Assembly (NCBI RefSeq): GCF_900142525.1
Contig: NZ_FRBD01000009.1
Coordinates: 1 to 64,000, forward strand
Length of the DNA: 64,000 nt
Source: Xylanibacter ruminicola
GTDB lineage: Bacteria > Bacteroidota > Bacteroidia > Bacteroidales > Bacteroidaceae
Direction: 5' to 3'
Shown here in pieces: positions 1 through 64,000 of the stretch. The position numbers and the translations under genes are program-made. How positions within the stretch are numbered: the stretch's first letter is position 1; each line of letters opens with the position of its first letter. The notes beneath the pieces are model-generated. The model was not told where the DNA came from. It did no database searches and saw nothing but the letters and a program-made list of their open reading frames with translations.

Positions 1-2
1 GC

Positions 3-188
3 TATCACCGTCAGATACGCAAGGTTACGAAGAACAAGGGCGTATTCCCGTCTGATACAGCCTTGGAGAAACTCGTCTACCTGGCTTACCGTAACATTAG
101 CGAGAAGTGGACTATGCCCCTGGCGAACTGGGCACTTATTTCACAACAAATAGCGATAAAATTTGGAGATAGGTATGAAATTATGTAA
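3..188 (+). pseudogene. IS256-type transposase, C-terminal end only (cut by window edge)
   Basis: The open frame from base 3 to the TAA at 186-188 encodes about 61 residues that look like the end of an IS256-family (mutator-type) transposase: a YHRQIRKVTKNKGVFPSD stretch, then a KWTMPLANW stretch and a final FGDRYEIM. The IS256 family usually ends with this QIRKVTK...KG.FPSD...W.PI.NW pattern. The 5' part lies outside the window, so I cannot tell whether the gene is intact; it is listed as partial. Bases about 265-300 after the stop may hold the right terminal inverted repeat, but the matching left end is not visible. Confidence 0.8.
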
Positions 189-204
189 CTTTGCAGCTAG
201 AAAG

Positions 205-252
205 GCTCCTCATCTGGAAAACACGATTAAAAATCGTGTCCCCCATCTGAGG
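205..252. terminator. hairpin after the IS256 transposase
   Basis: ACACGATT and AATCGTGT form an 8-bp perfect stem around three A residues at about 222-240, inside a weaker outer pairing (CCTCA near 208 with TGAGG near 249). No clear T-run follows, so this may be part of the IS end structure rather than a true terminator. Confidence 0.35.
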
Positions 253-381
253 TTAATATAATAAGGGAAATGGCCTTGACACAGTTCAACTTACACTACC
301 TCAATAAAGCTGTTACTCCCAAAACAAATTGAACCAAAATCCACAGGACATTCTTAATATTCTCCAACATATAATATACTT

Positions 382-921
382 TTATTTAGGACTCCACTCA
401 TGCACCAGATCTTTTAGGTTCTTTACTTTTTCTTCTTTAAGTCCAGGCGAATAGAATAATCCAAGTACGTAGATATAATCTTTATCTACGACGTATTGCT
501 CGTAGAACTTATAATAGTAATCCACACCTTCCAAGTAAAAATAACCTGTGTGCTTATCTACCAAAGTTATCGAACCCTCATTGAGTTTCCTGAAGCCCAC
601 AAAAAACTCTACAGCTGCACTATCATCCATTTGAACATCATTCGGTAGAGAAAAACATTTCAGAAACACATCATTACCATCAATCGAATAATCAAATCTC
701 ATATTTCGATTATCCAAAAGCGAACTATCAGGTATAAAATTATTAGGATACTCCACCTTGAAAGTCGGATTGGTAAACACGAATGTATCCAACTTCTGCC
801 AGGTTATCACCTCTTTCTTATAAGGCTTCCACGTACTTACCTTCCTCTCCCCTTTTGAGCAAAACATCACCAACAATATAATGCCCGCCCCAGCTATAGC
901 ACCAAATATAAACTTCTTCAT
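382..921 (-). CDS. Putative lipoprotein of unknown function
   Basis: About 179 residues starting at MKKFIFG (an ATG three codons upstream is also possible). An N-terminal hydrophobic stretch of some 17 residues ends in LVMFCS, which looks like a lipobox with the Cys near residue 22, so export and lipid anchoring are likely. The rest is soluble, rich in aromatic residues (LEGVDYYYKFYEQYVVDKDY) and matches no family I recognise. It is the last gene of the minus-strand accessory block and lies about 50 bases after the preceding gene, with a weak promoter-like box of its own at 946-953. No function is proposed. Confidence 0.6.
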   Translation of the reverse strand: MKKFIFGAIAGAGIILLVMFCSKGERKVSTWKPYKKEVITWQKLDTFVFTNPTFKVEYPNNFIPDSSLLDNRNMRFDYSIDGNDVFLKCFSLPNDVQMDDSAAVEFFVGFRKLNEGSITLVDKHTGYFYLEGVDYYYKFYEQYVVDKDYIYVLGLFYSPGLKEEKVKNLKDLVHEWSPK

Positions 922-945
922 CCGAACCATGCTTTTTTATGTTTG

Positions 946-953
946 CAAAGACA
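946..953 (-). promoter_or_regulatory. Weak -7 box (TGTCTTTG)
   Basis: On the minus strand TGTCTTTG followed by C fits the Bacteroidota -7 consensus TAnnTTTG at all but one base and lies about 25 bases before the ATG at 921. Confidence 0.35.
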
Positions 954-974
954 CAAAAAAACTTCATAATTTGC

Positions 975-1481
975 TCATTTCCACAACAACACACTATCTT
1001 TACTTAGGTAATATGTAAAAGGTCTATATTTACCCCATTTATAACCACAATCAGAACATAGAAATCGTTTAGCATTTTCGCCAGGAATATTTGTACCAAT
1101 TCTCTCTTCAGGCAGCCTGTATATCCTAATATGATTTCTATACAATTTCCAAACACAAGAATCCAAATAAGGATTTTTAGGAGGGAAACACCCCCAACAA
1201 GTCATTATTGCAATACTACTATCATTACCACATGCGGGACAAACATCACCACTACGATTATCGTTTCTCAAACCTTTCAACTGAAGTATCAAAGCTTCCT
1301 TATAATCTTTGTTTTCATCCCTTTCACGCTTCAATTTATCGATATAGAAAATTTGATGCCTTATTGTGTCTTTAAGATAACCAACACTCTCATATTCCCT
1401 ATGCTCATAATACCAAACGCTGCCAATATTGCTGATACATAGTACAATAATCAAACCAAAAAGAAATTTCTTCATATTCAT
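975..1481 (-). CDS. Membrane-anchored zinc-knuckle protein
   Basis: 168 residues. One N-terminal membrane segment (KKFLFGLIIVLCISNIGSVW), then a charged, probably coiled region (residues about 35-72), then two Cys pairs: CPACG and CWGC near residues 81-97 and a later CSDCGYKWG near 142-150. This is the layout of a treble-clef or zinc-ribbon fold. The start ATG overlaps the TGA of the upstream gene as ATGA, which supports this start and points to translational coupling. I do not recognise a named family. Confidence 0.6.
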   Translation of the reverse strand: MNMKKFLFGLIIVLCISNIGSVWYYEHREYESVGYLKDTIRHQIFYIDKLKRERDENKDYKEALILQLKGLRNDNRSGDVCPACGNDSSIAIMTCWGCFPPKNPYLDSCVWKLYRNHIRIYRLPEERIGTNIPGENAKRFLCSDCGYKWGKYRPFTYYLSKDSVLLWK

Positions 1482-2086
1482 TTCTCCACTTTACATTTTT
1501 CCAATTCCGTCAAAACCAGCCTCTGAGCTTTAAAGAAATCATTCAGTACACTGATTAGATACTTATCTAACTCAGGAATCTCTTTCCTGAACAATATCGT
1601 TCGTCTGCTGTGCACACCTATTTCCTCGATCTCGTTGTTGGTGGTATAGAGCAAAGTACAATTGACGTGCTGATTAGCCAAATTGATAGTTCTATGAAGG
1701 TTGGCGATATCATCAACATCGCTATAAATGGATATACTATGCCACCATGTATCATAGATAGTAATGAAATAACATTGATCATTACTTTCTATGGTAAACT
1801 TTTCACCCTGAAAAGTAAAGTAAGCATAATTCAAACCGCCTTTCTCCTCCGTCTCAGGCTCACATCCTATAGAGCGCAATGTAGTCAGCACCAAACCTGT
1901 AATAGTCCTTTCATCCAAACATTTCCCCACGTTTTCATCCTCCTCTTTATCTTTATCGTTATCACTATTCATCAGCCTCTCGAAATAGGCATCCTCCTCC
2001 CTTTCTTTCTCTTCAGCACTTGCCTTATAGACATGATAGAAGTACCATATGGCGAAAATAAGCACCCAAATTATAACGTGTATCAT
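1478..2086 (-). CDS. Membrane-anchored YbjN-like protein
   Basis: 202 residues. An N-terminal membrane segment (residues about 2-18, IHVIIWVLIFAIWYFYHVY) is followed by an acidic linker and a domain from about residue 60 with the pattern of YbjN / type III chaperone-like folds: a helix, then strands (YAYFTFQGEKFTIES, CYFITIYDTWW), then a helix with NLANQHVNCTLLY. YbjN-like domains act as protein-binding folds; no enzyme motif is seen. It overlaps both neighbours by ATGA, so the run from 2762 to 975 is a tight operon. The family call is by pattern only. Confidence 0.55.
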   Translation of the reverse strand: MIHVIIWVLIFAIWYFYHVYKASAEEKEREEDAYFERLMNSDNDKDKEEDENVGKCLDERTITGLVLTTLRSIGCEPETEEKGGLNYAYFTFQGEKFTIESNDQCYFITIYDTWWHSISIYSDVDDIANLHRTINLANQHVNCTLLYTTNNEIEEIGVHSRRTILFRKEIPELDKYLISVLNDFFKAQRLVLTELEKCKVEK

Positions 2087-2349
2087 ATCCTATTAAAGTT
2101 TTTACCTATTTGATTCCAGAATATCCTCGAGAACGAATGTCCATCAATCTTCATGATCCTACTCACTTTAAAAGTGCGCTCCTCATTAATGTTCAAGCGT
2201 ATTGCCTGAATATAGTCACCACCATAGTATCGTGAGTATTCGATATGCGATATCATGCAAGAAAACACACGGCCAGCTCTGGTGCAATACTCTATCTCAA
2301 TGGTTTGCCCCAACAACACAGCTCTATTTATAACTTCCTCGATACTCAT
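2083..2349 (-). CDS. Small WYL-like (SH3-fold) domain protein
   Basis: 88 residues with no signal peptide. The sequence TIEIEYCTRAGRVFS, then YIQAIRLNINEERTFKVSR, then IMKID resembles the ligand-binding part of WYL domains, which often end in an ERTFKVSRI strand. It has no helix-turn-helix, unlike full WYL regulators, so it may be a stand-alone sensor or a partner of the neighbouring proteins. It starts in a TAATG overlap with the upstream gene and ends in an ATGA overlap with the downstream gene. Confidence 0.55.
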   Translation of the reverse strand: MSIEEVINRAVLLGQTIEIEYCTRAGRVFSCMISHIEYSRYYGGDYIQAIRLNINEERTFKVSRIMKIDGHSFSRIFWNQIGKNFNRI

Positions 2350-2762
2350 TATTCCGAATGTCGCTCTTGCGATTTAACCCACTGCTGATCCTTTTCGTTA
2401 GAGGCATTAAAGGCCTCAGCTATTATCTCACAGTCCCGTCCCTCCTTATATCTACTTTGCATTTCGTTACGAATCAGAGACACGTTACCACTCTTCTTGT
2501 CTTTGAATTCTTCGATAAGAGCTGCAGTTTCTAGATTCTTTATGCGCTCCTCTCGCAATCCTATTTTTTCCGCAAACAAAATGTTAAAGATAGCCTCCCT
2601 AAAGACGCGATAATCCTTAGTCCATTTACTTAAGGAGAGTGCAGCTAACTCCTGGCGGGATAAGTTTGGTAATCTGTCAACACAATCCCTTAACACCTCG
2701 TCATTCCATCCTGTAAAATGACACTTTCTTAACTGTTGAATAATGTAATCGTAATCTGTCAT
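2349..2762 (-). CDS. Helical protein of unknown function, first gene of a coupled operon
   Basis: 137 residues from the ATG at 2762 (MTDYDYIIQQLRKC). A longer frame exists with a GTG start at 2831, but a good promoter box lies at 2786-2793, so that longer start would sit upstream of the transcript. The protein is predicted to be mostly helical (CVDRLPNLSRQELAALSLSKW; AIFNILFAEKIGLREERIK) and soluble, with no motif I can name. It leads the coupled set with the WYL-like, YbjN-like and zinc-knuckle genes. Confidence 0.6.
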   Translation of the reverse strand: MTDYDYIIQQLRKCHFTGWNDEVLRDCVDRLPNLSRQELAALSLSKWTKDYRVFREAIFNILFAEKIGLREERIKNLETAALIEEFKDKKSGNVSLIRNEMQSRYKEGRDCEIIAEAFNASNEKDQQWVKSQERHSE

Positions 2763-2785
2763 AACTATTATAATCGATTCAGTGG

Positions 2786-2793
2786 CAAAGATA
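2786..2793 (-). promoter_or_regulatory. -7 box TATCTTTG for the gene starting at 2762
   Basis: TATCTTTGCC on the minus strand is an exact match to the Bacteroidota -7 consensus TAnnTTTG, 24 bases before the ATG. It rules out the longer GTG start. A palindrome CACAAGGCTTGTG lies 36 bases upstream at 2829-2841. Confidence 0.7.
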
Positions 2794-2828
2794 CGAACTT
2801 GTACCTTTGCCACCAAACAATTTTGCCC

Positions 2829-2841
2829 CACAAGGCTTGTG
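2829..2841. promoter_or_regulatory. Palindrome CACAAGGCTTGTG, copy 1
   Basis: A 13-base palindrome (6-bp arms around one base) upstream of the 2786 promoter. The same 13 bases recur at 14175-14187 upstream of the vWA gene promoter, 22 bases further from its -7 box. Possible shared operator; chance recurrence of a 13-mer in 64 kb is not rare, so support is modest. Confidence 0.3.
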
Positions 2842-2852
2842 AAAATGTGATT

Positions 2853-4265
2853 TTATTCCCAGACTACCAGATTTCGAGGAAGGGAAATTTTCTTTGCCTC
2901 GCCACGTCTGCCATCTATATAATAATGTCTTGCCATATGATCATCGAACTGACCAACAAAAGCCCCGCGGATTCTGGCACACTTCTCATTGATAGAGTTC
3001 AAAAGCGGATTCGTTACATCCTCGATACTTTGTAGTGCCCTATCAGACAACCCAAGAGGTCTAAGTTTTACATAAATCTCTGCCAATTCCTTTCTATAGT
3101 CAGGTAAGCATTTGAATACAATACCTTCTGAATGCTTCAAGAATAGCAGATAAACAGCCTTTGCCAGCGGTTCCATCTTTATTTCCATATTATTGTAATC
3201 TGGCAATAATATACGGAAATCCTTGGTAATAACAAGTCTACTTAATCTATCATCCGGATGTATTAGCTGTTCCAGAATAAACTGCGAAACGCCCCTTTGT
3301 CTTAATTTGATAATACGTTCTTTAATCTCATCAAGAAGATCGTCTATACTTTCACTGCCAAGTTGAGAGTTGAATCGATTATCTGCATCCTTTGGAGGAA
3401 TCTCAAAGTTTCGTTGCTCATCATCTAATTTTTGCTTATTAACGAGCCATTTTCCACTTTTGCTCGTTTCATTATGAATTAGCTTGCTGATGTTGTGTAA
3501 CTGATCTGCAATTGGCTCATTGCTTCTTGAAGAGATAGGGTAAAAGCGATTTATGGCTTTATCGGTACCATCACTACCTCTATGAATATCCTCAGTTCGT
3601 ATAAAGCCTTGCTTAATCTTGTTTCTATCATCAGGATTATCCAAGAACCTAAGCATGAAATCATTACCAATATTTATCTTATTGATTTCAGCCTCGCTCA
3701 TGTATGGCGCACGATATTGCAGCACTTCAGCCTTCTGGAGTTGCTTTAAGAGTAATGGCAGATAGATTACATGATATCCTATCATCTTACCCCACCCTTC
3801 CAGCATCTCAGGATTGTTTTCAAACAGGTCTGTCAGTTCCTTATCTTCTTCGCTTGCAATATAGATTAATTCCTTCGGAGCAAGTTTCCCATCGAGCTTA
3901 AACTCAATTCTGTTGTCTGATTTAGGAGAGACAGGTTCTACTGGCAAATTGGGGATGTTGCTTGCATGCACTTTTGTTCCACCCTTCCTTTCCATAATGA
4001 ATAGGATAACCAGGCCAATAGCCACCACCACATCTACAACATTCCACACCATGCGACCTAGGCCCACTTTAGCAAATGGCTGGAACAACAACGCCAAAGT
4101 CACGAAAGTCCATGTCAAAACCTCTTTCTTTTGCTTGAAATACTGAAAGGCCATATAACCAAACCCAACCATAGCAAGGAACCTTACCAAGGTAAAATAG
4201 CCATACGGCATTGGTGCTAGACAGAGTAGCAATATGACTGCGAGAATTATAGGCACATTTTTCAT
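2853..4265 (-). CDS. Polytopic membrane protein with large cytoplasmic domain, unknown function
   Basis: 470 residues from the ATG at 4265 (MKNVPIIL); a longer frame begins only at a TTG inside the upstream gene. About four membrane helices fill the first 95 residues (PIILAVILLLCLAPMPYG, FLAMVGFGYMAFQYF, LTWTFVTLALLFQ, VVDVVVAIGLVILFIM). The remaining 370 residues are soluble and charged, with no motif I can name, and include a stretch on bilateral helices around KERIIKLRQRGVSQFILEQL. It follows the nuclease gene by 17 bases and so belongs to the same transcript. Not recognised. Confidence 0.65.
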   Translation of the reverse strand: MKNVPIILAVILLLCLAPMPYGYFTLVRFLAMVGFGYMAFQYFKQKKEVLTWTFVTLALLFQPFAKVGLGRMVWNVVDVVVAIGLVILFIMERKGGTKVHASNIPNLPVEPVSPKSDNRIEFKLDGKLAPKELIYIASEEDKELTDLFENNPEMLEGWGKMIGYHVIYLPLLLKQLQKAEVLQYRAPYMSEAEINKINIGNDFMLRFLDNPDDRNKIKQGFIRTEDIHRGSDGTDKAINRFYPISSRSNEPIADQLHNISKLIHNETSKSGKWLVNKQKLDDEQRNFEIPPKDADNRFNSQLGSESIDDLLDEIKERIIKLRQRGVSQFILEQLIHPDDRLSRLVITKDFRILLPDYNNMEIKMEPLAKAVYLLFLKHSEGIVFKCLPDYRKELAEIYVKLRPLGLSDRALQSIEDVTNPLLNSINEKCARIRGAFVGQFDDHMARHYYIDGRRGEAKKISLPRNLVVWE

Positions 4266-4282
4266 CTTTCTTGTATTAAAAG

Positions 4283-5041
4283 TTATTTCCAATCATTTAT
4301 ATCAGAATATGCTTCTACCACATTTTCTATATCATCAGGTAACGCAGGAAAAAAATCTATTCCTGTAATTCTTTCCACATCATCAACGGTATTAATAAAC
4401 TGATCTCGTTTCTTATATCCTTCATTATTTCTAACAACAAATCCGATGGCCGCGGGCTGTGGTTTCATACGTAGGATTACCTTAAAGAATGCCTCTGGTA
4501 CAACGATCCTATTTTCACCGATTGTTTCATGTTCTCTTTTCAGCAAGACAGGGCCGCATACGATATATACACAACCATACTTCTTTGCCCATTTTCTGCA
4601 ATCCTGTTCTATTTTATTCCAAAGGCCACTATTTAAGCTTCTATCTTGCGGACAAATGTTTGTTAACAAATTAGACTCTCGCATAGCAATTTCATCCCAT
4701 TTATTATCTCCTGCTGGACACATATGCCCATGTGACCATTTGGTATTCTTATAATCCTCCTTTTTTGCCCTTGGTATTGGTACGTCTTTATCTTCTTGAT
4801 AGCCACCAATTCTTTTCAAATTACCATCCACATGTTCTGCTGTTAGACACCATGCTACCCAATTTGGTATTTTCGTTTCTGAATTATACGATACAATGTA
4901 ACTTATTCTCTTTAATACTATTTCATTACATTCTCTTAGTGGTGCAGGTTTTTCAATATGTTTTTCTTGATCACACGAATACTGGGCACACAAAATGAGT
5001 GTAATAAACAAATACTTTGAAAAAGAGGACAACCATTCCAT
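4283..5041 (-). CDS. Exported DNA/RNA non-specific endonuclease (NUC family)
   Basis: 252 residues. The motif SHGHMCPAGDN at 103-113 matches the DRGH motif of the beta-beta-alpha-Me NUC1/NucA nucleases, with His106 as the expected general base. Asn128 in LLTNICPQ, Asn137 in SLNSGLWNKIE and Glu145 fit the metal-binding and catalytic positions. The first 22 residues are hydrophobic and end in AQYSC, so the protein is exported and may be a lipoprotein (the lipobox is imperfect). Members of the family cut DNA and RNA with Mg2+ and no sequence preference. No immunity partner is obvious; export would keep it away from the host nucleoid. It sits in the middle of the tubulin/vWA block. Confidence 0.85.
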   Translation of the reverse strand: MEWLSSFSKYLFITLILCAQYSCDQEKHIEKPAPLRECNEIVLKRISYIVSYNSETKIPNWVAWCLTAEHVDGNLKRIGGYQEDKDVPIPRAKKEDYKNTKWSHGHMCPAGDNKWDEIAMRESNLLTNICPQDRSLNSGLWNKIEQDCRKWAKKYGCVYIVCGPVLLKREHETIGENRIVVPEAFFKVILRMKPQPAAIGFVVRNNEGYKKRDQFINTVDDVERITGIDFFPALPDDIENVVEAYSDINDWK

Positions 5042-5062
5042 ATACTACAATTATAAAACCAA

Positions 5063-5632
5063 TTATGGCGCGAGTTCCTCTTCACATTCTTTACATTCCT
5101 CGCACAACTTAAAACTCTTATTTATTTGAAAGCCATTCATTTCCTCCAAACTCTCTGCAGTTTCAGCGGTTTCGCAGTCAGAATTCCAATCATAATGATA
5201 AATCCCAGCACTTTTATCGACCAAAAATGTATCACATTCAAATGAATATTGCCTTCTGTATTTATTACTATAGTATATAGCCACTATCCCCAAAAGCAAT
5301 AATAAAACGCTCCATACTACTGTTAATTTATATTTAAATGGTTTAGCTATCTCTTTTTTCTCTTCCCAATACTTTCGTTCAGGCGCTTCAACTTTCACCT
5401 CAAAATCAAGCAGAACCATCAGTACAACAATATATCCAATAAACAATAATGAATAACCATTCGTTATGTTTAACAAAAAACTAATTATACTAGAATGAAA
5501 GTAATATGACAAAAGATATAATAGAGCTAAAATGGCAGCACCTATCCAAGCCACTGTTTTAGCAAATTCCTTTGCATCGTCATATGTTTGACGACCAATA
5601 AGGTTCGAAATAAAAGACTGTTTCTCAACCAT
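5063..5632 (-). CDS. Membrane protein, unknown, with Cys-rich tail
   Basis: 189 residues. Three or four membrane helices are visible: VAWIGAAILALLYLLSYYF, then a long segment ending GYSLLFIGYIVVLMVLL, and VVWSVLLLLLGIVAIYYS. The C-terminal 60 residues are acidic and carry Cys pairs (CDTF, DCETAE, CEECKECEEE) that could bind metal or form disulfides on the far side of the membrane. Not a family I recognise. It lies 21 bases upstream of the nuclease gene, so the two are probably co-expressed. Confidence 0.6.
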   Translation of the reverse strand: MVEKQSFISNLIGRQTYDDAKEFAKTVAWIGAAILALLYLLSYYFHSSIISFLLNITNGYSLLFIGYIVVLMVLLDFEVKVEAPERKYWEEKKEIAKPFKYKLTVVWSVLLLLLGIVAIYYSNKYRRQYSFECDTFLVDKSAGIYHYDWNSDCETAETAESLEEMNGFQINKSFKLCEECKECEEELAP

Positions 5633-5650
5633 TGCTTATCCCTCATGCAT

Positions 5651-6280
5651 TTAAAAAACCTCACTAGCATTGCTTCCCTTTGTTTGGAAGTTGCCATTTC
5701 TTTGCAACTGAAGCACATATGTTAGTATACCACTTATAATTTCTTGAGGATTATCTTTCGAAAATAGCTCTTCTTTAACAAAACCGCCCTTTACGCCCCC
5801 TTTCATTATTTTATTCGGATTCCATCCTTCTCCATAATAGAAGAACGTTTGGTAGATTCCATCTGGAATATCAAACTGATAAGTAGCTCCAGCCTTAATA
5901 TAGCCATGAGCTATTACAGTACCATTCTGGTTATTGCGTTTAATAATTACAACTATATCACTTTCCCCAGGAGCAGTTACTCTTATCCCAGAACATTGGT
6001 CGTAAGGACATCGATAGTTACTTCCATACACATCACTATACGGAGTTGCCCCCGTATACAATGAATTATTAAGGTATTGCTTATCCTCCTCAGATAAGAC
6101 TTCCTGTGCAGGAACTGCCTGTTGTTGAGAATATGATTGGTACGTTTCTGTTTTATATTCTGTTTCATGTGTACCTTTATTGGAATCAGAACTATTGCAC
6201 TGATTAACTATAAAAGCAATCACAACAATTAGGACGAAGAAACATCCACAACCATTATTGTCTGAGGTTCCTTTCATCAT
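5651..6280 (-). CDS. Single-pass membrane protein with extracytoplasmic domain, unknown
   Basis: 209 residues. After a short Gly/Cys-rich start (SDNNGCGCF) comes one membrane helix (FVLIVVIAFIV), a Ser/Gln-rich linker, and from about residue 75 a compact beta-rich domain with YRCPYDQCSGIRV, VIIKRNNQNGTVIAHGYIK and a turn-rich IPDGIYQTFFYYGEGWNP. The gene start overlaps the end of the protease gene by 26 bases, showing they are one transcript. I do not recognise the domain. Confidence 0.6.
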   Translation of the reverse strand: MMKGTSDNNGCGCFFVLIVVIAFIVNQCNSSDSNKGTHETEYKTETYQSYSQQQAVPAQEVLSEEDKQYLNNSLYTGATPYSDVYGSNYRCPYDQCSGIRVTAPGESDIVVIIKRNNQNGTVIAHGYIKAGATYQFDIPDGIYQTFFYYGEGWNPNKIMKGGVKGGFVKEELFSKDNPQEIISGILTYVLQLQRNGNFQTKGSNASEVF

Positions 6281-9200
6281 ATATAGTTTCTTCTAGTTTA
6301 TACTTCTGAAATTGAACATATGTGATCTTTTGAGTAGATGTATCATTTGTGAGTTTAGGTACTGCCGTATAATTTGACTGAATCAATTTATCCCATAAAT
6401 TAGAATCTTCAGCTACAACATTACAAAACAGTATCTTATCAGTTCTTGGAGGAATACCATTCGCTTGCGTAAATGGAATACTCATATTCAATATTGTTCT
6501 TAAAATCTCGTCCGCTTTATAATTTGGAAGATACTCACATTCTATCAAATTAAGAAGATAACGTGACATTGTAAAGTCATTGCAAACCATCTCAAGCCTA
6601 TGTTCGATTTCGTGAATAAGCAGAGTTTTAAAATCAACAATGGCTTTATCAGTAACCTCGAAACCATCAAACAATTTATAAAGCCATATATCTGATATGA
6701 AGAAATTATAGTTTTCACTAATATAATGATCTGCCTGAACGTCAGAAAACAAAGAATAGAATGGTTTACGCATGTGTTCGTCCATACCATCAAGTACTAT
6801 CTTCTCTTCATTTAGCCATGTCTCTAAATTACTGATATATGATTGCAAATATTTTCGCTTGTTGGATAAAACATTCCTCAATTCATTAAACCTGTCAATA
6901 ATCCTTCCTGCATACAGATATTGTATCTCCTGATTATGCAAATCTGGAGACTCCATGGTCTTTGCTACTTCCTTCTTAATCACAATTATCTTGGTTGACG
7001 GGTATTTCCACCATATAAGAGCAGTAGCAACTATTGTAACAGCAACTCCAATCAATCTATCGTTCGATGGCAACAAGAAGAAGCATAATAACGTTAAGAC
7101 CAATCCTAATGCAATATAATGTGATTTATAGGTGGGGGCCTCCTTTTCTTCTTCAATCAGCTCAGTTTGTGTTGAAGGTTTTATTTGGCGTAAGGCATAG
7201 TTCATAATTGAATCACGCTTACCTTTATTAGACAATTCGCCTAAGAGTCTCATATAACCCTTATATGTTTCATTATATCCATCTACATAACTCTGTTGTT
7301 GGACCTTTTCTTCTTCTATGAGAATCCTAAGAACTGCATATTCTATATCTTTATCTTCAATATCAAACGCTAATGATTTCTTTGTGGTTTCACCAATCTC
7401 CTTGCAACTAACTCCTGTTATTATGCAGGCTTGACGACAAAGCTGTTTATCCTCGATGTATGAGAAAGGAACATAACAATATCCTTTGTCACCAAAACCT
7501 TCGCCCCATGAATTCCTTACTATATATACTTTGTCTATCTCAGAATAGCCACAAATCACCATTGCATGATATCCAAAGTCAGAGCTCTTCAATTCTTTAT
7601 CTGTTGGGCGAAAAATAAAGCCCTTGTGCCCTTTGGCGAATGAATCAAACACTTTTAATGATATCCCTATTGGATATCCCTCAGACAAAGCTGAGGTCAA
7701 TGCGTCATGTGTAACATCAACATTAAGTGCCTTTGTTACCAGCCTTGTTATGGCATCCCTTGTCGCCTCCTCTGTTGGAGATGTTTTGAAATCATCATCG
7801 TAAGGACACAAATTCTCCTCACATATACCTCTTTCACCTAAAGAATGAATGTTGTCATAAAAAGAACTACCTTTATCAATAGGAGTATTATCACTATTTT
7901 TATCACAGACATTATAATACAGGAAACGTGGACTCAAGCATGATTTCTTTCCTACACTCCCCTCATTTAATATGTATTCAAAAATCGATGCGACAGAAAA
8001 GGATGTGCAGGAACCAAGTTTTCCTTGATTACGAATAACAGAAAAACTCTGTCTCAGATCAACAGATGGTAAATGATCACGTTGAGGATTATATGTTTCT
8101 TCTAAAGGTTTCTCAACAATATTGTGTATAAGTTTATATGTAACATCGCCATAAACGAACCCCTCTTCTGTTAATCTCTTTTTGCTCTCTTCCGCTATTT
8201 TGATTCCTTTTTCTATTTCTATTAGTCTTTCTTCGCCCTTCCTAATAAAACTCTGCGATTGACGAATCCTCGTTCTCTGTTTTCTCAGTTCTTCTAAAGG
8301 AAGATAAATCTTGCCACCCCTAATAGGGCCAGCAAGTACACCATCAACTCCCTCTTCAACCATTGTATTATTCTCATTAATAAACAGGTTGAAAGCTTCA
8401 GTCATACAATCATCAATTGTAGGAAGATCTTTCAGTAAGACACTATCGTCAAAAAGTTCGTCATCCTCCCCCATTAAAAGCGCTAACATGGCGCGTTTTT
8501 CCGGCAAAGACAAATCTGTTCTTTCTATAACTCCATGAAAATCGTTAGTTGCTTCATTAAGAAGTTTGTCGAATTCTTCTAATGCAACAATTTTATCAGA
8601 AGAGTCAATTTCTCCTCTATTATTACTTAATAATGAATAATAACGATTTATATATTCCTGCGCTTTTGCTAATAGTTCATTAGGTGAGAGCATAGCATGC
8701 TGATTCACACGTTCTCTTTCGAGTACACGAATAAAGCAACAACTAAAGATATAACGATGAAAGAATTTGTGGCTAAACCAATAGGCTGATATGCCTAATG
8801 CCAAAACATCAGGCTTGTCAATGTCCGCAACAGGATATAAATCCGAGTAATTTGTTGTTACAAGTCTTGCATACTCTCCGAATATCCTTATTAATGTGGT
8901 TTTATCTAAATCCAATCCCAAACCATTCAGATTGCATCCTTGAATCAGGAGAAAATGACGTATTGAATCATCCTTCTCTTTCTCTATTATGTGTTTACAT
9001 GCTTCTGCTGCTTTTTGTTTCATCTCTGAAGCCTTATACACTAAATCGTGTTTTTCGGCTTCAGAAACACAAAACAAATACGCTAAATCTTCAGAGATGC
9101 CATATACGTCAACAAGGTAGTGCTTGCCTGAAATTTTAATCCATTCCAGTATTTTACATAGTTCTTTTAATGCTGTCTCTTCGTACAATAATAAATATAC

Positions 9201-9485
9201 ACATACATACAAATTGGAACTGACTTCACCCGTTCCTTCTGCCACGACTATATGAGGATGCTTATTTTCAAAATAGGCAACACCCTCAATTCTATTTGAA
9301 ATAATAGTTTTTGATTCTCGTACATCTATTTGCCTAACTATACTATTTTCACCTTCGAACACCCATGTTGCAACGTGAGAGAATTGTCTTCCCTCACAGT
9401 CGCAATGTTGTGTCAGATGATTATCAATAGCCTCTGCTATAGGAGCCAAGTCTTCTCCAATAAAAATATGAAGTGAATGCTGCAT
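6255..9485 (-). CDS. Large protein with papain-type (C1) cysteine protease and membrane hairpin
   Basis: 1076 residues. A C1 peptidase domain lies at about 475-690: QGKLGSCTSFS with the nucleophile Cys493, GYHAMVICGY with His640, and NSWGEGFGDKGY with Asn658. All three catalytic positions are present, so it should be active. N-terminal to it are about 450 residues of unknown fold, with a coiled coil near 410-450 (RKQRTRIRQSQSFIRKGEER). Two adjacent membrane helices follow at about 785-825 (YIALGLVLTLLCFFLLP and LIGVAVTIVATALIWW), then a 240-residue helical C-terminal domain. There is no signal peptide, so the protease likely faces the cytoplasm. It starts 2 bases after the tubulin-like gene ends, implying joint expression and a shared role. 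Confidence 0.75.
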   Translation of the reverse strand: MQHSLHIFIGEDLAPIAEAIDNHLTQHCDCEGRQFSHVATWVFEGENSIVRQIDVRESKTIISNRIEGVAYFENKHPHIVVAEGTGEVSSNLYVCVYLLLYEETALKELCKILEWIKISGKHYLVDVYGISEDLAYLFCVSEAEKHDLVYKASEMKQKAAEACKHIIEKEKDDSIRHFLLIQGCNLNGLGLDLDKTTLIRIFGEYARLVTTNYSDLYPVADIDKPDVLALGISAYWFSHKFFHRYIFSCCFIRVLERERVNQHAMLSPNELLAKAQEYINRYYSLLSNNRGEIDSSDKIVALEEFDKLLNEATNDFHGVIERTDLSLPEKRAMLALLMGEDDELFDDSVLLKDLPTIDDCMTEAFNLFINENNTMVEEGVDGVLAGPIRGGKIYLPLEELRKQRTRIRQSQSFIRKGEERLIEIEKGIKIAEESKKRLTEEGFVYGDVTYKLIHNIVEKPLEETYNPQRDHLPSVDLRQSFSVIRNQGKLGSCTSFSVASIFEYILNEGSVGKKSCLSPRFLYYNVCDKNSDNTPIDKGSSFYDNIHSLGERGICEENLCPYDDDFKTSPTEEATRDAITRLVTKALNVDVTHDALTSALSEGYPIGISLKVFDSFAKGHKGFIFRPTDKELKSSDFGYHAMVICGYSEIDKVYIVRNSWGEGFGDKGYCYVPFSYIEDKQLCRQACIITGVSCKEIGETTKKSLAFDIEDKDIEYAVLRILIEEEKVQQQSYVDGYNETYKGYMRLLGELSNKGKRDSIMNYALRQIKPSTQTELIEEEKEAPTYKSHYIALGLVLTLLCFFLLPSNDRLIGVAVTIVATALIWWKYPSTKIIVIKKEVAKTMESPDLHNQEIQYLYAGRIIDRFNELRNVLSNKRKYLQSYISNLETWLNEEKIVLDGMDEHMRKPFYSLFSDVQADHYISENYNFFISDIWLYKLFDGFEVTDKAIVDFKTLLIHEIEHRLEMVCNDFTMSRYLLNLIECEYLPNYKADEILRTILNMSIPFTQANGIPPRTDKILFCNVVAEDSNLWDKLIQSNYTAVPKLTNDTSTQKITYVQFQKYKLEETIYDERNLRQ

Positions 9486-9487
9486 TA

Positions 9488-12310
9488 TTAGTGTATATCA
9501 AGCTGCTTTTTTACAAATTCTATCTCTTCTCTTATAAGGTCTACAGTCCCTTTATATTCTTTTATATGTTCACGCAGATACTCTTTCGAGAACCCCAATT
9601 GTGAAATATTCTCAATATAATCTTCTTTCGCACGAGTATAGATATCTTGGACATACGGCAGTCCATTAACAGAAATAATATTATATATTTTTTTCTTAAA
9701 TTGGTCTTCGATAGAAGATTTACGTTCTATAAACATTTTATATGCCTCATCTCTGTACTTGCCCAAATCAATCCAATAATCCCAAAGACTGTCACCATTT
9801 TCTTCATCAATATACTTATATGTCCCATCATCATTTTTGATAAGGCCAAAGATAAACCCTTTTACCCAAAGTTCTAAGGCGTTATCACCATTCCCTGGTT
9901 CAAGTCTATAGCCAGTCTTCTTCATTTCATTTAGTATCGTTGTGGAAATGTGGAAACATATATCGTTTTCAGGGTCTTCATACTCCCTCTTGCATTTGTT
10001 GCTAACTGAGTCAATAGCAAATGGTGGTATCGGATTCATTTGGCTAAAAACAATAATACGGTCTTTCATACCAATATTTGAGAAATTCACATCGCCAACT
10101 TCTTCGATATTATTCTTAAAGTAATCATCCTTCTTTAATAACGAATCTTCAAATCTGTTTACGCCGATATAATAATTAATTGCAGGTTTCTTGTCAATGT
10201 ATCCAAGGAAATTGTGCAATAATAGTGGAGAGGCTTTTGCTGCCATGTTGCGCACGAGTTCTTCAAACAATCCATTTTTCTTAAGTAGAACAAGGACATC
10301 ATTAATGTCCATATTACCAATTTCTTTTGCTCTGTCAAGATTATAGGTATGCTGAAGAAGTCGGACACCAATAGTTGACGTTTCTAATTCACTAAAATCA
10401 AAGATCTTGTTTCCTTCTTTCAGGGAAGTAATAAAATCAGAGATGAGAATATTATGGCTATCTAATGAAATAGTCGGCTCAACCCGTGAAGTGATATTAA
10501 TTTGGAAGGTCTCTGTGTTTCGTGCAATATTTTGACGGAGTTTGGAGATTTCTGAACGACTATTAGTGGCTACAATCTCTAATCGCTGTCTTATTTCGCG
10601 TACTCTATTTTGGTATGCGCCAATTTTAGTCAGTAAGTCATTATAGAAAGTAATGGCTTTAACTCTTCTTGCAATCTCCCTTTTTGTTTTAGCTAAATAT
10701 GTGGCAAAATTACAGACTTCCTCTTTTGCATCATCAACGCCAATCTTAAATATGCCTTTCGCTTTTTCTTTTAAATCTTTACATGCTGTCCGAACAGTTT
10801 CATCGTACTGTGCCTCTAAAGTCTTTTGTTCTTCAAGTTCATTAGTCATTTCCTTCAAATAGACACGAACTTCGCTTTCTATGCCTTGCAGTAAATCTTC
10901 TGTAGCTCCAACACCCATTCCTTCTGAGCGTTTCAGACTATTAATAACCAATGTACGTAATTCGTCAGAAACACGCGAAATAAGGTTTTGCAATCTCGTC
11001 TCAACCTCTTCATCATCAATTTGTCTTGCATTAACAAAAGATGTTACAACATTCATTGCATCCGAATAGTCACTCTTATCTATACCCGATAGGGGCGTGA
11101 ATTTAGTATCAATTAAATAATCTATTACATCATCTGCATCGTGTTCTCTTATCTTGACAGTATCAATCCACTGCATGACTTCTGTATTAACATCAGCAGG
11201 TTTATTCAGTAATTGGTTGACTAAATGAATTGCAGCCATGTGTGCGTATATTTTGCGAAGTTCGTCGCTTCTAATAATAACTTCACATACACCCATACCA
11301 CTAACCCAAGCTTTTTTCCCTTTAACATTAAAACTACCACTAGTTGTATCAACGGCAAGATTATCTAACACGGAAACATTGGCTGTTGAGAGTTCTCCGA
11401 CTGATGTAATTAACGTTAATGCTAACATCTCTTCTATTTGCCTTGTTTCATCATAGACATCAAGATTTCTGTTTTTATTATCAACTAAAATGCAAGCATC
11501 AAAAGGAGTATAACTTGTGCTCCACGTTCTGCCACCTTCCAAAGGTAATTTAACAGGATTGTCATCTAAATTACGCCCCATTAGCCAATCCAGATCCATT
11601 AATGCTCCATATGCATTTGGACGCACTCTGTCAACACCATTTGTAAGATTGGCCCTAAACACTTCTGGCAACATTCCAAATCCTGCTAATTTGCAATTAT
11701 CACCAGCTATTCTTCTAACTAAATAGCCCATGTCAATAAAAACGCCGCAACCGGTACCTCCACATAAAGAAAAAATAATATAGACGTCTGTCTTGTTATC
11801 AATAAGTTCGTACTTCTCTCCAACTGCGCTTGCCCTTGCTACTTTGGTTAAAGCCATGCTTACTCTTTCTTCTACAGACTCACTATTTGCTATAAAAGCA
11901 AATCTTCCATTAGTCCTTACCTGACCAGCGCCATGGGTTAAACTACGTAAGGCATTATTATTATTTGATGGCATCCATGCATAGTTGTCTTGGTTCCTTT
12001 TAAATAGAGACTGAGGATGCTCCACTGTGATTTGTACCTGTTCATTTCTTTCAAGCCTCACTTTGTTCCCTTTATTTTGTCCTTCAACATATATTTCACT
12101 GTCATCAATGAAACCCATTGAAGCTATATTCTTTAATTCCTCATCTTTGGAATATTCACCTCTATCTGTATCTACTCCTAAGAAACCTATCATTCCGGGA
12201 ACCTCACCATAAGTTTCAATAAAGAGTTTCTTCAATTTAAGAATTGTTCTCATACCTGTGCCGCCAAGACCAATGAAGAGACTTCGGCGAATTTTCGTTT
12301 TTGTAGCCAT
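9488..12310 (-). CDS. Tubulin/FtsZ-like GTPase (FtsZl type)
   Basis: 940 residues. The start holds SLFIGLGGTGMRTILKLKK (about 11-28), the first nucleotide-binding loop of tubulin-like proteins, and IGFLGVDTDRGEY follows. The tubulin signature is at about 182-194, FSLCGGTGCGVFIDMG, close to GGGTGTG of FtsZ. After the roughly 350-residue GTPase core come long helical regions (about 430-620) probably forming coiled coils. It is much longer than FtsZ (about 400). Published genome-context work on FtsZ-like families describes one that is linked with a vWA protein and proposed to remodel membranes; this gene sits 2 bases after a vWA gene, which fits. Role here is inferred. Confidence 0.8.
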   Translation of the reverse strand: MATKTKIRRSLFIGLGGTGMRTILKLKKLFIETYGEVPGMIGFLGVDTDRGEYSKDEELKNIASMGFIDDSEIYVEGQNKGNKVRLERNEQVQITVEHPQSLFKRNQDNYAWMPSNNNNALRSLTHGAGQVRTNGRFAFIANSESVEERVSMALTKVARASAVGEKYELIDNKTDVYIIFSLCGGTGCGVFIDMGYLVRRIAGDNCKLAGFGMLPEVFRANLTNGVDRVRPNAYGALMDLDWLMGRNLDDNPVKLPLEGGRTWSTSYTPFDACILVDNKNRNLDVYDETRQIEEMLALTLITSVGELSTANVSVLDNLAVDTTSGSFNVKGKKAWVSGMGVCEVIIRSDELRKIYAHMAAIHLVNQLLNKPADVNTEVMQWIDTVKIREHDADDVIDYLIDTKFTPLSGIDKSDYSDAMNVVTSFVNARQIDDEEVETRLQNLISRVSDELRTLVINSLKRSEGMGVGATEDLLQGIESEVRVYLKEMTNELEEQKTLEAQYDETVRTACKDLKEKAKGIFKIGVDDAKEEVCNFATYLAKTKREIARRVKAITFYNDLLTKIGAYQNRVREIRQRLEIVATNSRSEISKLRQNIARNTETFQINITSRVEPTISLDSHNILISDFITSLKEGNKIFDFSELETSTIGVRLLQHTYNLDRAKEIGNMDINDVLVLLKKNGLFEELVRNMAAKASPLLLHNFLGYIDKKPAINYYIGVNRFEDSLLKKDDYFKNNIEEVGDVNFSNIGMKDRIIVFSQMNPIPPFAIDSVSNKCKREYEDPENDICFHISTTILNEMKKTGYRLEPGNGDNALELWVKGFIFGLIKNDDGTYKYIDEENGDSLWDYWIDLGKYRDEAYKMFIERKSSIEDQFKKKIYNIISVNGLPYVQDIYTRAKEDYIENISQLGFSKEYLREHIKEYKGTVDLIREEIEFVKKQLDIH

Positions 12311-12312
12311 AA

Positions 12313-14037
12313 TTATAAGATTTTTATTGTTATTGTTTCTTTTGTTGTCATATTATCGAGTTGATAAACACCATAATTAGATAATTCTGATGTTACTGGT
12401 GTTATCATATAATTACCATGCAAACTAATCTTTGCCGCTTTCTTTCGGCCTTTTGGTGTGATCTCCCAAGGAGAAGTCCAAATATCATCCTTAATAAACA
12501 AGACCTTTCCACAGAATAATTTGTTTAGCCAATTTTGAGGCTTGTATTTATTTGTTACAACGACTTTTACCGCACCATTTATCTTTTTGTTTGTATAATA
12601 ACCTTTCCTTGAAGATAATTCAATTCGAGATAATCGAATCCTAGGATACAATAATGGTTTAAGGAAGACAAACCATACAAATAAGATAGTCACTATAATA
12701 ATACTTAACCACATAAAAAGCACTTTCATGGGGTGCCAGCAAACATCGTGTTCAAAATAAATGCTGCTGACATAAGAAAGGTTCTCTTCAGCATTTATCG
12801 TTTCCAACCCACTTGCTTTCCCCTCCATACCTATAACATATTCCTTTTGAGCAATTGAATGTGGGACTTCTAAAGTTATTATGCTATTAGTATCGGATGA
12901 CTTGATTTCAAAAGTTGTTCCAATGCTTTCGCCATTGTAGTACAACTTACACTTGTTTTTTAATTCAGTTGGGATATCAAGAGAAACGTTTAAACAACTT
13001 TTCACCTTTTTTGCTTGGTCGTTAAAGATTGTGCCTAAATCAACTTGTATGTTTTCAACTTCCTTACCTTCCCAAAATAAGAATTTTGAATAAGTTTCTG
13101 CCTTACCAGCACAGTACTGCCCTTCAGTTTCACCAGAGGGCTGTCCTAAATCAAGATTTGCCAAATCACGTGTGTCAATATTAATAAAAAGGTCTGGATT
13201 ACAGATATGAAGTTCTTTATTATTTGCCTTAACCACAAAATGAACTTGATGATTGCTTGTTGGATGCTTCTTTTGCTCAATTAGGAAGATCGCTTTTCCC
13301 TCCTTGATCTTATTATCCCTCAGAGAAACCTTGTAATATTCATCATTACATACCACAGAAGCATTGAAAGTTCCATAATCAGAAAAAACAGATTGGATAT
13401 TTTTAATAGAATGACTATTCAAATTAAATATTGTTTTATCAAAAGCGCCAAAAGGACCAAGATGGTCTTCTATGTAGAACGCTCTATCACAAGCCTCTGT
13501 AGCTGCAATAAGTTTTTTAACATCTGGTTTATCTTTAATTTCTTTACCAAGGGCAACAAAGAATGCATAGTTGTTGGGAGCCTGCAGACACCACTTCTTG
13601 ATGCGTTCACATACAGCATCTGTACGCCTTTTGTCAACATTTTCAGTCCCATCTGTAAAAAGATACAAATAGTTGTTCCTGTTCTTGTCAATATACTTTA
13701 ATCCCAAATCCCATGCATTGCATATACCAGTTCGCTGTGAGGCATTAATCATGTTCTCACACTGAGTCTCTATATTTTCCCATACAAAATCTTTTGCTTT
13801 AAAACGAATTGGTTCTGCTGTATTTTGATGAAATAGGACGATGGTAACATTTACATTATTATCCAACTGTTGTATGTCATCTTTCATAAATAGCTTTGCT
13901 TTTTCCCAAATATCATTTGGCTTTTTCATACTCCACGTGCAATCAAAAAGATACACGTAGTTGCGCTGACGTTGAGCTAACGACGATAATGAAGGAATAA
14001 GCGCTATAAGGAAAACAATAATTCCAAATTGTTTCAT
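12313..14037 (-). CDS. Exported/membrane vWA-domain protein
   Basis: 574 residues with a Sec signal peptide (cleavage near SLA-Q at 21-22). The vWA domain spans about 26-210: YLFDCTWSM at 30-37 is the MIDAS metal site, here D-x-T-x-S where the usual form is D-x-S-x-S, and FTDGTEN supplies the downstream Asp. A beta-sandwich-like region follows, then one membrane helix (about 440-462, FMWLSIIIVTILFVWFVF) and a C-terminal cytoplasmic domain of about 105 residues. The vWA part is thus periplasmic with a cytoplasmic tail that could contact the tubulin-like protein encoded 2 bases downstream. First gene of the block, with its own promoter at 14110-14117. Confidence 0.8.
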   Translation of the reverse strand: MKQFGIIVFLIALIPSLSSLAQRQRNYVYLFDCTWSMKKPNDIWEKAKLFMKDDIQQLDNNVNVTIVLFHQNTAEPIRFKAKDFVWENIETQCENMINASQRTGICNAWDLGLKYIDKNRNNYLYLFTDGTENVDKRRTDAVCERIKKWCLQAPNNYAFFVALGKEIKDKPDVKKLIAATEACDRAFYIEDHLGPFGAFDKTIFNLNSHSIKNIQSVFSDYGTFNASVVCNDEYYKVSLRDNKIKEGKAIFLIEQKKHPTSNHQVHFVVKANNKELHICNPDLFINIDTRDLANLDLGQPSGETEGQYCAGKAETYSKFLFWEGKEVENIQVDLGTIFNDQAKKVKSCLNVSLDIPTELKNKCKLYYNGESIGTTFEIKSSDTNSIITLEVPHSIAQKEYVIGMEGKASGLETINAEENLSYVSSIYFEHDVCWHPMKVLFMWLSIIIVTILFVWFVFLKPLLYPRIRLSRIELSSRKGYYTNKKINGAVKVVVTNKYKPQNWLNKLFCGKVLFIKDDIWTSPWEITPKGRKKAAKISLHGNYMITPVTSELSNYGVYQLDNMTTKETITIKIL

Positions 14038-14109
14038 AACTAATATAATTTACATATTATTTGTATAGTTATTGGCACGTTTACTTGTTAGAGCTAATTA
14101 TGTCAAATG

Positions 14110-14117
14110 CAAAAGTA
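14110..14117 (-). promoter_or_regulatory. -7 box TACTTTTG for the vWA/tubulin/protease operon
   Basis: TACTTTTG on the minus strand fits TAnnTTTG exactly and lies 72 bases before the vWA ATG. No other good box is seen between here and 2786, so this may drive the whole block down to about 2853. Confidence 0.55.
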
Positions 14118-14345
14118 AGAATTATATCTGAACTTTGCAAGTTTTTAAGAAGTTATTTTCAAAAAAGTGTGTTTCACAAGGCTTGTGGAACTTGTGAAGA
14201 GTGGCAGAGCCGAGCGGTGGAAGTTGGAATATACAATTGATCAGACCACCCCTAGCCCCTCCCGCTCGGCTATGCCGCTTGGCTTGCCCAAGAACTCAGG
14301 TGGGGAATACTGTGGGGTATGAGTTCCTACTCAGGAAGGGGAAAT

Positions 14346-14382
14346 AAAAAAACGCCATTACTCGGGTTGGGGAGTAATGGCG
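14346..14382 (-). terminator. Rho-independent terminator after the DUF2147 gene
   Basis: CGCCATTACTC (14353-14363) pairs perfectly with GAGTAATGGCG (14372-14382) around an 8-base loop; on the minus strand a run of six T residues follows. A strong terminator 20 bases after the stop of the DUF2147 gene. Confidence 0.85.
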
Positions 14383-14401
14383 AATAAGGGGATGGGGAGT
14401 T

Positions 14402-14800
14402 CTATTTGGCTTTTTTCCAAGTCTGTGTCTCGTAGAACATACCGAGATAGCCACGCACTTTCAGTTTGTCGCCATCAAGCCAGATAGAGCATTTGTAGGT
14501 CTTGCCGTTCTTGGGGTTGTAGATACGACCACCTTCCCACTTTTCTGACTTCTTGGTAAGACCTGAGAGGATATTCACGCCCATCAGTTTGCGACTGCGC
14601 ATCTTCTCGTCGGTGTTGTGCGTATCTTTGGTGTCGGGGCCTTTCTCCAGCCACACAATTTTACCATTCACCTTTCCGTTAGCCTCGTAGATTTCCACTT
14701 TGGCATCACCAGCTTCTGTTAGCCATTTTCCCAAAATGGTCTGTGAATAGCCTGCCAACGAAAAGAGGGCAAGGGCCATTGCAAGAATCATCTTTTTCAT
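14402..14800 (-). CDS. DUF2147 family exported protein
   Basis: 132 residues from the ATG at 14800 (MKKMILAMALALFSLAGYSQ). An upstream frame extension overlaps the promoter box and is not real. The signal peptide is cut near GYS-Q. The mature part GKWLTEAGDAKVEIYE...GKVNGKIVWL...LMGVNIL..LTKKSEKWEGG.IYNPKNGKTYKC...LKVRGYLG is the full DUF2147 pattern, a small beta-barrel, lipocalin-like periplasmic protein of unknown role. It is a single-gene unit with its own promoter and terminator. Confidence 0.88.
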   Translation of the reverse strand: MKKMILAMALALFSLAGYSQTILGKWLTEAGDAKVEIYEANGKVNGKIVWLEKGPDTKDTHNTDEKMRSRKLMGVNILSGLTKKSEKWEGGRIYNPKNGKTYKCSIWLDGDKLKVRGYLGMFYETQTWKKAK

Positions 14801-14833
14801 ATACATTATCTTTAAAAATAGATTTTTACGGTG

Positions 14834-14841
14834 CAAAGATA
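14834..14841 (-). promoter_or_regulatory. -7 box TATCTTTG for the DUF2147 gene
   Basis: Exact TAnnTTTG match, followed by C, 34 bases before the ATG at 14800. Confidence 0.75.
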
Positions 14842-14933
14842 CAACTTTTTCTGGACATTTGTAAAGTACCTAAGAAATTATTGCATTCTAACTGGTTTGC
14901 AATTGAAAAGTACCTAGAAAAAAAATAGATAAT

Positions 14934-14965
14934 AAAAAGGCCCGCCAACTAAAACTGTTGGCGGG
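14934..14965 (-). terminator. Terminator at the end of the oxidoreductase operon
   Basis: CCCGCCAAC (14941-14949) pairs with GTTGGCGGG (14957-14965) around a 7-base loop, followed on the minus strand by five T residues. It overlaps the last codons and stop of the SDR gene. Confidence 0.85.
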
Positions 14966-15968
14966 TATTTTCTATTGTATCTATGACTTTGTCGCACCAG
15001 ATATCGAACTCAGGGTCTTCGATCTGGAACTCGGGGTGAGACTTGATATAGGCTACGGCGTGGCGGACGCCTTGGTCGAAGCGCGTTGTAGCGCAGAAAC
15101 CGGGAACGGCTCGCTTGAGTTTGCTACAATCGAAGACAACAGTACAGGCTTTATCGCCCAGCAGGTTTCCTTCGAAATCCCATTCTCGAGGTGACACTTG
15201 AGCCAGATAGCTCGATGACACATAATAGGGTTTGAACTCAACGCCAAGTGCATCGGCAACAGTCTGATAGATCTGATTCCACGTCAACGACTCATCGCTC
15301 ATAATCTGGAATGCCTCGCCAATGGCCGTGGGATTGCCAAGAAGACCGATGAAGCCACGGGCAAAATCCTCGTTCCACGTCAGCGTCCACAGTGAACTGC
15401 CATCGCCATGAACAATCACCTGCTTACCTTCAATCATACGTTTCAGCACCGACCAACTACCCTTAGGGCCATGAACGCTTACAGGCACAGCACGTTCGCA
15501 ATAGGTGTGGCTGGGGCGCACAATGGTAGCAGGGAAGCCATTTTCGCGATAGGCTTTCATTAGCAGCTCTTCGCAGGCTATCTTGTTACGCGAGTATTCC
15601 CAATATGGATTGGCCAACGAAGTGCCTTCGGTTATGACATGATTGCGCACTGGTTTGTTATAAGCCGATGCGGAACTGACAAAGACATACTGCTTGGTGC
15701 GACCTGTAAAGAGACGGATGTCGCGCTCAACCTGCGAGGGCAAGAAACCAATAAATTCGCAAACGGCATCAAACTGCTCATTACCCAGTTTAGCTACCAC
15801 CTCGTCTTCGCGATTGTTGATATCACCCGTAATCAGCTTGATGCCATCTGGCAATTCAGCAGTACGGTTACCGCGATTAATCAACCATAGCTCGTGACCA
15901 GCAGCCACCAACTGACGTGTGATAGCACTACTGATAGTACCTGTTCCTCCAATAATTAATATCTTCAT
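14949..15968 (-). CDS. NAD-dependent epimerase/dehydratase (extended SDR)
   Basis: 339 residues. The Rossmann start MKILIIGGTGTISSAITRQL with GGTGTI at 7-12 binds NAD(P). The layout (short GD after the third strand, FVSSASAYNKP, a PSHTYCE segment and a C-terminal region with W-rich patches) fits atypical extended SDRs related to CSP41/isoflavone-reductase-like proteins. In place of the common YxxxK it has YWEYSRNKIACE, whose Y and K are four apart, so the catalytic pair may be present. Substrate unknown. Last gene of a three-gene oxidoreductase operon. Confidence 0.82.
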   Translation of the reverse strand: MKILIIGGTGTISSAITRQLVAAGHELWLINRGNRTAELPDGIKLITGDINNREDEVVAKLGNEQFDAVCEFIGFLPSQVERDIRLFTGRTKQYVFVSSASAYNKPVRNHVITEGTSLANPYWEYSRNKIACEELLMKAYRENGFPATIVRPSHTYCERAVPVSVHGPKGSWSVLKRMIEGKQVIVHGDGSSLWTLTWNEDFARGFIGLLGNPTAIGEAFQIMSDESLTWNQIYQTVADALGVEFKPYYVSSSYLAQVSPREWDFEGNLLGDKACTVVFDCSKLKRAVPGFCATTRFDQGVRHAVAYIKSHPEFQIEDPEFDIWCDKVIDTIENTRQQF

Positions 15969-15980
15969 AATTTAATCTTT

Positions 15981-16967
15981 TTAGTCCATCGGATAGCAAA
16001 CGCCCCACTTCTGGCGCAGGGTATCCATCAGTTGCATGATATATAAGGTTTCCACGTGAGGCATTTCATTGGGTTCTGTCAAACCTTCAATCAAGGCTTT
16101 TCGGCAGGCCAGAAACTCGTACTCGTAACCTGTTATCTGTTGCGGAACATGAATGGTTTCAACATAAGTTCGATCGGGCCCATTAACAGTTATCTTCTGC
16201 GGATTGTTAATGTTGTCAATAATCAAATTACCTTCAGTGCCCGCAATCACACCAATATTGTCGCCCACACAGGCAGCACTCGACTGCAAATTACAAAGCA
16301 TACCATCTTCAAGCACTAGAGTGATGGCATTAGTGATATCCATGCCCGATTGACTTTTTACGCACTGGCTCTCCATGCTGACAATGTCGGCAGGGAAGAA
16401 CATACGGGCAAAGTTAAGTGCATAGACACCCAGATCTAATAAGGCGCCACCACACAGGTCGGCACGCATAATGCGCGGCTTGTCGCCCATGCTGTAGCCC
16501 AGTGTAGCAGTAAGCAGTCGCGGGGTGCCAACACGACCACTACTGATAAGACCACGAATGATGTCAACAGCAGGTTGATAACGCGTCCAGATCGCTTCAG
16601 CTACAAACACCTTGCGTTCGTGAGCAAGCTGTAGTACCTCAGCAGCCTCGCGATGATTGGCCATGAAGGCCTTTTCTACCAAACAAGGTTTACCGGCCAA
16701 GATTGCCTGACAAGTTACATCGTAATGGTGAGAATGGGGCGTGCCCACATACACTAGGTCTACATCAGCATCGGCTATCAGCTCAGCATAAGAGCCGTAG
16801 GCTTTAGAAATGTCCCACTTAGTGGCAAAAGCCTCAGCCTTCTCGATAGAACGTGAGCCAACAGCATAAGCCTTGCACTCACTAAGTCCGTTAAGGGTAA
16901 TTGCCGCTTTCTCAGCAATCCATCCGGTACCAATAATGCCTACTCGTAAGATTCCGTCCTCCGTCAT
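15981..16967 (-). CDS. Gfo/Idh/MocA family oxidoreductase
   Basis: 328 residues. The N-terminal Rossmann motif GIIGTGWIAEKAA (9-21) and YVGTPHSHHYDV are typical of this family, as is CLVEKAF, which carries the conserved Lys of the usual EKP motif (here EKA). The C-terminal half has the family's open beta-sheet with GGALLDLGVYALNFARMFF, containing the expected GG.L.D.G.Y pattern. Such enzymes oxidise or reduce sugars or polyols with NAD(P). It lies between an SDR gene (12 bases) and an alcohol dehydrogenase gene (4 bases), so all three likely act on one small carbohydrate-like substrate. Substrate not deducible. Confidence 0.88.
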   Translation of the reverse strand: MTEDGILRVGIIGTGWIAEKAAITLNGLSECKAYAVGSRSIEKAEAFATKWDISKAYGSYAELIADADVDLVYVGTPHSHHYDVTCQAILAGKPCLVEKAFMANHREAAEVLQLAHERKVFVAEAIWTRYQPAVDIIRGLISSGRVGTPRLLTATLGYSMGDKPRIMRADLCGGALLDLGVYALNFARMFFPADIVSMESQCVKSQSGMDITNAITLVLEDGMLCNLQSSAACVGDNIGVIAGTEGNLIIDNINNPQKITVNGPDRTYVETIHVPQQITGYEYEFLACRKALIEGLTEPNEMPHVETLYIMQLMDTLRQKWGVCYPMD

Positions 16968-16971
16968 AGTC

Positions 16972-18156
16972 TTATCCTCTTGCCAATTTGTAGATAGCTT
17001 CCATATCCTCGGCCTTAAGCACTTTCAAGCATCCACACGTATGCTGATAATCACGGCTGCACTTACGAGTCATCTCACGAATCTCATCATCGGTAATATC
17101 TCGTCCTATAAGTTCCTTGATATTGATAGGCATGCCGATAGCATGATAGAAACGCTCCATGGCCTCGATGCCTTTAATGGCTGTGGCCTCAGGATTGGCA
17201 AAGTCGTTGGGCACATTCATCACATTAACTGCAAAACGCACAAAACGACTCAGATTCTGATGCATCACATAGCGCGCCCAACTAGGCCAGATAGCTGCCA
17301 GACCTGCACCATGAGTAACATCGAACATGCCGCTGAGTTCGTGCTCCAACTGGTGAGTAGCCCAGTCGTCGCTCACACCACAACCAGTAAGTCCGTTGTG
17401 AGCCAGACTGCCACCCCACATAATCTGGGCACGCTGGCGATAATCCTCAGGATTCTTCAGCACATCGAACACGGCGGTCATCATACGACGCATCACGGCT
17501 TCAGCCAAATCAGTAGTCAGATCCATATCGTCATCTATAGTAAAGTAACGCTCCATGGTGTGCATAATCATATCGGTAACACCAGCCGCAGTCTGATAAG
17601 GAGGAAGCGTAAAAGTGCGACAAGGATTCATGATGGCGAATTTAGGGCGAGACATGTTGTTACTGTATCCCAACTTAACATCGCCATCTTCGTTGGTTAT
17701 TACACTTGCCTCGCTCATCTCACTACCAGCAGCAGGGATAGTGAGAACTGAAGCCACTGGCAACATGCACTTTGGTTCGGCCTTGCCTAAGTAAATATCC
17801 CAAACATCACCCTTGAAGCAAACGCCGTAGGCGATGCACTTTGACGAGTCGATAACACTACCGCCACCAACAGCAAGAATAAAGTCGACGCCCTCTTTAC
17901 GACAAAGATCAATGCCCTCTTTGGCCAGTGAGAGACGCGGATTTGGCACCACACCACCAAGTGTCACAAACTCGATTCCACCATCACGTAACAAGCCACA
18001 TATCTTATCAAGCAGGCCAGAACGTACGGCACTCTTTCCGCCATAGTGTACCAGCACCTTTGTACCACCATACTTCTTAACTAATTGAGCAACCTGCTCT
18101 TCCGACTCCTTGCCAAATACGACTTCAGTCGGTGCATAATAATTGAAATCTTTCAT
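16972..18156 (-). CDS. Iron-containing alcohol dehydrogenase (BDH/YqhD-like)
   Basis: 394 residues. Family III (iron-type) alcohol dehydrogenase: FNYYAPTEVVFGKESEEQV at the start, GGGSVIDSSKCIAYG (NADP-binding loop) near 97-111, and the metal-binding region with DMIMHTMERYF and HQLEHELSGMFDVTHGAGLA. That arrangement of one Asp and three His residues is as in YqhD/BdhA, which reduce aldehydes using NADPH. First gene of the operon, with a promoter at 18208-18215. Probably helps detoxify or reduce an aldehyde intermediate. Confidence 0.9.
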   Translation of the reverse strand: MKDFNYYAPTEVVFGKESEEQVAQLVKKYGGTKVLVHYGGKSAVRSGLLDKICGLLRDGGIEFVTLGGVVPNPRLSLAKEGIDLCRKEGVDFILAVGGGSVIDSSKCIAYGVCFKGDVWDIYLGKAEPKCMLPVASVLTIPAAGSEMSEASVITNEDGDVKLGYSNNMSRPKFAIMNPCRTFTLPPYQTAAGVTDMIMHTMERYFTIDDDMDLTTDLAEAVMRRMMTAVFDVLKNPEDYRQRAQIMWGGSLAHNGLTGCGVSDDWATHQLEHELSGMFDVTHGAGLAAIWPSWARYVMHQNLSRFVRFAVNVMNVPNDFANPEATAIKGIEAMERFYHAIGMPINIKELIGRDITDDEIREMTRKCSRDYQHTCGCLKVLKAEDMEAIYKLARG

Positions 18157-18207
18157 ACCGTAAAAGTTAGAATTTGTTTATTCTTTGTTTTGTGTTAAAA
18201 ATCTGTG

Positions 18208-18215
18208 CAAATATA
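18208..18215 (-). promoter_or_regulatory. -7 box TATATTTG for the oxidoreductase operon
   Basis: TATATTTGC on the minus strand, an exact TAnnTTTG match, 52 bases before the ATG at 18156. Confidence 0.75.
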
Positions 18216-18246
18216 AACAAATAATTTGATAAACACATAACATATA

Positions 18247-18285
18247 ACAAAAAAATTAATCCCCAGCCATACGACGGGGGATTAA
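18247..18285 (-). terminator. Terminator of the polysaccharide utilisation operon
   Basis: TTAATCCCC (18256-18264) pairs with GGGGATTAA (18277-18285); on the minus strand it is followed by a run of T residues. It ends the transcript of the glycan-binding protein gene. Confidence 0.85.
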
Positions 18286-18311
18286 CTTTTGAAAAATCAA
18301 CTATCTATGTG

Positions 18312-19673
18312 CTATTCTATGGTAATTTTCTTCAATGTATAGCCATATCCAACAATCAACATACCTCCGCGCTCATCAACGATGGCTTTGTTGGCTTCGG
18401 TATAAGTAAAATCATATGGATTGGGAGTATCACTAGTCAGGTCAAACTGAGCTACGACCTGATCTTCGGGATTATCGCCCCACCAAGGAGTGGTGATACG
18501 CATAGAATGGTAGCCCTCTGGCATGTCAACCAGCTCATAATAGACATGTATTGTAGCACCTACTGGAACTGCAGCCAAATCGTCGGCAGAAACAGACACA
18601 TTGCTAGCGCCCCAGTTGATATCTACGCCACCTTCCCAAATAACATTCTCAGCTGGAGCGACTTCCTCGACAGCAACAACCTTAGTTAACTTATAACCAT
18701 AGCCTACAATCAACATACCTCCACGCTCATCTACAAGAGCTTTGATAGCTTCGGTATAAATAAACTCATAGGGTTTAGGAGTATCGTCGGTAAGATCGAA
18801 CTGAGCAACTACCTGATCTTCGGGATTATCGCCCCACCATGGAGTGGTAATACGCATAGCATGGTATCCCTCTGGCATGTCAGCCATTTCGTAGACCAAA
18901 CGGATAGTTGCACCAACAGGAACATCAGCCAGATCATCGGCAGTAACAGTTGCATTGCTAGCGCCCCAATTGATATCGACATCACCTTCCCAAAGCACCG
19001 TTTCTTTCACACCAGGATCAACGTAGGTATCGTTGCTGACAGTGAACAAGCCACATCCATAGCGCATGCCATCAGCCTCGATACTAACCATATACTGTCC
19101 CTCGGCCATTGCTGGAACATCGAAGGTTACCTTACCATCTGCAAAAGACACGTTAGAAGCCTCCTGCTTACCAATAAACACTTTAGATACAGAAGTTACA
19201 TTGGCTATATCCACAGTCTTAGTGGTACCAATAGTCAACCAACGCGACTTGGCATCGCTGGCAAATGCGGGATCGCCCTCGGCAGGACGTACAACCAGCA
19301 TACATGTGCGAGAAGTTGAAAGTCCCTGAGTGGTGGTAGCAACAATCTTCAGGACATGATCGCCTGCTATTACAGGTACATCAATTTTCAAACCTTCGGC
19401 AACCTGCTCATCGTCGATGAACCACGTTACTGTGGTGTAGTCGGCAGGTGTAACAATAGCCTCATAAGTGAAATTGGTGGTACGTTCAATGTTCGCGAGG
19501 GTAGCAGGCTCTCCATTTTTACCTTCGGGGATATCAGTGTTCAAGATGCGGGGAGCATCAAATTCGCTAGCTGTGAAGAACGGATTCTCATCAGACGAGC
19601 AAGCCGTTGTTGCAGCCAAACTGCAACCCACAAAGAACAGAGCGATATACTTTGATATATTCTTGTTAATCAT
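18312..19673 (-). CDS. Surface glycan-binding lipoprotein (SusE/F-like position) with duplicated C-terminal module
   Basis: 453 residues. The lipoprotein signal has ATTACSSDEN with lipid Cys25. An Ig/PKD-like domain (about 38-130) and an IPT-like domain (about 133-214) are followed by two near-identical modules at 226-335 and 344-453. Each begins WEG-VDINWGASN, holds an RITTPWWGDNPEDQVVAQFDL core and ends ERGGMLIVGYGY. The paired Trp residues suggest carbohydrate stacking. In SusCD loci the gene downstream of SusD encodes a cell-surface protein that captures glycan, which fits its place and lipobox. The module family was not recognised by name. Confidence 0.82.
   Translation of the reverse strand: MINKNISKYIALFFVGCSLAATTACSSDENPFFTASEFDAPRILNTDIPEGKNGEPATLANIERTTNFTYEAIVTPADYTTVTWFIDDEQVAEGLKIDVPVIAGDHVLKIVATTTQGLSTSRTCMLVVRPAEGDPAFASDAKSRWLTIGTTKTVDIANVTSVSKVFIGKQEASNVSFADGKVTFDVPAMAEGQYMVSIEADGMRYGCGLFTVSNDTYVDPGVKETVLWEGDVDINWGASNATVTADDLADVPVGATIRLVYEMADMPEGYHAMRITTPWWGDNPEDQVVAQFDLTDDTPKPYEFIYTEAIKALVDERGGMLIVGYGYKLTKVVAVEEVAPAENVIWEGGVDINWGASNVSVSADDLAAVPVGATIHVYYELVDMPEGYHSMRITTPWWGDNPEDQVVAQFDLTSDTPNPYDFTYTEANKAIVDERGGMLIVGYGYTLKKITIE
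18315..18644 (-). repeat. Intragenic duplication, module B (copy 2)
   Basis: Encodes residues 344-453 of the glycan-binding protein. Its DNA is also close to module A at 18669-18998, with long identical stretches (for instance around the PWWGDNPEDQ codons), so the duplication is recent or kept similar by recombination. Confidence 0.85.
18669..18998 (-). repeat. Intragenic duplication, module A (copy 1)
   Basis: Encodes residues 226-335 of the glycan-binding protein; pairs with 18315-18644. Confidence 0.85.
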
Positions 19674-19704
19674 AATTCTTAATACTTTAGTTTATTCATA
19701 ACTA

Positions 19705-21453
19705 TTACTTCACGTTAATGTCGGCTACATCCCACCAGAGACGTTTGTGCCAGTCGTCAGAACCACCTAAGCGGTCGATAGCTGCCTTATAGTTGGCACT
19801 ATTATACTGGTTCTCCAGGATAGGATAGCGCAGACGTGTGGGAGTCTGAAGATTGTTGTCGTCATAAGTAAAGTCTGACTCATACTTGGGCAACTTTGTA
19901 CGATCCAGCAATACAGGATAGTCTGAACGACGCAGGTTAGCCCATGCCTCAGAGGGGTTCATCATGTGCAGAATCCAAGCCTGTGTATTGATAGCTTCCT
20001 TGGCATTGGCAGTCAATACGCCAGTATCAATAAGGCCATTAATATAGGTATCGATCTCGGTAGCCGAAATTCTATCTGCAACCTGCAGATAGTGGGTATT
20101 CATCCACTGTATAGAGGCCTTGACACCCGCCTTGAAGTGATCTTCAACAGAACCATCGACATTCCATCCCTTCAGTTTTGCCTCAGCCAGCAAGAACTCA
20201 ACTTCACCAGAATTAATAAGCGCACCTGGACGGTCGGGCATCTCAAAATCAATGCTGAGGAACGGGCGCATCATACGGGCCGGGAAGTTACTACCATCGA
20301 AACCTGCTTCAGGATAGAGATTAATAATGCGCTGTAGAGTTGGAATCTCTTCGATAGCAGGTGCATTAACCCAATCATTCCACCATGCAGCACCAGGGTT
20401 GCAGGGCTTCTCTACTTCGCCAGCACGGTTCAGATAGTCTACAACCTCATCGGTTACGTCAACATTCCACTCACGATCGGGTTTAGTTTCACTACGCTTA
20501 GTGTTAATGTAATGACGACATATGCGATAAAGACGCGGGTCGTTGTTATCCTTTAAAATATTGAAGAATGTGGAGCATACAAATGTTGGTGATGTGGGGT
20601 CCTGACCATAAAGGATCTCACCAAGGGCATTAACACGGAAGTCGAGATCGCGTGAGCCATCATACAAGGTGAAAGGACCGTCTGTATAAATAATATAGGC
20701 ATCATCGGCTGCACTGGTAATATAGCCACCAGCTGCATTAAGAGCTTTCTCGAACTCTTCCTGAGCCTTAGTAGGATTAACCTCACTAATACGCATGGCA
20801 TAGCGCATACGCAAGGTATTGGCATACTTACGCCAAGCATTAGCATCACCCTTCATGCTAGTCACGTCGCCACCAATGCGGTCGGAACCAGTACCCAACT
20901 GGTCGACACAAGCAGCCAGCTCAGTGAAGATAAAGTTATAGATATCTTCCTGAGAGTCGTACTTTGGAGTAGAAATACCAGAGATAAAACCAAGTCCAGC
21001 CTCAGTACAAGGCAGGTCGCCATAGATGTCAGTAAGCATGGCCATCAGGTACACACGATGAATGCGAAGGGCTGCGTTCGTATTAGGCTTATCCTCAGAA
21101 TTAGCAATCGCATCAACGATGTTCTTGATAGATACTGCATACAACTTGTCCCAAACAAGGCTCATTTGGTCATCCTGGGCGTGAACACTACCTGCATAGT
21201 TCGATACGTTCCAACCACCGGCAAAGTGCTGAGTAAATCCTGAAATATAGCTGCGGTAGGTGTCCATCATTCCGAAGTCACCATAGGTCTGCAGCAGGGC
21301 TGTAGTCAGCTGGGCACTGGATTCTATCGACTCTGCTTTCGAATCGTCGGTATTCAGCTTCTCCATATAACTGTCGCTACAAGCGGTAGTTGACATCAAT
21401 CCGCAACCAACGATACATGCAGCGAAGGTTTTCTTTATCATATTTGAAATCAT
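19705..21453 (-). CDS. SusD/RagB-family outer-membrane lipoprotein (SusD_2-like)
   Basis: 582 residues. Lipoprotein signal STTACSDSYMEKLNTDD with lipid Cys25. The TPR-like scaffold is recognisable: TQHFAGGWNVSNY, RVYLMAMLTDIYGDLPCTEA, KYANTLRMRYAMRIS, and near the C-terminus INTQAWILHMMNPSEAWANLRRSDYP. This is the SusD-like subgroup found with SusC TonB receptors. It forms the lid over the SusC channel and captures oligosaccharide. An AGGAGGG sequence lies 6 bases before the ATG, an unusually strong ribosome site for this phylum, which fixes the start. It follows SusC by 16 bases. Confidence 0.92.
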   Translation of the reverse strand: MISNMIKKTFAACIVGCGLMSTTACSDSYMEKLNTDDSKAESIESSAQLTTALLQTYGDFGMMDTYRSYISGFTQHFAGGWNVSNYAGSVHAQDDQMSLVWDKLYAVSIKNIVDAIANSEDKPNTNAALRIHRVYLMAMLTDIYGDLPCTEAGLGFISGISTPKYDSQEDIYNFIFTELAACVDQLGTGSDRIGGDVTSMKGDANAWRKYANTLRMRYAMRISEVNPTKAQEEFEKALNAAGGYITSAADDAYIIYTDGPFTLYDGSRDLDFRVNALGEILYGQDPTSPTFVCSTFFNILKDNNDPRLYRICRHYINTKRSETKPDREWNVDVTDEVVDYLNRAGEVEKPCNPGAAWWNDWVNAPAIEEIPTLQRIINLYPEAGFDGSNFPARMMRPFLSIDFEMPDRPGALINSGEVEFLLAEAKLKGWNVDGSVEDHFKAGVKASIQWMNTHYLQVADRISATEIDTYINGLIDTGVLTANAKEAINTQAWILHMMNPSEAWANLRRSDYPVLLDRTKLPKYESDFTYDDNNLQTPTRLRYPILENQYNSANYKAAIDRLGGSDDWHKRLWWDVADINVK

Positions 21454-21469
21454 ATTATATCCCTCCTAA

Positions 21470-24400
21470 TTAGAATTTGACGTTAACATTGAAACCATAG
21501 CTGCGACGTGAAGGCAGCGAACCATACTCAAGACCAAGACCAGAAGTATTGTAACCTGAGTCTGGATCAATATTCGGAATATTCTTCCATACGATGAATG
21601 GGTTACGTGCAACAAACGATACACTGAGGCTCTTCACAGCCTTGCCCAACCACTTCTCTGGGAAGGTATAACCAAATGTTATCTCACGACACTTTACATA
21701 CGAGTTGTCGTAAATAAACATTGAAGGTGCATTATCGGCAGCACTCTTCCAGTATGACTCTGGATTAACTGCGATATTATTTTCACGATAAGTACCATCA
21801 GCGTTCTGAATGACACCAGGCACAACGAGTCCCTCGCACTTGCCTGCAGCTCGCCACTCTTCGATTGTCATATTGGCAGCCTTACGGTTCTCTTCAGAAC
21901 GATACCATTCCTCACGACCAGCAAGAGTCTCGCTTGCTTTTCCTGTAGAATAGGCAGAACGCATTGACATTGAGAACAGGTCAGCGCCAACTTTTACGTC
22001 GAAACCGGCAGAGAGTCGGAAATTCTTGTAAGTGAACGTAGAGTAGAAACCACCTGTCCAATCCCACGATGCATTGCCGAGGGTATGTGTCTTATCGTCA
22101 ACATATGGCAGACCACTCTCAGGATTAATGATGAGCTGTCCATCATCGGTACGCTTGAAGTCTTTTCCGATAATACTACCATAGTTCTTACCAACCTCGG
22201 CACCTACACTAACACCACACCAGGTTGCCTTCTCCAGTTCAAAGTAGTCCATACCATCAATAAGAGATTTAACCTTATTAGTGTTCTTTGAGAAGTTTAC
22301 ACCTGCATCCCATGCAAAGTCGCCTAACTGAAGTACACGACCATTGAGAGCAAGTTCAATACCCTTATTCTCAATTTCTCCAGCATTGACAAGCTGATAA
22401 TTATAACCTGAGGTCGACGACGAAGCCAGAGCGATGATCTGGTCTTTAGACAACTGATTGTAGTATGTAAAGTCAAGTCCTAAACGTCCCTTAAAGAACT
22501 TCATCTCCAAACCGAGTTCAAAAGAGTTGGTACGTGTAGGCTTCAAGTCCTTGTTGGGCTGTGTATTGTTATTGATCATACCGATAACAAAACCGCCATA
22601 CGAATATTTAGCCGTAGAGTAGTTAAGTGCAAGCTGATAAGGATCGGTATCGCTACCTACCTGTGCCCACGAAGCACGAATCTTACCATAGTTAATCAGA
22701 TTCTTGTTCTTAATAAACTCTGAGAACACAATGCTACCAGAGAATGAGGGATATACATATACATTATTAGTAACAGGCAGGGTTGACGACTTATCACCGC
22801 GAACAGTTGCCTCCAGATAATAAGTATGCTGGTATCCTACACTGGCAGATCCAAATATTGAATTGATTTGTTTCTTATATGTATTCTGCTGTATGCTCTG
22901 CTCTGCGTAGTTCATGATAGCAACAACATCCTTCATCTGCTGGTCCATTCCAGTAAAGATGTCAGTCTTATTGTTTACTTTAAAGATATTACCACCCAAC
23001 GTAGCGTTTACATCAAAATTACCAAATGTATTATTATAGAGAGCAAGGAGTTCTGCATTCAATGTACGGTTGGTGTACTTCTGGTTTTGCAGCTGTCCGG
23101 CCATCTTTCCCGGAGTAGTCATACAGATGAAGTCTTCGAAATCCATATAGTTCATATCTGTACCAATGGTTCCCTGCAACTTCAAGTGATCGGTGATATT
23201 CCATATTGCTTTACCTGTCAGACGGAACACATCCTTAGCTGTGGTATTCTCATTCTTATAAAGATCCCAATATGGATTCTTGTTATACTGGTCATTACCA
23301 TTCCAGTTAGCATATTCACCTTCAGACGTCTGATAATTCTTCAGCCACTCTTGATTATAGGTATTGGCCAATGTCATCAGATTCTTACCTACGTTGCTCT
23401 GCGAGTCGCCGAGGGCTGGGCGGTTCTTAACGTCCTCACGAGTGTAGTTGGCAGTAAAGTCAAGATCAACAGGACCTGCAGAGGTTGTTACACGCAGGTT
23501 AAAGTTGTCACGACTCATGTGCGTATTAGGCAAGATATCTTTATTACGCATATCAGTAACAGAGAAACGAACACCGGTTTTGCCAGAGTTAACAGACAAT
23601 ATGGCTGTATTCTGAGCAGTAAGACCAGTACGGAAGAATTCGCTTGTGTTGTTTGGATACATCATAAACGGACGTTTCTCGTGGTCAAAGTACTCCACAA
23701 GGAAATTGTCGGCTTTTGCTCCCCAACTTGAATTGGTTCCTGTGGTGGCAGTACGACTATATGCGCCACCATAACCCATACCATACACCTGCTGAATATT
23801 ATCCCACTTTGCCAACTGCTTGTCGATAGTAAGCGAGCCATTGTACTCTACACTTACTTTATCCTTTTCTGCCTTCTTAGTAGTAATCAGAATCACACCA
23901 TGAGAAGCACGGCTACCATACAGAGCTGAAGCTGCAGGACCCTTCAACACAGTCATATTCTCGATATCGTCAGGGTTGATTGCCGAAATACCATCACCCA
24001 GATCGTAACCACCCTCGGTGCCTGCACTACCAAAGTTTGTGTTATCCAAGGGCACACCATCGATAACGTATAATGGCTGGTTATTACCACTAATCTCAGT
24101 ATTACCACGCAGGAGTACACGCGTAGAACCAGAAGCGCCACCGGCAGTATTCTGAACTACAAGACCAGCCACCTTACCCGAAAGTGAGTTAATGACATTT
24201 GTCTCCTTGGCTTTGGTAAGTTCTTCACCTTTTACCTCGGCAACACCATAACCAAGTGCCTTACGTTCACGCTTAATACCAAGAGCAGTTACAACTACCT
24301 CGCTAAGAACGGTTTTGTCCTCCTCCATTACAATTTTCATACCCTGATGAGCCTTGACTTTCTTGGTTGAAAAACCCACGTAACTAACTTCAAGAAGATC

Positions 24401-24643
24401 ACCAGGTTGGCATTTCAAAGAAAAGCGACCATCCAAATCGGTCACTGTTGCATTGTTTGTTCCAGCCACTTTGACGGTTGCACCAATCATTGGACCATCT
24501 GCATCCACAACAGTACCAGATATAACCTGGTCGTTTGGAGCTGCTGCGAGTTCTGCACGACTTGCCGCCTCAGCCATAGCCGAGAGTGGAGCCATCATCA
24601 TGCATGCACCAAGCAGACATAGAAACATTCTCTTTTTGTTCAT
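21470..24643 (-). CDS. SusC/RagA-family TonB-linked outer-membrane transporter
   Basis: 1057 residues. Signal peptide to about 25 (APLSAMAEAA), then the CarboxypepD_reg-like domain (GTVVDADGPMIGATVKVAG), a TonB-box-like SEVVVTALG near 113-121, the plug domain with SLSGKVAGLVVQNTAGGASG and PLYVIDGVPLDNTN, and a 22-strand barrel ending in RRSYGFNVNVKF. Full length. It imports oligosaccharides with SusD, using TonB energy. Its promoter at 24695-24702 carries the same operator as the GH5 gene upstream. Confidence 0.95.
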   Translation of the reverse strand: MNKKRMFLCLLGACMMMAPLSAMAEAASRAELAAAPNDQVISGTVVDADGPMIGATVKVAGTNNATVTDLDGRFSLKCQPGDLLEVSYVGFSTKKVKAHQGMKIVMEEDKTVLSEVVVTALGIKRERKALGYGVAEVKGEELTKAKETNVINSLSGKVAGLVVQNTAGGASGSTRVLLRGNTEISGNNQPLYVIDGVPLDNTNFGSAGTEGGYDLGDGISAINPDDIENMTVLKGPAASALYGSRASHGVILITTKKAEKDKVSVEYNGSLTIDKQLAKWDNIQQVYGMGYGGAYSRTATTGTNSSWGAKADNFLVEYFDHEKRPFMMYPNNTSEFFRTGLTAQNTAILSVNSGKTGVRFSVTDMRNKDILPNTHMSRDNFNLRVTTSAGPVDLDFTANYTREDVKNRPALGDSQSNVGKNLMTLANTYNQEWLKNYQTSEGEYANWNGNDQYNKNPYWDLYKNENTTAKDVFRLTGKAIWNITDHLKLQGTIGTDMNYMDFEDFICMTTPGKMAGQLQNQKYTNRTLNAELLALYNNTFGNFDVNATLGGNIFKVNNKTDIFTGMDQQMKDVVAIMNYAEQSIQQNTYKKQINSIFGSASVGYQHTYYLEATVRGDKSSTLPVTNNVYVYPSFSGSIVFSEFIKNKNLINYGKIRASWAQVGSDTDPYQLALNYSTAKYSYGGFVIGMINNNTQPNKDLKPTRTNSFELGLEMKFFKGRLGLDFTYYNQLSKDQIIALASSSTSGYNYQLVNAGEIENKGIELALNGRVLQLGDFAWDAGVNFSKNTNKVKSLIDGMDYFELEKATWCGVSVGAEVGKNYGSIIGKDFKRTDDGQLIINPESGLPYVDDKTHTLGNASWDWTGGFYSTFTYKNFRLSAGFDVKVGADLFSMSMRSAYSTGKASETLAGREEWYRSEENRKAANMTIEEWRAAGKCEGLVVPGVIQNADGTYRENNIAVNPESYWKSAADNAPSMFIYDNSYVKCREITFGYTFPEKWLGKAVKSLSVSFVARNPFIVWKNIPNIDPDSGYNTSGLGLEYGSLPSRRSYGFNVNVKF

Positions 24644-24694
24644 TTTGATTTTTGTTTTGAGTTAATATGAAATAATCGTTGATTTATTTGGGTG

Positions 24695-24702
24695 CAAAGA
24701 TA
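24695..24702 (-). promoter_or_regulatory. -7 box TATCTTTG for susC
   Basis: Exact TAnnTTTG match, followed by C, 52 bases before the SusC ATG. The conserved operator begins 21 bases upstream. Confidence 0.8.
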
Positions 24703-24722
24703 TCTGTATTCAGATAAAGACG

Positions 24723-24778
24723 GGTTTGAACACACTCAAAATAAGGTTTGAATACAGAAATGTGATAGTAATCAAACC
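24723..24778 (-). promoter_or_regulatory. Operator block upstream of susC
   Basis: Plus-strand elements GGTTTGA (24723), TCAAA (24736), GGTTTGAA (24745) and TCAAACC (24772), at offsets 0, 13, 22 and 49. The same elements occur at the same offsets and the same 21-base distance from the -7 box upstream of the GH5 gene. Likely binding site of the AraC-type regulator encoded at 26130-28928. Confidence 0.75.
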
Positions 24779-24793
24779 TATTATTGATAGTTT

Positions 24794-25981
24794 TTATACC
24801 CCTTTACCTTCCATAATACCCTGCAATGTCCAGACAGCCTTTACTTTCATACCTTTATTACGATCGAATATACCGAAATGTTCAGAGCCACTACCAAAGC
24901 TATTGTTATCCCAAACAAAAGTTGAGAAGCCACGCTTACGGGTTTCGCTTACTAAGAATCGGCAATAATAGGTCATATTCTCATGAATCAGATCGGTCTG
25001 TCCACTCTTCTGCCGATCAGTAACTCCCCACTCGCCTACTACGATACCAAGACCTTTGTTACTCCAAGTATCAACTACGCGATCAAAAAAATCGGTCATG
25101 CTATTCTCGTCATTAGGCGAAATCTCCCCCTTATCTTTATTAGATACTCCCCAATAGTTATACTTACATTCGCCTGCATAGTCCCAAGGAGTATAATAAT
25201 GAAACTCTACACTCATATAATCAAGTCCATTACCTTCAACATCGGTTGGGATAATGAAATCGCCGTTATTAATTCCGAAGTCAGGATTGCACACATATGT
25301 CTGCACAATAAGATGACGTTTGGTATTATTACCACCTGTAGCACGTACCACATCAATAAAAGTCTGATTATAAGAGTTTTGTACGGCCAGGTTCTCAGCT
25401 TCTGGTTTACCCCAGTTGTCCTTAATATGCACTTCATTAGTCCCAGCAAAGGCCACACGATAGTCGTACTTTGCAAATTCACTAGCTATATTCAACCACA
25501 ATAAAGCCAATTTCTGATTATTCTCTTCCTTATACTGGTTGGTGGGACGACCCTCTAACCACTTTTCATGATGAGTGTTGATAATCACCTTCAGATTGTT
25601 AGCCAGACACCAGTCTACAACCTCCTTGACACGCGTCAACCATGCTTTATCTATACTCATAGCCGCAGCATTCGTAATGTGACACTGCCAACGGATAGGA
25701 ATACGCACAGCATTAAAACCAGCATCCTTTACTGCCTTGATAGTTTTTTTCGTCACTACAGGATTTCCCCATGACGTTTCAGCTTTGATACTATTGTCGG
25801 GCATACCAATAAACATTGACTCACCATCTTGTCCTGGAGCCGAGCACTCAAACTGGTTGCCTAGATTCCAACCCACCACATCTTTGTTCCATTCCTTTGC
25901 TGTGGGCTGGGCTGTAACAGCTACAGGAATGATGGCAGCCATCAGTAGGCCATACCACAAACTAATCCATTTCCTTTTCAT
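24794..25981 (-). CDS. GH5 family glycoside hydrolase (endoglucanase-like)
   Basis: 395 residues. Signal peptide cut near VTA-Q at 24-25, without a lipobox, so periplasmic or secreted. GH5 hallmarks: NLGNQFE (39-45), VRIPIRW (92-98), VIINTHHEKW (132-141), the acid/base Glu183 in GTNEVHI (where NEP is usual), HYYTPW (261-266), and the nucleophile Glu317 in VVGEWG. Both catalytic Glu residues are present. Most relatives with this layout cut beta-1,4-glucan or mixed-linkage glucan; the exact substrate cannot be read here. It has its own promoter and shares its operator with susC. Confidence 0.92.
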   Translation of the reverse strand: MKRKWISLWYGLLMAAIIPVAVTAQPTAKEWNKDVVGWNLGNQFECSAPGQDGESMFIGMPDNSIKAETSWGNPVVTKKTIKAVKDAGFNAVRIPIRWQCHITNAAAMSIDKAWLTRVKEVVDWCLANNLKVIINTHHEKWLEGRPTNQYKEENNQKLALLWLNIASEFAKYDYRVAFAGTNEVHIKDNWGKPEAENLAVQNSYNQTFIDVVRATGGNNTKRHLIVQTYVCNPDFGINNGDFIIPTDVEGNGLDYMSVEFHYYTPWDYAGECKYNYWGVSNKDKGEISPNDENSMTDFFDRVVDTWSNKGLGIVVGEWGVTDRQKSGQTDLIHENMTYYCRFLVSETRKRGFSTFVWDNNSFGSGSEHFGIFDRNKGMKVKAVWTLQGIMEGKGV

Positions 25982-26019
25982 AACTATTGATCATTCTTTT
26001 TATTGGTTTTAAGCGGGTG

Positions 26020-26027
26020 CAAAGATA
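26020..26027 (-). promoter_or_regulatory. -7 box TATCTTTG for the GH5 gene
   Basis: Exact TAnnTTTG match, followed by C, 39 bases before the GH5 ATG. Confidence 0.8.
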
Positions 26028-26047
26028 CAACCAATATATATAGGAAT

Positions 26048-26103
26048 GGTTTGAGTGCATTCAAAAAAAGGTTTGAAAACTCTCAAACGTCGAGATTCAA
26101 ACC
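26048..26103 (-). promoter_or_regulatory. Operator block upstream of the GH5 gene
   Basis: Plus-strand elements GGTTTGA (26048), TCAAA (26061), GGTTTGAA (26070) and TCAAACC (26097): offsets 0, 13, 22 and 49, exactly as upstream of susC. The first element lies 21 bases from the -7 box in both cases. Confidence 0.75.
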
Positions 26104-26129
26104 TTTTGTAACAATGTAAAGGTAGATTT

Positions 26130-28928
26130 CTACTGATATTTTGAAGGCGACACCCCAAAATACTTCTTAAATACAGTGCTGAAATACTTAGGATTATCAA
26201 ATCCAGAAAGAGCAGACACTTCGGTAACACTACGTCCACTACGCAATAAAGCAGCAGCATGCTCTAATCGAATAATTCGTATAAAGTCTTGGGGTGATTT
26301 TCCTGTATACGACTTAAGTTTGACGTAGAATAGCGTCCGACTCATAGCCATCTCACGGCAAAGACGATCGATAGAGAACTCTGAGTCACTCAAATTCTCT
26401 ACAATCAAACGCGTAGCTCTGTCAACAAAGTCTCTACCGCTGTCATTATCCTCTATAGCAACATCCGTTTCTGCAAGCAATTCTTTAGGCGAAGATGCGG
26501 AAGATGATGATGGAACCTGTTGCATCAGTTGCAGATAGTCAATAGACAGTCGCATATACTTCTCTTGAAGTCGGTACACACGCCAAGCTCCCCAAAATGT
26601 TAACAGCAATAACGCGATATAAACACACCACATCCACCAACTATTCCACCAAGGGCGACCAATGGTTATAATAAGTTGCTGTGTGTCAACCACCTCACCA
26701 CAAGTACGACTAGTACACTGAATTGTAAGCAGATGCCGTCCTGGCTCCATACTGACAAAACGGATAGACTGCTGATCAGTAGGCTGACTCCACTCACCGT
26801 CATCGATTTTATAGCGATAGGAAATATCATAGTGATGACGCATATTAACGCTCTCAAACAACACATCGAAGGTGCGCTGACTATAAGACAGATAGATGCG
26901 TTGCTCCTGAACCATGGCTAAATCGATATGACCTAAATCATTATCAGATTTTATATAATTCACACCTAAAATCACAAGTTTTGTCTTGTAATTAAGAGGC
27001 TGAACGCCCTCAGGATGCACAACTACAGCTCCAGTAGTAGAGCCAAAGACAATATCGCCATTTGGCAGATTCTGAACTGCACCACGCGAATATTCACGAT
27101 CTAAGCCATAGCAATAGTTCACGTTTACGATGGTATATGACTCATCTGTCTTTACATACGCCAAGCCTTCATCGGTTGCTATCCAGATACGTCCGTCTTT
27201 CCCCTTAACCAGACTTCTGACATAATTAGATGGGAGACCATTATCAACGGTAAGTTGACGACTTTGGCGTTTGGTCATGTGATAGACATAAACACCTCCA
27301 CCATCAGTAGCAATCCACAACTCCGGCCCCAAAGCCAACAGATGGGTTACAAACGGATTAACATCAGTAACTCCAGCGGGCGCATAATTCAAATCCTTTA
27401 TCTCATCATTGTCGGGCGTAACAAGTTTCAAGCCGAATGCGGTTCCTATAGCAATCTGTCCTGAAGCCAACTGTGTAATAGCCTGCACATCGTGTATAGG
27501 ATAACAGCGAATTACGCCACTACTGGATTTCTGAATTAAATCGCCATTAAGACTACCCACCCACCAGTTTCCATTTTTATCATGATAAGTTGCATAAACA
27601 TGATTATCCTTTAGCGTGCTATTATTAACGGTATAAATGTGACGAACTTGAGCCTGAGAATCTATCACATAAATGCCCTTACCATAAGTTGACACGAGAA
27701 CAGTTCCATCGGGGTGTTTAGTGGCACTCAAGACTACAATTCCTTGACAACTGTGACGCCATTGACCAGTGGTTTGATTATAAATACTGATACCATTATC
27801 AGTACCCATCAGAACTAAATCATCAGAAAGAGGCATCACGGTATTCACATGGTCGTTCGAAAGAGTTTCGCGATCGTTTGCAGTATGCCGAAAGATAGCT
27901 ATTGTACTACCTATTGGACGTGCAATGTCAATACCTCCTGAATAGGTACCTATCACAATGTTTTTCCAGGAGTCAACGACCATACTGTAAACTCCATTTC
28001 CATGCAGCACTCCATGATTTGTTTCGTTGGCATCGAACAATAAGGAGCACTCACCACGACCATCACGCGACATCTGCCAAACGCCTTCACCATCAGATCC
28101 TACAAGCATCGTATCATCGTCGTACGGACAGATACTGCGAATAGGATTTCCATGAATCAATCCTCCTGTTAGGCTGACAAACTGATCGGTGGAAACACGG
28201 CCATCACGTCCAAACGTAACAACATGTAGACCGTTTTCATAGCCACCCAACCACAATTTGCCCGATAGTTCATCATAATAAGCACTCTCCGTATTATAAG
28301 TAAGCAACTTTCGACCTTTTTCATTGAAAACACCTTCGCGGGCACAAAAAAGCAGTCTATCTTTTGTGGCAACAATATTGTTTACATAGATACCCTTTAC
28401 AATCTGCCTAAAAGAATTGTCTGTCAGAATATAAACACCATCGTGCAAAGCCAGATATATCCCACGATCAGTTAGCTGTATATCATTAAGGGCTACCTCA
28501 TAACCAAGTTTCTTTGATATTTGAGCAATCAGTTCAAACCTGTCAAGACTGACATTGAATTTAAACAAGGAACCGCGATTGTCGAAAGCATATACCTCTT
28601 TTGACTCTGCAGTTACATGTATCACTCTGCCGCCCAAGTGATTAAAAGGTACTTTGTCATCAAGTCGATAAGTTCTAACCTTGGAACCATTGAAACGGCC
28701 GACACCCTTTAGAGACGACCACCAAATGGCCCCTGATGAAGACTGACAAACAGAGAAAATACGCTGATTATCAAGTCCTTCTGCTTTTCCTAAATGCGAA
28801 ATTGTAAAATCGGCAGTACGCAATGCCATACTGGCAGTACTATTTACTACCATCACGCATACCAATAAACCTACCCTCAGCAGGAATATCGGCCAGTTGC
28901 GACAATCTATCAGTTTACTCAACTTCAT
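26130..28928 (-). CDS. Membrane sensor-regulator: beta-propeller, Y_Y_Y, one membrane helix, AraC domain (no kinase)
   Basis: 932 residues. A signal/anchor lies at about 12-35. Residues about 40-660 form two-component-type propeller repeats (for example VMPLSDDLVLMGTDNGI and DGRIWIATDEGLAYV), followed by a Y_Y_Y domain (ISYRYKIDDGEWSQ) and one membrane helix near 766-784. The cytoplasmic part is only a linker and an AraC helix-turn-helix (about 826-932, ending in GFDNPKYFSTVFKKYFGVSP). Hybrid two-component regulators of this group normally have a histidine kinase and receiver between helix and AraC; both are absent, without a frameshift. Likely controls the adjacent GH5/SusCD genes. It overlaps the upstream CvfB-like gene by 4 bases. 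Confidence 0.85.
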   Translation of the reverse strand: MKLSKLIDCRNWPIFLLRVGLLVCVMVVNSTASMALRTADFTISHLGKAEGLDNQRIFSVCQSSSGAIWWSSLKGVGRFNGSKVRTYRLDDKVPFNHLGGRVIHVTAESKEVYAFDNRGSLFKFNVSLDRFELIAQISKKLGYEVALNDIQLTDRGIYLALHDGVYILTDNSFRQIVKGIYVNNIVATKDRLLFCAREGVFNEKGRKLLTYNTESAYYDELSGKLWLGGYENGLHVVTFGRDGRVSTDQFVSLTGGLIHGNPIRSICPYDDDTMLVGSDGEGVWQMSRDGRGECSLLFDANETNHGVLHGNGVYSMVVDSWKNIVIGTYSGGIDIARPIGSTIAIFRHTANDRETLSNDHVNTVMPLSDDLVLMGTDNGISIYNQTTGQWRHSCQGIVVLSATKHPDGTVLVSTYGKGIYVIDSQAQVRHIYTVNNSTLKDNHVYATYHDKNGNWWVGSLNGDLIQKSSSGVIRCYPIHDVQAITQLASGQIAIGTAFGLKLVTPDNDEIKDLNYAPAGVTDVNPFVTHLLALGPELWIATDGGGVYVYHMTKRQSRQLTVDNGLPSNYVRSLVKGKDGRIWIATDEGLAYVKTDESYTIVNVNYCYGLDREYSRGAVQNLPNGDIVFGSTTGAVVVHPEGVQPLNYKTKLVILGVNYIKSDNDLGHIDLAMVQEQRIYLSYSQRTFDVLFESVNMRHHYDISYRYKIDDGEWSQPTDQQSIRFVSMEPGRHLLTIQCTSRTCGEVVDTQQLIITIGRPWWNSWWMWCVYIALLLLTFWGAWRVYRLQEKYMRLSIDYLQLMQQVPSSSSASSPKELLAETDVAIEDNDSGRDFVDRATRLIVENLSDSEFSIDRLCREMAMSRTLFYVKLKSYTGKSPQDFIRIIRLEHAAALLRSGRSVTEVSALSGFDNPKYFSTVFKKYFGVSPSKYQ

Positions 28929-29770
28929 TTAGCCAGGTATATACCATCATCAGCTATAGTTATCAATCTACGTTTATACAAATCTCCTACGGCTTTCTTG
29001 TAGGCCTTCTTAGAAACCTGGAAACGGTCGTAGATGAGTTCAGCAGGCGATTTATCACCAAGATTGCAATAGCCGTCGTTCTCGTAGAGATAACGCAGCA
29101 AGGTCTCGGCAAAGTCGAGCGTCTGCTGACGACCAGTTTGCTGTAGCACAATATCAATCTTACCGTCTTGGCGAACATGATCTATGTATGCTTTCAACCT
29201 CATACCACTATGCAAAGGTTGGAATATCTGATTCTCGAACACCAAACCTTGGAACTTATTATTAACGATAACCTTAAAACCTAGGTCGGTCTTTTGCCAC
29301 ACAAGAATATCAACCTCGACGCCATGCTGGAGCTGTGGCAGGTCATTAATAGTTGGTGTAGTAAGATACTTCTCGACCTTGGCAGTAGCCATTAATCGAT
29401 AGCTGTCCTCATCAACCTTAATATAAACAATGTGACGCTGCCCTTGCTCCATGCGCTTTTTCTGCTCACGGAAAGGACAGAAGATGTCCTTCATCAAGCC
29501 CCAATTGAGAAAGGCACCAAACTGATTGACCCAAGCCACCTCAAGACTCACAAATTCACCTACCTTAGCATAAGGTTTCTCTGTAGTAGCCACAGGCCGT
29601 TCTTCCTGGTCAAGATAAATAAACACTGTTATCTCGTCACCAATCTTCATATCGTTGGTAACATAACGCTGCGGAAGCAGAATTTCACCTTCATCGCCTC
29701 CGTCCAAGTAAAGTCCGAAATCTACGGACTTAACTATCTTTAGATTATTAAAATCGCCAAGTTTGATCAT
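28925..29770 (-). CDS. CvfB-like S1 RNA-binding protein
   Basis: 281 residues. Tandem S1-like OB folds: residues about 1-60 ([21 protein letters not shown]), about 66-130 ([18 protein letters not shown] with DIFCPFREQ) and about 150-210 ([20 protein letters not shown]), then a winged-helix end ([20 protein letters not shown]). This is the CvfB/YitL layout. Family members bind RNA and affect virulence factors in staphylococci; the role here is unknown. It overlaps lolD upstream and the sensor-regulator gene downstream by 4 bases each, so translation of all three is probably coupled. Confidence 0.85.
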
Positions 29771-30432
29771 AGTTTTTCCTGCGGCAAAATAAGTCCATCC
29801 TTTAAATGGATTGTTCTATCAGTAATGGTAGCCAACTGTTCATCGTGGGTAACGATGACGAAAGTCTGACCGAACTGATTACGAAGGTCGAAGAACAACT
29901 GGTGGAGTTCTTCCTTGTTCTTAGTGTCGAGAGAGCCCGATGGTTCATCAGCCAGGATGACTGCAGGATTGTTAACCAGCGCACGAGCCACAGCCACTCG
30001 CTGTTTCTCACCACCAGAGAGTTCGTTAGGCTTATGGGCCGCACGATCAGCCAAGCCCATAAACTGCAACAATTCTTGTGCACGCTGTTTGGCCTTTTTG
30101 GGCGAAGTGCCGGCGATATAAGCCGGAATCATGATATTCTCTATAGCAGTAAACTCGGGCAACAGCTGATGAAACTGGAATACAAAACCCAAATGCTGGT
30201 TACGGAAATCAGACAGTTTCCTGGTAGAGAGATTACTGGTATCGATGCCATCTACGATGACTTGTCCGCTGTCAGGGCGATCAAGTGTGCCGATAATCTG
30301 CAGCAGAGTTGTCTTTCCGGCACCACTTGGGCCTACAATACTTACAACCTCGCCCTTATCTATATGAAGGTCGATGCCTTTAAGTACTTGTAATGAGCCA
30401 AAGCTCTTAGTAATATTCTTTATATCAATCAT
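29767..30432 (-). CDS. lolD: Lipoprotein-release type ABC transporter ATPase (LolD-like)
   Basis: 221 residues. Walker A GPSGAGKT (34-41), Q-loop [20 protein letters not shown] signature LSGGEKQR, Walker [13 protein letters not shown] and the switch His in VTHDE are all present. The LLPEFTA.EN region is typical of LolD/MacB-type ATPases, which power release of lipoproteins or other substrates from the inner membrane. No LolC/E permease is next to it. It lies 6 bases after the antiporter gene. Confidence 0.88.
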
Positions 30433-30438
30433 AATTTC

Positions 30439-32571
30439 TCAATTTTTCACCTTCTTCTGATGTATCCAGCGCAAGATGGTATCGTAGATACTATTCTCCT
30501 CATGGTGCTGTGCTTCGGTAAAGCTCATGCGCTCATCCTTGGTATCACCATGCTGATCGGGGAAGATGATCATCAGATTCTTGCCAGAGAAATGCTTCTG
30601 CAACTCATCTGGCAATCGCTCAAGCGCTGTCTTATATGAAATGGTACCCTTACGGGCAGTAACTACTACAAACAGATGGTCTTCATCGATATCGGCCGCC
30701 AACTGGGGTAACTCGTTCCAATGAGCCATATAGGTATAATCAGCCCGAACATTGGGATGACGGTTGTTGATGTATTGCTTGATAAGCTCCAGACTCTCGT
30801 GACGGCCATGGAACTGTATGCGACAATCCAGCTGACCAGCTAAACGGCTCAATCGTTCCAACCAGCGATTGAACCCTGGTTCAAACTCGGCTCGCGAAGG
30901 AACAGCTACACGGATACGACGCAACGTGGGCATGGGCTGAACAAAACGCATCAGAATAATCTGACGGTTCAAACCATTATACAAACTCTGTATGAACTCA
31001 CCCCAGAACCTTGGGTTGATATCAGTATGCACGTGCATACCCATGATAATCTCAGAACAGGCAAACTCACGGAAAGCATGTTTAATGCCGTTGGCAATAT
31101 TAGTAGCCAAACGGACCTGAGTCTGCACATTCACATCGCTGGCGCTGGCAGTTTGTTGCAATTGTTCCAGCAGTCGCAATCCCTCTTCGCGAGCAGCATT
31201 GCTGTTCTGATCGTCGTAAACCACATTAAGCGCCACCAAATCGCGATTCAATCGCTGATTGCGCATAAACATCGACAGATAAAGCAGATGCGGTGCAATC
31301 TCAGGATATTTTACGCAGAGCAGAATCTTCTCGTCGTCGTCCTTAGGCGCATCGGTCTGCAGATGAGTCTTCTCCTGAATGATAATCTGCTTTGAGGCAT
31401 GCTCGGTCATCATGGTACTGATGATACAGGTAAACAGAATCATCATGATGATACCGTTCAACATATCATCGCCTACAAGATACTCGCCAGGAGCCACCTC
31501 TAGTCGAATACCTACCATCACCATAGCAATGGCACCTGCAGCATGGGCCGAAGTCAAGCCGAACATCATGTGACCATCGGCTTTTGACAAACGGAAAAGC
31601 AGACTACACATATACGCAGCTATGGCTTTGCCGAAGGTGCCGAAGAACACAATGAGCGCCACAACCCACACCACCTGAACGCTGGTAAACAACGTGCGCA
31701 GATTGATGAGCATGCCCACACCAATCAGGAAATAAGGGATAAACAGGGCGTTGCCGATGAACTCAATGCGGTTCATAAGGGGCGACACACGTGGTATATA
31801 CCTATTTAATATAAGACCAGAGAAGAAAGCACCAAACACACCCTCGATGCCAATGAGCGATGAGAGGGCTGCACTCAGGAACATAACCGCCATGACAAAG
31901 ATATACTGCATGACGGCATCACTATATCGACGCAGGAAGTAGCGGGTGAGCTTAGGTATCAAAATGACACTACCCACACAGAAGGTGGCAAACTTTACCA
32001 CAAACATCACCCAAAATAGCCAGTTACTATCCTTGCTAAACGACCCGGAAAGAGCGGCCAACATGACCAGTGCCATAAAGAGTGATATCATAGATGAGCC
32101 CACACTCAAGGCCACGCTCTGATGACGCTGCAAGCCATATCGACCGATGATTGGATAGGCAATCAGAGTGTTAGATGCCATAATACATCCCAACAGGAAC
32201 GATGCCGATGCCGAATAATCTAGAATTGTCATCGACATGATATAGGTAAGTATCAGCGGAATGAAGCAGGTAAGCAGACCAAATAGCAGGAATCTACGCG
32301 AGTGTTTCTTCACGCCCTCCATATCCATCTCGAGACCGGCCAGAAACATAATGTAGTACAGACCTACACGCCCGAAGAGCTCAAACGAGTTATCACGCTC
32401 TAGTATATTAAATCCATATTGACCGATAGCGATACCAGCAAGCACCATACCGATGATATGCGGAATTCTAAGTTTACTCATCACAATAGGAGCAAACAGA
32501 ATGATCATCAGCACCACAAAAAAGATAAAAGTTGGGTCTGTAATCGGCAAATATGATAATAATAATGTCAT
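30439..32571 (-). CDS. CPA2-type cation/proton antiporter with C-terminal USP-like region
   Basis: 710 residues from the ATG at 32571 (MTLLLSYLPITDPTF). A longer frame runs upstream to 33057 but is antisense to asd and beyond the promoter, so it is rejected. Residues about 1-400 form 11-13 membrane helices of the Na+/H+ exchanger fold (for example IIGMVLAGIAIGQYGFNIL, YYIMFLAGLEMDMEGV, SLIGIEGVFGAFFSGL with a conserved acidic residue). The C-terminal 290 residues are soluble and look like two universal-stress-protein-type regions. Head of an operon with lolD, the CvfB-like gene and the sensor-regulator. Confidence 0.87.
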   Translation of the reverse strand: MTLLLSYLPITDPTFIFFVVLMIILFAPIVMSKLRIPHIIGMVLAGIAIGQYGFNILERDNSFELFGRVGLYYIMFLAGLEMDMEGVKKHSRRFLLFGLLTCFIPLILTYIMSMTILDYSASASFLLGCIMASNTLIAYPIIGRYGLQRHQSVALSVGSSMISLFMALVMLAALSGSFSKDSNWLFWVMFVVKFATFCVGSVILIPKLTRYFLRRYSDAVMQYIFVMAVMFLSAALSSLIGIEGVFGAFFSGLILNRYIPRVSPLMNRIEFIGNALFIPYFLIGVGMLINLRTLFTSVQVVWVVALIVFFGTFGKAIAAYMCSLLFRLSKADGHMMFGLTSAHAAGAIAMVMVGIRLEVAPGEYLVGDDMLNGIIMMILFTCIISTMMTEHASKQIIIQEKTHLQTDAPKDDDEKILLCVKYPEIAPHLLYLSMFMRNQRLNRDLVALNVVYDDQNSNAAREEGLRLLEQLQQTASASDVNVQTQVRLATNIANGIKHAFREFACSEIIMGMHVHTDINPRFWGEFIQSLYNGLNRQIILMRFVQPMPTLRRIRVAVPSRAEFEPGFNRWLERLSRLAGQLDCRIQFHGRHESLELIKQYINNRHPNVRADYTYMAHWNELPQLAADIDEDHLFVVVTARKGTISYKTALERLPDELQKHFSGKNLMIIFPDQHGDTKDERMSFTEAQHHEENSIYDTILRWIHQKKVKN

Positions 32572-32579
32572 TTTGGCTA

Positions 32580-32587
32580 CAAAGGTA
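32580..32587 (-). promoter_or_regulatory. -7 box TACCTTTG for the antiporter operon
   Basis: Exact TAnnTTTG match close to the ATG at 32571 (8 bases), implying a very short or absent leader. Confidence 0.65.
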
Positions 32588-32619
32588 GGCATTTTTTTGG
32601 TAAAATGAAAAAAAAAACA

Positions 32620-32627
32620 TAATTTTG
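32620..32627 (+). promoter_or_regulatory. Promoter of asd
   Basis: TAATTTTG fits the -7 consensus and a TTTG lies at about 32596-32599, giving the normal -33 spacing. The asd ATG is 36 bases downstream. Confidence 0.75.
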
Positions 32628-32662
32628 CGGCCAAATTGTAACCAATTAAAGGATTTAGCAAG

Positions 32663-33676
32663 ATGAAAGTAGCAATTGTAGGTGCGAGTGGAGCCGTAGG
32701 ACAGGAATTCCTGCGCATTCTCGCCGAGAGAAATTTCCCAATGGATGAACTGGTGTTGTTTGGATCAGAGCGTAGTGCTGGTACTAAGTACAACTTCAAG
32801 GGTAAGGAGATTGAGGTGAAACTTCTGCAGCACAACGACGACTTTAAGGATGTGGATATCGCGTTCACATCAGCAGGTGCTGGTACATCAAAGGAATTTG
32901 CTGAGACCATCACTAAGTACGGTGCTGTAATGATTGACAACTCGAGTGCTTTCCGTATGGACGACGATGTACCCTTGGTTGTTCCCGAGTGCAATGCCGA
33001 GGATGCTTTGAACCGCCCACGTGGTATCATTGCCAACCCTAACTGCACCACCATCATGATGGTAGTAGTACTGCAGCCTCTGGAGAAGATTTCTCACATC
33101 AAGCGCATTCATGTTGCATCATATCAAAGTGCTTCAGGTGCAGGTGCCGCCGCCATGGCCGAACTGCAGCAGCAGTACAAGGAAATGGTAGAGGATGGCG
33201 AGGTAAAGACCGTTAAGAAGTTTGCCCATCAGTTGGCTTACAATGTGATTCCACAGATTGACGTATTCCAACCCAACGGATATACCAAGGAGGAGATGAA
33301 GATGTTCAACGAGACCCGCAAGATTATGCATACCGACGCCAAGTGCTCGGCCATGTGCGTGCGTGTAAGCTCGCTGCGCTCTCACTCTGAGAGTGTTTGG
33401 ATTGAGACCGAGAAGCCCATTAGCGTTGAGGAGGCACAGAAGGCTATCGCCGCTGCTCCTGGCTGTACACTGAAAGATGATCCTGCAACACTCACCTACC
33501 CCATGCCACTCGAAACAGCTGGCAAGGACGATGTTTACGTAGGACGTGTTCGTAAGGATATCAGCGACGAAAATGGTCTTACCTTCTGGCTGTCGGGCGA
33601 CCAGATCCGTAAGGGTGCCGCCCTGAACGCCGTTCAGATTGCAGAATATCTGGTAAAGGTAGGAAACGTAAAATAG
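32663..33676 (+). CDS. asd: Aspartate-semialdehyde dehydrogenase
   Basis: 337 residues, normal family length. NADP-binding [10 protein letters not shown] at 7-16; the catalytic Cys128 in [23 protein letters not shown]; and the C-terminal [19 protein letters not shown] are all standard. It reduces aspartyl phosphate to the semialdehyde, on the path to lysine, diaminopimelate, threonine and methionine. Cytoplasmic, single-gene unit, divergent from the antiporter operon across 91 bases. Confidence 0.96.
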
Positions 33677-33689
33677 TGAATAACGAATA

Positions 33690-33766
33690 GTGAATAGTAA
33701 GATTATAGCAAAACACCTTGTGAATAGTTTAATGATACTATTCACTATTCACTGTTCACTATTCAC
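33690..33766 (+). repeat. TGAATAG / CTATTCA 7-base repeat cluster
   Basis: GTGAATAG occurs at 33690 and 33720, and four tandem CTATTCA-type units (one CTGTTCA) fill 33738-33766 in inverted sense, so the region can fold on itself. The tandem units lie inside the reading frame of the next gene and encode part of its signal peptide (FTIHCSLFTL). Confidence 0.7.
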
Positions 33767-34220
33767 TTTATCCTCTTGCGGTGGAGGCGACGACGACGGG
33801 CGCCGATTGGGCGAAATGATTGTTGGCACTTGGCAACGCGGCTGGGGCGAAGGCGATGTGGTGATAGAAGGCAACACTGAGTTAGAACCAGACAACTTCA
33901 CCTACGATCAGTTTGTGTTTCGTGGCGATGGAGCTTATAATGGTATGGTACGCAAGGGGTCTTTCTCTGCATACGACGACTATGGCCGAATCATCTATGA
34001 GGGCGACTATCAGTGCGACAATAATAATCTCAAATTGCAATACATAGACACCGATGGTATCAAGCGTACCATTCTAGCTCAAGTCGTTGAGTTTAGCGAC
34101 ACCTCTATCCGTTTTCGTTACGAAGAGGAACAGCATAACATAACCGTCACTTTCATTATCCGCAAGTTGAGTAATGAAAGTGGCGGTTATTATTCTTCAT
34201 CCTCTACTACATCGCTGTAG
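33732..34220 (+). CDS. Small lipoprotein, lipocalin-like, unknown
   Basis: 162 residues from the ATG at 33732; a GTG at 33690 in frame is possible but would lengthen the signal oddly. The signal MILFTIHCSLFTLSSC ends in LSSC, a good lipobox. The mature part starts with GGGDDDGRR, then GEMIVGTWQRGW, a typical first strand of lipocalin-like proteins, and continues as alternating strands (YNGMVRKGSFSAYDDYG). The 3' end overlaps the convergent DUF4249 gene by 31 bases. Function unknown. Confidence 0.65.
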   Translation: MILFTIHCSLFTLSSCGGGDDDGRRLGEMIVGTWQRGWGEGDVVIEGNTELEPDNFTYDQFVFRGDGAYNGMVRKGSFSAYDDYGRIIYEGDYQCDNNNLKLQYIDTDGIKRTILAQVVEFSDTSIRFRYEEEQHNITVTFIIRKLSNESGGYYSSSSTTSL

Positions 34221-34990
34221 TAGAAACTCTGATGATATTCTATCTCGTTGTAGGCTGAAAAGTAGCCTAGACATCCCCCTGTAAAGTTATCTATAGGATT
34301 AGTACCCGTACTCGACATTTGCTGCATGGAGTACAGATAATCGTAGGCTCGCTGGTCGATGGCGCGAATCACAATCTTCAGCACATCGCCATCCTGCAAC
34401 ACATCGCTACCTTTTTCGCCATCACGGAAGAAGGTGAACAATTGCTGCAACTCCTTATTAGGATTCTTATCATCTTTCATCACAGCCCAACGATATCCGA
34501 TACCATTACGATAGATGTGCATAAAGTACCAGTTAGTTTCATTGGGGATATCCTGCAATCGCAGGTCGCCAAACAGATAACGTTCTGTTAGCATCTTCTT
34601 CCGCACCAGTCTGAACTCGTTCATCTTTGGTGTACGCTGCATGGTTGATGTAGAAGAGAAATGATGCCCGTCTACATCAACTTCCAATAGGTACTCAGTG
34701 CCAGCAACGGCCTTAAACTTTGAGCGATAATACCCATTCCTTACAAATGGAATGGTGGCGCGAGTACCGTCATCGCCTGTTATCACCACCGTGGCATTAT
34801 CAACATCGCTACCCGTTGAGTTATTGTCCATCGCGTTGGTCTTGCTAACACGTATTTCAGAGCCCGTAGCAGATATGTTTCCTTCAACCACGTAACGCGA
34901 ATCAGCTTCGTGGTAGTCTATAACAATTTCCTTTTTGCAGGAAATCATACTTATCAAGCAGAAGAACATAAGCACATATCTCTTAACCAT
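34190..34990 (-). CDS. DUF4249 lipoprotein (partner of TonB receptor)
   Basis: 266 residues. Lipobox MISCKKE gives lipid Cys18. The first region YVVEGNISATGSEIRVSKT, then a beta-sandwich VVITGDDGTRATIPF and YLLEVDVDGHHFSSTSTMQRTP are as in DUF4249. These proteins are usually encoded directly after a TonB-dependent receptor, as here (6 bases after), and probably act as its surface partner, as SusD does for SusC. Ligand unknown. Confidence 0.85.
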   Translation of the reverse strand: MVKRYVLMFFCLISMISCKKEIVIDYHEADSRYVVEGNISATGSEIRVSKTNAMDNNSTGSDVDNATVVITGDDGTRATIPFVRNGYYRSKFKAVAGTEYLLEVDVDGHHFSSTSTMQRTPKMNEFRLVRKKMLTERYLFGDLRLQDIPNETNWYFMHIYRNGIGYRWAVMKDDKNPNKELQQLFTFFRDGEKGSDVLQDGDVLKIVIRAIDQRAYDYLYSMQQMSSTGTNPIDNFTGGCLGYFSAYNEIEYHQSFYYSDVVEDEE

Positions 34991-34996
34991 AGGGCA

Positions 34997-37054
34997 TCAG
35001 AATTTAATGTTAAACGATACACTAGGCACGATGCCAAACAGAGAATACTGGGTAGCTTTGGTGCCAGCGCCATACTCGCCATCCTCGAAGTTAATGAGGA
35101 AGGGATTATAACGATTATACAGATTATAGATACCCAACACCAGTTGGTGAGTACGCTTTCTGTATTGCTTGCTCCACACGGCACTCACATCCAGGTGGTG
35201 TGAGGCAGGTGCACGATAGCCGTTACGCTCAGTATAGTAGTATATCCAATTGTCCTCTATCATATACTTTCCACTTGGAGCAGTAAAGGCTTGACCACTA
35301 TTGTATACCCACGACGCGTTAAAAGTCCAACGCTTATTCAGGCGATACATAGCCACGATGTTGATGTCATGACGGCGATCGTTATTAGCATCATACCATT
35401 TGCCATTATTGATGCCGTCAATCTTGGTTTTCGACCACGACAGCGTGTAGCCTATCCAACCCGTTAACTTACCGTTGTTCTTACGGGCACTAAACTCCAG
35501 TCCGTACCCCTTACCCTTGCCGGCCAACAGCAATCGTTCTATCTCAATTTCACTGGCAAACGATTTTCCATCACGATAATCAAGCACATTGTTTATTTGT
35601 CTATAATATGCCTCTACCGAGAAATCATAGTCTTGATTAGGCGTCATCACAAACACGCCACCACTTATTTGGTCGGCCACCTCCGGCTCTACGATGTTGC
35701 TACTCATAGTATAGCGGTCGAATGGTGTAGATGTACTCTGATTACGCAAGGCATGCACATTCTGCGACGTACGGGTATAGCCTACTTTGATAGAGGTGAC
35801 GGGTGATAGATGATAGTTGATAGAGAGGCGTGGCTCAAGCGTGGTGTGGGTTTTAACTATCTGGTTCTTACCATAGTTATAATACCAGCCGATGGTGCCA
35901 TCCTGTTCTATGTCGTAATACAACGAACCGCCAAGTGGCGAGAACAAGCTGAGCCGCAAACCTGCCGACACGTCAAGCTTCTCTGTCAGTGGTGCCACAA
36001 CGTTCACCCAAGCAGCATTATCCCATGCCCGGCGTTGTTCCTTTTCGTGTAGCGTTACCTGTTTCCACTCTGCCGATTTCACATTCAGCAGAGCCGTCTG
36101 GAATCCCGTTTCCATCACATAACGACCTAGATTCAAGTGTAAATCCTGACGGAATCCTACCTGACGGATATGACCCGAGAACCAGATATTCATCCCCATA
36201 AAGTCGATACCATTATCAGTCTGATAGCCACTATAGTAGGCTGTAGACTGGGCGTAGGAGTTGCCACTGAAATGATGCAGCCACTTCAAACTAGCCGACA
36301 GATTATTCCAACGGATATCCACCATCTCATCGATAGCCGTACGATCTTTACCAGTAAAGAAACTCAGAAACAGTTGGTTATTCTGATTGATGGTCCAATC
36401 GGCCTTGGCATTGATATCGTAGAAATACAGGGTATTGTGCCTAAAATCAGGCGACAGCTTCAGAAACATGTCCATATACGAGCGGCGAGCCGTAACAAGG
36501 AACGACGCTTTATCCTTGACGATTGGCCCTTCGAGTGTACCTTTTGCTGCCAGCAATCCGATACTGGCTCCACCATGTAGTTCGCTCTTGTTACCAGTTC
36601 TTCCGATAATATCCAGTACAGCCGACGATGCCCCACCATATTGAGCTGGTAGCAATCCCTTATAGAGCGTGGCCGAAACCAGTGCATCACTATTGAAGGC
36701 CGAGAAAAGTCCGGCCAAATGCCCCACATTATATACAGGGGCAATATCCACCAGGATCTGATTCTGTGCCGAAGTACCGCCACGCACTTGGAAACTGCTC
36801 GATGCATCGCTCTCTGACTTCACGCCCGTCAGTAGCTGCATCGATCGCATAATATCCTGTTCGCCAAACAGTTGCGGCGAAGCTGTCAGGTCTTTAATCT
36901 GTACTTGTTCCGCTCCCGTTTGTATCTGGTTTAATCGCTGGCGAGCCGAATTCGACTTCACTACAACCTCATCCAACTGTTCCTGACGTAGGGTATCTGT
37001 AGGGACAGTTGACAACGATAATAGGGTTGATAGTAGCAATGTTGATACAAACAT
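34997..37054 (-). CDS. TonB-dependent receptor without CarboxypepD_reg domain
   Basis: 685 residues. A short signal (MFVSTLLLSTLLSLSTV), a TonB-box-like LDEVVVKS near 28, the plug (RSMQLLTGVKSESDASSSFQVRGGTSAQNQILVD) and a barrel ending in VPSVSFNIKF. Receptors paired with DUF4249 often carry an extra N-terminal carboxypeptidase-like domain; here the plug follows the signal almost at once. The only ATG lies about where transcription should start from the box at 37059-37066, so the message may be leaderless. Confidence 0.88.
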   Translation of the reverse strand: MFVSTLLLSTLLSLSTVPTDTLRQEQLDEVVVKSNSARQRLNQIQTGAEQVQIKDLTASPQLFGEQDIMRSMQLLTGVKSESDASSSFQVRGGTSAQNQILVDIAPVYNVGHLAGLFSAFNSDALVSATLYKGLLPAQYGGASSAVLDIIGRTGNKSELHGGASIGLLAAKGTLEGPIVKDKASFLVTARRSYMDMFLKLSPDFRHNTLYFYDINAKADWTINQNNQLFLSFFTGKDRTAIDEMVDIRWNNLSASLKWLHHFSGNSYAQSTAYYSGYQTDNGIDFMGMNIWFSGHIRQVGFRQDLHLNLGRYVMETGFQTALLNVKSAEWKQVTLHEKEQRRAWDNAAWVNVVAPLTEKLDVSAGLRLSLFSPLGGSLYYDIEQDGTIGWYYNYGKNQIVKTHTTLEPRLSINYHLSPVTSIKVGYTRTSQNVHALRNQSTSTPFDRYTMSSNIVEPEVADQISGGVFVMTPNQDYDFSVEAYYRQINNVLDYRDGKSFASEIEIERLLLAGKGKGYGLEFSARKNNGKLTGWIGYTLSWSKTKIDGINNGKWYDANNDRRHDINIVAMYRLNKRWTFNASWVYNSGQAFTAPSGKYMIEDNWIYYYTERNGYRAPASHHLDVSAVWSKQYRKRTHQLVLGIYNLYNRYNPFLINFEDGEYGAGTKATQYSLFGIVPSVSFNIKF

Positions 37055-37058
37055 GATG

Positions 37059-37066
37059 CAAAGTTA
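37059..37066 (-). promoter_or_regulatory. -7 box TAACTTTG for the TonB receptor/DUF4249 operon
   Basis: Exact TAnnTTTG match only 4 bases from the ATG at 37054. Confidence 0.65.
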
Positions 37067-37099
37067 AGTGTTTTTTTTGGAAACTCCAAAAAAAATATC

Positions 37100-37107
37100 T
37101 ATCTTTG
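37100..37107 (+). promoter_or_regulatory. -7 box TATCTTTG for the lipoprotein gene at 37137
   Basis: Exact TAnnTTTG match; the ATG codons at 37131 and 37137 lie 23-29 bases downstream. It excludes starts further upstream. Confidence 0.75.
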
Positions 37108-37136
37108 CCCCCGATAATGACAAAAAACTAATGATT

Positions 37137-37607
37137 ATGAAGAAATTATTTGTTGCCGTTGTGGCAATTGCAGCACTTTGTGCTTGTGGAAACAGTGAAA
37201 AGAAGTACCTTAACTATCGCGGATTGTCAATGGGCATGCCGTTCAAGACGTTCTGCGACTCTCTGTCTGCTCGCGGCTTTGCAGTAGATTCGGCCAAGAG
37301 TGATTCTGATTTCACAAAGGTTTCTATGTTCAACCCCGCCCTTAACTATCGCCTCATGCTGGCTCAGAAGAACGACACGCTTGTTGCCCTTCAAGAGAAC
37401 TACCACATTTCTACTAACGACAGTACCCGCAAAATGTGGCAAGAGATGCACGACCAGTTCGAGAAGCAGATTGGTGCTTGGCCTAACATGTTGAAGGACG
37501 GCAAAGACCACCGTATTGCAAAATTCGAGGATGACGGCGGTTTCATCACCCTCACCCTCGAAAATACTTATAAGCCAACACTTTCGGTGCTATATCAATC
37601 AAAGTAA
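37137..37607 (+). CDS. Small lipoprotein, unknown
   Basis: 156 residues from MKKLFVAVVAIAALCAC (an ATG two codons earlier is also possible). The lipobox ALCACG gives a lipid Cys near 17. The mature part has LNYRGLSMGMPFKTFCDSLSARGF, a short motif found in Bacteroidota lipoproteins where G-M-P-F precedes a helix, and a mixed alpha/beta remainder. Function unknown. It overlaps the convergent cdsA gene by 9 bases. Confidence 0.75.
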   Translation: MKKLFVAVVAIAALCACGNSEKKYLNYRGLSMGMPFKTFCDSLSARGFAVDSAKSDSDFTKVSMFNPALNYRLMLAQKNDTLVALQENYHISTNDSTRKMWQEMHDQFEKQIGAWPNMLKDGKDHRIAKFEDDGGFITLTLENTYKPTLSVLYQSK

Positions 37608-38450
37608 CATGATGGTATAAAGATAGACTACTGCAGCGGGGATGGCGAGTAGCGATGAATCGAAACGATCCAGCATGCCACCATGTCCGGGCAGTATGTT
37701 ACCACTATCTTTAATACCAAGGGTGCGCTTAAACAGACTCTCTACCAAGTCGCCCCAAGTACCAAATACAACAACTGTCAAACCCAATCCAGCCCACTCT
37801 ATGGCTGTGAGTCCAAGCTGATTCATCTGGTTCTGATCTGTTAGATACCATACAAGTACGGCTACGGCTATCACCAGGATACCACCGCCGATACTACCTT
37901 CCCAACTCTTTCCCGGAGAGATTCTGGGGAAGAGTTTATGTTTGCCCAGCAACGAACCACAAAGGTATGCGCCAGTATCGTTCATCCACAGAAACACGAA
38001 TACCGAAAGGGGCAACACGGCATCATATGTCACCAAGCCCTGAGGCGTTGAGTGGAATGCCAACGTGTTGAGCAGCGAAAATGGCAAGGCGATATAAAGC
38101 TGCGCCATCATCGTATAAGCCCAATCGTGTATAGGATCTTCGTTCTTCAGATACAGCTCGGCCACCATCAGATAGATGATCGACACCAAGTAGGGAATGA
38201 ACACCGCCGATGGCGTTAAGTCACTACTGAAACCTGCTACGGCAAAGAAGAAGTAAACGCCTGCCACCGTAGAGATCATGCGGTTAACAGTCACCTTCTC
38301 ACGACCATTCACCAAACCGGTAAACTCCCAGATGGTTAAACCTGTGATGAGTGCAAACAGCAACACCATAGCCTGTGGACGAAGAAAACTGCATACCAGA
38401 ACGGCCACAAACAGTACGCCAGTAATGGTTCTAACAATAAAATTATTCAT
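37599..38450 (-). CDS. cdsA: Phosphatidate cytidylyltransferase
   Basis: 283 residues with about 7-8 membrane helices. The family signature is complete near the C-terminus: KDSGNILPGHGGMLDRFD, with preceding GKSWEGSIGG. The enzyme makes CDP-diacylglycerol from phosphatidate and CTP in the inner membrane, the branch point for phospholipids. The start overlaps the end of ftsH by 8 bases, so it is the last gene of rsfS-ftsH-cdsA. Confidence 0.95.
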   Translation of the reverse strand: MNNFIVRTITGVLFVAVLVCSFLRPQAMVLLFALITGLTIWEFTGLVNGREKVTVNRMISTVAGVYFFFAVAGFSSDLTPSAVFIPYLVSIIYLMVAELYLKNEDPIHDWAYTMMAQLYIALPFSLLNTLAFHSTPQGLVTYDAVLPLSVFVFLWMNDTGAYLCGSLLGKHKLFPRISPGKSWEGSIGGGILVIAVAVLVWYLTDQNQMNQLGLTAIEWAGLGLTVVVFGTWGDLVESLFKRTLGIKDSGNILPGHGGMLDRFDSSLLAIPAAVVYLYTIMLL

Positions 38451-40521
38451 CCTTATCCTCCTTTTCTTCTTGATTCACTTCATCACCCTTAGCCTCAAGA
38501 GCCTTCTGAGCAGCCTCGGCCTCAAGTTCCTTGGCGCGCTCCTCTGCCATACGCTCTGCATCGGCCTTCATCTGAGCTTCGAGCAACTCCTCGGCACGGC
38601 TAGTCCAAGGACGCTTACCGAATATCTTCTCTACATCCTCGGCAAAAATCACCTCACGATCAATCAGCAACTGAGCCAACTGGGCGTGACCTTCCTTGTG
38701 CTCTGTCAGAATCTGCTTAGCACGCTCGTACTGCTCGTTAATCATACGCAGCACCTCATCGTCCATAATCTTAGCAGTGGTCTCAGAGTATGGCTTCTGG
38801 AACTGATACTCAGCATTGTTATAATAGCACACGTTAGGCAGCTTGTCGCTCATACCGGCATAGGCTATCATACCGTAAGCCTGCTTGGTGGTACGCTCCA
38901 GGTCGTTCATAGCACCTGTAGAGATATGTCCCACAAACAGTTCTTCGGCGGCACGACCACCCAGCAGCGAACACATCTCGTCGAGCATAGCCTCCTTAGT
39001 CTGTAGCACACGCTCTTCGGGCAGATACCATGCGGCACCAAGCGCCTGACCACGTGGCACGATAGATACCTTCACCAATGGGTTGGCAAACTCGGTAAAC
39101 CATGAGATGGTGGCGTGTCCAGCCTCATGGATGGCAATCGAGCGCTTCTCGGCCTGTGTCATCACCTTGGTTTTCTTCTCCAATCCACCAATAATACGGT
39201 CAACAGCATCCAGGAAGTCCTGCTTGGTCACCGTCTGACTATTATGACGAGCTGCAATCAAGGCAGCCTCATTACATACGTTGGCAATATCTGCACCCGA
39301 GAATCCAGGAGTCTGACGGGCCAGGAAATCAATATCTACACTTTCATCAATCTTCACGGGCTTCAGATGTACCTTGAATACCTCCTTACGCTCGTTCAAG
39401 TCGGGCAAATCTACATGTATCTGACGGTCGAAACGTCCTGCACGCAGCAATGCCGAGTCAAGCATATCAGCACGGTTGGTAGCAGCAAGTATAATCACAC
39501 CGCTGTTTGTACCAAATCCGTCCATCTCGGTGAGCAATGCATTCAGCGTGTTCTCACGCTCATCGTTACCACCCATAGCAGGATTCTTCGAACGGGCACG
39601 ACCCACAGCATCAATCTCGTCGATAAATATGATACAAGGACTCTTCTGCTTGGCTTGCTGGAACAAGTCGCGAACGCGCGATGCACCAACACCCACAAAC
39701 ATCTCTACAAAGTCCGATCCACTCATCGAGAAGAAGGGCACACCCGCCTCACCGGCCACAGCCTTGGCTAGCAGAGTTTTACCTGTTCCCGGAGGACCTA
39801 CCAACAGGGCTCCCTTGGGGATTTTTCCTCCTAGATCGGTGTACTTCTGTGGATTCTTCAGGAAGTCTACAATTTCCTGAATCTCCTGCTTGGCGCCAGC
39901 TTGTCCGGCTACGTCCTTAAACGTGATACCAAGTTCGCCGCCCTTTTCATACATTTTGGCTTTGCTCTTGCCCACGCTGAAGACGCCACCTCCCATGCCG
40001 CCTCCACCGCCGCCCATGCGACGCATCAGGAATATCCACAATCCTACTATAAATAAGATAGGAATGAGGTTAGAAAGAATCAGCGACAAGAACTCATTCT
40101 CCCTACGATTGTCGAACGACAGATCGCCGGTAAACACCTTATCTTCCTTAGCTTTGGCCACAAACTGTTCTACCTGATCCACACTTCCGAACTCTACCTC
40201 CAGATAAGGCTCCACCCCAGTCTGTTGGGTTCCCTGATGGAACACGTCGCGAATGTGTTCAGACTTCACATACATGCGGAGTGTGCTCTGCGGTTTGTTT
40301 ACCACAATCTTCTTGGCATAGCCACGCTCCACCATTGTCTTAAACTCACTATACGAGGCTGTCTTGGCCACACTGCTATTAGCAGTACCGCCACTTGTAA
40401 AGTACAACAGTCCTAATGCGAGTATCGCGATGAAGTATATCCAGTTCATATTGAACTTAGGCATATTCATCTTCGGACCGTTTCCGCCCATATTTTTGTT
40501 TGGTTTCTGATTATTCTCCAT
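38443..40521 (-). CDS. ftsH: ATP-dependent zinc metalloprotease FtsH
   Basis: 692 residues. Two membrane helices (about 25-43 and 146-166), then a Gly-rich [14 protein letters not shown] linker, an AAA+ domain with Walker A GPPGTGKT (about 242), Walker [13 protein letters not shown] and the second region of homology [15 protein letters not shown], and a peptidase domain with zinc site HEAGH near 464. The tail is charged and Glu/Lys-rich. It degrades misfolded membrane proteins and some regulators. Middle gene of the rsfS-ftsH-cdsA operon. Confidence 0.97.
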
Positions 40522-40565
40522 ATTTTTCGTTATTTGTCATTTCGAGCATTGTCGAGAAATCTCAA

Positions 40566-40916
40566 TTAATCCAGGTCTGGAATTCTGGTCAAAGGTGCAT
40601 CTTCCCAAAGATGTTCCAAATCATAATAATCGCGCACATCTGGCAGGAATATATGTACCAACACATCGGTATAGTCCATAGCCACCCATTGTGCATTCTC
40701 CAGTCCAACCACGTGTGCCGGTTTTTCACCTAACTTCTCGCGCACCATATCGCCTACCGACTCGGTGATTGCTTCTACCTGTGTTGGCGAATTACCAGTA
40801 CATATCATAAAATACTGGCATATTGTTCCCTCTATTTTTGTCAGGTCGGCCACAACTATGTTACTGCCTTTTTTCTCCTGAATGGCTTCTTTAATTGTTT
40901 CTACTAGTTCTTTCAT
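40566..40916 (-). CDS. rsfS: Ribosomal silencing factor RsfS
   Basis: 116 residues, normal length. ADLTKIEGTICQYFMICTGNSPTQVEAI and WVAMDYTDVLVHIFLPDVRDYYDLEHLWEDAP are standard RsfS/Iojap motifs. It binds ribosomal protein uL14 and blocks subunit joining under starvation. First gene of the operon with ftsH and cdsA. Confidence 0.95.
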   Translation of the reverse strand: MKELVETIKEAIQEKKGSNIVVADLTKIEGTICQYFMICTGNSPTQVEAITESVGDMVREKLGEKPAHVVGLENAQWVAMDYTDVLVHIFLPDVRDYYDLEHLWEDAPLTRIPDLD

Positions 40917-40940
40917 TAATTATTATATATTATTTGTGCA

Positions 40941-40948
40941 CAAAGGTA
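40941..40948 (-). promoter_or_regulatory. -7 box TACCTTTG for rsfS-ftsH-cdsA
   Basis: Exact TAnnTTTG match 25 bases before the rsfS ATG, inside a 24-base direct repeat. Confidence 0.75.
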
Positions 40949-40965
40949 CAGCAAATCGAGCGAAA
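40942..40965. repeat. 24-base direct repeat, copy 1 (carries the rsfS -7 box)
   Basis: Identical over 24 bases to 41029-41052; begins AAAGGTACAGCAAATCGAGC. Confidence 0.85.
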
Positions 40966-41028
40966 TGCCAAATAAATTTGGATTTATTTGCATTTCCGAG
41001 ATGCAGCGTACTTTCAAAGTTATACTTT

Positions 41029-41052
41029 AAAGGTACAGCAAATCGAGCGAAA
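41029..41052. repeat. 24-base direct repeat, copy 2
   Basis: Identical to 40942-40965, 87 bases away. On the minus strand its -7 box reads TACCTTTA, one base off consensus, so it may act as a second, weaker promoter. Confidence 0.85.
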
Positions 41053-41128
41053 AACAAAGAAAAAGCGAAAAAATTGCGGTTTTTTATAAATTTTCCTCGA
41101 AAAATTTTGGTAGTTCAAGAAAAAGTAG

Positions 41129-41136
41129 TACCTTTG
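41129..41136 (+). promoter_or_regulatory. Promoter of tRNA-Gln
   Basis: -7 box TACCTTTG with a TTTTGG element at about 41105-41110 giving normal -33 spacing; the tRNA begins 43 bases downstream. Confidence 0.75.
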
Positions 41137-41178
41137 CACCCGCAAAACAGAAACAACGAGTTCTTGAGCAAGACATTT

Positions 41179-41252
41179 TGGGGTATGGTGTAATGGTAAC
41201 ACTGCAGATTCTGGTCCTGCCTTTCCTGGTTCGAGTCCGGGTACCCCAACCA
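41179..41252 (+). tRNA. tRNA-Gln (anticodon CTG)
   Basis: 74 bases including an encoded CCA. Acceptor TGGGGTA pairs with TACCCCA; D stem GTG/CAC; anticodon loop TTCTGGT gives CTG at 41213-41215 or so; T arm CCTGG-TTCGAGT-CCGGG; discriminator A. One A-C mismatch closes the anticodon stem. Confidence 0.93.
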
Positions 41253-41257
41253 AAAGA

Positions 41258-41297
41258 ATCGCTAAGTCGCTGAAAACAAAGCACTTAGCGATTTTTA
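41258..41297 (+). terminator. Terminator after tRNA-Gln
   Basis: ATCGCTAAGT (41258-41267) pairs with ACTTAGCGAT (41283-41292), followed by five T residues. Confidence 0.85.
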
Positions 41298-41453
41298 GTT
41301 TTCGAAATTCCCGTGATATTCCCGTGATAATTCCCGTATATTAAAAATCCGTCCCCTACCAAGGGGGTTCCAAATGCCTTAAACAATGTGGTAAAACCGC
41401 TCAAAAATGCCCTTATATATATAATAATGTGTATTTTACACACACCATTCATT
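41298..41453. other. Short intergenic region with CCCGTGATA repeats
   Basis: ATTCCCGTGATATTCCCGTGATAATTCCCGT-type repeats follow the tRNA terminator near 41308-41340 (three TTCCCGT units). Such sequence beside a tRNA 3' end can mark an old integration site, but no integrase or second att copy is visible. Confidence 0.35.
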
Positions 41454-41711
41454 CTATAATTTGCTATATATAGTAATAGCTCCACCCAAGAATTTAGTCA
41501 ATCTATCTTCTCTTATTACTTTTGGTGTAGCCTTACCCGCCAGCACCAAAATCTTCTTGCCATTGCGGTAAACATGTAGCTGGCGAGAACGCACTATTGC
41601 AGTAATCTCAGAATCATCCTGCATCGCCACCCATAGCAGATGATACACACCATCCCCTTCAAATAGCTTCTTTTTCAAGTGCGAACACATGTTTGTAGTA
41701 TCGATATTCAT
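41454..41711 (-). CDS. Small protein of unknown function
   Basis: 85 residues, soluble, with strands EITAIVRSRQLHVYRNGKKILVL and a C-terminal TKFLGGAITIYSKL. Its ATG overlaps the stop of the DUF1294 gene by 4 bases, so translation is coupled and the gene is probably real. No family recognised. Confidence 0.55.
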   Translation of the reverse strand: MNIDTTNMCSHLKKKLFEGDGVYHLLWVAMQDDSEITAIVRSRQLHVYRNGKKILVLAGKATPKVIREDRLTKFLGGAITIYSKL

Positions 41712-42298
41712 TGTATCTCTAATTTAGGCTTTACAGGATCAGTTAGTCGGATAATGTGGTCGTATTCTACAGTAACTACGCCCTTTACCGTCTTGAAGTA
41801 CTGCATCGTTTCCTCAAGAGTTTTGTCGTCAGGTTTCTTAAGAGCCATTCCGTTTATGGTGCCATAGTCATAGCGTATCTCTATTCCGTATTCTTTGATG
41901 GCTTCCAAAAGGGGCTTTTTTCCGATCTCTGGATCATACATCACAAGAAACACATTGGGAGAGTGTTCTTGAATCGGCTTATGCTTGATTGGCTCAGTCT
42001 TAATTGGCTCACTTATTGTAACTTCCTTTTTCGTACGACATGAAGTTAAAGATAATAATGCAATCTGAGCCATCAAAATCAGCGGCAAGCCATACTTAAA
42101 CTTCTTGTGCATAGTCTTGTGATGCCATATTCGCATGCCTAATAACGCCCCGATGCTGCCTCCTATAATAGCCAACATCAGGAGCGTGGCTTCAGATATG
42201 CGCCATTTTCCCTGCTTGGCGTTCCATTTATCAACGCCGTAGGCAAAGAAGGTCAGGACATTAATGCCGGTAAGGATATATACAATCGTCTCAGTCAT
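41708..42298 (-). CDS. DUF1294 membrane protein fused to an exported-type C-terminal domain
   Basis: 196 residues from the ATG at 42298; earlier ATGs fall at or before the promoter. The first 90 residues are a DUF1294 domain (YGVDKWNAKQGKWRISE, GGSIGALLGMRIWHHKTMHKKFKYG), a small four-helix membrane protein. Its last helix ends LLSLTSC, which is a perfect lipobox, and a further 105 residues follow: a Lys/Pro linker, then FLVMYDPEIGKKPLLEAIKEYG...LEETMQYFKTVKGVVTVEYD, which looks like a small ferredoxin-like domain such as those of protease propeptides. An ATG at 42112 could start a separate lipoprotein of 134 residues. Both readings are open. Confidence 0.65.
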   Translation of the reverse strand: MTETIVYILTGINVLTFFAYGVDKWNAKQGKWRISEATLLMLAIIGGSIGALLGMRIWHHKTMHKKFKYGLPLILMAQIALLSLTSCRTKKEVTISEPIKTEPIKHKPIQEHSPNVFLVMYDPEIGKKPLLEAIKEYGIEIRYDYGTINGMALKKPDDKTLEETMQYFKTVKGVVTVEYDHIIRLTDPVKPKLEIQ

Positions 42299-42310
42299 TC
42301 TCATCAGCGG

Positions 42311-42318
42311 CAAAGTTA
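42311..42318 (-). promoter_or_regulatory. -7 box TAACTTTG for the DUF1294 gene
   Basis: Exact TAnnTTTG match 13 bases before the ATG at 42298. Confidence 0.65.
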
Positions 42319-42355
42319 GCAAAATTTGTTCAGAAGATAATCTGAGTACAAACCA

Positions 42356-43393
42356 TTAAAAATACTCTCTTACTGCGAACTCAAACTGGTCGATAAAAAT
42401 CTGTTTGAATGCATAGAGATTATTTTGCTCGTAGAAAATGAGCATCGCCTTCTTGTAGTCTATAGAATCGACAGAGCGGAAACTCAGAGGGCAATAGCCG
42501 TTGGCAATCAAAATGGCATTGCTGGTGATGCGAGCCGTGCGTTTGTTGCCATCAGAGAATGCCTGGATATACGACAGGAGCACCAGCGTCAGAAGCGCTT
42601 TCTCAAATATACTTTCCTTGCTGTTTATCAAGTCGCATGTATCGCGCATGGCCTCACGAATCTGAAATTCATTATCCAACGGGTGGTAATTGGTACCAGT
42701 AATACCCACACGACGATGACGGATACCTCTGTCAACGGATAGTTCCTTGGTCAGCAATTGATGGATATCCTCAATATGGCTGACCGTTAAGGTTTGCAGA
42801 TAGTCTGGGTTGTCAAGAATGAAGCGCAAGGCATCCTTGTGGTTAAGTAGCATAACAGCTTCTTCCTTAGTCTTGCCGTCTGCTGTCTTACTCTCGCGAA
42901 GCAGACGTTCGGTTTCCAGCAAAGAATAAGTGTTGCCTTCTATCTGCGACGACTTCCAGCTGAGGTCGATACCCAGTCGTTCCATCTCCTTGCGGTATTC
43001 GTTGTCAGTCATCTCTTTAACATGCTGACGGAACTCTGCCTGTAACTCCTGCAGACGTACTTTCTCCTCGTCTGTGAATAGACTGACGGCTGGGAGTTGC
43101 TCACGAATCAGCTCAAAGTTGAAAGAAGTCTGTACTTGTCGCTGGTCAACATCAAGTGAGAAATAGGTATCCAGATTAAGCGGCATCAACAGATGTGCCT
43201 GGTCAGAAAGGCGATATCGAGTGGCACGAGCCTTACCTTCTACTACGATATCCCCATCCTGGACACCGGCCGCAATGAGACGCTTCAAGGTGGCATCGCT
43301 ACTCTCGAAGGCTGTACCCTTTGCTATTTCATCACGCGAAGACAGCGGATGATAGTGCAGAAACTGTAGAATCTCTCTTGATATATCCATCAC
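42356..43393 (-). CDS. Fic family protein with altered catalytic motif
   Basis: 345 residues. The Fic core is clear: the motif reads QAFSDGNKRTAR where the family has HxFx(D/E)GN(G/K)RxxR, so the catalytic His is replaced by Gln (codon CAG at about 42577-42579). The segment SSQIEGN near 147-153 is the inhibitory helix motif (S/T)xxxE(G/N), typical of Fic proteins that block their own ATP site. The N-terminal 90 residues look like a winged helix (SSRDEIAKGTAFESSDATLKRLI). Fic proteins normally transfer AMP to target proteins; here activity may be lost or changed. Single-gene unit. Confidence 0.85.
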   Translation of the reverse strand: MMDISREILQFLHYHPLSSRDEIAKGTAFESSDATLKRLIAAGVQDGDIVVEGKARATRYRLSDQAHLLMPLNLDTYFSLDVDQRQVQTSFNFELIREQLPAVSLFTDEEKVRLQELQAEFRQHVKEMTDNEYRKEMERLGIDLSWKSSQIEGNTYSLLETERLLRESKTADGKTKEEAVMLLNHKDALRFILDNPDYLQTLTVSHIEDIHQLLTKELSVDRGIRHRRVGITGTNYHPLDNEFQIREAMRDTCDLINSKESIFEKALLTLVLLSYIQAFSDGNKRTARITSNAILIANGYCPLSFRSVDSIDYKKAMLIFYEQNNLYAFKQIFIDQFEFAVREYF

Positions 43394-43412
43394 CTTAAGT
43401 ATTTAATCGGTG

Positions 43413-43420
43413 CAAATATA
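43413..43420 (-). promoter_or_regulatory. -7 box TATATTTG for the Fic gene
   Basis: Exact TAnnTTTG match, 20 bases before the ATG at 43393. Confidence 0.7.
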
Positions 43421-43437
43421 GCGCTTATTTTTCAATT

Positions 43438-43490
43438 ATCGGCTCACGATGAGCTAAAAAATGCATAAATTTTATGATTTTTGAGCCGAT
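43438..43490. repeat. Inverted repeat between fic and crcB promoters
   Basis: ATCGGCTCA (43438-43446) and TGAGCCGAT (43482-43490) are perfect inverted arms; between them an AT-rich stretch is itself partly palindromic (AAAAATGCATAAA and TTTTATGATTTTT). It lies upstream of both divergent promoters. Confidence 0.75.
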
Positions 43491-43526
43491 TCTGCTTAAA
43501 AATAGCCATTTTTAATGGATTTTTTT

Positions 43527-43534
43527 TACCTTTG
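43527..43534 (+). promoter_or_regulatory. -7 box TACCTTTG for crcB
   Basis: Exact TAnnTTTG match, 24 bases before the crcB ATG. The leader is too short to hold a fluoride riboswitch. Confidence 0.75.
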
Positions 43535-43557
43535 CATCCCCTAAAGTTTATTTCATA

Positions 43558-43914
43558 ATGATACGAGATCTGTTATTAGTAGCACTTGGAGGAGCAGTAG
43601 GCTCCGTATTGCGCTATCTGCTTTCCGGCATAAACACCACATTCCCTTGGGGTACTTTTGCCGTTAATATTCTTGGTTCTCTGCTCATCGGGCTTTTGGT
43701 TGGGTTGGTTAGCAAGGGTATATTATCACCAGAAATGAAACTATTGATGGTAACAGGCTTCTGCGGCGGTTTTACCACATTCAGCACGTTTGCCAACGAA
43801 TCTTTCGGCATGATGAAAGCTGGCGATGTTCTGCAGATGGCACTTTACGTTGGCGCAAGTGTTATAATTGGTATATTAGCCGCATGGTGCGGGATGGCAC
43901 TATCTGAAAAATAA
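43558..43914 (+). CDS. crcB: Fluoride channel CrcB/Fluc
   Basis: 118 residues, four membrane helices, normal length. GGAVGSVLRYLLSG, GTFAVNILGSLLIGLLVG and TGFCGGFTTFSTFANES are the standard motifs, including the conserved Asn and the FTTFSTF track that lines the fluoride path. Members form dual-topology dimers that let fluoride leave the cell. The leader shows no fluoride riboswitch. Divergent from the Fic gene. Confidence 0.94.
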   Translation: MIRDLLLVALGGAVGSVLRYLLSGINTTFPWGTFAVNILGSLLIGLLVGLVSKGILSPEMKLLMVTGFCGGFTTFSTFANESFGMMKAGDVLQMALYVGASVIIGILAAWCGMALSEK

Positions 43915-44487
43915 AATAAAGCCATGTTGCATCAAGAGCCTCGAAGAGATCATCGAAATAATTCAAGCGCTTGCGCGTGCAGAATGTCAAAATGCCGCAT
44001 TAGGGGTAGCATACTACCCCCCTCGCAACATAAATGCCGCCAAGAGGGAGACCACACTTAAAACAAGCAAGCTTGGTGGTTACGTATGCTCAGGGTTTCC
44101 CCCTAAGAACCCTAATATAAATCTGACCTATACTATAGAACAGATAGCACAACAAGGAAGTCTCCCATCATTAATAATCATACTTTTAGAGATCCGCTAT
44201 TTTGCGCTAATAGGCGACAACAACAAAACACCGAAAAGGGCATAAAAACAACTCAACACACAATCATTATCACCTGTCCGCCACAAGGGTATCCAATCAA
44301 AGAAAACTATTCAAACACACACCACATACATCAACAAAGAATCTCGTTTATGCACAAAACAAAAAGTAAAACGTCTTAACATATCAGCAAACAAGAACAG
44401 CGCCAGATAATACACAACATAAGACGGCATTAGATGTAACAAACGCAACCACACGAGACTATCAAAACTGGCTTCAAACGATTCCCT

Positions 44488-44520
44488 TTTACAGTTGTAC
44501 AATCATGCAACAACTGTAAA
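44488..44520. repeat. 11-bp perfect inverted repeat
   Basis: TTTACAGTTGT (44488-44498) and ACAACTGTAAA (44510-44520) around 11 bases. No T-run on either side, so it is more like a protein-binding site or RNA hairpin than a terminator. Confidence 0.7.
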
Positions 44521-44704
44521 TAATTAAGATTAAAAAAAAAGGATAATGCAATAGTATGCCAAACAACAGAACGTGCCCAACATTAATTCCTCCTAGGCAC
44601 ATATTTTCCATTCATTAGTCAACAACTTCAAGAACACAAAGAAATAATAAAAACAAGTGATTGTGATCGTATAAATGCTCCAAATTAAGTGCAAAATTAA
44701 CTAA

Positions 44705-44733
44705 AACGTCATTTTTTTGATGAAAAAGACGTT
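44705..44733 (+). promoter_or_regulatory. Inverted repeat before the BREX promoter, possible operator
   Basis: AACGTC (44705-44710) and GACGTT (44728-44733) with AT-rich inner arms, about 40 bases upstream of the -7 box. Possible site for the XRE regulator encoded next; a terminator function is the alternative since ATTTTT follows. Confidence 0.45.
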
Positions 44734-44771
44734 ATTTTTCCATTTTTCTAATGTTTTTCAACAAAAAACAC

Positions 44772-44779
44772 TATCTTTG
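44772..44779 (+). promoter_or_regulatory. -7 box TATCTTTG of the BREX operon
   Basis: Exact TAnnTTTG match followed by C, 28 bases before the ATG of the XRE regulator. No other clear box is seen within the operon until the window end. Confidence 0.75.
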
Positions 44780-44806
44780 CAACTATATTTATAAATAAGA
44801 ACGTGT

Positions 44807-45007
44807 ATGCAAAACAAGGATTTAAACCGTTTGAAAGTCGTGTTAGCCGACAAGAAGCGCACGAACAAATGGCTTGCCGAGCAATTAGGCAAAGACCCTG
44901 CCACCATCTCCAAGTGGTGTACTAATAGCGCACAACCCAATTTAGAGAACTTGGTAGAAATCTCTAAATGTCTCGAAGTAGACATTAATGAACTTATCCG
45001 CAAGTAA
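44807..45007 (+). CDS. Small XRE-family HTH regulator
   Basis: 66 residues, almost only a Cro/CI-type helix-turn-helix: KWLAEQLGKDPATISKWCTN with the rest of the five-helix fold and NLENLVEISKCLEVDINELI. It leads the BREX operon, 18 bases before brxA, and is likely its repressor, binding near its own promoter. Known BREX regulators (BrxR) are larger winged-helix/WYL proteins, so this is a different type. No ligand domain is present. Confidence 0.82.
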   Translation: MQNKDLNRLKVVLADKKRTNKWLAEQLGKDPATISKWCTNSAQPNLENLVEISKCLEVDINELIRK

Positions 45008-45025
45008 ACAAGTAAGAAACAACAA

Positions 45026-45655
45026 ATGTCAATAACAAAAGAAAGTCCATATACAGCAGCTATCACAGGAGGAGGATTCCTCTTTTCTGAAACAAATGCA
45101 CTACTGCCTTTGCTTCAGTCTGCAGACAGAGTCGCTCTTCTCAAAGATGAGAAGTTGAACAACCGTCTGCTGAAGATTAATGCAGAAACATCCCGTTACA
45201 GGGCTATCATGGAGATTGCTCGTCGTTTTGATGCAATGCCAGCCTCTTTTTGGGCAGATTATCAGGCAATGAACGAGGAAGATCAGCATGTAGCTCTTTT
45301 CTTCGTCATCTTGAAGACCTATAAGATATGTTTTGATTTCCACATCAACGTAACCATGCGCAAATGGAATAGCATTAGCAAGACATTGGTCAGCGATGAC
45401 ATTGATATGGAATTCAATGAAGTTTCTGCCCGTGATGAGTTTGTTGATTCATGGAGCGATAAGACTAAACGCAAGGTGGCTGGAGCCTATCTTACCATCC
45501 TGCGTAAAGTGGGCATCCTCGACAAGGAGGATAACCTTCATCCTCTCTCTGCAAGTAATTTCGACTACTATATCATCAATGGTGAGCAGTGGTTTCTTGA
45601 AGCCTGTCTTTTGCAGCCATATCAGATTGAAAACATTAAAAAGCAACTCGCATGA
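45026..45655 (+). CDS. brxA: BREX protein BrxA (DUF1819)
   Basis: 209 residues, family length. The start YTAAITGGGFLFSETNALLPLL and the ARRFDAMPASFWADYQAMNEEDQHVALFFVILKTYK block are typical of DUF1819. BrxA is a small DNA-binding helical protein of type 1 BREX, needed for full defence in some systems. It overlaps brxB by ATGA. Confidence 0.92.
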   Translation: MSITKESPYTAAITGGGFLFSETNALLPLLQSADRVALLKDEKLNNRLLKINAETSRYRAIMEIARRFDAMPASFWADYQAMNEEDQHVALFFVILKTYKICFDFHINVTMRKWNSISKTLVSDDIDMEFNEVSARDEFVDSWSDKTKRKVAGAYLTILRKVGILDKEDNLHPLSASNFDYYIINGEQWFLEACLLQPYQIENIKKQLA

Positions 45656-46263
45656 CAATTAAGGAACTCGACGATAAGCTGAACAGCCCAGGTTTCCAAG
45701 ACCCAGAAAACGGCGACCTGTTCTATAACTTCTTCATCTACCAGTATCCGGCAGATAAGGAGTACGACATTCGTCGTCAGATACAGGAATTCAAGGCAAA
45801 CCTTATTCGCCCCATAAACTATGTGGACGTGCTTTGCCTGAATCTCTTTGAGGAATTCTGCAATTTCCTCGACCAGAAGAAATTCCTGAAGCACCCCAGT
45901 ATGTTGAAATACCAGCTGGAGAAAGAACAGGCAGATCCATCTAAGGCTCAGAATACGCAAGATACGCTGACACGTAACGCACATAGCCCAGAGTTTGTAC
46001 AATTCCTACATCAGCGCATTCTTGACCATGTGAATATTGAAGATAAGTATCGTCGCCCATACGTCTTTTTCTATGGCGTTGGCAGCATGTTTCCATATCT
46101 TCGTGTCAACGAGTTGCTGGCTCTCTATGAGGACTACAACGACACGAGCCGCTATAAGATTATCGTGTTTTATCCTGGTCATCGCGAGAACAATTCATTC
46201 CGTTTATTTGGAACTCTCCCCGATAACCATACATATCGTGCAACCCTTCTAATCAATGAATAA
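45652..46263 (+). CDS. brxB: BREX protein BrxB (DUF1788)
   Basis: 203 residues. DDKLNSPGFQDPENGDLFYNFFIYQYP at the start and YVFFYGVGSMFPYLRVNELL, then YKIIVFYPGHRENNSFRLFG near the end are classic DUF1788 signatures. Role: core type 1 BREX component, probably linking BrxC and PglZ. The stop overlaps the start of brxC. Confidence 0.92.
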   Translation: MTIKELDDKLNSPGFQDPENGDLFYNFFIYQYPADKEYDIRRQIQEFKANLIRPINYVDVLCLNLFEEFCNFLDQKKFLKHPSMLKYQLEKEQADPSKAQNTQDTLTRNAHSPEFVQFLHQRILDHVNIEDKYRRPYVFFYGVGSMFPYLRVNELLALYEDYNDTSRYKIIVFYPGHRENNSFRLFGTLPDNHTYRATLLINE

Positions 46264-49200
46264 TATGAAACTGAGTGAGTTATATAAGAAACCGATTGGC
46301 CGTGCTGTAAATCCAGCTGTAAGTGCAACTAAGTTTGATCCAGAGACAGAAAAGATCGAAATAGAAGAGTATGTGTTCACTGATGAAATCATCAATGGAC
46401 TTTATCGAATCCTTGATGCCATCAAGAATAACAAGCCATACGATCACGTAGGCATTTGGATTGATGGTTACTATGGTTCCGGTAAATCTCACTTCCTGAA
46501 GTATCTTGATTACTGTATCACACCACGCACTCAGGAGAAGGCGTTGGAACGTTTATTGGAGGCAATTAAGAGTATTGACCCATTGGACGAGAACCACAAT
46601 ATCAGCTGCGATTACGAAGCTATGCTTAGTATTGCCAATTGGCTGAAGCGTGCCACTATTGATAATTGCATCTTCAATCTCGAAACAAGTTACGACAACT
46701 CAACCGATAAGAAGATGGCATTCCTGCATGTATTCTGGAATGAGTTCAATGGCAAGCGTGGTTTCAACAAGTTTAACCTCACTTTGGCTCAGAACCTCGA
46801 AAAGCCTTTGCAGGAAAAGGGTGTGTTCGAGCAGTTCAAGGAGCGTATCGCTGAAGAAGGTGGCGATTGGAATGATCCAGGAGAGGCTGCCGATATGATT
46901 GACAACGAGTTAGGCATGGTGCTTGACATTGCATGTGACCTCGCCCCTACTCTGGATAAGGAAAGTATTCGCGAACGCATCTTGAAGCGTGACACCAATA
47001 TCAGTATCGACCGTTTTAGCTCAGAATTAGCATCATACCTGAAAGATAAAGGCGATGACTATCGCTTGATTATGCTGGCCGATGAGGTAAGCCAGTTCAT
47101 CAACAAGGAGCGCGACCGTTACTTGAACCTTCAGGAAATCATCACCAAACTCTCTGAGGCCTGCGAGAACAAGGTTTGGATTGCTTGTACCGCTCAGCAG
47201 GATCTTTCTGAGGTTCTTGACGACTGCAATATCGCAGAGGAGAAAGATAAGGAAGGTAAGATTAAAGGTCGTTTCGAGGTAAAGGTTTCGCTTAAAGGCA
47301 CCCAGCCCGAAGTGATTACCCAGAAACGTATTCTTGATAAGAAGAAGGGCGTGATGCCAACGCTCGAAAAGTTTTATGATCAGCAAAAGGCTGCTTTTGG
47401 ACTCCAGTTTAAGTTGCCAAATAGCTATGTTGCCTATGAGTCGAAGGACGATTTCGTTGCATACTATCCTTTTGTGCCATATCAGTTCAAGCTTATCATG
47501 CAGGTGTTCAACTCGTTCCTAAACTTGGGTTACGTGGCCAAGGAGGTAAAGGGTAACGAGCGAAGCATTATTAAGGTTATCCATTCTACCGCCAAGAATA
47601 ATGCCAACGAAGAGGTAGGCAAGTTTGTTTCCTTCGATGAACTGTATAACAACATGTTCGAAGAAGGCTTACAGGCTCGTGGTCAGAAGGCTGTTGATAA
47701 TGCCATCGGTATGGCTCGCAAATATGAGCATGATCCAAAGATGGCTGTCCGAGTGGCCAACGTACTGTTTATGATTTGTAATATCTCACAGACAGACCAG
47801 TTGTTGTTCCCTGCCAATATCGACAATGTGACAACTTTGTTGGTAAATGACTGTGAGACACCTCGATTGGCAATCAAGAACGAGGTTGAGAAGATTCTCG
47901 ATTATTTCTGCGAGAACAACATAATCCGTCGCGAACCAGGCAAGAATGGTACTCTCGAAACTTATTCTTTCTACAGCGAAGAGGAAATGAAGGTAGCTCA
48001 GCTCATTCAGAGCCAGAGTGTTGATAATAATACCCAGGCAGAGATGCTGCGTGAGATATTCTTCAAGTATCTCACCTCACTTCGCAATAAGGAGCAGTAT
48101 CTTACTCGCACCTTTGCTGTGGGAGCTTCTATCAAACAACGCCAGTTCCTGTCAAACTCACCTGATGTCGTAGTTGAGTTTGCAATGGATATCGACTACG
48201 AAAGTGCAGAAGTGTTGGCACAGAATACGCCAAACACAAAACTTGTGTATTATGTTGGCCCACAGTTCCGCGAGAATAAGAAACTCTACAATGCCTTCTA
48301 TTGGTATTGCCAGGTTAACCGTTATATGTCAACACCTGCCACCAGCGATGAAAATGCCAACACTCGTAAGGAGTTTGAGAAGCGTGCCAAAGAACAGTTC
48401 GACTCAATCATAGCCCCAGAGTTCCACAAGATACTCGACACCTGTCCTGTTATCAGTGGTATGCGTGTGGTTGATGATGTGGAGCTTGGCAACAAGCGAG
48501 GTAACGAACGTTTCCAGAATGCCATTCAGAAGCATCTCGCGAGTATCTACACCAAAGGCAACTTGGTTGATCGTTCTGATATGCCTCGTAACACAGAGGC
48601 ACTGAAGAAGGCTATTCTACGCCCTATACAGCCAGGTGATTACGACGGTATGAATGCCGAACTGACAGATGCAGAACACGAGGTAGAAATCTATCTGAAC
48701 AAGCAGTTTGCCGAAGTAAATGTGGCCGATGTGACCAGTAAGTTTAGCAAGGCGCCTTATGGATGGGATGCTATCTGCACGCTTTACGTTGTTAATGAGT
48801 TGGTACGTCGCCATGCCCGCGACTATTCATATGCCAACAACCCTAATGTTGACACCAATCTCGTGGCCAGCCGTCTGATTCAGGAAACTAACAAGTTTAC
48901 ACTACGTCAGGCAAAGGCTGTTTCACAGGAACTCATTAACCAATTCACTGCTGCATGGAAAAACATCTTTGGTGTGAAAGAGGCCTTCTCTACAAATGAC
49001 AGCACTCAGTTGTTCCGTCAGGCTCGCGAAAAGGAAAGTCCAAACAGTCTCTATAATAAACGTGAGGGCTATCGTAAGATTGAGTCAGAGATAGGAAGTT
49101 ATGCTTTCTCTACTCCTATCCATAAGGCTATCGACTTGTTTGATACATGGATAGCAGAGCGCAATCCCGAAACATTGTTCCAAGCAGTTATTGATAAGCA

Positions 49201-49885
49201 GCAGGAGGCATGCGAACTGATTGACAAGTGTAAGGAGGTGGCCCAGTTCTGTCACGATCAATTGCCCACATACCAACGTTTACTCCAGTTCGCACAGGAC
49301 AATCAGTACAACTTTCCGTTTGTCCCAACTGACCTTCAGGAGCATGTCACCACTATGCTTGGGATCGAGAAGGACACCTGGCCAATAGCAAATATGCGTA
49401 ATTACATCAAGAGTGAACGTGAACTGAAGTATGCACTTGATGAGGTGCGTGAGGCACTACGAGAGAAAATCCGTGTGAACTACAACGATATTTATGAGTA
49501 CTTAGAGAAGGTTGCTACAAAACAGAATGTTCCATTGACGGTTTTAGCAAACCGCGAAAACGTAATTCTGTCAAAGACTACTCCTGACAATATTCTTGTA
49601 CTGAAGAATAACGTTAGTACCGATGCATTCTATCAGGAGCAGATTGGCAAGATTCTTGATTACGCAAACGCGCATAAGCCAACAGAACCACAACCCACAG
49701 ATTCTGGTACTCCAACAGATCAAGAACCACCAAAGCCGACAAAGAAGATACGTCAGGCTTCACTTCAGACCAAGACCAGCATTCCCCTTTCAACAGAGGA
49801 AGATATTGATCGCTATCTAAATGGATTGAGAGAGCAGCTCTTAAAGTTGTTGGTAGATAACGATGGAGTAATGATTGTAAAGTAG
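46256..49885 (+). CDS. brxC: BREX ATPase BrxC
   Basis: 1209 residues, family length. Walker A GYYGSGKSHFLKY lies at 71-83, and RLIMLADEVSQFINKERD (about 257-274) holds the Walker B Asp-Glu. The remaining 900 residues are largely helical, ending in a Pro/Thr-rich linker (about 1140-1160) and a short tail. BrxC is the large AAA-type ATPase of BREX, required for both methylation and defence. The ATG at 46265 (MKLSELYKK) is an alternative start and fits better with the overlap of brxB. GC here is about 47% in a sampled line. Confidence 0.94.
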   Translation: MNNMKLSELYKKPIGRAVNPAVSATKFDPETEKIEIEEYVFTDEIINGLYRILDAIKNNKPYDHVGIWIDGYYGSGKSHFLKYLDYCITPRTQEKALERLLEAIKSIDPLDENHNISCDYEAMLSIANWLKRATIDNCIFNLETSYDNSTDKKMAFLHVFWNEFNGKRGFNKFNLTLAQNLEKPLQEKGVFEQFKERIAEEGGDWNDPGEAADMIDNELGMVLDIACDLAPTLDKESIRERILKRDTNISIDRFSSELASYLKDKGDDYRLIMLADEVSQFINKERDRYLNLQEIITKLSEACENKVWIACTAQQDLSEVLDDCNIAEEKDKEGKIKGRFEVKVSLKGTQPEVITQKRILDKKKGVMPTLEKFYDQQKAAFGLQFKLPNSYVAYESKDDFVAYYPFVPYQFKLIMQVFNSFLNLGYVAKEVKGNERSIIKVIHSTAKNNANEEVGKFVSFDELYNNMFEEGLQARGQKAVDNAIGMARKYEHDPKMAVRVANVLFMICNISQTDQLLFPANIDNVTTLLVNDCETPRLAIKNEVEKILDYFCENNIIRREPGKNGTLETYSFYSEEEMKVAQLIQSQSVDNNTQAEMLREIFFKYLTSLRNKEQYLTRTFAVGASIKQRQFLSNSPDVVVEFAMDIDYESAEVLAQNTPNTKLVYYVGPQFRENKKLYNAFYWYCQVNRYMSTPATSDENANTRKEFEKRAKEQFDSIIAPEFHKILDTCPVISGMRVVDDVELGNKRGNERFQNAIQKHLASIYTKGNLVDRSDMPRNTEALKKAILRPIQPGDYDGMNAELTDAEHEVEIYLNKQFAEVNVADVTSKFSKAPYGWDAICTLYVVNELVRRHARDYSYANNPNVDTNLVASRLIQETNKFTLRQAKAVSQELINQFTAAWKNIFGVKEAFSTNDSTQLFRQAREKESPNSLYNKREGYRKIESEIGSYAFSTPIHKAIDLFDTWIAERNPETLFQAVIDKQQEACELIDKCKEVAQFCHDQLPTYQRLLQFAQDNQYNFPFVPTDLQEHVTTMLGIEKDTWPIANMRNYIKSERELKYALDEVREALREKIRVNYNDIYEYLEKVATKQNVPLTVLANRENVILSKTTPDNILVLKNNVSTDAFYQEQIGKILDYANAHKPTEPQPTDSGTPTDQEPPKPTKKIRQASLQTKTSIPLSTEEDIDRYLNGLREQLLKLLVDNDGVMIVK

Positions 49886-49905
49886 TTAATAGGACGCATT
49901 AGATA

Positions 49906-52900
49906 ATGGATACAAATAGAATAAAGAAATTTGCCACAGAAGCGAGAAACAAATTAAAGGCCGGTATTGCCGCTAAGATAATTACGTTAGGATTCGATAA
50001 GAATGGTAACGTGCCAGAGCACATGCACCCACAATTGATGCAGGGAGGATCGCTGTGGAATGGTCAACTTCAAACAGAGGGCTTCTACTACCAGTGGATG
50101 GCTCTGTACGACCGAGTACAGAAAAAAGGTATCAAGGAAGTGTATGAAGAAGCTGCTTATACCTGGTTCAACCGCCTTGTAGCTATTCGTATCCTGATGA
50201 AGAATCAGCTTATTGAGCCTGTTTTGGCTTACGTTGATGCTGCCCGCACACCAAGGATCGTTGATGAAGCCCGCATGGGACGCGTTCCTCAAATGCAAGA
50301 GCGCCAACGCCAATTACTGATGGAACTTTTGGATGATGACTCAAAGATTACAGAGCAGTTTGCCATCCTTGTAACGGCTTTCTGTCATGATAATCCAATC
50401 CTCTTCAAGTGTTTTGGTGCCATGTCCGATTATACGGAATTACTGTTGCCCAACGATATTCTGACAGAGGGAGGGTTTATTGACCTACTGAATCACACGG
50501 AGTTCATCACAGACGATGATTTCCATTCACCAGAATTGATTGGCTGGCTTTACCAGTTCTATATCTCTGAGCGTAAAGATGAAGTGTTTGCTAAAAAGGG
50601 AAAGTTCGAAGCCGACGAGATTCCTGCTGCCACACAGATATTCACGCCCAACTGGATTGTGAAGTACATGGTGCAGAACACCATTGGGCGTATCTATCTT
50701 GATAACAATCCAAGCGCAGCCTCTGAGTTCAAACCAAAATGGCAGTATCTCGTGGAGCCATCTACACCAACTCCCAAGGAAGCCATCTATAAGTACAAGG
50801 AATTAACAGACCTCCTCGTTGGTGACTTAGCTTGTGGCTCAGGCCATATTCTCAATGAGTGCTTCGACCTGCTTTACGACCTCTATATTTATGAAGGTTA
50901 TAGCCGTAGGGAGGCTGTGGAATACATCTTCACTTACAACCTTCGAGGAATCGATCTCGATACTCGCGCCAAACAGTTGGCAACCTTTGCCTTGATGCTG
51001 AAGGCTTGTCAGAAGGATAGCGCCTTTGCTGATGCCCACATTCTGCCAAAGGTTCTGAATATGCCTACACCTATTCCACAAGAGCAGGTATCAGATAGGC
51101 TGATAGAATTCTTCCGCGAGACACCATCAAGTCAGATTCACAAAGACCTAACAGCTGCTTTTGAACTGATGCAGGATGCAGATTCACTTGGTTCTATTAT
51201 GAAGTTCGAGTTAGCTGAGTCAACACAGTTGGCAATCCGTCAGATAATGGTTTATTGGCAAAAACAAGGTTTTATACCAGAACCGGTAAAGGCCATTATG
51301 CCTGCAATGGATTTAATACTTACGTTGACAGAGAAATATGCTGCTCTCGTAATGAATCCGCCATATATGGGTAATAGTAACATGAACGAGGTATTATCTA
51401 ACTATGTAAAGAAGAACTACGAGAAGGGAAAAGCAGATTTATGTACTGCATTTATGATAATGCAAGCAGAAAAGACGTCAGGAGGAGGTTATTATGCAAA
51501 TATTATTCCTCCCTCATGGATGTTTCTATCCACATTTGAAGGATTACGACGTTCAATTATTGATAATCAGACGATACAGTCGCTCCTACATCTAAGTCGT
51601 GGCATATTTGGTGCAGATTTTGGAAGTGTTTCCACCGTTATTCATAATCGAAAGACTAACAACCCTCATGGTACTTATTTTCGATTAATTGAACGAACAT
51701 TTCAGGAGTTTGATCAAAAACATTTGAGAATGCTTTTTGAAAAGACCCTTGAAAACCATGATTTTCGTTATTTCTTCGCTGATTATTCAAAAGATGTTGA
51801 TGATATTCATTATAATAAAAATGGTGCGAGAATATTTTATCCAAACATAAGTCAGAATAATTTCGAGGGAATCCCAGGATGTCCTATTGGGTATTGGATT
51901 AGTGATAGAATGAGAGCGGCTTTTGACAACTCTCAAATTAAAGATATTGCAGACTCTCGCCAAGGTATGGCAACAACAAATAATGACCGTTTTTTGAAGT
52001 TATGGTTTGAAGTCGATATTTCTAAAATCGGTTTCGGTATGTCTTCAGAAGATGATACTTGTGGAATATATAAATGGTTTCCATATAATAAGGGAGGAGC
52101 ATATAGAAAATGGTATGGCAATAATGACTATGTGGTTAATTTTTACAATCGAGGCAAAGAAGTATGTGATTATATTGATTCTCACTCTAAAGTTAATCAC
52201 AAAGGAAGAGTTATCAATAGAGACAAATATTTTCAACCTAATATTACGTGGTCTGCATTAAGTAGTGATGCTATTTCATTACGTTATACTCCAAAAGGAT
52301 CCATTTTTGACACAAAAGGACAGTGTATATTTACTGACACAAATGGACTGAAAGAAAAACTTATGGCATATCTTAATTCACGTGTATCGAAAGAGTTGTT
52401 GAAAGTTATTGCGCCTACATTGGACTATAATTGCGGTGTAATTGCTCAGATGCCATACAAAGATCATGAAGTGGACATGAACGAAATACAATCTTGCATT
52501 GATATTAGCAAGCAGGATTGGGACTCACATGAAACTTCTTGGGACTTTGATTCAAATCCAATTGTGGCCCTTCGAAATGCGAAGGTTGCAGAGGGCAATC
52601 TGGAATCTTCATTTAAGATTTCAACTTTCATGGAGCAGTTCAAGTCCTCTTGGAAGGGATTGTTCAATAAACTCCGTGACGATGAGACTGATTTGAACCG
52701 TCAGTTCTTAAATATTTATGGTCTCGAAGATGAGCTATCACCAGAGGTAAAGCTATCAGAAATAACTATTTTGCAACAAGGCGAGATCAACATCGATAAT
52801 GAACAGGTGACGTGGAACGAGGATGTGCTGATGAAGCAACTTATCTCATACGCAGTTGGTGTATGGATGGGTCGCTATAAGCTTGGCACAAAGGGCTTGC

Positions 52901-53520
52901 ACATTGCCTATCCAAATCCAACAGACAAAGAACTGCAGGAATATTGGTATGGTGGTGTTCAGGTGTATATCGACGATGACGGCCTAATCCCCGTGCTGCC
53001 ACAAAGTTCACCTTTCGATGATAACCTGTCAAGCCGTATTTCCGATTTCGTCCGCATCACCTTCGGCGAGGATAAGCTGACGGAGAACCTGAACTACATC
53101 GAACAGAAGTTAGGAACCTCGATAGACCAGTATGTGCAGAAGGACTTCTGGAAGGATCATAAGAAGATGTACCAGAACCGCCCTATCTACTGGCTGTTCT
53201 CATCGAGCAAGGGTGCCTTCAAATGCCTGGCCTACATGCACCGCATGAATGCCTACACCGCAGAGCGTGTCCGCTCCAACTACCTGCTCCCCTACATCGA
53301 GTTCCTTCAGAATCAGATAGGAGAAATGGAGAACCGTCGTGCAGCCCTCTCCACCACAGAGAACCGCAAGCTCCAGAACTTCCAGAAAGCTCTCGATGAG
53401 TGCCGCGAGTATCACGAACGCCTCCAAGTAGTGGCAGAACAAGCCATCGCTTTCGACCTCGACGATGGCGTTGTAGTCAACTACGCCAAGTTTGGTGATG
53501 TATTAGCTAAGATAAAGTAA
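49906..53520 (+). CDS. pglX: BREX adenine-specific methyltransferase PglX
   Basis: 1204 residues, normal length. SAM-binding motif I GDLACGSGHILNECF near 306-320 and the catalytic motif IV NPPYMGNS near 484-491 identify an N6-adenine methyltransferase. The N-terminal part contains TPNWIVKYMVQNTIGR. Residues about 490-860 form the variable target-recognition region. PglX methylates the BREX site on host DNA. The recognition region (about 51350-52480) is clearly poorer in GC than the C-terminal part: 18 of 60 bases in the line at 52141 against 29 of 60 at 53281. This points to exchange of the specificity segment. Followed after 25 bases by the ATPase gene. Confidence 0.95.
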   Translation: MDTNRIKKFATEARNKLKAGIAAKIITLGFDKNGNVPEHMHPQLMQGGSLWNGQLQTEGFYYQWMALYDRVQKKGIKEVYEEAAYTWFNRLVAIRILMKNQLIEPVLAYVDAARTPRIVDEARMGRVPQMQERQRQLLMELLDDDSKITEQFAILVTAFCHDNPILFKCFGAMSDYTELLLPNDILTEGGFIDLLNHTEFITDDDFHSPELIGWLYQFYISERKDEVFAKKGKFEADEIPAATQIFTPNWIVKYMVQNTIGRIYLDNNPSAASEFKPKWQYLVEPSTPTPKEAIYKYKELTDLLVGDLACGSGHILNECFDLLYDLYIYEGYSRREAVEYIFTYNLRGIDLDTRAKQLATFALMLKACQKDSAFADAHILPKVLNMPTPIPQEQVSDRLIEFFRETPSSQIHKDLTAAFELMQDADSLGSIMKFELAESTQLAIRQIMVYWQKQGFIPEPVKAIMPAMDLILTLTEKYAALVMNPPYMGNSNMNEVLSNYVKKNYEKGKADLCTAFMIMQAEKTSGGGYYANIIPPSWMFLSTFEGLRRSIIDNQTIQSLLHLSRGIFGADFGSVSTVIHNRKTNNPHGTYFRLIERTFQEFDQKHLRMLFEKTLENHDFRYFFADYSKDVDDIHYNKNGARIFYPNISQNNFEGIPGCPIGYWISDRMRAAFDNSQIKDIADSRQGMATTNNDRFLKLWFEVDISKIGFGMSSEDDTCGIYKWFPYNKGGAYRKWYGNNDYVVNFYNRGKEVCDYIDSHSKVNHKGRVINRDKYFQPNITWSALSSDAISLRYTPKGSIFDTKGQCIFTDTNGLKEKLMAYLNSRVSKELLKVIAPTLDYNCGVIAQMPYKDHEVDMNEIQSCIDISKQDWDSHETSWDFDSNPIVALRNAKVAEGNLESSFKISTFMEQFKSSWKGLFNKLRDDETDLNRQFLNIYGLEDELSPEVKLSEITILQQGEINIDNEQVTWNEDVLMKQLISYAVGVWMGRYKLGTKGLHIAYPNPTDKELQEYWYGGVQVYIDDDGLIPVLPQSSPFDDNLSSRISDFVRITFGEDKLTENLNYIEQKLGTSIDQYVQKDFWKDHKKMYQNRPIYWLFSSSKGAFKCLAYMHRMNAYTAERVRSNYLLPYIEFLQNQIGEMENRRAALSTTENRKLQNFQKALDECREYHERLQVVAEQAIAFDLDDGVVVNYAKFGDVLAKIK

Positions 53521-53545
53521 GAAAAAGAATAAAAAACGAAATATT

Positions 53546-54487
53546 ATGGTTACAATTAAGAAAATTGAGATTAAGGACTACTTCGGAAAAGGAAATTTCG
53601 AATGGAATCTTGACCCAGTTGTAAACATCCTGGGAGGTAAGAATGGTAGTGGCAAATCATCACTCTTTAAGTTGTGCTATACCTTGTTAACAACTGAGAG
53701 AATAAACGAAGAAATGGATAAACATTTCTCAACTCTCTTTGAAAAAGTTGTTATAACATTATCTAACGATTGGACTGTAACATGGACGCGTGCTAAAGAG
53801 AATGAGCATTATTCTGTAGATATTGGCGGAAAAAAGCCTTTGGTTTTCAGAGAGTCTGTAGAGATATATGATAATAAAAGGGATAAACGTGTGTTCTCAG
53901 AATTATCATCACAGTTCAACGTTTTTATGATTAACTCTTTTGAGCAGCATACGGCAACTGCAGCGCAATATGAACGTCAACCCAAGTCATTGCCACTGGA
54001 TGATCCTACAATGCTTGATTTAATGATAAAAGATCAAATAGACCTGCGAAACAAGGATTTTTCCAAAGTGATGGAAGATTTTGTTGATTCTCCTGAAGAA
54101 GATGAACAGAAGCGAGCAGAGTATGTAAAATCATACAAGAAGATATATTCCATATTAGCTCATTTCCTTCAAGAATATGATGAACCTTTCAAAAGTTCTT
54201 TCGAGTTTACTAAGGATGGTAGTGCAATAGGCTTTGAGCGTCTGTCGATGGGTGAAAAGCAGATATTGCTCCTCTTGCTGATGGTGAGCAATACGAATCA
54301 GAAACCTTGCATTTTCTTCATGGACGAGCCCGATCTAAGTATGCACATTGATTGGAAGGAAATTCTGGTTAAGGAATTACATGACCTTAACCCTTATATG
54401 CAGATAATTCTTTCAACCCATGCCCCCAGCGTTATTACAGGTTGGCACGACAAAGTAAAGGAAGTTAGTCATCTTATAAAGAAGTAA
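53546..54487 (+). CDS. AAA family ATPase (ABC/SMC-type), AriA-like
   Basis: 313 residues. Starts IKKIEIKDYFGKGNFEWNL, then Walker A GGKNGSGKS (31-39); signature-like RLSMGEKQ near 230-237; Walker B CIFFMDEPDLS near 254-264; and the H-loop in ILSTHAPS. This is the SMC/OLD/RecF type of ATPase. It is followed after 9 bases by a DUF4435 gene. In the anti-phage system PARIS an ABC-type ATPase (AriA) sits before a DUF4435 TOPRIM nuclease (AriB) and holds it inactive until a phage anti-restriction protein is sensed. AriA proteins I recall are longer than 313 residues, so this may be a shorter relative. Confidence 0.8.
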   Translation: MVTIKKIEIKDYFGKGNFEWNLDPVVNILGGKNGSGKSSLFKLCYTLLTTERINEEMDKHFSTLFEKVVITLSNDWTVTWTRAKENEHYSVDIGGKKPLVFRESVEIYDNKRDKRVFSELSSQFNVFMINSFEQHTATAAQYERQPKSLPLDDPTMLDLMIKDQIDLRNKDFSKVMEDFVDSPEEDEQKRAEYVKSYKKIYSILAHFLQEYDEPFKSSFEFTKDGSAIGFERLSMGEKQILLLLLMVSNTNQKPCIFFMDEPDLSMHIDWKEILVKELHDLNPYMQIILSTHAPSVITGWHDKVKEVSHLIKK

Positions 54488-54496
54488 GGAGGGATT

Positions 54497-55483
54497 ATGG
54501 CAACACTTGAAAGTGGATTTAATCCTATCTATTCTGAAAATGCCTCAATATTGACAGGAAACCCTAACAGGGTGACTGTTGAGGTGGAAGATACGATTGA
54601 CAAGGATTTCTGGAGCGACCTGCTTGGGGAGTTATGTCCTGAAAAGGAATTCCATTTTGACCCTTATCATACAATCCTCAATGAAGATGGCACTTGTGAA
54701 CGGACAGGAAAAGGTAAATCACAAATCATCAATGCATCGGCAGGCTTTAACGACTGGCATATCGGCTGTGTTGATAGCGATTACGATTGGATTCTTTCTA
54801 ACTATACAGAAGCAGGCAAGACTATAAGTGGCAATAAGTACCTGCTTCAGACTTATGCTTATTCTATTGAGAATCTGATGTGCCTATCAAGCACATTATC
54901 TGATTTCTGTCGCGAAAATACGGAAGAAGATGTGGATTTTGATTTCGTAGATTATCTAACCAGGCTCTCAAAAGCCATTTATCCTTTATTGGTATGGTCA
55001 ACGTATTTATACAGTAAAGGTATTTTGGATTTCACACCTAATGATTGGCGTGAGGTATTGATAAATACCGAGAAAGATCCCGAGGTCTCCCTGGCTAAGA
55101 TTGTGACAAAAGCAAAAGCTAAGGTAGAAGAGTTTGATAAGAAATACGCTGGTGAAATAACAGAAAAAACGGATTTTGAGTTAGAGAATATCATCAAGAG
55201 AGACGTCACTGATGACGAAACTTATCTCTATGTACGTGGGCATGAACTATTTGATCATATTCTATATTCTGTCCTAAATTCCGTTATTAAAAAGTTGCGC
55301 AATCAACACTATGCGGTTCTCAGAACATCTGGTACAGATGAAGAATTCCGCAAAACAGCATTGCGTGAATACCAGAACAAAGATACAAATGTAGGGAAAG
55401 AACTTTCTAAAAACTATAGATACAAGAACAATACCCTGATATATAAAAAGATTTGGGCAGATGTAATGCAGATTTGGATGTAA
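54497..55483 (+). CDS. DUF4435 (TOPRIM-like) protein, AriB-like
   Basis: 328 residues. The DUF4435 pattern is visible: RVTVEVEDTIDKDFW (about 23-37), with Glu in the TOPRIM acidic position, IGCVDSDYDWIL (about 90-101) with the D-x-D pair, and LLQTYAYSIENLMCL (about 114-128). TOPRIM folds with Glu and D-x-D bind metal and cut nucleic acid, and AriB of PARIS is of this family, cutting tRNA when released by AriA. Partner of the ATPase encoded just upstream. It has no signal peptide. AT-rich like the neighbouring SIR2 gene. Confidence 0.78.
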   Translation: MATLESGFNPIYSENASILTGNPNRVTVEVEDTIDKDFWSDLLGELCPEKEFHFDPYHTILNEDGTCERTGKGKSQIINASAGFNDWHIGCVDSDYDWILSNYTEAGKTISGNKYLLQTYAYSIENLMCLSSTLSDFCRENTEEDVDFDFVDYLTRLSKAIYPLLVWSTYLYSKGILDFTPNDWREVLINTEKDPEVSLAKIVTKAKAKVEEFDKKYAGEITEKTDFELENIIKRDVTDDETYLYVRGHELFDHILYSVLNSVIKKLRNQHYAVLRTSGTDEEFRKTALREYQNKDTNVGKELSKNYRYKNNTLIYKKIWADVMQIWM

Positions 55484-55493
55484 TAATATAGCT

Positions 55494-58328
55494 ATGGATA
55501 AGTTGCAGTTTTCAAATATACTTCATATACAGGAAGCAAGTAAACAGGGACGCTTAGTAGTCTTTGTTGGTGCCGGCGTTTCGAATAATTCTGGTGTGCC
55601 CACATGGTCTGAGTTGATTCGCGAAATGAAGAATGACTGTGGGATAGATCAAGAAACGGATGATTTAAAAATTGCTCAACTCTATAAAGATGCAAGAGGG
55701 GAAAAGGAGTATATGGATAAAGTCAAGGAAGTACTAAAATATAACAGAGTAATTCCTAACGATATTCATAAGGCCATACTCGACTTAAATCCATGCCATA
55801 TTATAACTACGAACTATGACAATTTGCTGGAGCAGGAAATTGAGAACGAATTTAAGCAATTTGACATCATTAGAGAGGACAAGGATATGCCAAATATGGC
55901 TTATCCTAACTCGCTGATAAAAATGCATGGTGACTACGATACAAACAATATCGTACTTACCGAATCTGATTACTATAACTACGGAAAGAGTTTTCCGTTA
56001 ATCCGCTCATTTGTATTATCACTATTCGCAAGTAAACTTGTTGTTTTTATTGGCTTTTCTTTTGCTGATCTGAATCTCAAAATGATACTAAACGATCTTC
56101 GTTCTGTTCTGCATGATCGTATGCAGAGAATTTATCTTGTTTCAGATACGAAGCCTTCACAAATCATGAATAGCTACTATGAGAATAAAGGTATCAATGT
56201 TGTATATCTTGAAGAAGAAGATTTAGATGAGTTTAATTCCGAAACGAGTGAATATACATTGGAGATGCCCAAAGGTATTTACCTCTATAGGGTACTTAGA
56301 TGTATCAGCAATGTTAGGAAAGACTACAGACAAGATTTGGCGAGTAGGTTATATAGTCAAATAAAAGAATACAAAGATGAGTTGCCGGTTATTGGTGATG
56401 GATTGAGATATTTCATTCCCCCCCAAGAAATGGTTATGTATAATCCTTATTCTGATGGACTTCAGCTTTGCTCCCCTTATTTCAAATCGTTACATAAACA
56501 ACTAAAGTCGTTTGAAGGGAGAAGAAGATTCATACTTGATCATCCTAACATAAACAGGAAAGAGTTAAAGCAATTGGCTTATAACAACTACCTATATAGT
56601 ATTGATGATGTGTGCATTGTAGATCCTAACAAACAATATGAGTTGAATGTATCGCTTGGAGATTTTTCTTCTCTATGGTACTTGTATGATTTTGATTATA
56701 ACAATCTTCACAAGCGTTTGTTATATCTTAGTTCGAGGGAATTGTCATGTGACTCTAAAGATTTGGAATATCCTTTTATCCTATATAAATTAGGAAATTA
56801 TTATGAAGCATATCATATATATAATATGATACTTCCTATCGCATGGAAGAGAGGAAAGTATATAATATATTTTATTTGCTTATATAATTTATGGTCTATT
56901 AGAAACGGAGTGTATGCTACACTTCTTTTAGAAGATAAGAAATTAGCTTGTAGGTTATACGATAAGTTATCAGGAATTAATTTAGATGAGGTCTTAGGGC
57001 GACTTCCGATTTCAGAAGAAATCAGGAAGACATTCCAAGACTTGTTGTCATACCGTTATTTAGGGAATAGCGCGGTAGAAACAGAAGACAAGAAAGAACT
57101 CATTTATCAACAGAGGAAGTCTGGAGAAAAGGGGGGATCATCTATCAATAGTAATATTGTATCACTTCTTTCAAGATTTGAGCGCAATTTCCAATTTTGC
57201 AATAATAACTATATTATATGCGATAACAATGGATTCTTTAAGTCTATTGGCTATAATACCGTATGCGGAATACTAAATAGTTATGCAACTCCTGACACAA
57301 AATTTGAGGGATTAGACGTTAATACAACAAAAATAGACAAGCTTTTTTCTTTTTGTATATTTACCCTTGTATTTTGTATCGATTCCAAAAAGTTAATAGA
57401 AATATTTCGTCGATACGAAATTGACCATATAGAATTAACAGAAGATGCCATTGATACTGTAAATGAGTATTGGAAAAATCTCATTGATGCTAAACATATT
57501 CCTTTTACAGAAACAAGTATCTTTGGCTCTTATATTGAGAATCTGATATATGTTACCGCTAAAATTAGCAATGATGGAATTAATTCCGATAATGTCTACA
57601 ACTCAATTCTTAAATTCTGGGATTATATTGTTAGTTTTAAGATAAATGGGAATTTACTTGCGTTTCTCCTTTCAAGTCAGAAACCAACCAAAGAAGTGTT
57701 ATACTCTATTTTGGATAAATTGACTTCGAATCTTGATAAATACGATCATTTTGCTGATTGTTATGAATGGATTGCACGTTATATGAAGGAAATGGATATA
57801 ACTTATGACTTGGATATGGCGAGGTTAAAGGAGGATAAATATGCGAATGAATTGTATCATTTATATCCTGTACTAAATCCTTCATTGAAAGGTTTATTTT
57901 CTTCTTATTGTCAGAATAGACTATGTGAAATTAGGAAATATCTGAAATTCATAGTAGGCAATAATCTTGAAGTGGATTCTGTAATTGTCTTTAAGGAAAA
58001 ACTAAAGAAATTAGATAATAATCCACAATACTATAAATTGGATTGTTATTGGATGCTGAGTAAAATGCGTCATAACAAACAATACCAGTGCGTGTATGAA
58101 TCAATTGACGAGATTGCGAAAAAGAACAAATGTATGAAATTCTTTCTCGCGCCAACCGAGTATAATAAAAAAGCAGAGGTTGACATAGAGTGGATATTAA
58201 CGACTGGAGGTGAAGGTGTTCCTGAACTTGCAAAGATTCCAGAATATAAAGAGAAATTAAAACAGTATTTAATTGAACAAAAATATCTAAACGAAAGAAT
58301 AAGAAATAATATCGTAAGAGTTTTGTAA
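55494..58328 (+). CDS. SIR2-domain protein with long C-terminal region, probable defence NADase
   Basis: 944 residues. The N-terminal SIR2-type Rossmann fold: VVFVGAGVSNNSGVPTW (22-38), TTNYDNLLE (about 103-111) and the catalytic His in KMHGDYD (about 142-148), then KLVVFIGFSFADLNLK (about 180-195). All expected NAD-binding and catalytic positions are present. The other 650 residues are mainly helical, without a known motif, and may sense a phage signal. SIR2 proteins in defence systems often deplete NAD+ to stop infection. The coding is strongly AT-rich (16 of 60 bases G/C in the line at 56821). It begins 10 bases after the DUF4435 gene stop and ends 40 before pglZ. Confidence 0.82.
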   Translation: MDKLQFSNILHIQEASKQGRLVVFVGAGVSNNSGVPTWSELIREMKNDCGIDQETDDLKIAQLYKDARGEKEYMDKVKEVLKYNRVIPNDIHKAILDLNPCHIITTNYDNLLEQEIENEFKQFDIIREDKDMPNMAYPNSLIKMHGDYDTNNIVLTESDYYNYGKSFPLIRSFVLSLFASKLVVFIGFSFADLNLKMILNDLRSVLHDRMQRIYLVSDTKPSQIMNSYYENKGINVVYLEEEDLDEFNSETSEYTLEMPKGIYLYRVLRCISNVRKDYRQDLASRLYSQIKEYKDELPVIGDGLRYFIPPQEMVMYNPYSDGLQLCSPYFKSLHKQLKSFEGRRRFILDHPNINRKELKQLAYNNYLYSIDDVCIVDPNKQYELNVSLGDFSSLWYLYDFDYNNLHKRLLYLSSRELSCDSKDLEYPFILYKLGNYYEAYHIYNMILPIAWKRGKYIIYFICLYNLWSIRNGVYATLLLEDKKLACRLYDKLSGINLDEVLGRLPISEEIRKTFQDLLSYRYLGNSAVETEDKKELIYQQRKSGEKGGSSINSNIVSLLSRFERNFQFCNNNYIICDNNGFFKSIGYNTVCGILNSYATPDTKFEGLDVNTTKIDKLFSFCIFTLVFCIDSKKLIEIFRRYEIDHIELTEDAIDTVNEYWKNLIDAKHIPFTETSIFGSYIENLIYVTAKISNDGINSDNVYNSILKFWDYIVSFKINGNLLAFLLSSQKPTKEVLYSILDKLTSNLDKYDHFADCYEWIARYMKEMDITYDLDMARLKEDKYANELYHLYPVLNPSLKGLFSSYCQNRLCEIRKYLKFIVGNNLEVDSVIVFKEKLKKLDNNPQYYKLDCYWMLSKMRHNKQYQCVYESIDEIAKKNKCMKFFLAPTEYNKKAEVDIEWILTTGGEGVPELAKIPEYKEKLKQYLIEQKYLNERIRNNIVRVL

Positions 58329-58368
58329 AAGTTATAATATAAACTGACTCCGCATAAGATATTACATT

Positions 58369-60915
58369 ATGGTACAAGAAAGAATATACAACTATTTTGA
58401 ACGTAACCCACAACTGCACGTTCTGTTCATCTTCGACAAGATGAATATCAACTTTACAGAGTTGGAACTGGTAGAGTGGCCCGAGAATTATATATACAAG
58501 GTTTTTGATGGTGCTTGGTTTAATATCAAGTACGCAATAGAAAATACTTGGAAGGATAAAAATGTTGTGCTGCTCTTTACGGACAAGACCTGTCCAAAGA
58601 CAGAAGAACAGATGTTGGTGTTCCCACTGCTGGATATGCTAAAAGCTAATATGGAGTTCAAGGAGGACGACTATGAGAGCTTTATGCAGCAATATAACCT
58701 ACCAGAGAAATTCCGTCTATTTATCAAGAATAATATTAGCGAGATACAATCTACCAAGATTAGTTCAATGTTAGCTGGACATCTGGCTCCTGAGACATTC
58801 AGCGAAGATCTGGTGTGTAGAGCGTTCATCTCTTCGTACTTGGGCGAGAAGAAATTGCTGGATTGGGAACCGATCATTGTACACATGCTGGTACTCGGCT
58901 TGCAGTCGGAGGAGAAGAAACGTAATGACTTCTTCCATCGATTATCTAAGAATCTTGATGCAAAGAAAGCCGTAGATGCGAAACTCAATAGTCTGTTTGA
59001 CAGAACCTATAGTCCTAATTCTGACCAAAAGATGAAGGAGGTGGCTGAGTGCTTAAAATACAATAGTATCAGTCAACTGCTTGATGCAGCACAGGGTGAT
59101 AATTATAAGCAATATAAGATAAAGAACCAGATGATGCTTGAAGGCCAGAATAAGGTGTATGAATATGGACTTCAGAATCGTCAGTGGTCGGAGAAATTTA
59201 GCCAAGCAATGGCAGAACTCGCAAAGGACATTAAGGAAGAGGAAATAATAAGTGTATATGGTATTGATGCACAATATAACTATATGCCCGAAGCTCTGTG
59301 TTGGCCAATCCTCAAAGAGATTCTTGAAAAGAAACTTATGACGGAGCCAGAAGACGTGAATGACAGAATGCGTAACATGGCATTGAAATTCTCGCCACAG
59401 GCTGATATTCAAGTGGTGATTAAGTTCATTGAACAGGTTGCCTTGTACTACGAAAAGGTTAAGAATGTGGGAACTATGAAACTTAACACCCCTGAAGAAT
59501 ATGTGCAAAAATATATAGACCGGGACAATGGCCTCTATTTGGCAGATATGATTTATCGTCATTGTTTGGAGGCATATCACGACTTGATAACAAAAGAGAA
59601 TCCTATATGCCAGACCATCAACAATGTTAAGAACCAGTTGGATCAAGAATATGCAAAACTGGCCAATGTACTTAATCTGGAATGGTTGACATGCGTGAAA
59701 GAACGCGATGACATATTTGATAGCTTAAGTATCTGCAAACAGGAGGACTTCTATAATAACGAAAGTGAACCAAGTGCTAAGCAAGTAATAATCATTTCGG
59801 ATGCGTTGCGTTATGAGGTAGCAGCAGAATTGATGCAAGAATTGTCGAAGGAGAAGCATATTGCAAAGCTTTACCCTTACAAGGCTATGCTACCAACAGA
59901 AACCAAGTACTGCAAAACAGCATTATTGCCACATCGCACATTAGAACTGCAGGGAACAGAGTTGGTAATTGACGGTCAGGTTCTTGTTACTACCGAACAA
60001 CGAACAGCCCATTTGGCTAAATACAAAGAGGGAGCCGTATGCGTAAAATATGAGGATGTAATGAATGGTGACCAGACGAGTAACCGTGAACTATTTAAGC
60101 GTCCACTTGTCTATATTTTCCACGATGTTATAGATGAGAATAGTCACCCTCAGAATCCGTTCGAGATCATCCGTTCTTGCAGGACGGCGATTAATCAATT
60201 GGCGGTATTGGTTAAGAGACTTCACGCCACATGGAATGTAGCCAACGTGATTGTAACTGCTGACCACGGCTTTATCTATAATGATATTCATTTTGAAGAG
60301 AAAGATAAACATAGTATCAACGACCCAAATATTGAAAAGAAAACTCGATACTATCTTACAGACAGCACTGTTGAGGTGGAGGGAATAGCTAAATTCCCCT
60401 TAGAAAATGTTTCTGGCATTTCTGCAGCAAAACAGACCTTTGTAGCTGTTCCTTATGGAACAAATAGACTGGCGGCACCAGGTGGATATAATTTTGCCCA
60501 TGGAGGTGCAACGCTTCAGGAAATGATTATTCCTGTAATCAAGAGCAGTCAGCGCAGAACCGATAAGACGGAAAAGGTCGGTGTTTCATTGATGAATCAC
60601 AACCTAAATATGGTAAGTAGCCGTTTGAAGTTCCATTTAATCCAGTCGGAAGCTGTATCGATGACTATTATGGAACGTAGAATAGTTTGCCAGATTTTCA
60701 ATGGTGATGACCCTGTAACGATTGAAAAAGAATTGTTACTGAATAGTACTGATTCTGCAAATCTGAATAATCGAGTATTCGAGGTGACACTAAACTTGAA
60801 CAAATCTGTTACATCGAGTGTACTCCAGTTGCGTGTCTATGATGTGGAGGATAGGCTCAATCCTCTGATCAAAGAAACTGTGAAGAATAATACAATGATA
60901 GAACAAGATTTCTAA
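58369..60915 (+). CDS. pglZ: BREX phosphatase-like protein PglZ
   Basis: 848 residues. The alkaline-phosphatase-superfamily core is seen as VIIISDALRYEVAAEL near 472 and VIVTADHGFIYND near 627, with the metal-binding Asp and His. The N-terminal half is helical and the end is a beta-rich domain (VEVTLNLNKS). PglZ is a core protein of all BREX types and, with BrxB, BrxC and PglX, forms the defence and methylation complex. Its usual place, straight after pglX, is here separated by three cargo genes. Confidence 0.94.
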   Translation: MVQERIYNYFERNPQLHVLFIFDKMNINFTELELVEWPENYIYKVFDGAWFNIKYAIENTWKDKNVVLLFTDKTCPKTEEQMLVFPLLDMLKANMEFKEDDYESFMQQYNLPEKFRLFIKNNISEIQSTKISSMLAGHLAPETFSEDLVCRAFISSYLGEKKLLDWEPIIVHMLVLGLQSEEKKRNDFFHRLSKNLDAKKAVDAKLNSLFDRTYSPNSDQKMKEVAECLKYNSISQLLDAAQGDNYKQYKIKNQMMLEGQNKVYEYGLQNRQWSEKFSQAMAELAKDIKEEEIISVYGIDAQYNYMPEALCWPILKEILEKKLMTEPEDVNDRMRNMALKFSPQADIQVVIKFIEQVALYYEKVKNVGTMKLNTPEEYVQKYIDRDNGLYLADMIYRHCLEAYHDLITKENPICQTINNVKNQLDQEYAKLANVLNLEWLTCVKERDDIFDSLSICKQEDFYNNESEPSAKQVIIISDALRYEVAAELMQELSKEKHIAKLYPYKAMLPTETKYCKTALLPHRTLELQGTELVIDGQVLVTTEQRTAHLAKYKEGAVCVKYEDVMNGDQTSNRELFKRPLVYIFHDVIDENSHPQNPFEIIRSCRTAINQLAVLVKRLHATWNVANVIVTADHGFIYNDIHFEEKDKHSINDPNIEKKTRYYLTDSTVEVEGIAKFPLENVSGISAAKQTFVAVPYGTNRLAAPGGYNFAHGGATLQEMIIPVIKSSQRRTDKTEKVGVSLMNHNLNMVSSRLKFHLIQSEAVSMTIMERRIVCQIFNGDDPVTIEKELLLNSTDSANLNNRVFEVTLNLNKSVTSSVLQLRVYDVEDRLNPLIKETVKNNTMIEQDF

Positions 60916-60927
60916 AAAACTATAGAT

Positions 60928-63000
60928 ATGACACTACAGCAGAAGATAATGAGTGCCTTTATAGGCAAAGTGGTAAGAAAAGACCTTGCTTTCCAAGTAA
61001 AAGGTGGTCTTCCTGTTCCGACATATGTATTGGAGTACCTTTTAGGTCAGTACTGCGCTACCGATGACGAAGAAGCCATCGAACAGGGACTGGAGAAGGT
61101 TAAACAGGTAATTCAAAATAACTATGTTCATCGTGCTGAAGCAGAATCTGTAAAAGGAAAGATTCGCGAGGCAGGTCGTTATCGCGTCATTGATAAGATA
61201 TCTGTGACATTAAACGAAAAAGCAGACCAGTATGAAGCTGAGTTTGCTAATCTCGGATTGACTCATGTGCCAATTGGCACTCAATATGTCAAAGCTAACC
61301 CAAAGTTACTTTCAGGTAATGGCGTGTGGTGTATTGTCACCATCGGTTATATACAGGGAGAAGATATTAAAATGCGCTGGGACATCCAGACATTGAAACC
61401 TATCCAGATTTCCAATATTGACGTACAAGACTACATCGCCCAACGTCAGCAATTCACTACGGAAGAATGGATTGATTTCATGATGCATACCGTTGGTCTG
61501 AACCCTGAATTAATGAACAGAAGAGAGAAGTTCATCACATTGGCTCGTCTGCTGCCACATGTAGAAAACAACTTCAACTTTGTTGAACTTGGTCCCAAGG
61601 GAACTGGTAAGAGCCATGTTTTCCAGGAGCTATCACCTTATGGTGTATTGGTTAGTGGTGGTGATGTGACATCTGCTCGATTATTTGTAAAGATGTCAGG
61701 TAATAAGGAACTTCTCGGTCTGGTTGGTTATTGGGATGTAGTAGCATGGGATGAGTTTGAACAACAGAAAGGCCGTGCTGTAGAGCCGACCCTGATTGAC
61801 ATCATGCAGAACTACCTTGCCAACAAATCGTTTAACCGTGGTAAGGCTACTCACGAAGCGTCTGCTTCTATGTCGTTTGTGGGAAATACGAAACATACAG
61901 TCCCATACATGCTGAAGAACAGTCATCTTTTTGAGAGTATCCCAACCCCATTTGTTAAGGGTGCATTCCTTGATCGAATCCATCTGTATAACCCAGGATG
62001 GGAAATAAAGATGCTGAAGAAAGATAGTTTTTCTAAGGGATATGGCTTAATCACAGACTACATCGCTGCAGTTCTTCATGCCATGCGAAATACTGATTTG
62101 ACGGGAATGCTGAAGGATTATGCTAAATTTGACGGTTCACTATCAGAGCGCGATCATTTGGCAATTCGAAAGACATTCTCAGGAATGGTAAAGTTAATCT
62201 ATCCTGATCAGAAGATTACAGACGAGGAAGCTTTTGAATTAATTGAGTTCGCTGCAGAATGCCGTAAACGTGTGAAAGACCAGCTTTATGTCATCGACGA
62301 AACATTTACAGCAGAACCTGCCAAATTTGAGTATATCAATGTTAAGACAGGAGAAAAGCACAAGGTGTTGACACTGGAACAAATAGAAAACGAATTCGTT
62401 CCTGCTCATGAGCAGACTCTTCCTGATGATGAGACTTCTGAGTTGCCAGACACTACAGTAGGGAAAACCGCTGAGCCAGCATCTTCTAAGGAGGAGATTA
62501 AGGCTCCAGAAGAACAGGTCAAACAGAAAAAACTGGCTTCAAAATTCGTTGAGATCAGGGCCAATCAGTCAAATGTTTCATACAAGAAACTATTTGGGGA
62601 CTATCTTGAAACTGCATCGCACATTGTTATAACCGATCCTTACATCCGTGCACCTTTCCAGATAGAAAACCTTGTGGAGTTTATACAGACTGTACGTGAA
62701 TGTAGCAATAATAGTGAAGAACTTACTATTGAACTTCACACTCAGAATGATGAAGAGAAGGTTCCTGAAATGATTGATACCTTCGATGAGTTGAAGGATG
62801 AATTAGCTGCTGTGGGAATCGACTTTAGTTATTTCTTCGATGCAGATCATGACAGGAATATTGTTCTTGATAATGGTTGGAAGATAACTCTCTCACGTGG
62901 TCTGGACATCTTTGAGAAGTTCGGAAGATTCTCTTTAGGCAGCGTTCGTCAAACTAATCGTCGTTGTCGTGCATTCTCAGCAACATTTGTGCAAGAATAG
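60928..63000 (+). CDS. brxL: BREX protein BrxL (AAA+/Lon-like)
   Basis: 690 residues, family length. Walker A GPKGTGKSHVF near 220-230, followed by ELSPYGVLVSGGDVTSARLF, a BrxL hallmark; Walker B YWDVVAWDEFEQQ near 268; and a sensor region ASASMSFVGNTKH. The long hydrophilic insert EPASSKEEIKAPEEQVKQKK near 515-540 separates a C-terminal domain. BrxL is a ring-forming DNA-binding ATPase of type 1 BREX, needed for defence but not for methylation. I do not see a clear Lon Ser-Lys dyad. Confidence 0.94.
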   Translation: MTLQQKIMSAFIGKVVRKDLAFQVKGGLPVPTYVLEYLLGQYCATDDEEAIEQGLEKVKQVIQNNYVHRAEAESVKGKIREAGRYRVIDKISVTLNEKADQYEAEFANLGLTHVPIGTQYVKANPKLLSGNGVWCIVTIGYIQGEDIKMRWDIQTLKPIQISNIDVQDYIAQRQQFTTEEWIDFMMHTVGLNPELMNRREKFITLARLLPHVENNFNFVELGPKGTGKSHVFQELSPYGVLVSGGDVTSARLFVKMSGNKELLGLVGYWDVVAWDEFEQQKGRAVEPTLIDIMQNYLANKSFNRGKATHEASASMSFVGNTKHTVPYMLKNSHLFESIPTPFVKGAFLDRIHLYNPGWEIKMLKKDSFSKGYGLITDYIAAVLHAMRNTDLTGMLKDYAKFDGSLSERDHLAIRKTFSGMVKLIYPDQKITDEEAFELIEFAAECRKRVKDQLYVIDETFTAEPAKFEYINVKTGEKHKVLTLEQIENEFVPAHEQTLPDDETSELPDTTVGKTAEPASSKEEIKAPEEQVKQKKLASKFVEIRANQSNVSYKKLFGDYLETASHIVITDPYIRAPFQIENLVEFIQTVRECSNNSEELTIELHTQNDEEKVPEMIDTFDELKDELAAVGIDFSYFFDADHDRNIVLDNGWKITLSRGLDIFEKFGRFSLGSVRQTNRRCRAFSATFVQE

Positions 63001-63006
63001 ACCAGC

Positions 63007-63372
63007 ATGAAGTATCGTCTGTTTGTACCAATAGCGTTAGTTTTGCTCATCTTTGTATGTGCATGTTCTAATCGTAGTAAGTCAGAAGCAGGTATCATTG
63101 AGGATGATACTGTGATGGCTGATTCATCTTTCATTGCAGATTCTATCGACCGGCCACCATTTCCTGAACCTGGAATGGAACCACCGGAAATGAATGGCAG
63201 ACCACTACATCAATCACGCATGGAGCCACCACCTCCGCCACCCCTTGGGAAAGGTCGTTCTCCCCGCAAACCTGATAATATGCGTGGTTTTGACCCTGCA
63301 TCGGAAGATGACATGGAGGACAACGGTATGAGCCGATATATGGAGAATAATGACGAAGAAGGTTGGGATTAA
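63007..63372 (+). CDS. Small proline-rich lipoprotein after brxL
   Basis: 121 residues. Signal YRLFVPIALVLLIFVCACS ends in a lipobox VCAC, lipid Cys near residue 18-20. The mature part is low in complexity: acidic, then PPFPEPGMEPPEMNGRP, a run MEPPPPPPLGK, and an acidic tail EDDMEDNG. It starts 6 bases after brxL and precedes the next gene by 1 base, so it is part of the operon. An exported lipoprotein is unusual in a BREX locus. No family recognised. Confidence 0.65.
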   Translation: MKYRLFVPIALVLLIFVCACSNRSKSEAGIIEDDTVMADSSFIADSIDRPPFPEPGMEPPEMNGRPLHQSRMEPPPPPPLGKGRSPRKPDNMRGFDPASEDDMEDNGMSRYMENNDEEGWD

Positions 63373-63373
63373 T

Positions 63374-63658
63374 ATGGAGCATATGAAAAAGAAAAGATCT
63401 TTATCTGGCATTGTGTTTTCGAAGACACAACTAAATATGGACGCAGTCCTATCCTTTATAAGTGATTTAAAACCTGTAGATAAAATATCCAAGGAGGACA
63501 GAATCGCTGCGTCAAAACCCACCCCTAAGCCAATTATGCCAGAACCTAAGAAGCCTGAGACATATTTCAAAGCGGTGGATGAATACTGTGACTTTATGGA
63601 GCAGTTCGTACCAAAGCGTGGAAACATGATTGTTGAGAAACTGAAAAAGAAATTATAA
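63374..63658 (+). CDS. Small basic protein, unknown
   Basis: 94 residues from the ATG at 63374 (MEHMKKKRSLSG); an ATG at 63383 and an earlier one at 63350 are in frame. Soluble, Lys-rich, with a Pro-rich middle (KPTPKPIMPEPKKPE) and an amphipathic end. It starts 1 base after the lipoprotein stop and ends 4 bases before the DUF262 gene. No family recognised. Confidence 0.6.
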   Translation: MEHMKKKRSLSGIVFSKTQLNMDAVLSFISDLKPVDKISKEDRIAASKPTPKPIMPEPKKPETYFKAVDEYCDFMEQFVPKRGNMIVEKLKKKL

Positions 63659-63662
63659 ACAT

Positions 63663-64000
63663 ATGGCAAATCAAAATCATATTGAGATTCTTCCTGTTTC
63701 TGAGTGTTTGCAGTTAAACCTGTCAATACCAGAATACCAAAGACCATATAAATGGAGCATTTTGAGTATAGATACTATGCTCTGGGATATAAACAACGCT
63801 ATTCAGCAAAGTTTGGCTTTCTCAGATTACAAGTATCGTATCGGTACAATAATCCTTCATAAGTCGGACCAAATGCTTAATGTGGTAGATGGTCAGCAGC
63901 GATTAATTTCGCTCACATTGATATCCAAATATTTGGATGACGATTTTGACAATGCTATTCTGCAAACAAAGTTCTACGACAAAAGCACACAAAAGCATAT
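63663..64000 (+). CDS. DUF262 family protein (GmrS/BrxU-like), N-terminal part
   Basis: The frame from the ATG at 63663 runs off the window after 112 codons. IPEYQRPYKWS near residues 22-32 and LNVVDGQQRLISLT near 74-87 are the two hallmark motifs of DUF262, a ParB-like NTPase fold. DUF262 proteins, often with a DUF1524 His-Me nuclease domain, are type IV restriction enzymes (GmrSD, BrxU) that cut glucosylated or methylated phage DNA, and BrxU is a known BREX partner. The domain after the window edge decides which it is. Confidence 0.82.
   Translation, partial: MANQNHIEILPVSECLQLNLSIPEYQRPYKWSILSIDTMLWDINNAIQQSLAFSDYKYRIGTIILHKSDQMLNVVDGQQRLISLTLISKYLDDDFDNAILQTKFYDKSTQKH

Follow-up and report, generated by a model that had tools for sequence, protein, structure and literature searches.

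The question raised by this locus is what a pair of PARIS-like genes does inside a BREX operon. The window, a stretch of 64,000 nucleotides from Xylanibacter ruminicola, carries a gene for an ABC-type ATPase followed by a gene for a DUF4435 protein, and the first-pass annotation had read the nested pair as a fail-safe that fires when a phage disables BREX, perhaps forming a distinct branch that senses BREX itself. We examined the operon, the pair and a third gene beside it by profile searches, structure models and comparison with related genomes.

The BREX operon and its pglX-pglZ slot

All six core genes of a type I BREX system (brxA, brxB, brxC, pglX, pglZ and brxL) are present by Pfam and PADLOC on the + strand, forming a single, intact operon (Table 1). 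In brxC the Pfam helical domain scores above its cut-off and the wHTH domain under it. The C-terminal domain of BrxL is phospholipase-D-like (MIT_C), and the protein probably corresponds to the HKD variant that PMC12839542 describes among type I BREX systems. The left flank of the operon holds FtsH, RsfS and CTP-transferase genes, then DUF1294, Fic and CrcB genes, the Fic-domain gene lying about 1.6 kb ahead of brxA. The pglX gene of the window is a single ORF, unlike that of three related BREX operons (L153, L155 and L067), where it is split into two ORFs at an identical site, after EITILQQGE at about residue 964; a DUF1016/YhcG nuclease gene lies between the halves in L153, and small ORFs lie there in L155.

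Table 1. Coordinates of the window's features and of related loci, with the profile matches that identify them
Feature	Position	Strand	Evidence
Fic-domain gene	42359-43393	-	
brxA	45026..45655	+	Pfam BrxA 93.8 bits
brxB	45652..46263	+	Pfam BrxB 84.7 bits
brxC	46256..49885	+	PADLOC BrxC E 3e-148
pglX, adenine methyltransferase	49906..53520	+	PADLOC PglX 1093 bits
AriA-like ABC/OLD ATPase, short form, 313 aa	53546..54487	+	Pfam AAA_15/AAA_21, PADLOC AriA
AriB-like DUF4435 protein, 328 aa	54497..55483	+	Pfam DUF4435 88.5 bits
DSR2-like SIR2 protein, putative NADase, 944 aa	55494..58328	+	Pfam SIR2_2 87.8 bits
pglZ	58369..60915	+	Pfam PglZ 129.4 bits
brxL	60928..63000	+	Pfam BrxL_ATPase 398.8 bits, MIT_C 137.5 bits
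Split pglX, related operon L153	L153:2943-7764		
Split pglX, related operon L155	L155:4786-9981		
Split pglX, related operon L067	L067:4733-10181		
Second short-AriA/DUF4435 pair, own genome	C26:169270-170010 (L073:7799-9685)		
Type I RM operon of G365	L170:1733-17883		

The ATPase and DUF4435 ORFs lie exactly where the first-pass annotation had drawn them, 9 bases apart. It had also placed the pair between pglX and pglZ, and the pair does sit after pglX, but a third gene that had been overlooked, encoding a SIR2 protein, separates it from pglZ, so that the pair does not touch pglZ. The cargo and its neighbours lie on the same strand with gaps of 9-40 bases, the internal gaps of the AriA-AriB-SIR2 trio being 9-10 bases, and the cargo would be co-transcribed with BREX. 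A scan of positions 53000-58800 gave 29 promoter-like sites vs 22.6 in shuffles (sd 5.5) and 5 terminator-like sites vs 2.9 (sd 1.8); neither count was used as evidence.

The closest BREX operon in 399 genomes of the same family (G562 = L063, pglZ 76% identical) has a pglX-pglZ gap of 6 bases. The G+C content of the window's AriA/AriB pair is 0.37/0.38 and that of the SIR2 gene 0.326, with 0.40-0.44 for the six BREX genes. Because the slot of the related operon is empty and the base composition is deviant, we regard the pair as inserted cargo. In the same GTDB family sample 105 genomes gave a PglZ match, and we then read the slot at the 12 strongest, weaker matches lying outside this census and one genome (G453) being unread on a contig of 3.7 kb. 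In the 11 readable operons, window included, the slot is empty (without an ORF of 70 aa) in 4 and holds cargo of varied kinds in 7. In a Bacteroides mediterraneensis operon (L064 = L154) the slot holds SIR2 alone, the AriA/AriB pair being placed between brxC and pglX; in L153 it holds PtuA/PtuB and then SIR2, and in L155 SIR2 with a Schlafen-like gene. Since relatives hold only SIR2 in this slot, or the pair in another one, separate acquisition of AriA/AriB and SIR2 is supported.

The AriA/AriB pair

The published rule for PARIS is an AAA_15 or AAA_21 ATPase neighbouring a DUF4435 protein, with thresholds of 32/27/27 bits (PMC9122126). The window pair falls within this definition, the ATPase scoring 62.7 bits for AAA_15 (cut-off 32.1) and 56.6 bits for AAA_21 (cut-off 27), and its neighbour 9 bases away scoring 88.5 bits for DUF4435 (cut-off 27). 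The best-fitting PADLOC models are AriA (PDLC04164, E 5e-37) and AriB (PDLC04165, E 7e-33), so that Pfam, PADLOC and the published definition all agree with the initial assignment of a PARIS-like pair nested within BREX. The L064 pair matches these two models far more strongly (9e-105/5e-120), which marks the window pair as a divergent member of PARIS.

The sequence motifs point the same way. The AriA-like protein has the Walker A (GGKNGSGKSS), signature (LSMGEKQ), Walker B (FFMDEP) and H-loop (STHAPS) motifs of an ABC ATPase, and G31, N33, G34, G36, K37, S234, G236, E237, D260, E261 and H292 are invariant in a 19-row alignment. Against E. coli AriA (PDB 8ux9) it gives E 2.7e-17 as a single sequence and 3e-36 as a profile. 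The TOPRIM-like acidic residues noticed at first reading in the DUF4435 protein, E31, D93 and D95, are invariant in 19 aligned proteins, the window's included, and were equated with those of E. coli by position and motif rather than by alignment. E31 may be the counterpart of E. coli E26, which is a guess from the sequence; an E26A mutant of E. coli AriB gives no tRNA cleavage (PMC12409363). Searched against the PDB, a profile of AriB recovered no AriB chain, and the relationship to the E. coli protein therefore depends on the DUF4435 and PADLOC models. The structure model of AriB, built from an alignment of 4, has a mean pLDDT of 44.1 and was neither used as evidence nor taken to a fold search; its residues 25-105 alternate strand and helix in a manner compatible with TOPRIM, at low confidence.

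The pair thus resembles PARIS of E. coli in its scores above the published cut-offs and its retained acidic residues and differs from it in the size of the ATPase, which is indeed shorter than classic AriA, with 313 aa vs 464 aa in E. coli. Residues ~138-252 of E. coli AriA are left unmatched between two stretches that align to the short-form profile. The suggestion that this short form is a distinct branch sensing BREX did not survive comparison. From 84 AriB ORFs we obtained 63 other distinct pairs (the remainder being duplicates or having no AriA found upstream), whose AriA ORFs are 239-468 aa long with a median of 279, their starts being possibly over-extended; one of these pairs, that of L064, was seen within BREX. 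No BREX genes were found by BLAST with the window's proteins near the 25 non-BREX pairs that have 12-20 kb of context. Most other pairs come with about 1.5 kb of flank, and among L001-L032 the window's own pair alone has BREX genes at its side. An AriB tree of 64 rows places the two BREX rows, window and L064, in different supported groups, requiring 2 changes. The Salmonella pair lies outside this tree, for which the tool gave a long-branch warning, and because long branches meet in it we take the non-grouping as moderate evidence. Together, the lengths of the 63 pairs, the 25 non-BREX contexts and the tree led us to reject a BREX-specific short AriA, and the AriA/AriB pair shows no specificity for BREX or restriction.

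The nearest relative of the pair (G290: AriA 40%, AriB 35-39%) is free-standing, which also counts against a branch that senses BREX. We considered it as support for a link to restriction and set it aside, as it sits in a polysaccharide cluster, adjoining a UDP-sugar dehydrogenase, a glycosyltransferase and a polysaccharide synthesis gene. A second short-AriA/DUF4435 pair lies elsewhere in the same genome and is about 28% identical to the BREX-embedded pair. It is one of a set of DUF4435 homologues found in 379 of 399 same-family genomes (201 of the 208 of good quality); outside the family, 28 of 387 genomes in the order sample have one. At all 23 non-BREX family loci read with wide context an AriA-like gene adjoins it. 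These loci are often near housekeeping genes, with MeaB, EamA, MS channel, TrkH and DXP synthase as recurring contexts (one representative of each was typed), and the six AriB copies from the window's genus cluster together in the tree. This second pair has the look of a near-core element passed on vertically, not of an accessory defence system.

The presence of ATPase and DUF4435 genes in the pglX-pglZ slot is not new. In Salmonella LT2 the BREX operon has two genes that E. coli HS lacks at this position, for an ATPase and a DUF4435 protein; neither is required for methylation (PMC9009780), and this two-gene insert has been named PARIS (PMC11341690). The window resembles the BREX of Salmonella Typhimurium LT2/D23580 (StySA; PARIS) in carrying such a pair, a likeness drawn from the published description and not from protein sequences; it differs in the DSR2-like SIR2 gene after the pair and in its host, which belongs to the family of Bacteroides mediterraneensis. 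PARIS homologues occur in 2.21% of about 2,000 pglX-pglZ intervals with a known system (PMC11341690), and PARIS occurs in 20% of assembled genomes from the human gut, chiefly Bacteroidales (PMC10924106).

The DSR2-like SIR2 protein and its genomic linkage

The third cargo gene encodes a SIR2 protein with the motifs GAGVS (26-30), TTN (105-107) and HGD (145-147). A profile of seven sequences aligns end to end with DSR2, positions 4-942 against 24-996 (E 1e-52), and DSR2 also gives the best fold matches in Foldseek to a model built from the same number of sequences (mean pLDDT 78.1, pTM 0.61). The fold match runs the whole length over 1,064 columns (E 2.7e-24, TM 0.49) and is tight only in the N-terminal pieces, where about 280 columns superpose at rmsd 3.6-3.9, the full-length rmsd being 15.8. 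The protein thus has the full-length architecture of DSR2, a SIR2 domain followed by a long helical C-terminal solenoid, at about 18% identity in the structural alignment. N107 and H145 are the counterparts of the DSR2 catalytic residues N133/H171 (PMC11087589) and are invariant in the seven sequences. Conservation is highest in the SIR2 domain, fair in a central region at about 500-600 and variable in the C-terminal third; there are invariant residues among 540-554, nearly all in the segment 522-553, which is modelled at pLDDT <50.

Unlike DSR2, the clade of the window's protein resides in restriction operons wherever a full-length member has readable context. These members, window included, number 7, of which 4 lie in BREX operons and 3 in type I RM operons. 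The BREX members are always between pglX and pglZ (the window, B. mediterraneensis L154 = L064, uncultured Bacteroidales L153 and Marseilla massiliensis L155). Two type I RM members directly follow hsdR (a Bacteroides assembled genome, L156 = L133, and F082, L157), and the third, in G365 (L170) of the order sample, lies between hsdM and hsdR with other genes. Besides the window, the genome samples yielded full-length members in G738, G624 and G567 (family sample) and G365 (order sample), and a search of genome contigs yielded six full-length loci, three of which are the same as family-sample members. Left out of the count are L152 (= L132 = G738), whose upstream genes are unreadable at a contig edge, and L148, which consists of contig-edge fragments. 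Leaving L157 aside, the taxa are Bacteroidales or of the same order, by records or kinship labels. In two partial relatives, L171 and L172, we recognised no restriction operon, and counting both brings the linkage to 7 of 9.

For comparison, we opened 17 of 22 other SIR2-domain loci, taking six genes before and five after each. A BREX or RM gene was nearby in 3 of the 17 by a local BLAST panel that can miss unlike restriction genes, the clade members having additionally been read with Pfam and PADLOC. Fisher's test gives p 3.5e-4 for 7/7 vs 3/17 and 0.0085 with 7/9; as the members are few and related, these values serve only as a guide.

Several further features were observed around these loci. 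In L157 a Fic gene follows the SIR2 gene, and in L172 a DrmD-like gene lies downstream on the opposite strand. In the type I RM operon of G365 nine same-strand ORFs separate hsdM from hsdR. Among them are the SIR2 gene, a RhuM gene and two genes for AAA_21/SMC-like ATPases, with a small ORF after each ATPase; the one small ORF searched gave no Pfam match. Carriage of the window's SIR2 gene on plasmids or phages was considered and rejected, since no matching record among 445 from plasmids and 4 from phages reaches 80% coverage of the gene and a scan of viral contigs gave none.

A SIR2 or DSR2 gene in a BREX operon was not found in the literature searched, a literature whose supplements, preprints and most subscription papers were beyond reach. 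The words 'sir2' and 'sirtuin' and words starting 'nad' are absent from the accessible main text of PMC12839542, 'dsr' and 'sir2' are absent from the accessible sections of PMC11341690, and the accessible sections of the DSR2 paper PMC11087589 name BREX only in a reference. The restriction-linked DSR2 clade is the new part of the finding.

Back-up effectors, passengers or guards

Our preferred reading, to which we give a probability of roughly 0.6, is that the BREX slot has received two back-up abortive modules in separate acquisitions, each with its own trigger. Its observed basis is the anatomy of the operon with its six BREX genes, the conserved catalytic and ATPase residues, the empty slots of relatives, the G+C content and the linkage of SIR2. 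In such a scheme AriA, as an ABC ATPase, would hold AriB, the predicted TOPRIM nuclease, in an inactive state and, on sensing an anti-restriction protein of a phage or a similar one, would release it to cut tRNA and arrest growth. The DSR2-like protein, as a putative NADase, would destroy NAD+ once a trigger engages the long, helical arm at its C-terminus. Both modules may thus act as back-up suicide effectors, with triggers that would relate to phage inhibition of restriction. The fail-safe role proposed at the outset for the nested pair is plausible and has been in print before (PMC11341690, PMC12839542); PARIS and related OLD-ABC pairs are listed among the BREX back-up effectors of PMC12839542, which the window resembles in having accessory effector modules among BREX core genes, although the accessible survey section lists nucleases and the window has a SIR2 protein. 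Two published results count against parts of this reading. The Salmonella pair is not activated by Ocr or Gp5 and is inactive against every phage tested, and its deletion leaves BREX protection undiminished, with a ten-fold gain for phage TB34 (PMC11341690), which speaks against a back-up role. The known trigger of DSR2 is, in published accounts, a phage tail tube protein and not an anti-restriction protein, which speaks against a trigger of the latter kind.

The strongest competitor, which we hold to be a serious if somewhat less probable reading, is that the pglX-pglZ interval is a tolerated insertion hot spot whose modules respond to phage triggers of their own and are functionally independent of BREX. 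The varied cargo in the readable BREX operons of the family sample is what such a hot spot would contain, E. coli PARIS functions without any type I RM or BREX (PMC9122126), DSR2 senses the tail tube protein, and the nearest relative of the AriA/AriB pair stands free. However, free-standing SIR2 members would be expected under hitch-hiking, and every readable full-length member lies in BREX or type I RM.

That linkage allows a further, tentative suggestion, by analogy with PrrC, a tRNA nuclease that acts with, and guards, a type I RM enzyme. The DSR2-like NADase clade could serve restriction systems that methylate adenine (BREX and type I RM) as their dedicated fail-safe, depleting the cell's NAD+ once a phage has disabled the restriction enzyme. 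Given how the SIR2 clade is linked, a guard role deserves testing. It would be a stronger and, in our judgement, unlikely claim, again by analogy, that the pair and/or SIR2 directly guards BREX, silenced by BrxC, PglX or PglZ and freed on breakage of the complex. The SIR2 clade is linked to two systems that both have an adenine methyltransferase, and its central segment, judging from the model and the invariant residues there, could form a contact loop; for AriA/AriB, however, the short form is not specific to BREX, and the E. coli pair needs neither RM nor BREX (PMC9122126). A single system with AriA as sensor and AriB and SIR2 as its two effectors is very improbable and was rejected, since, despite the tight spacing within the trio and another ABC ATPase and nuclease pair (PtuA/PtuB) directly upstream of SIR2 in L153, the modules move separately (L064, L153, L155), SIR2 occupies the slot without the pair in L064 and L155, no SIR2 of this kind lies beside the 25 non-BREX pairs with 12-20 kb of context, and the pair and SIR2 differ in G+C content in the window (0.37-0.38 vs 0.326) as in L064 (0.43 vs 0.28).

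Under the reading of two separately acquired back-up modules, the two parts of the cargo carry different weight. The nested PARIS pair adds little, because it has already been published, with its fail-safe role still at the stage of a proposal. The DSR2-like gene is weightier, since it would extend the back-up effectors of BREX from nucleases to the destruction of NAD+, and the linkage of its clade to both BREX and type I RM offers a direct test of suicide effectors as guards of restriction enzymes. A published survey counted about 7,000 occupied pglX-pglZ intervals and assigned no known system to about 5,000 of them (PMC11341690), and the genes between pglX and pglZ are a place to search for such effectors.
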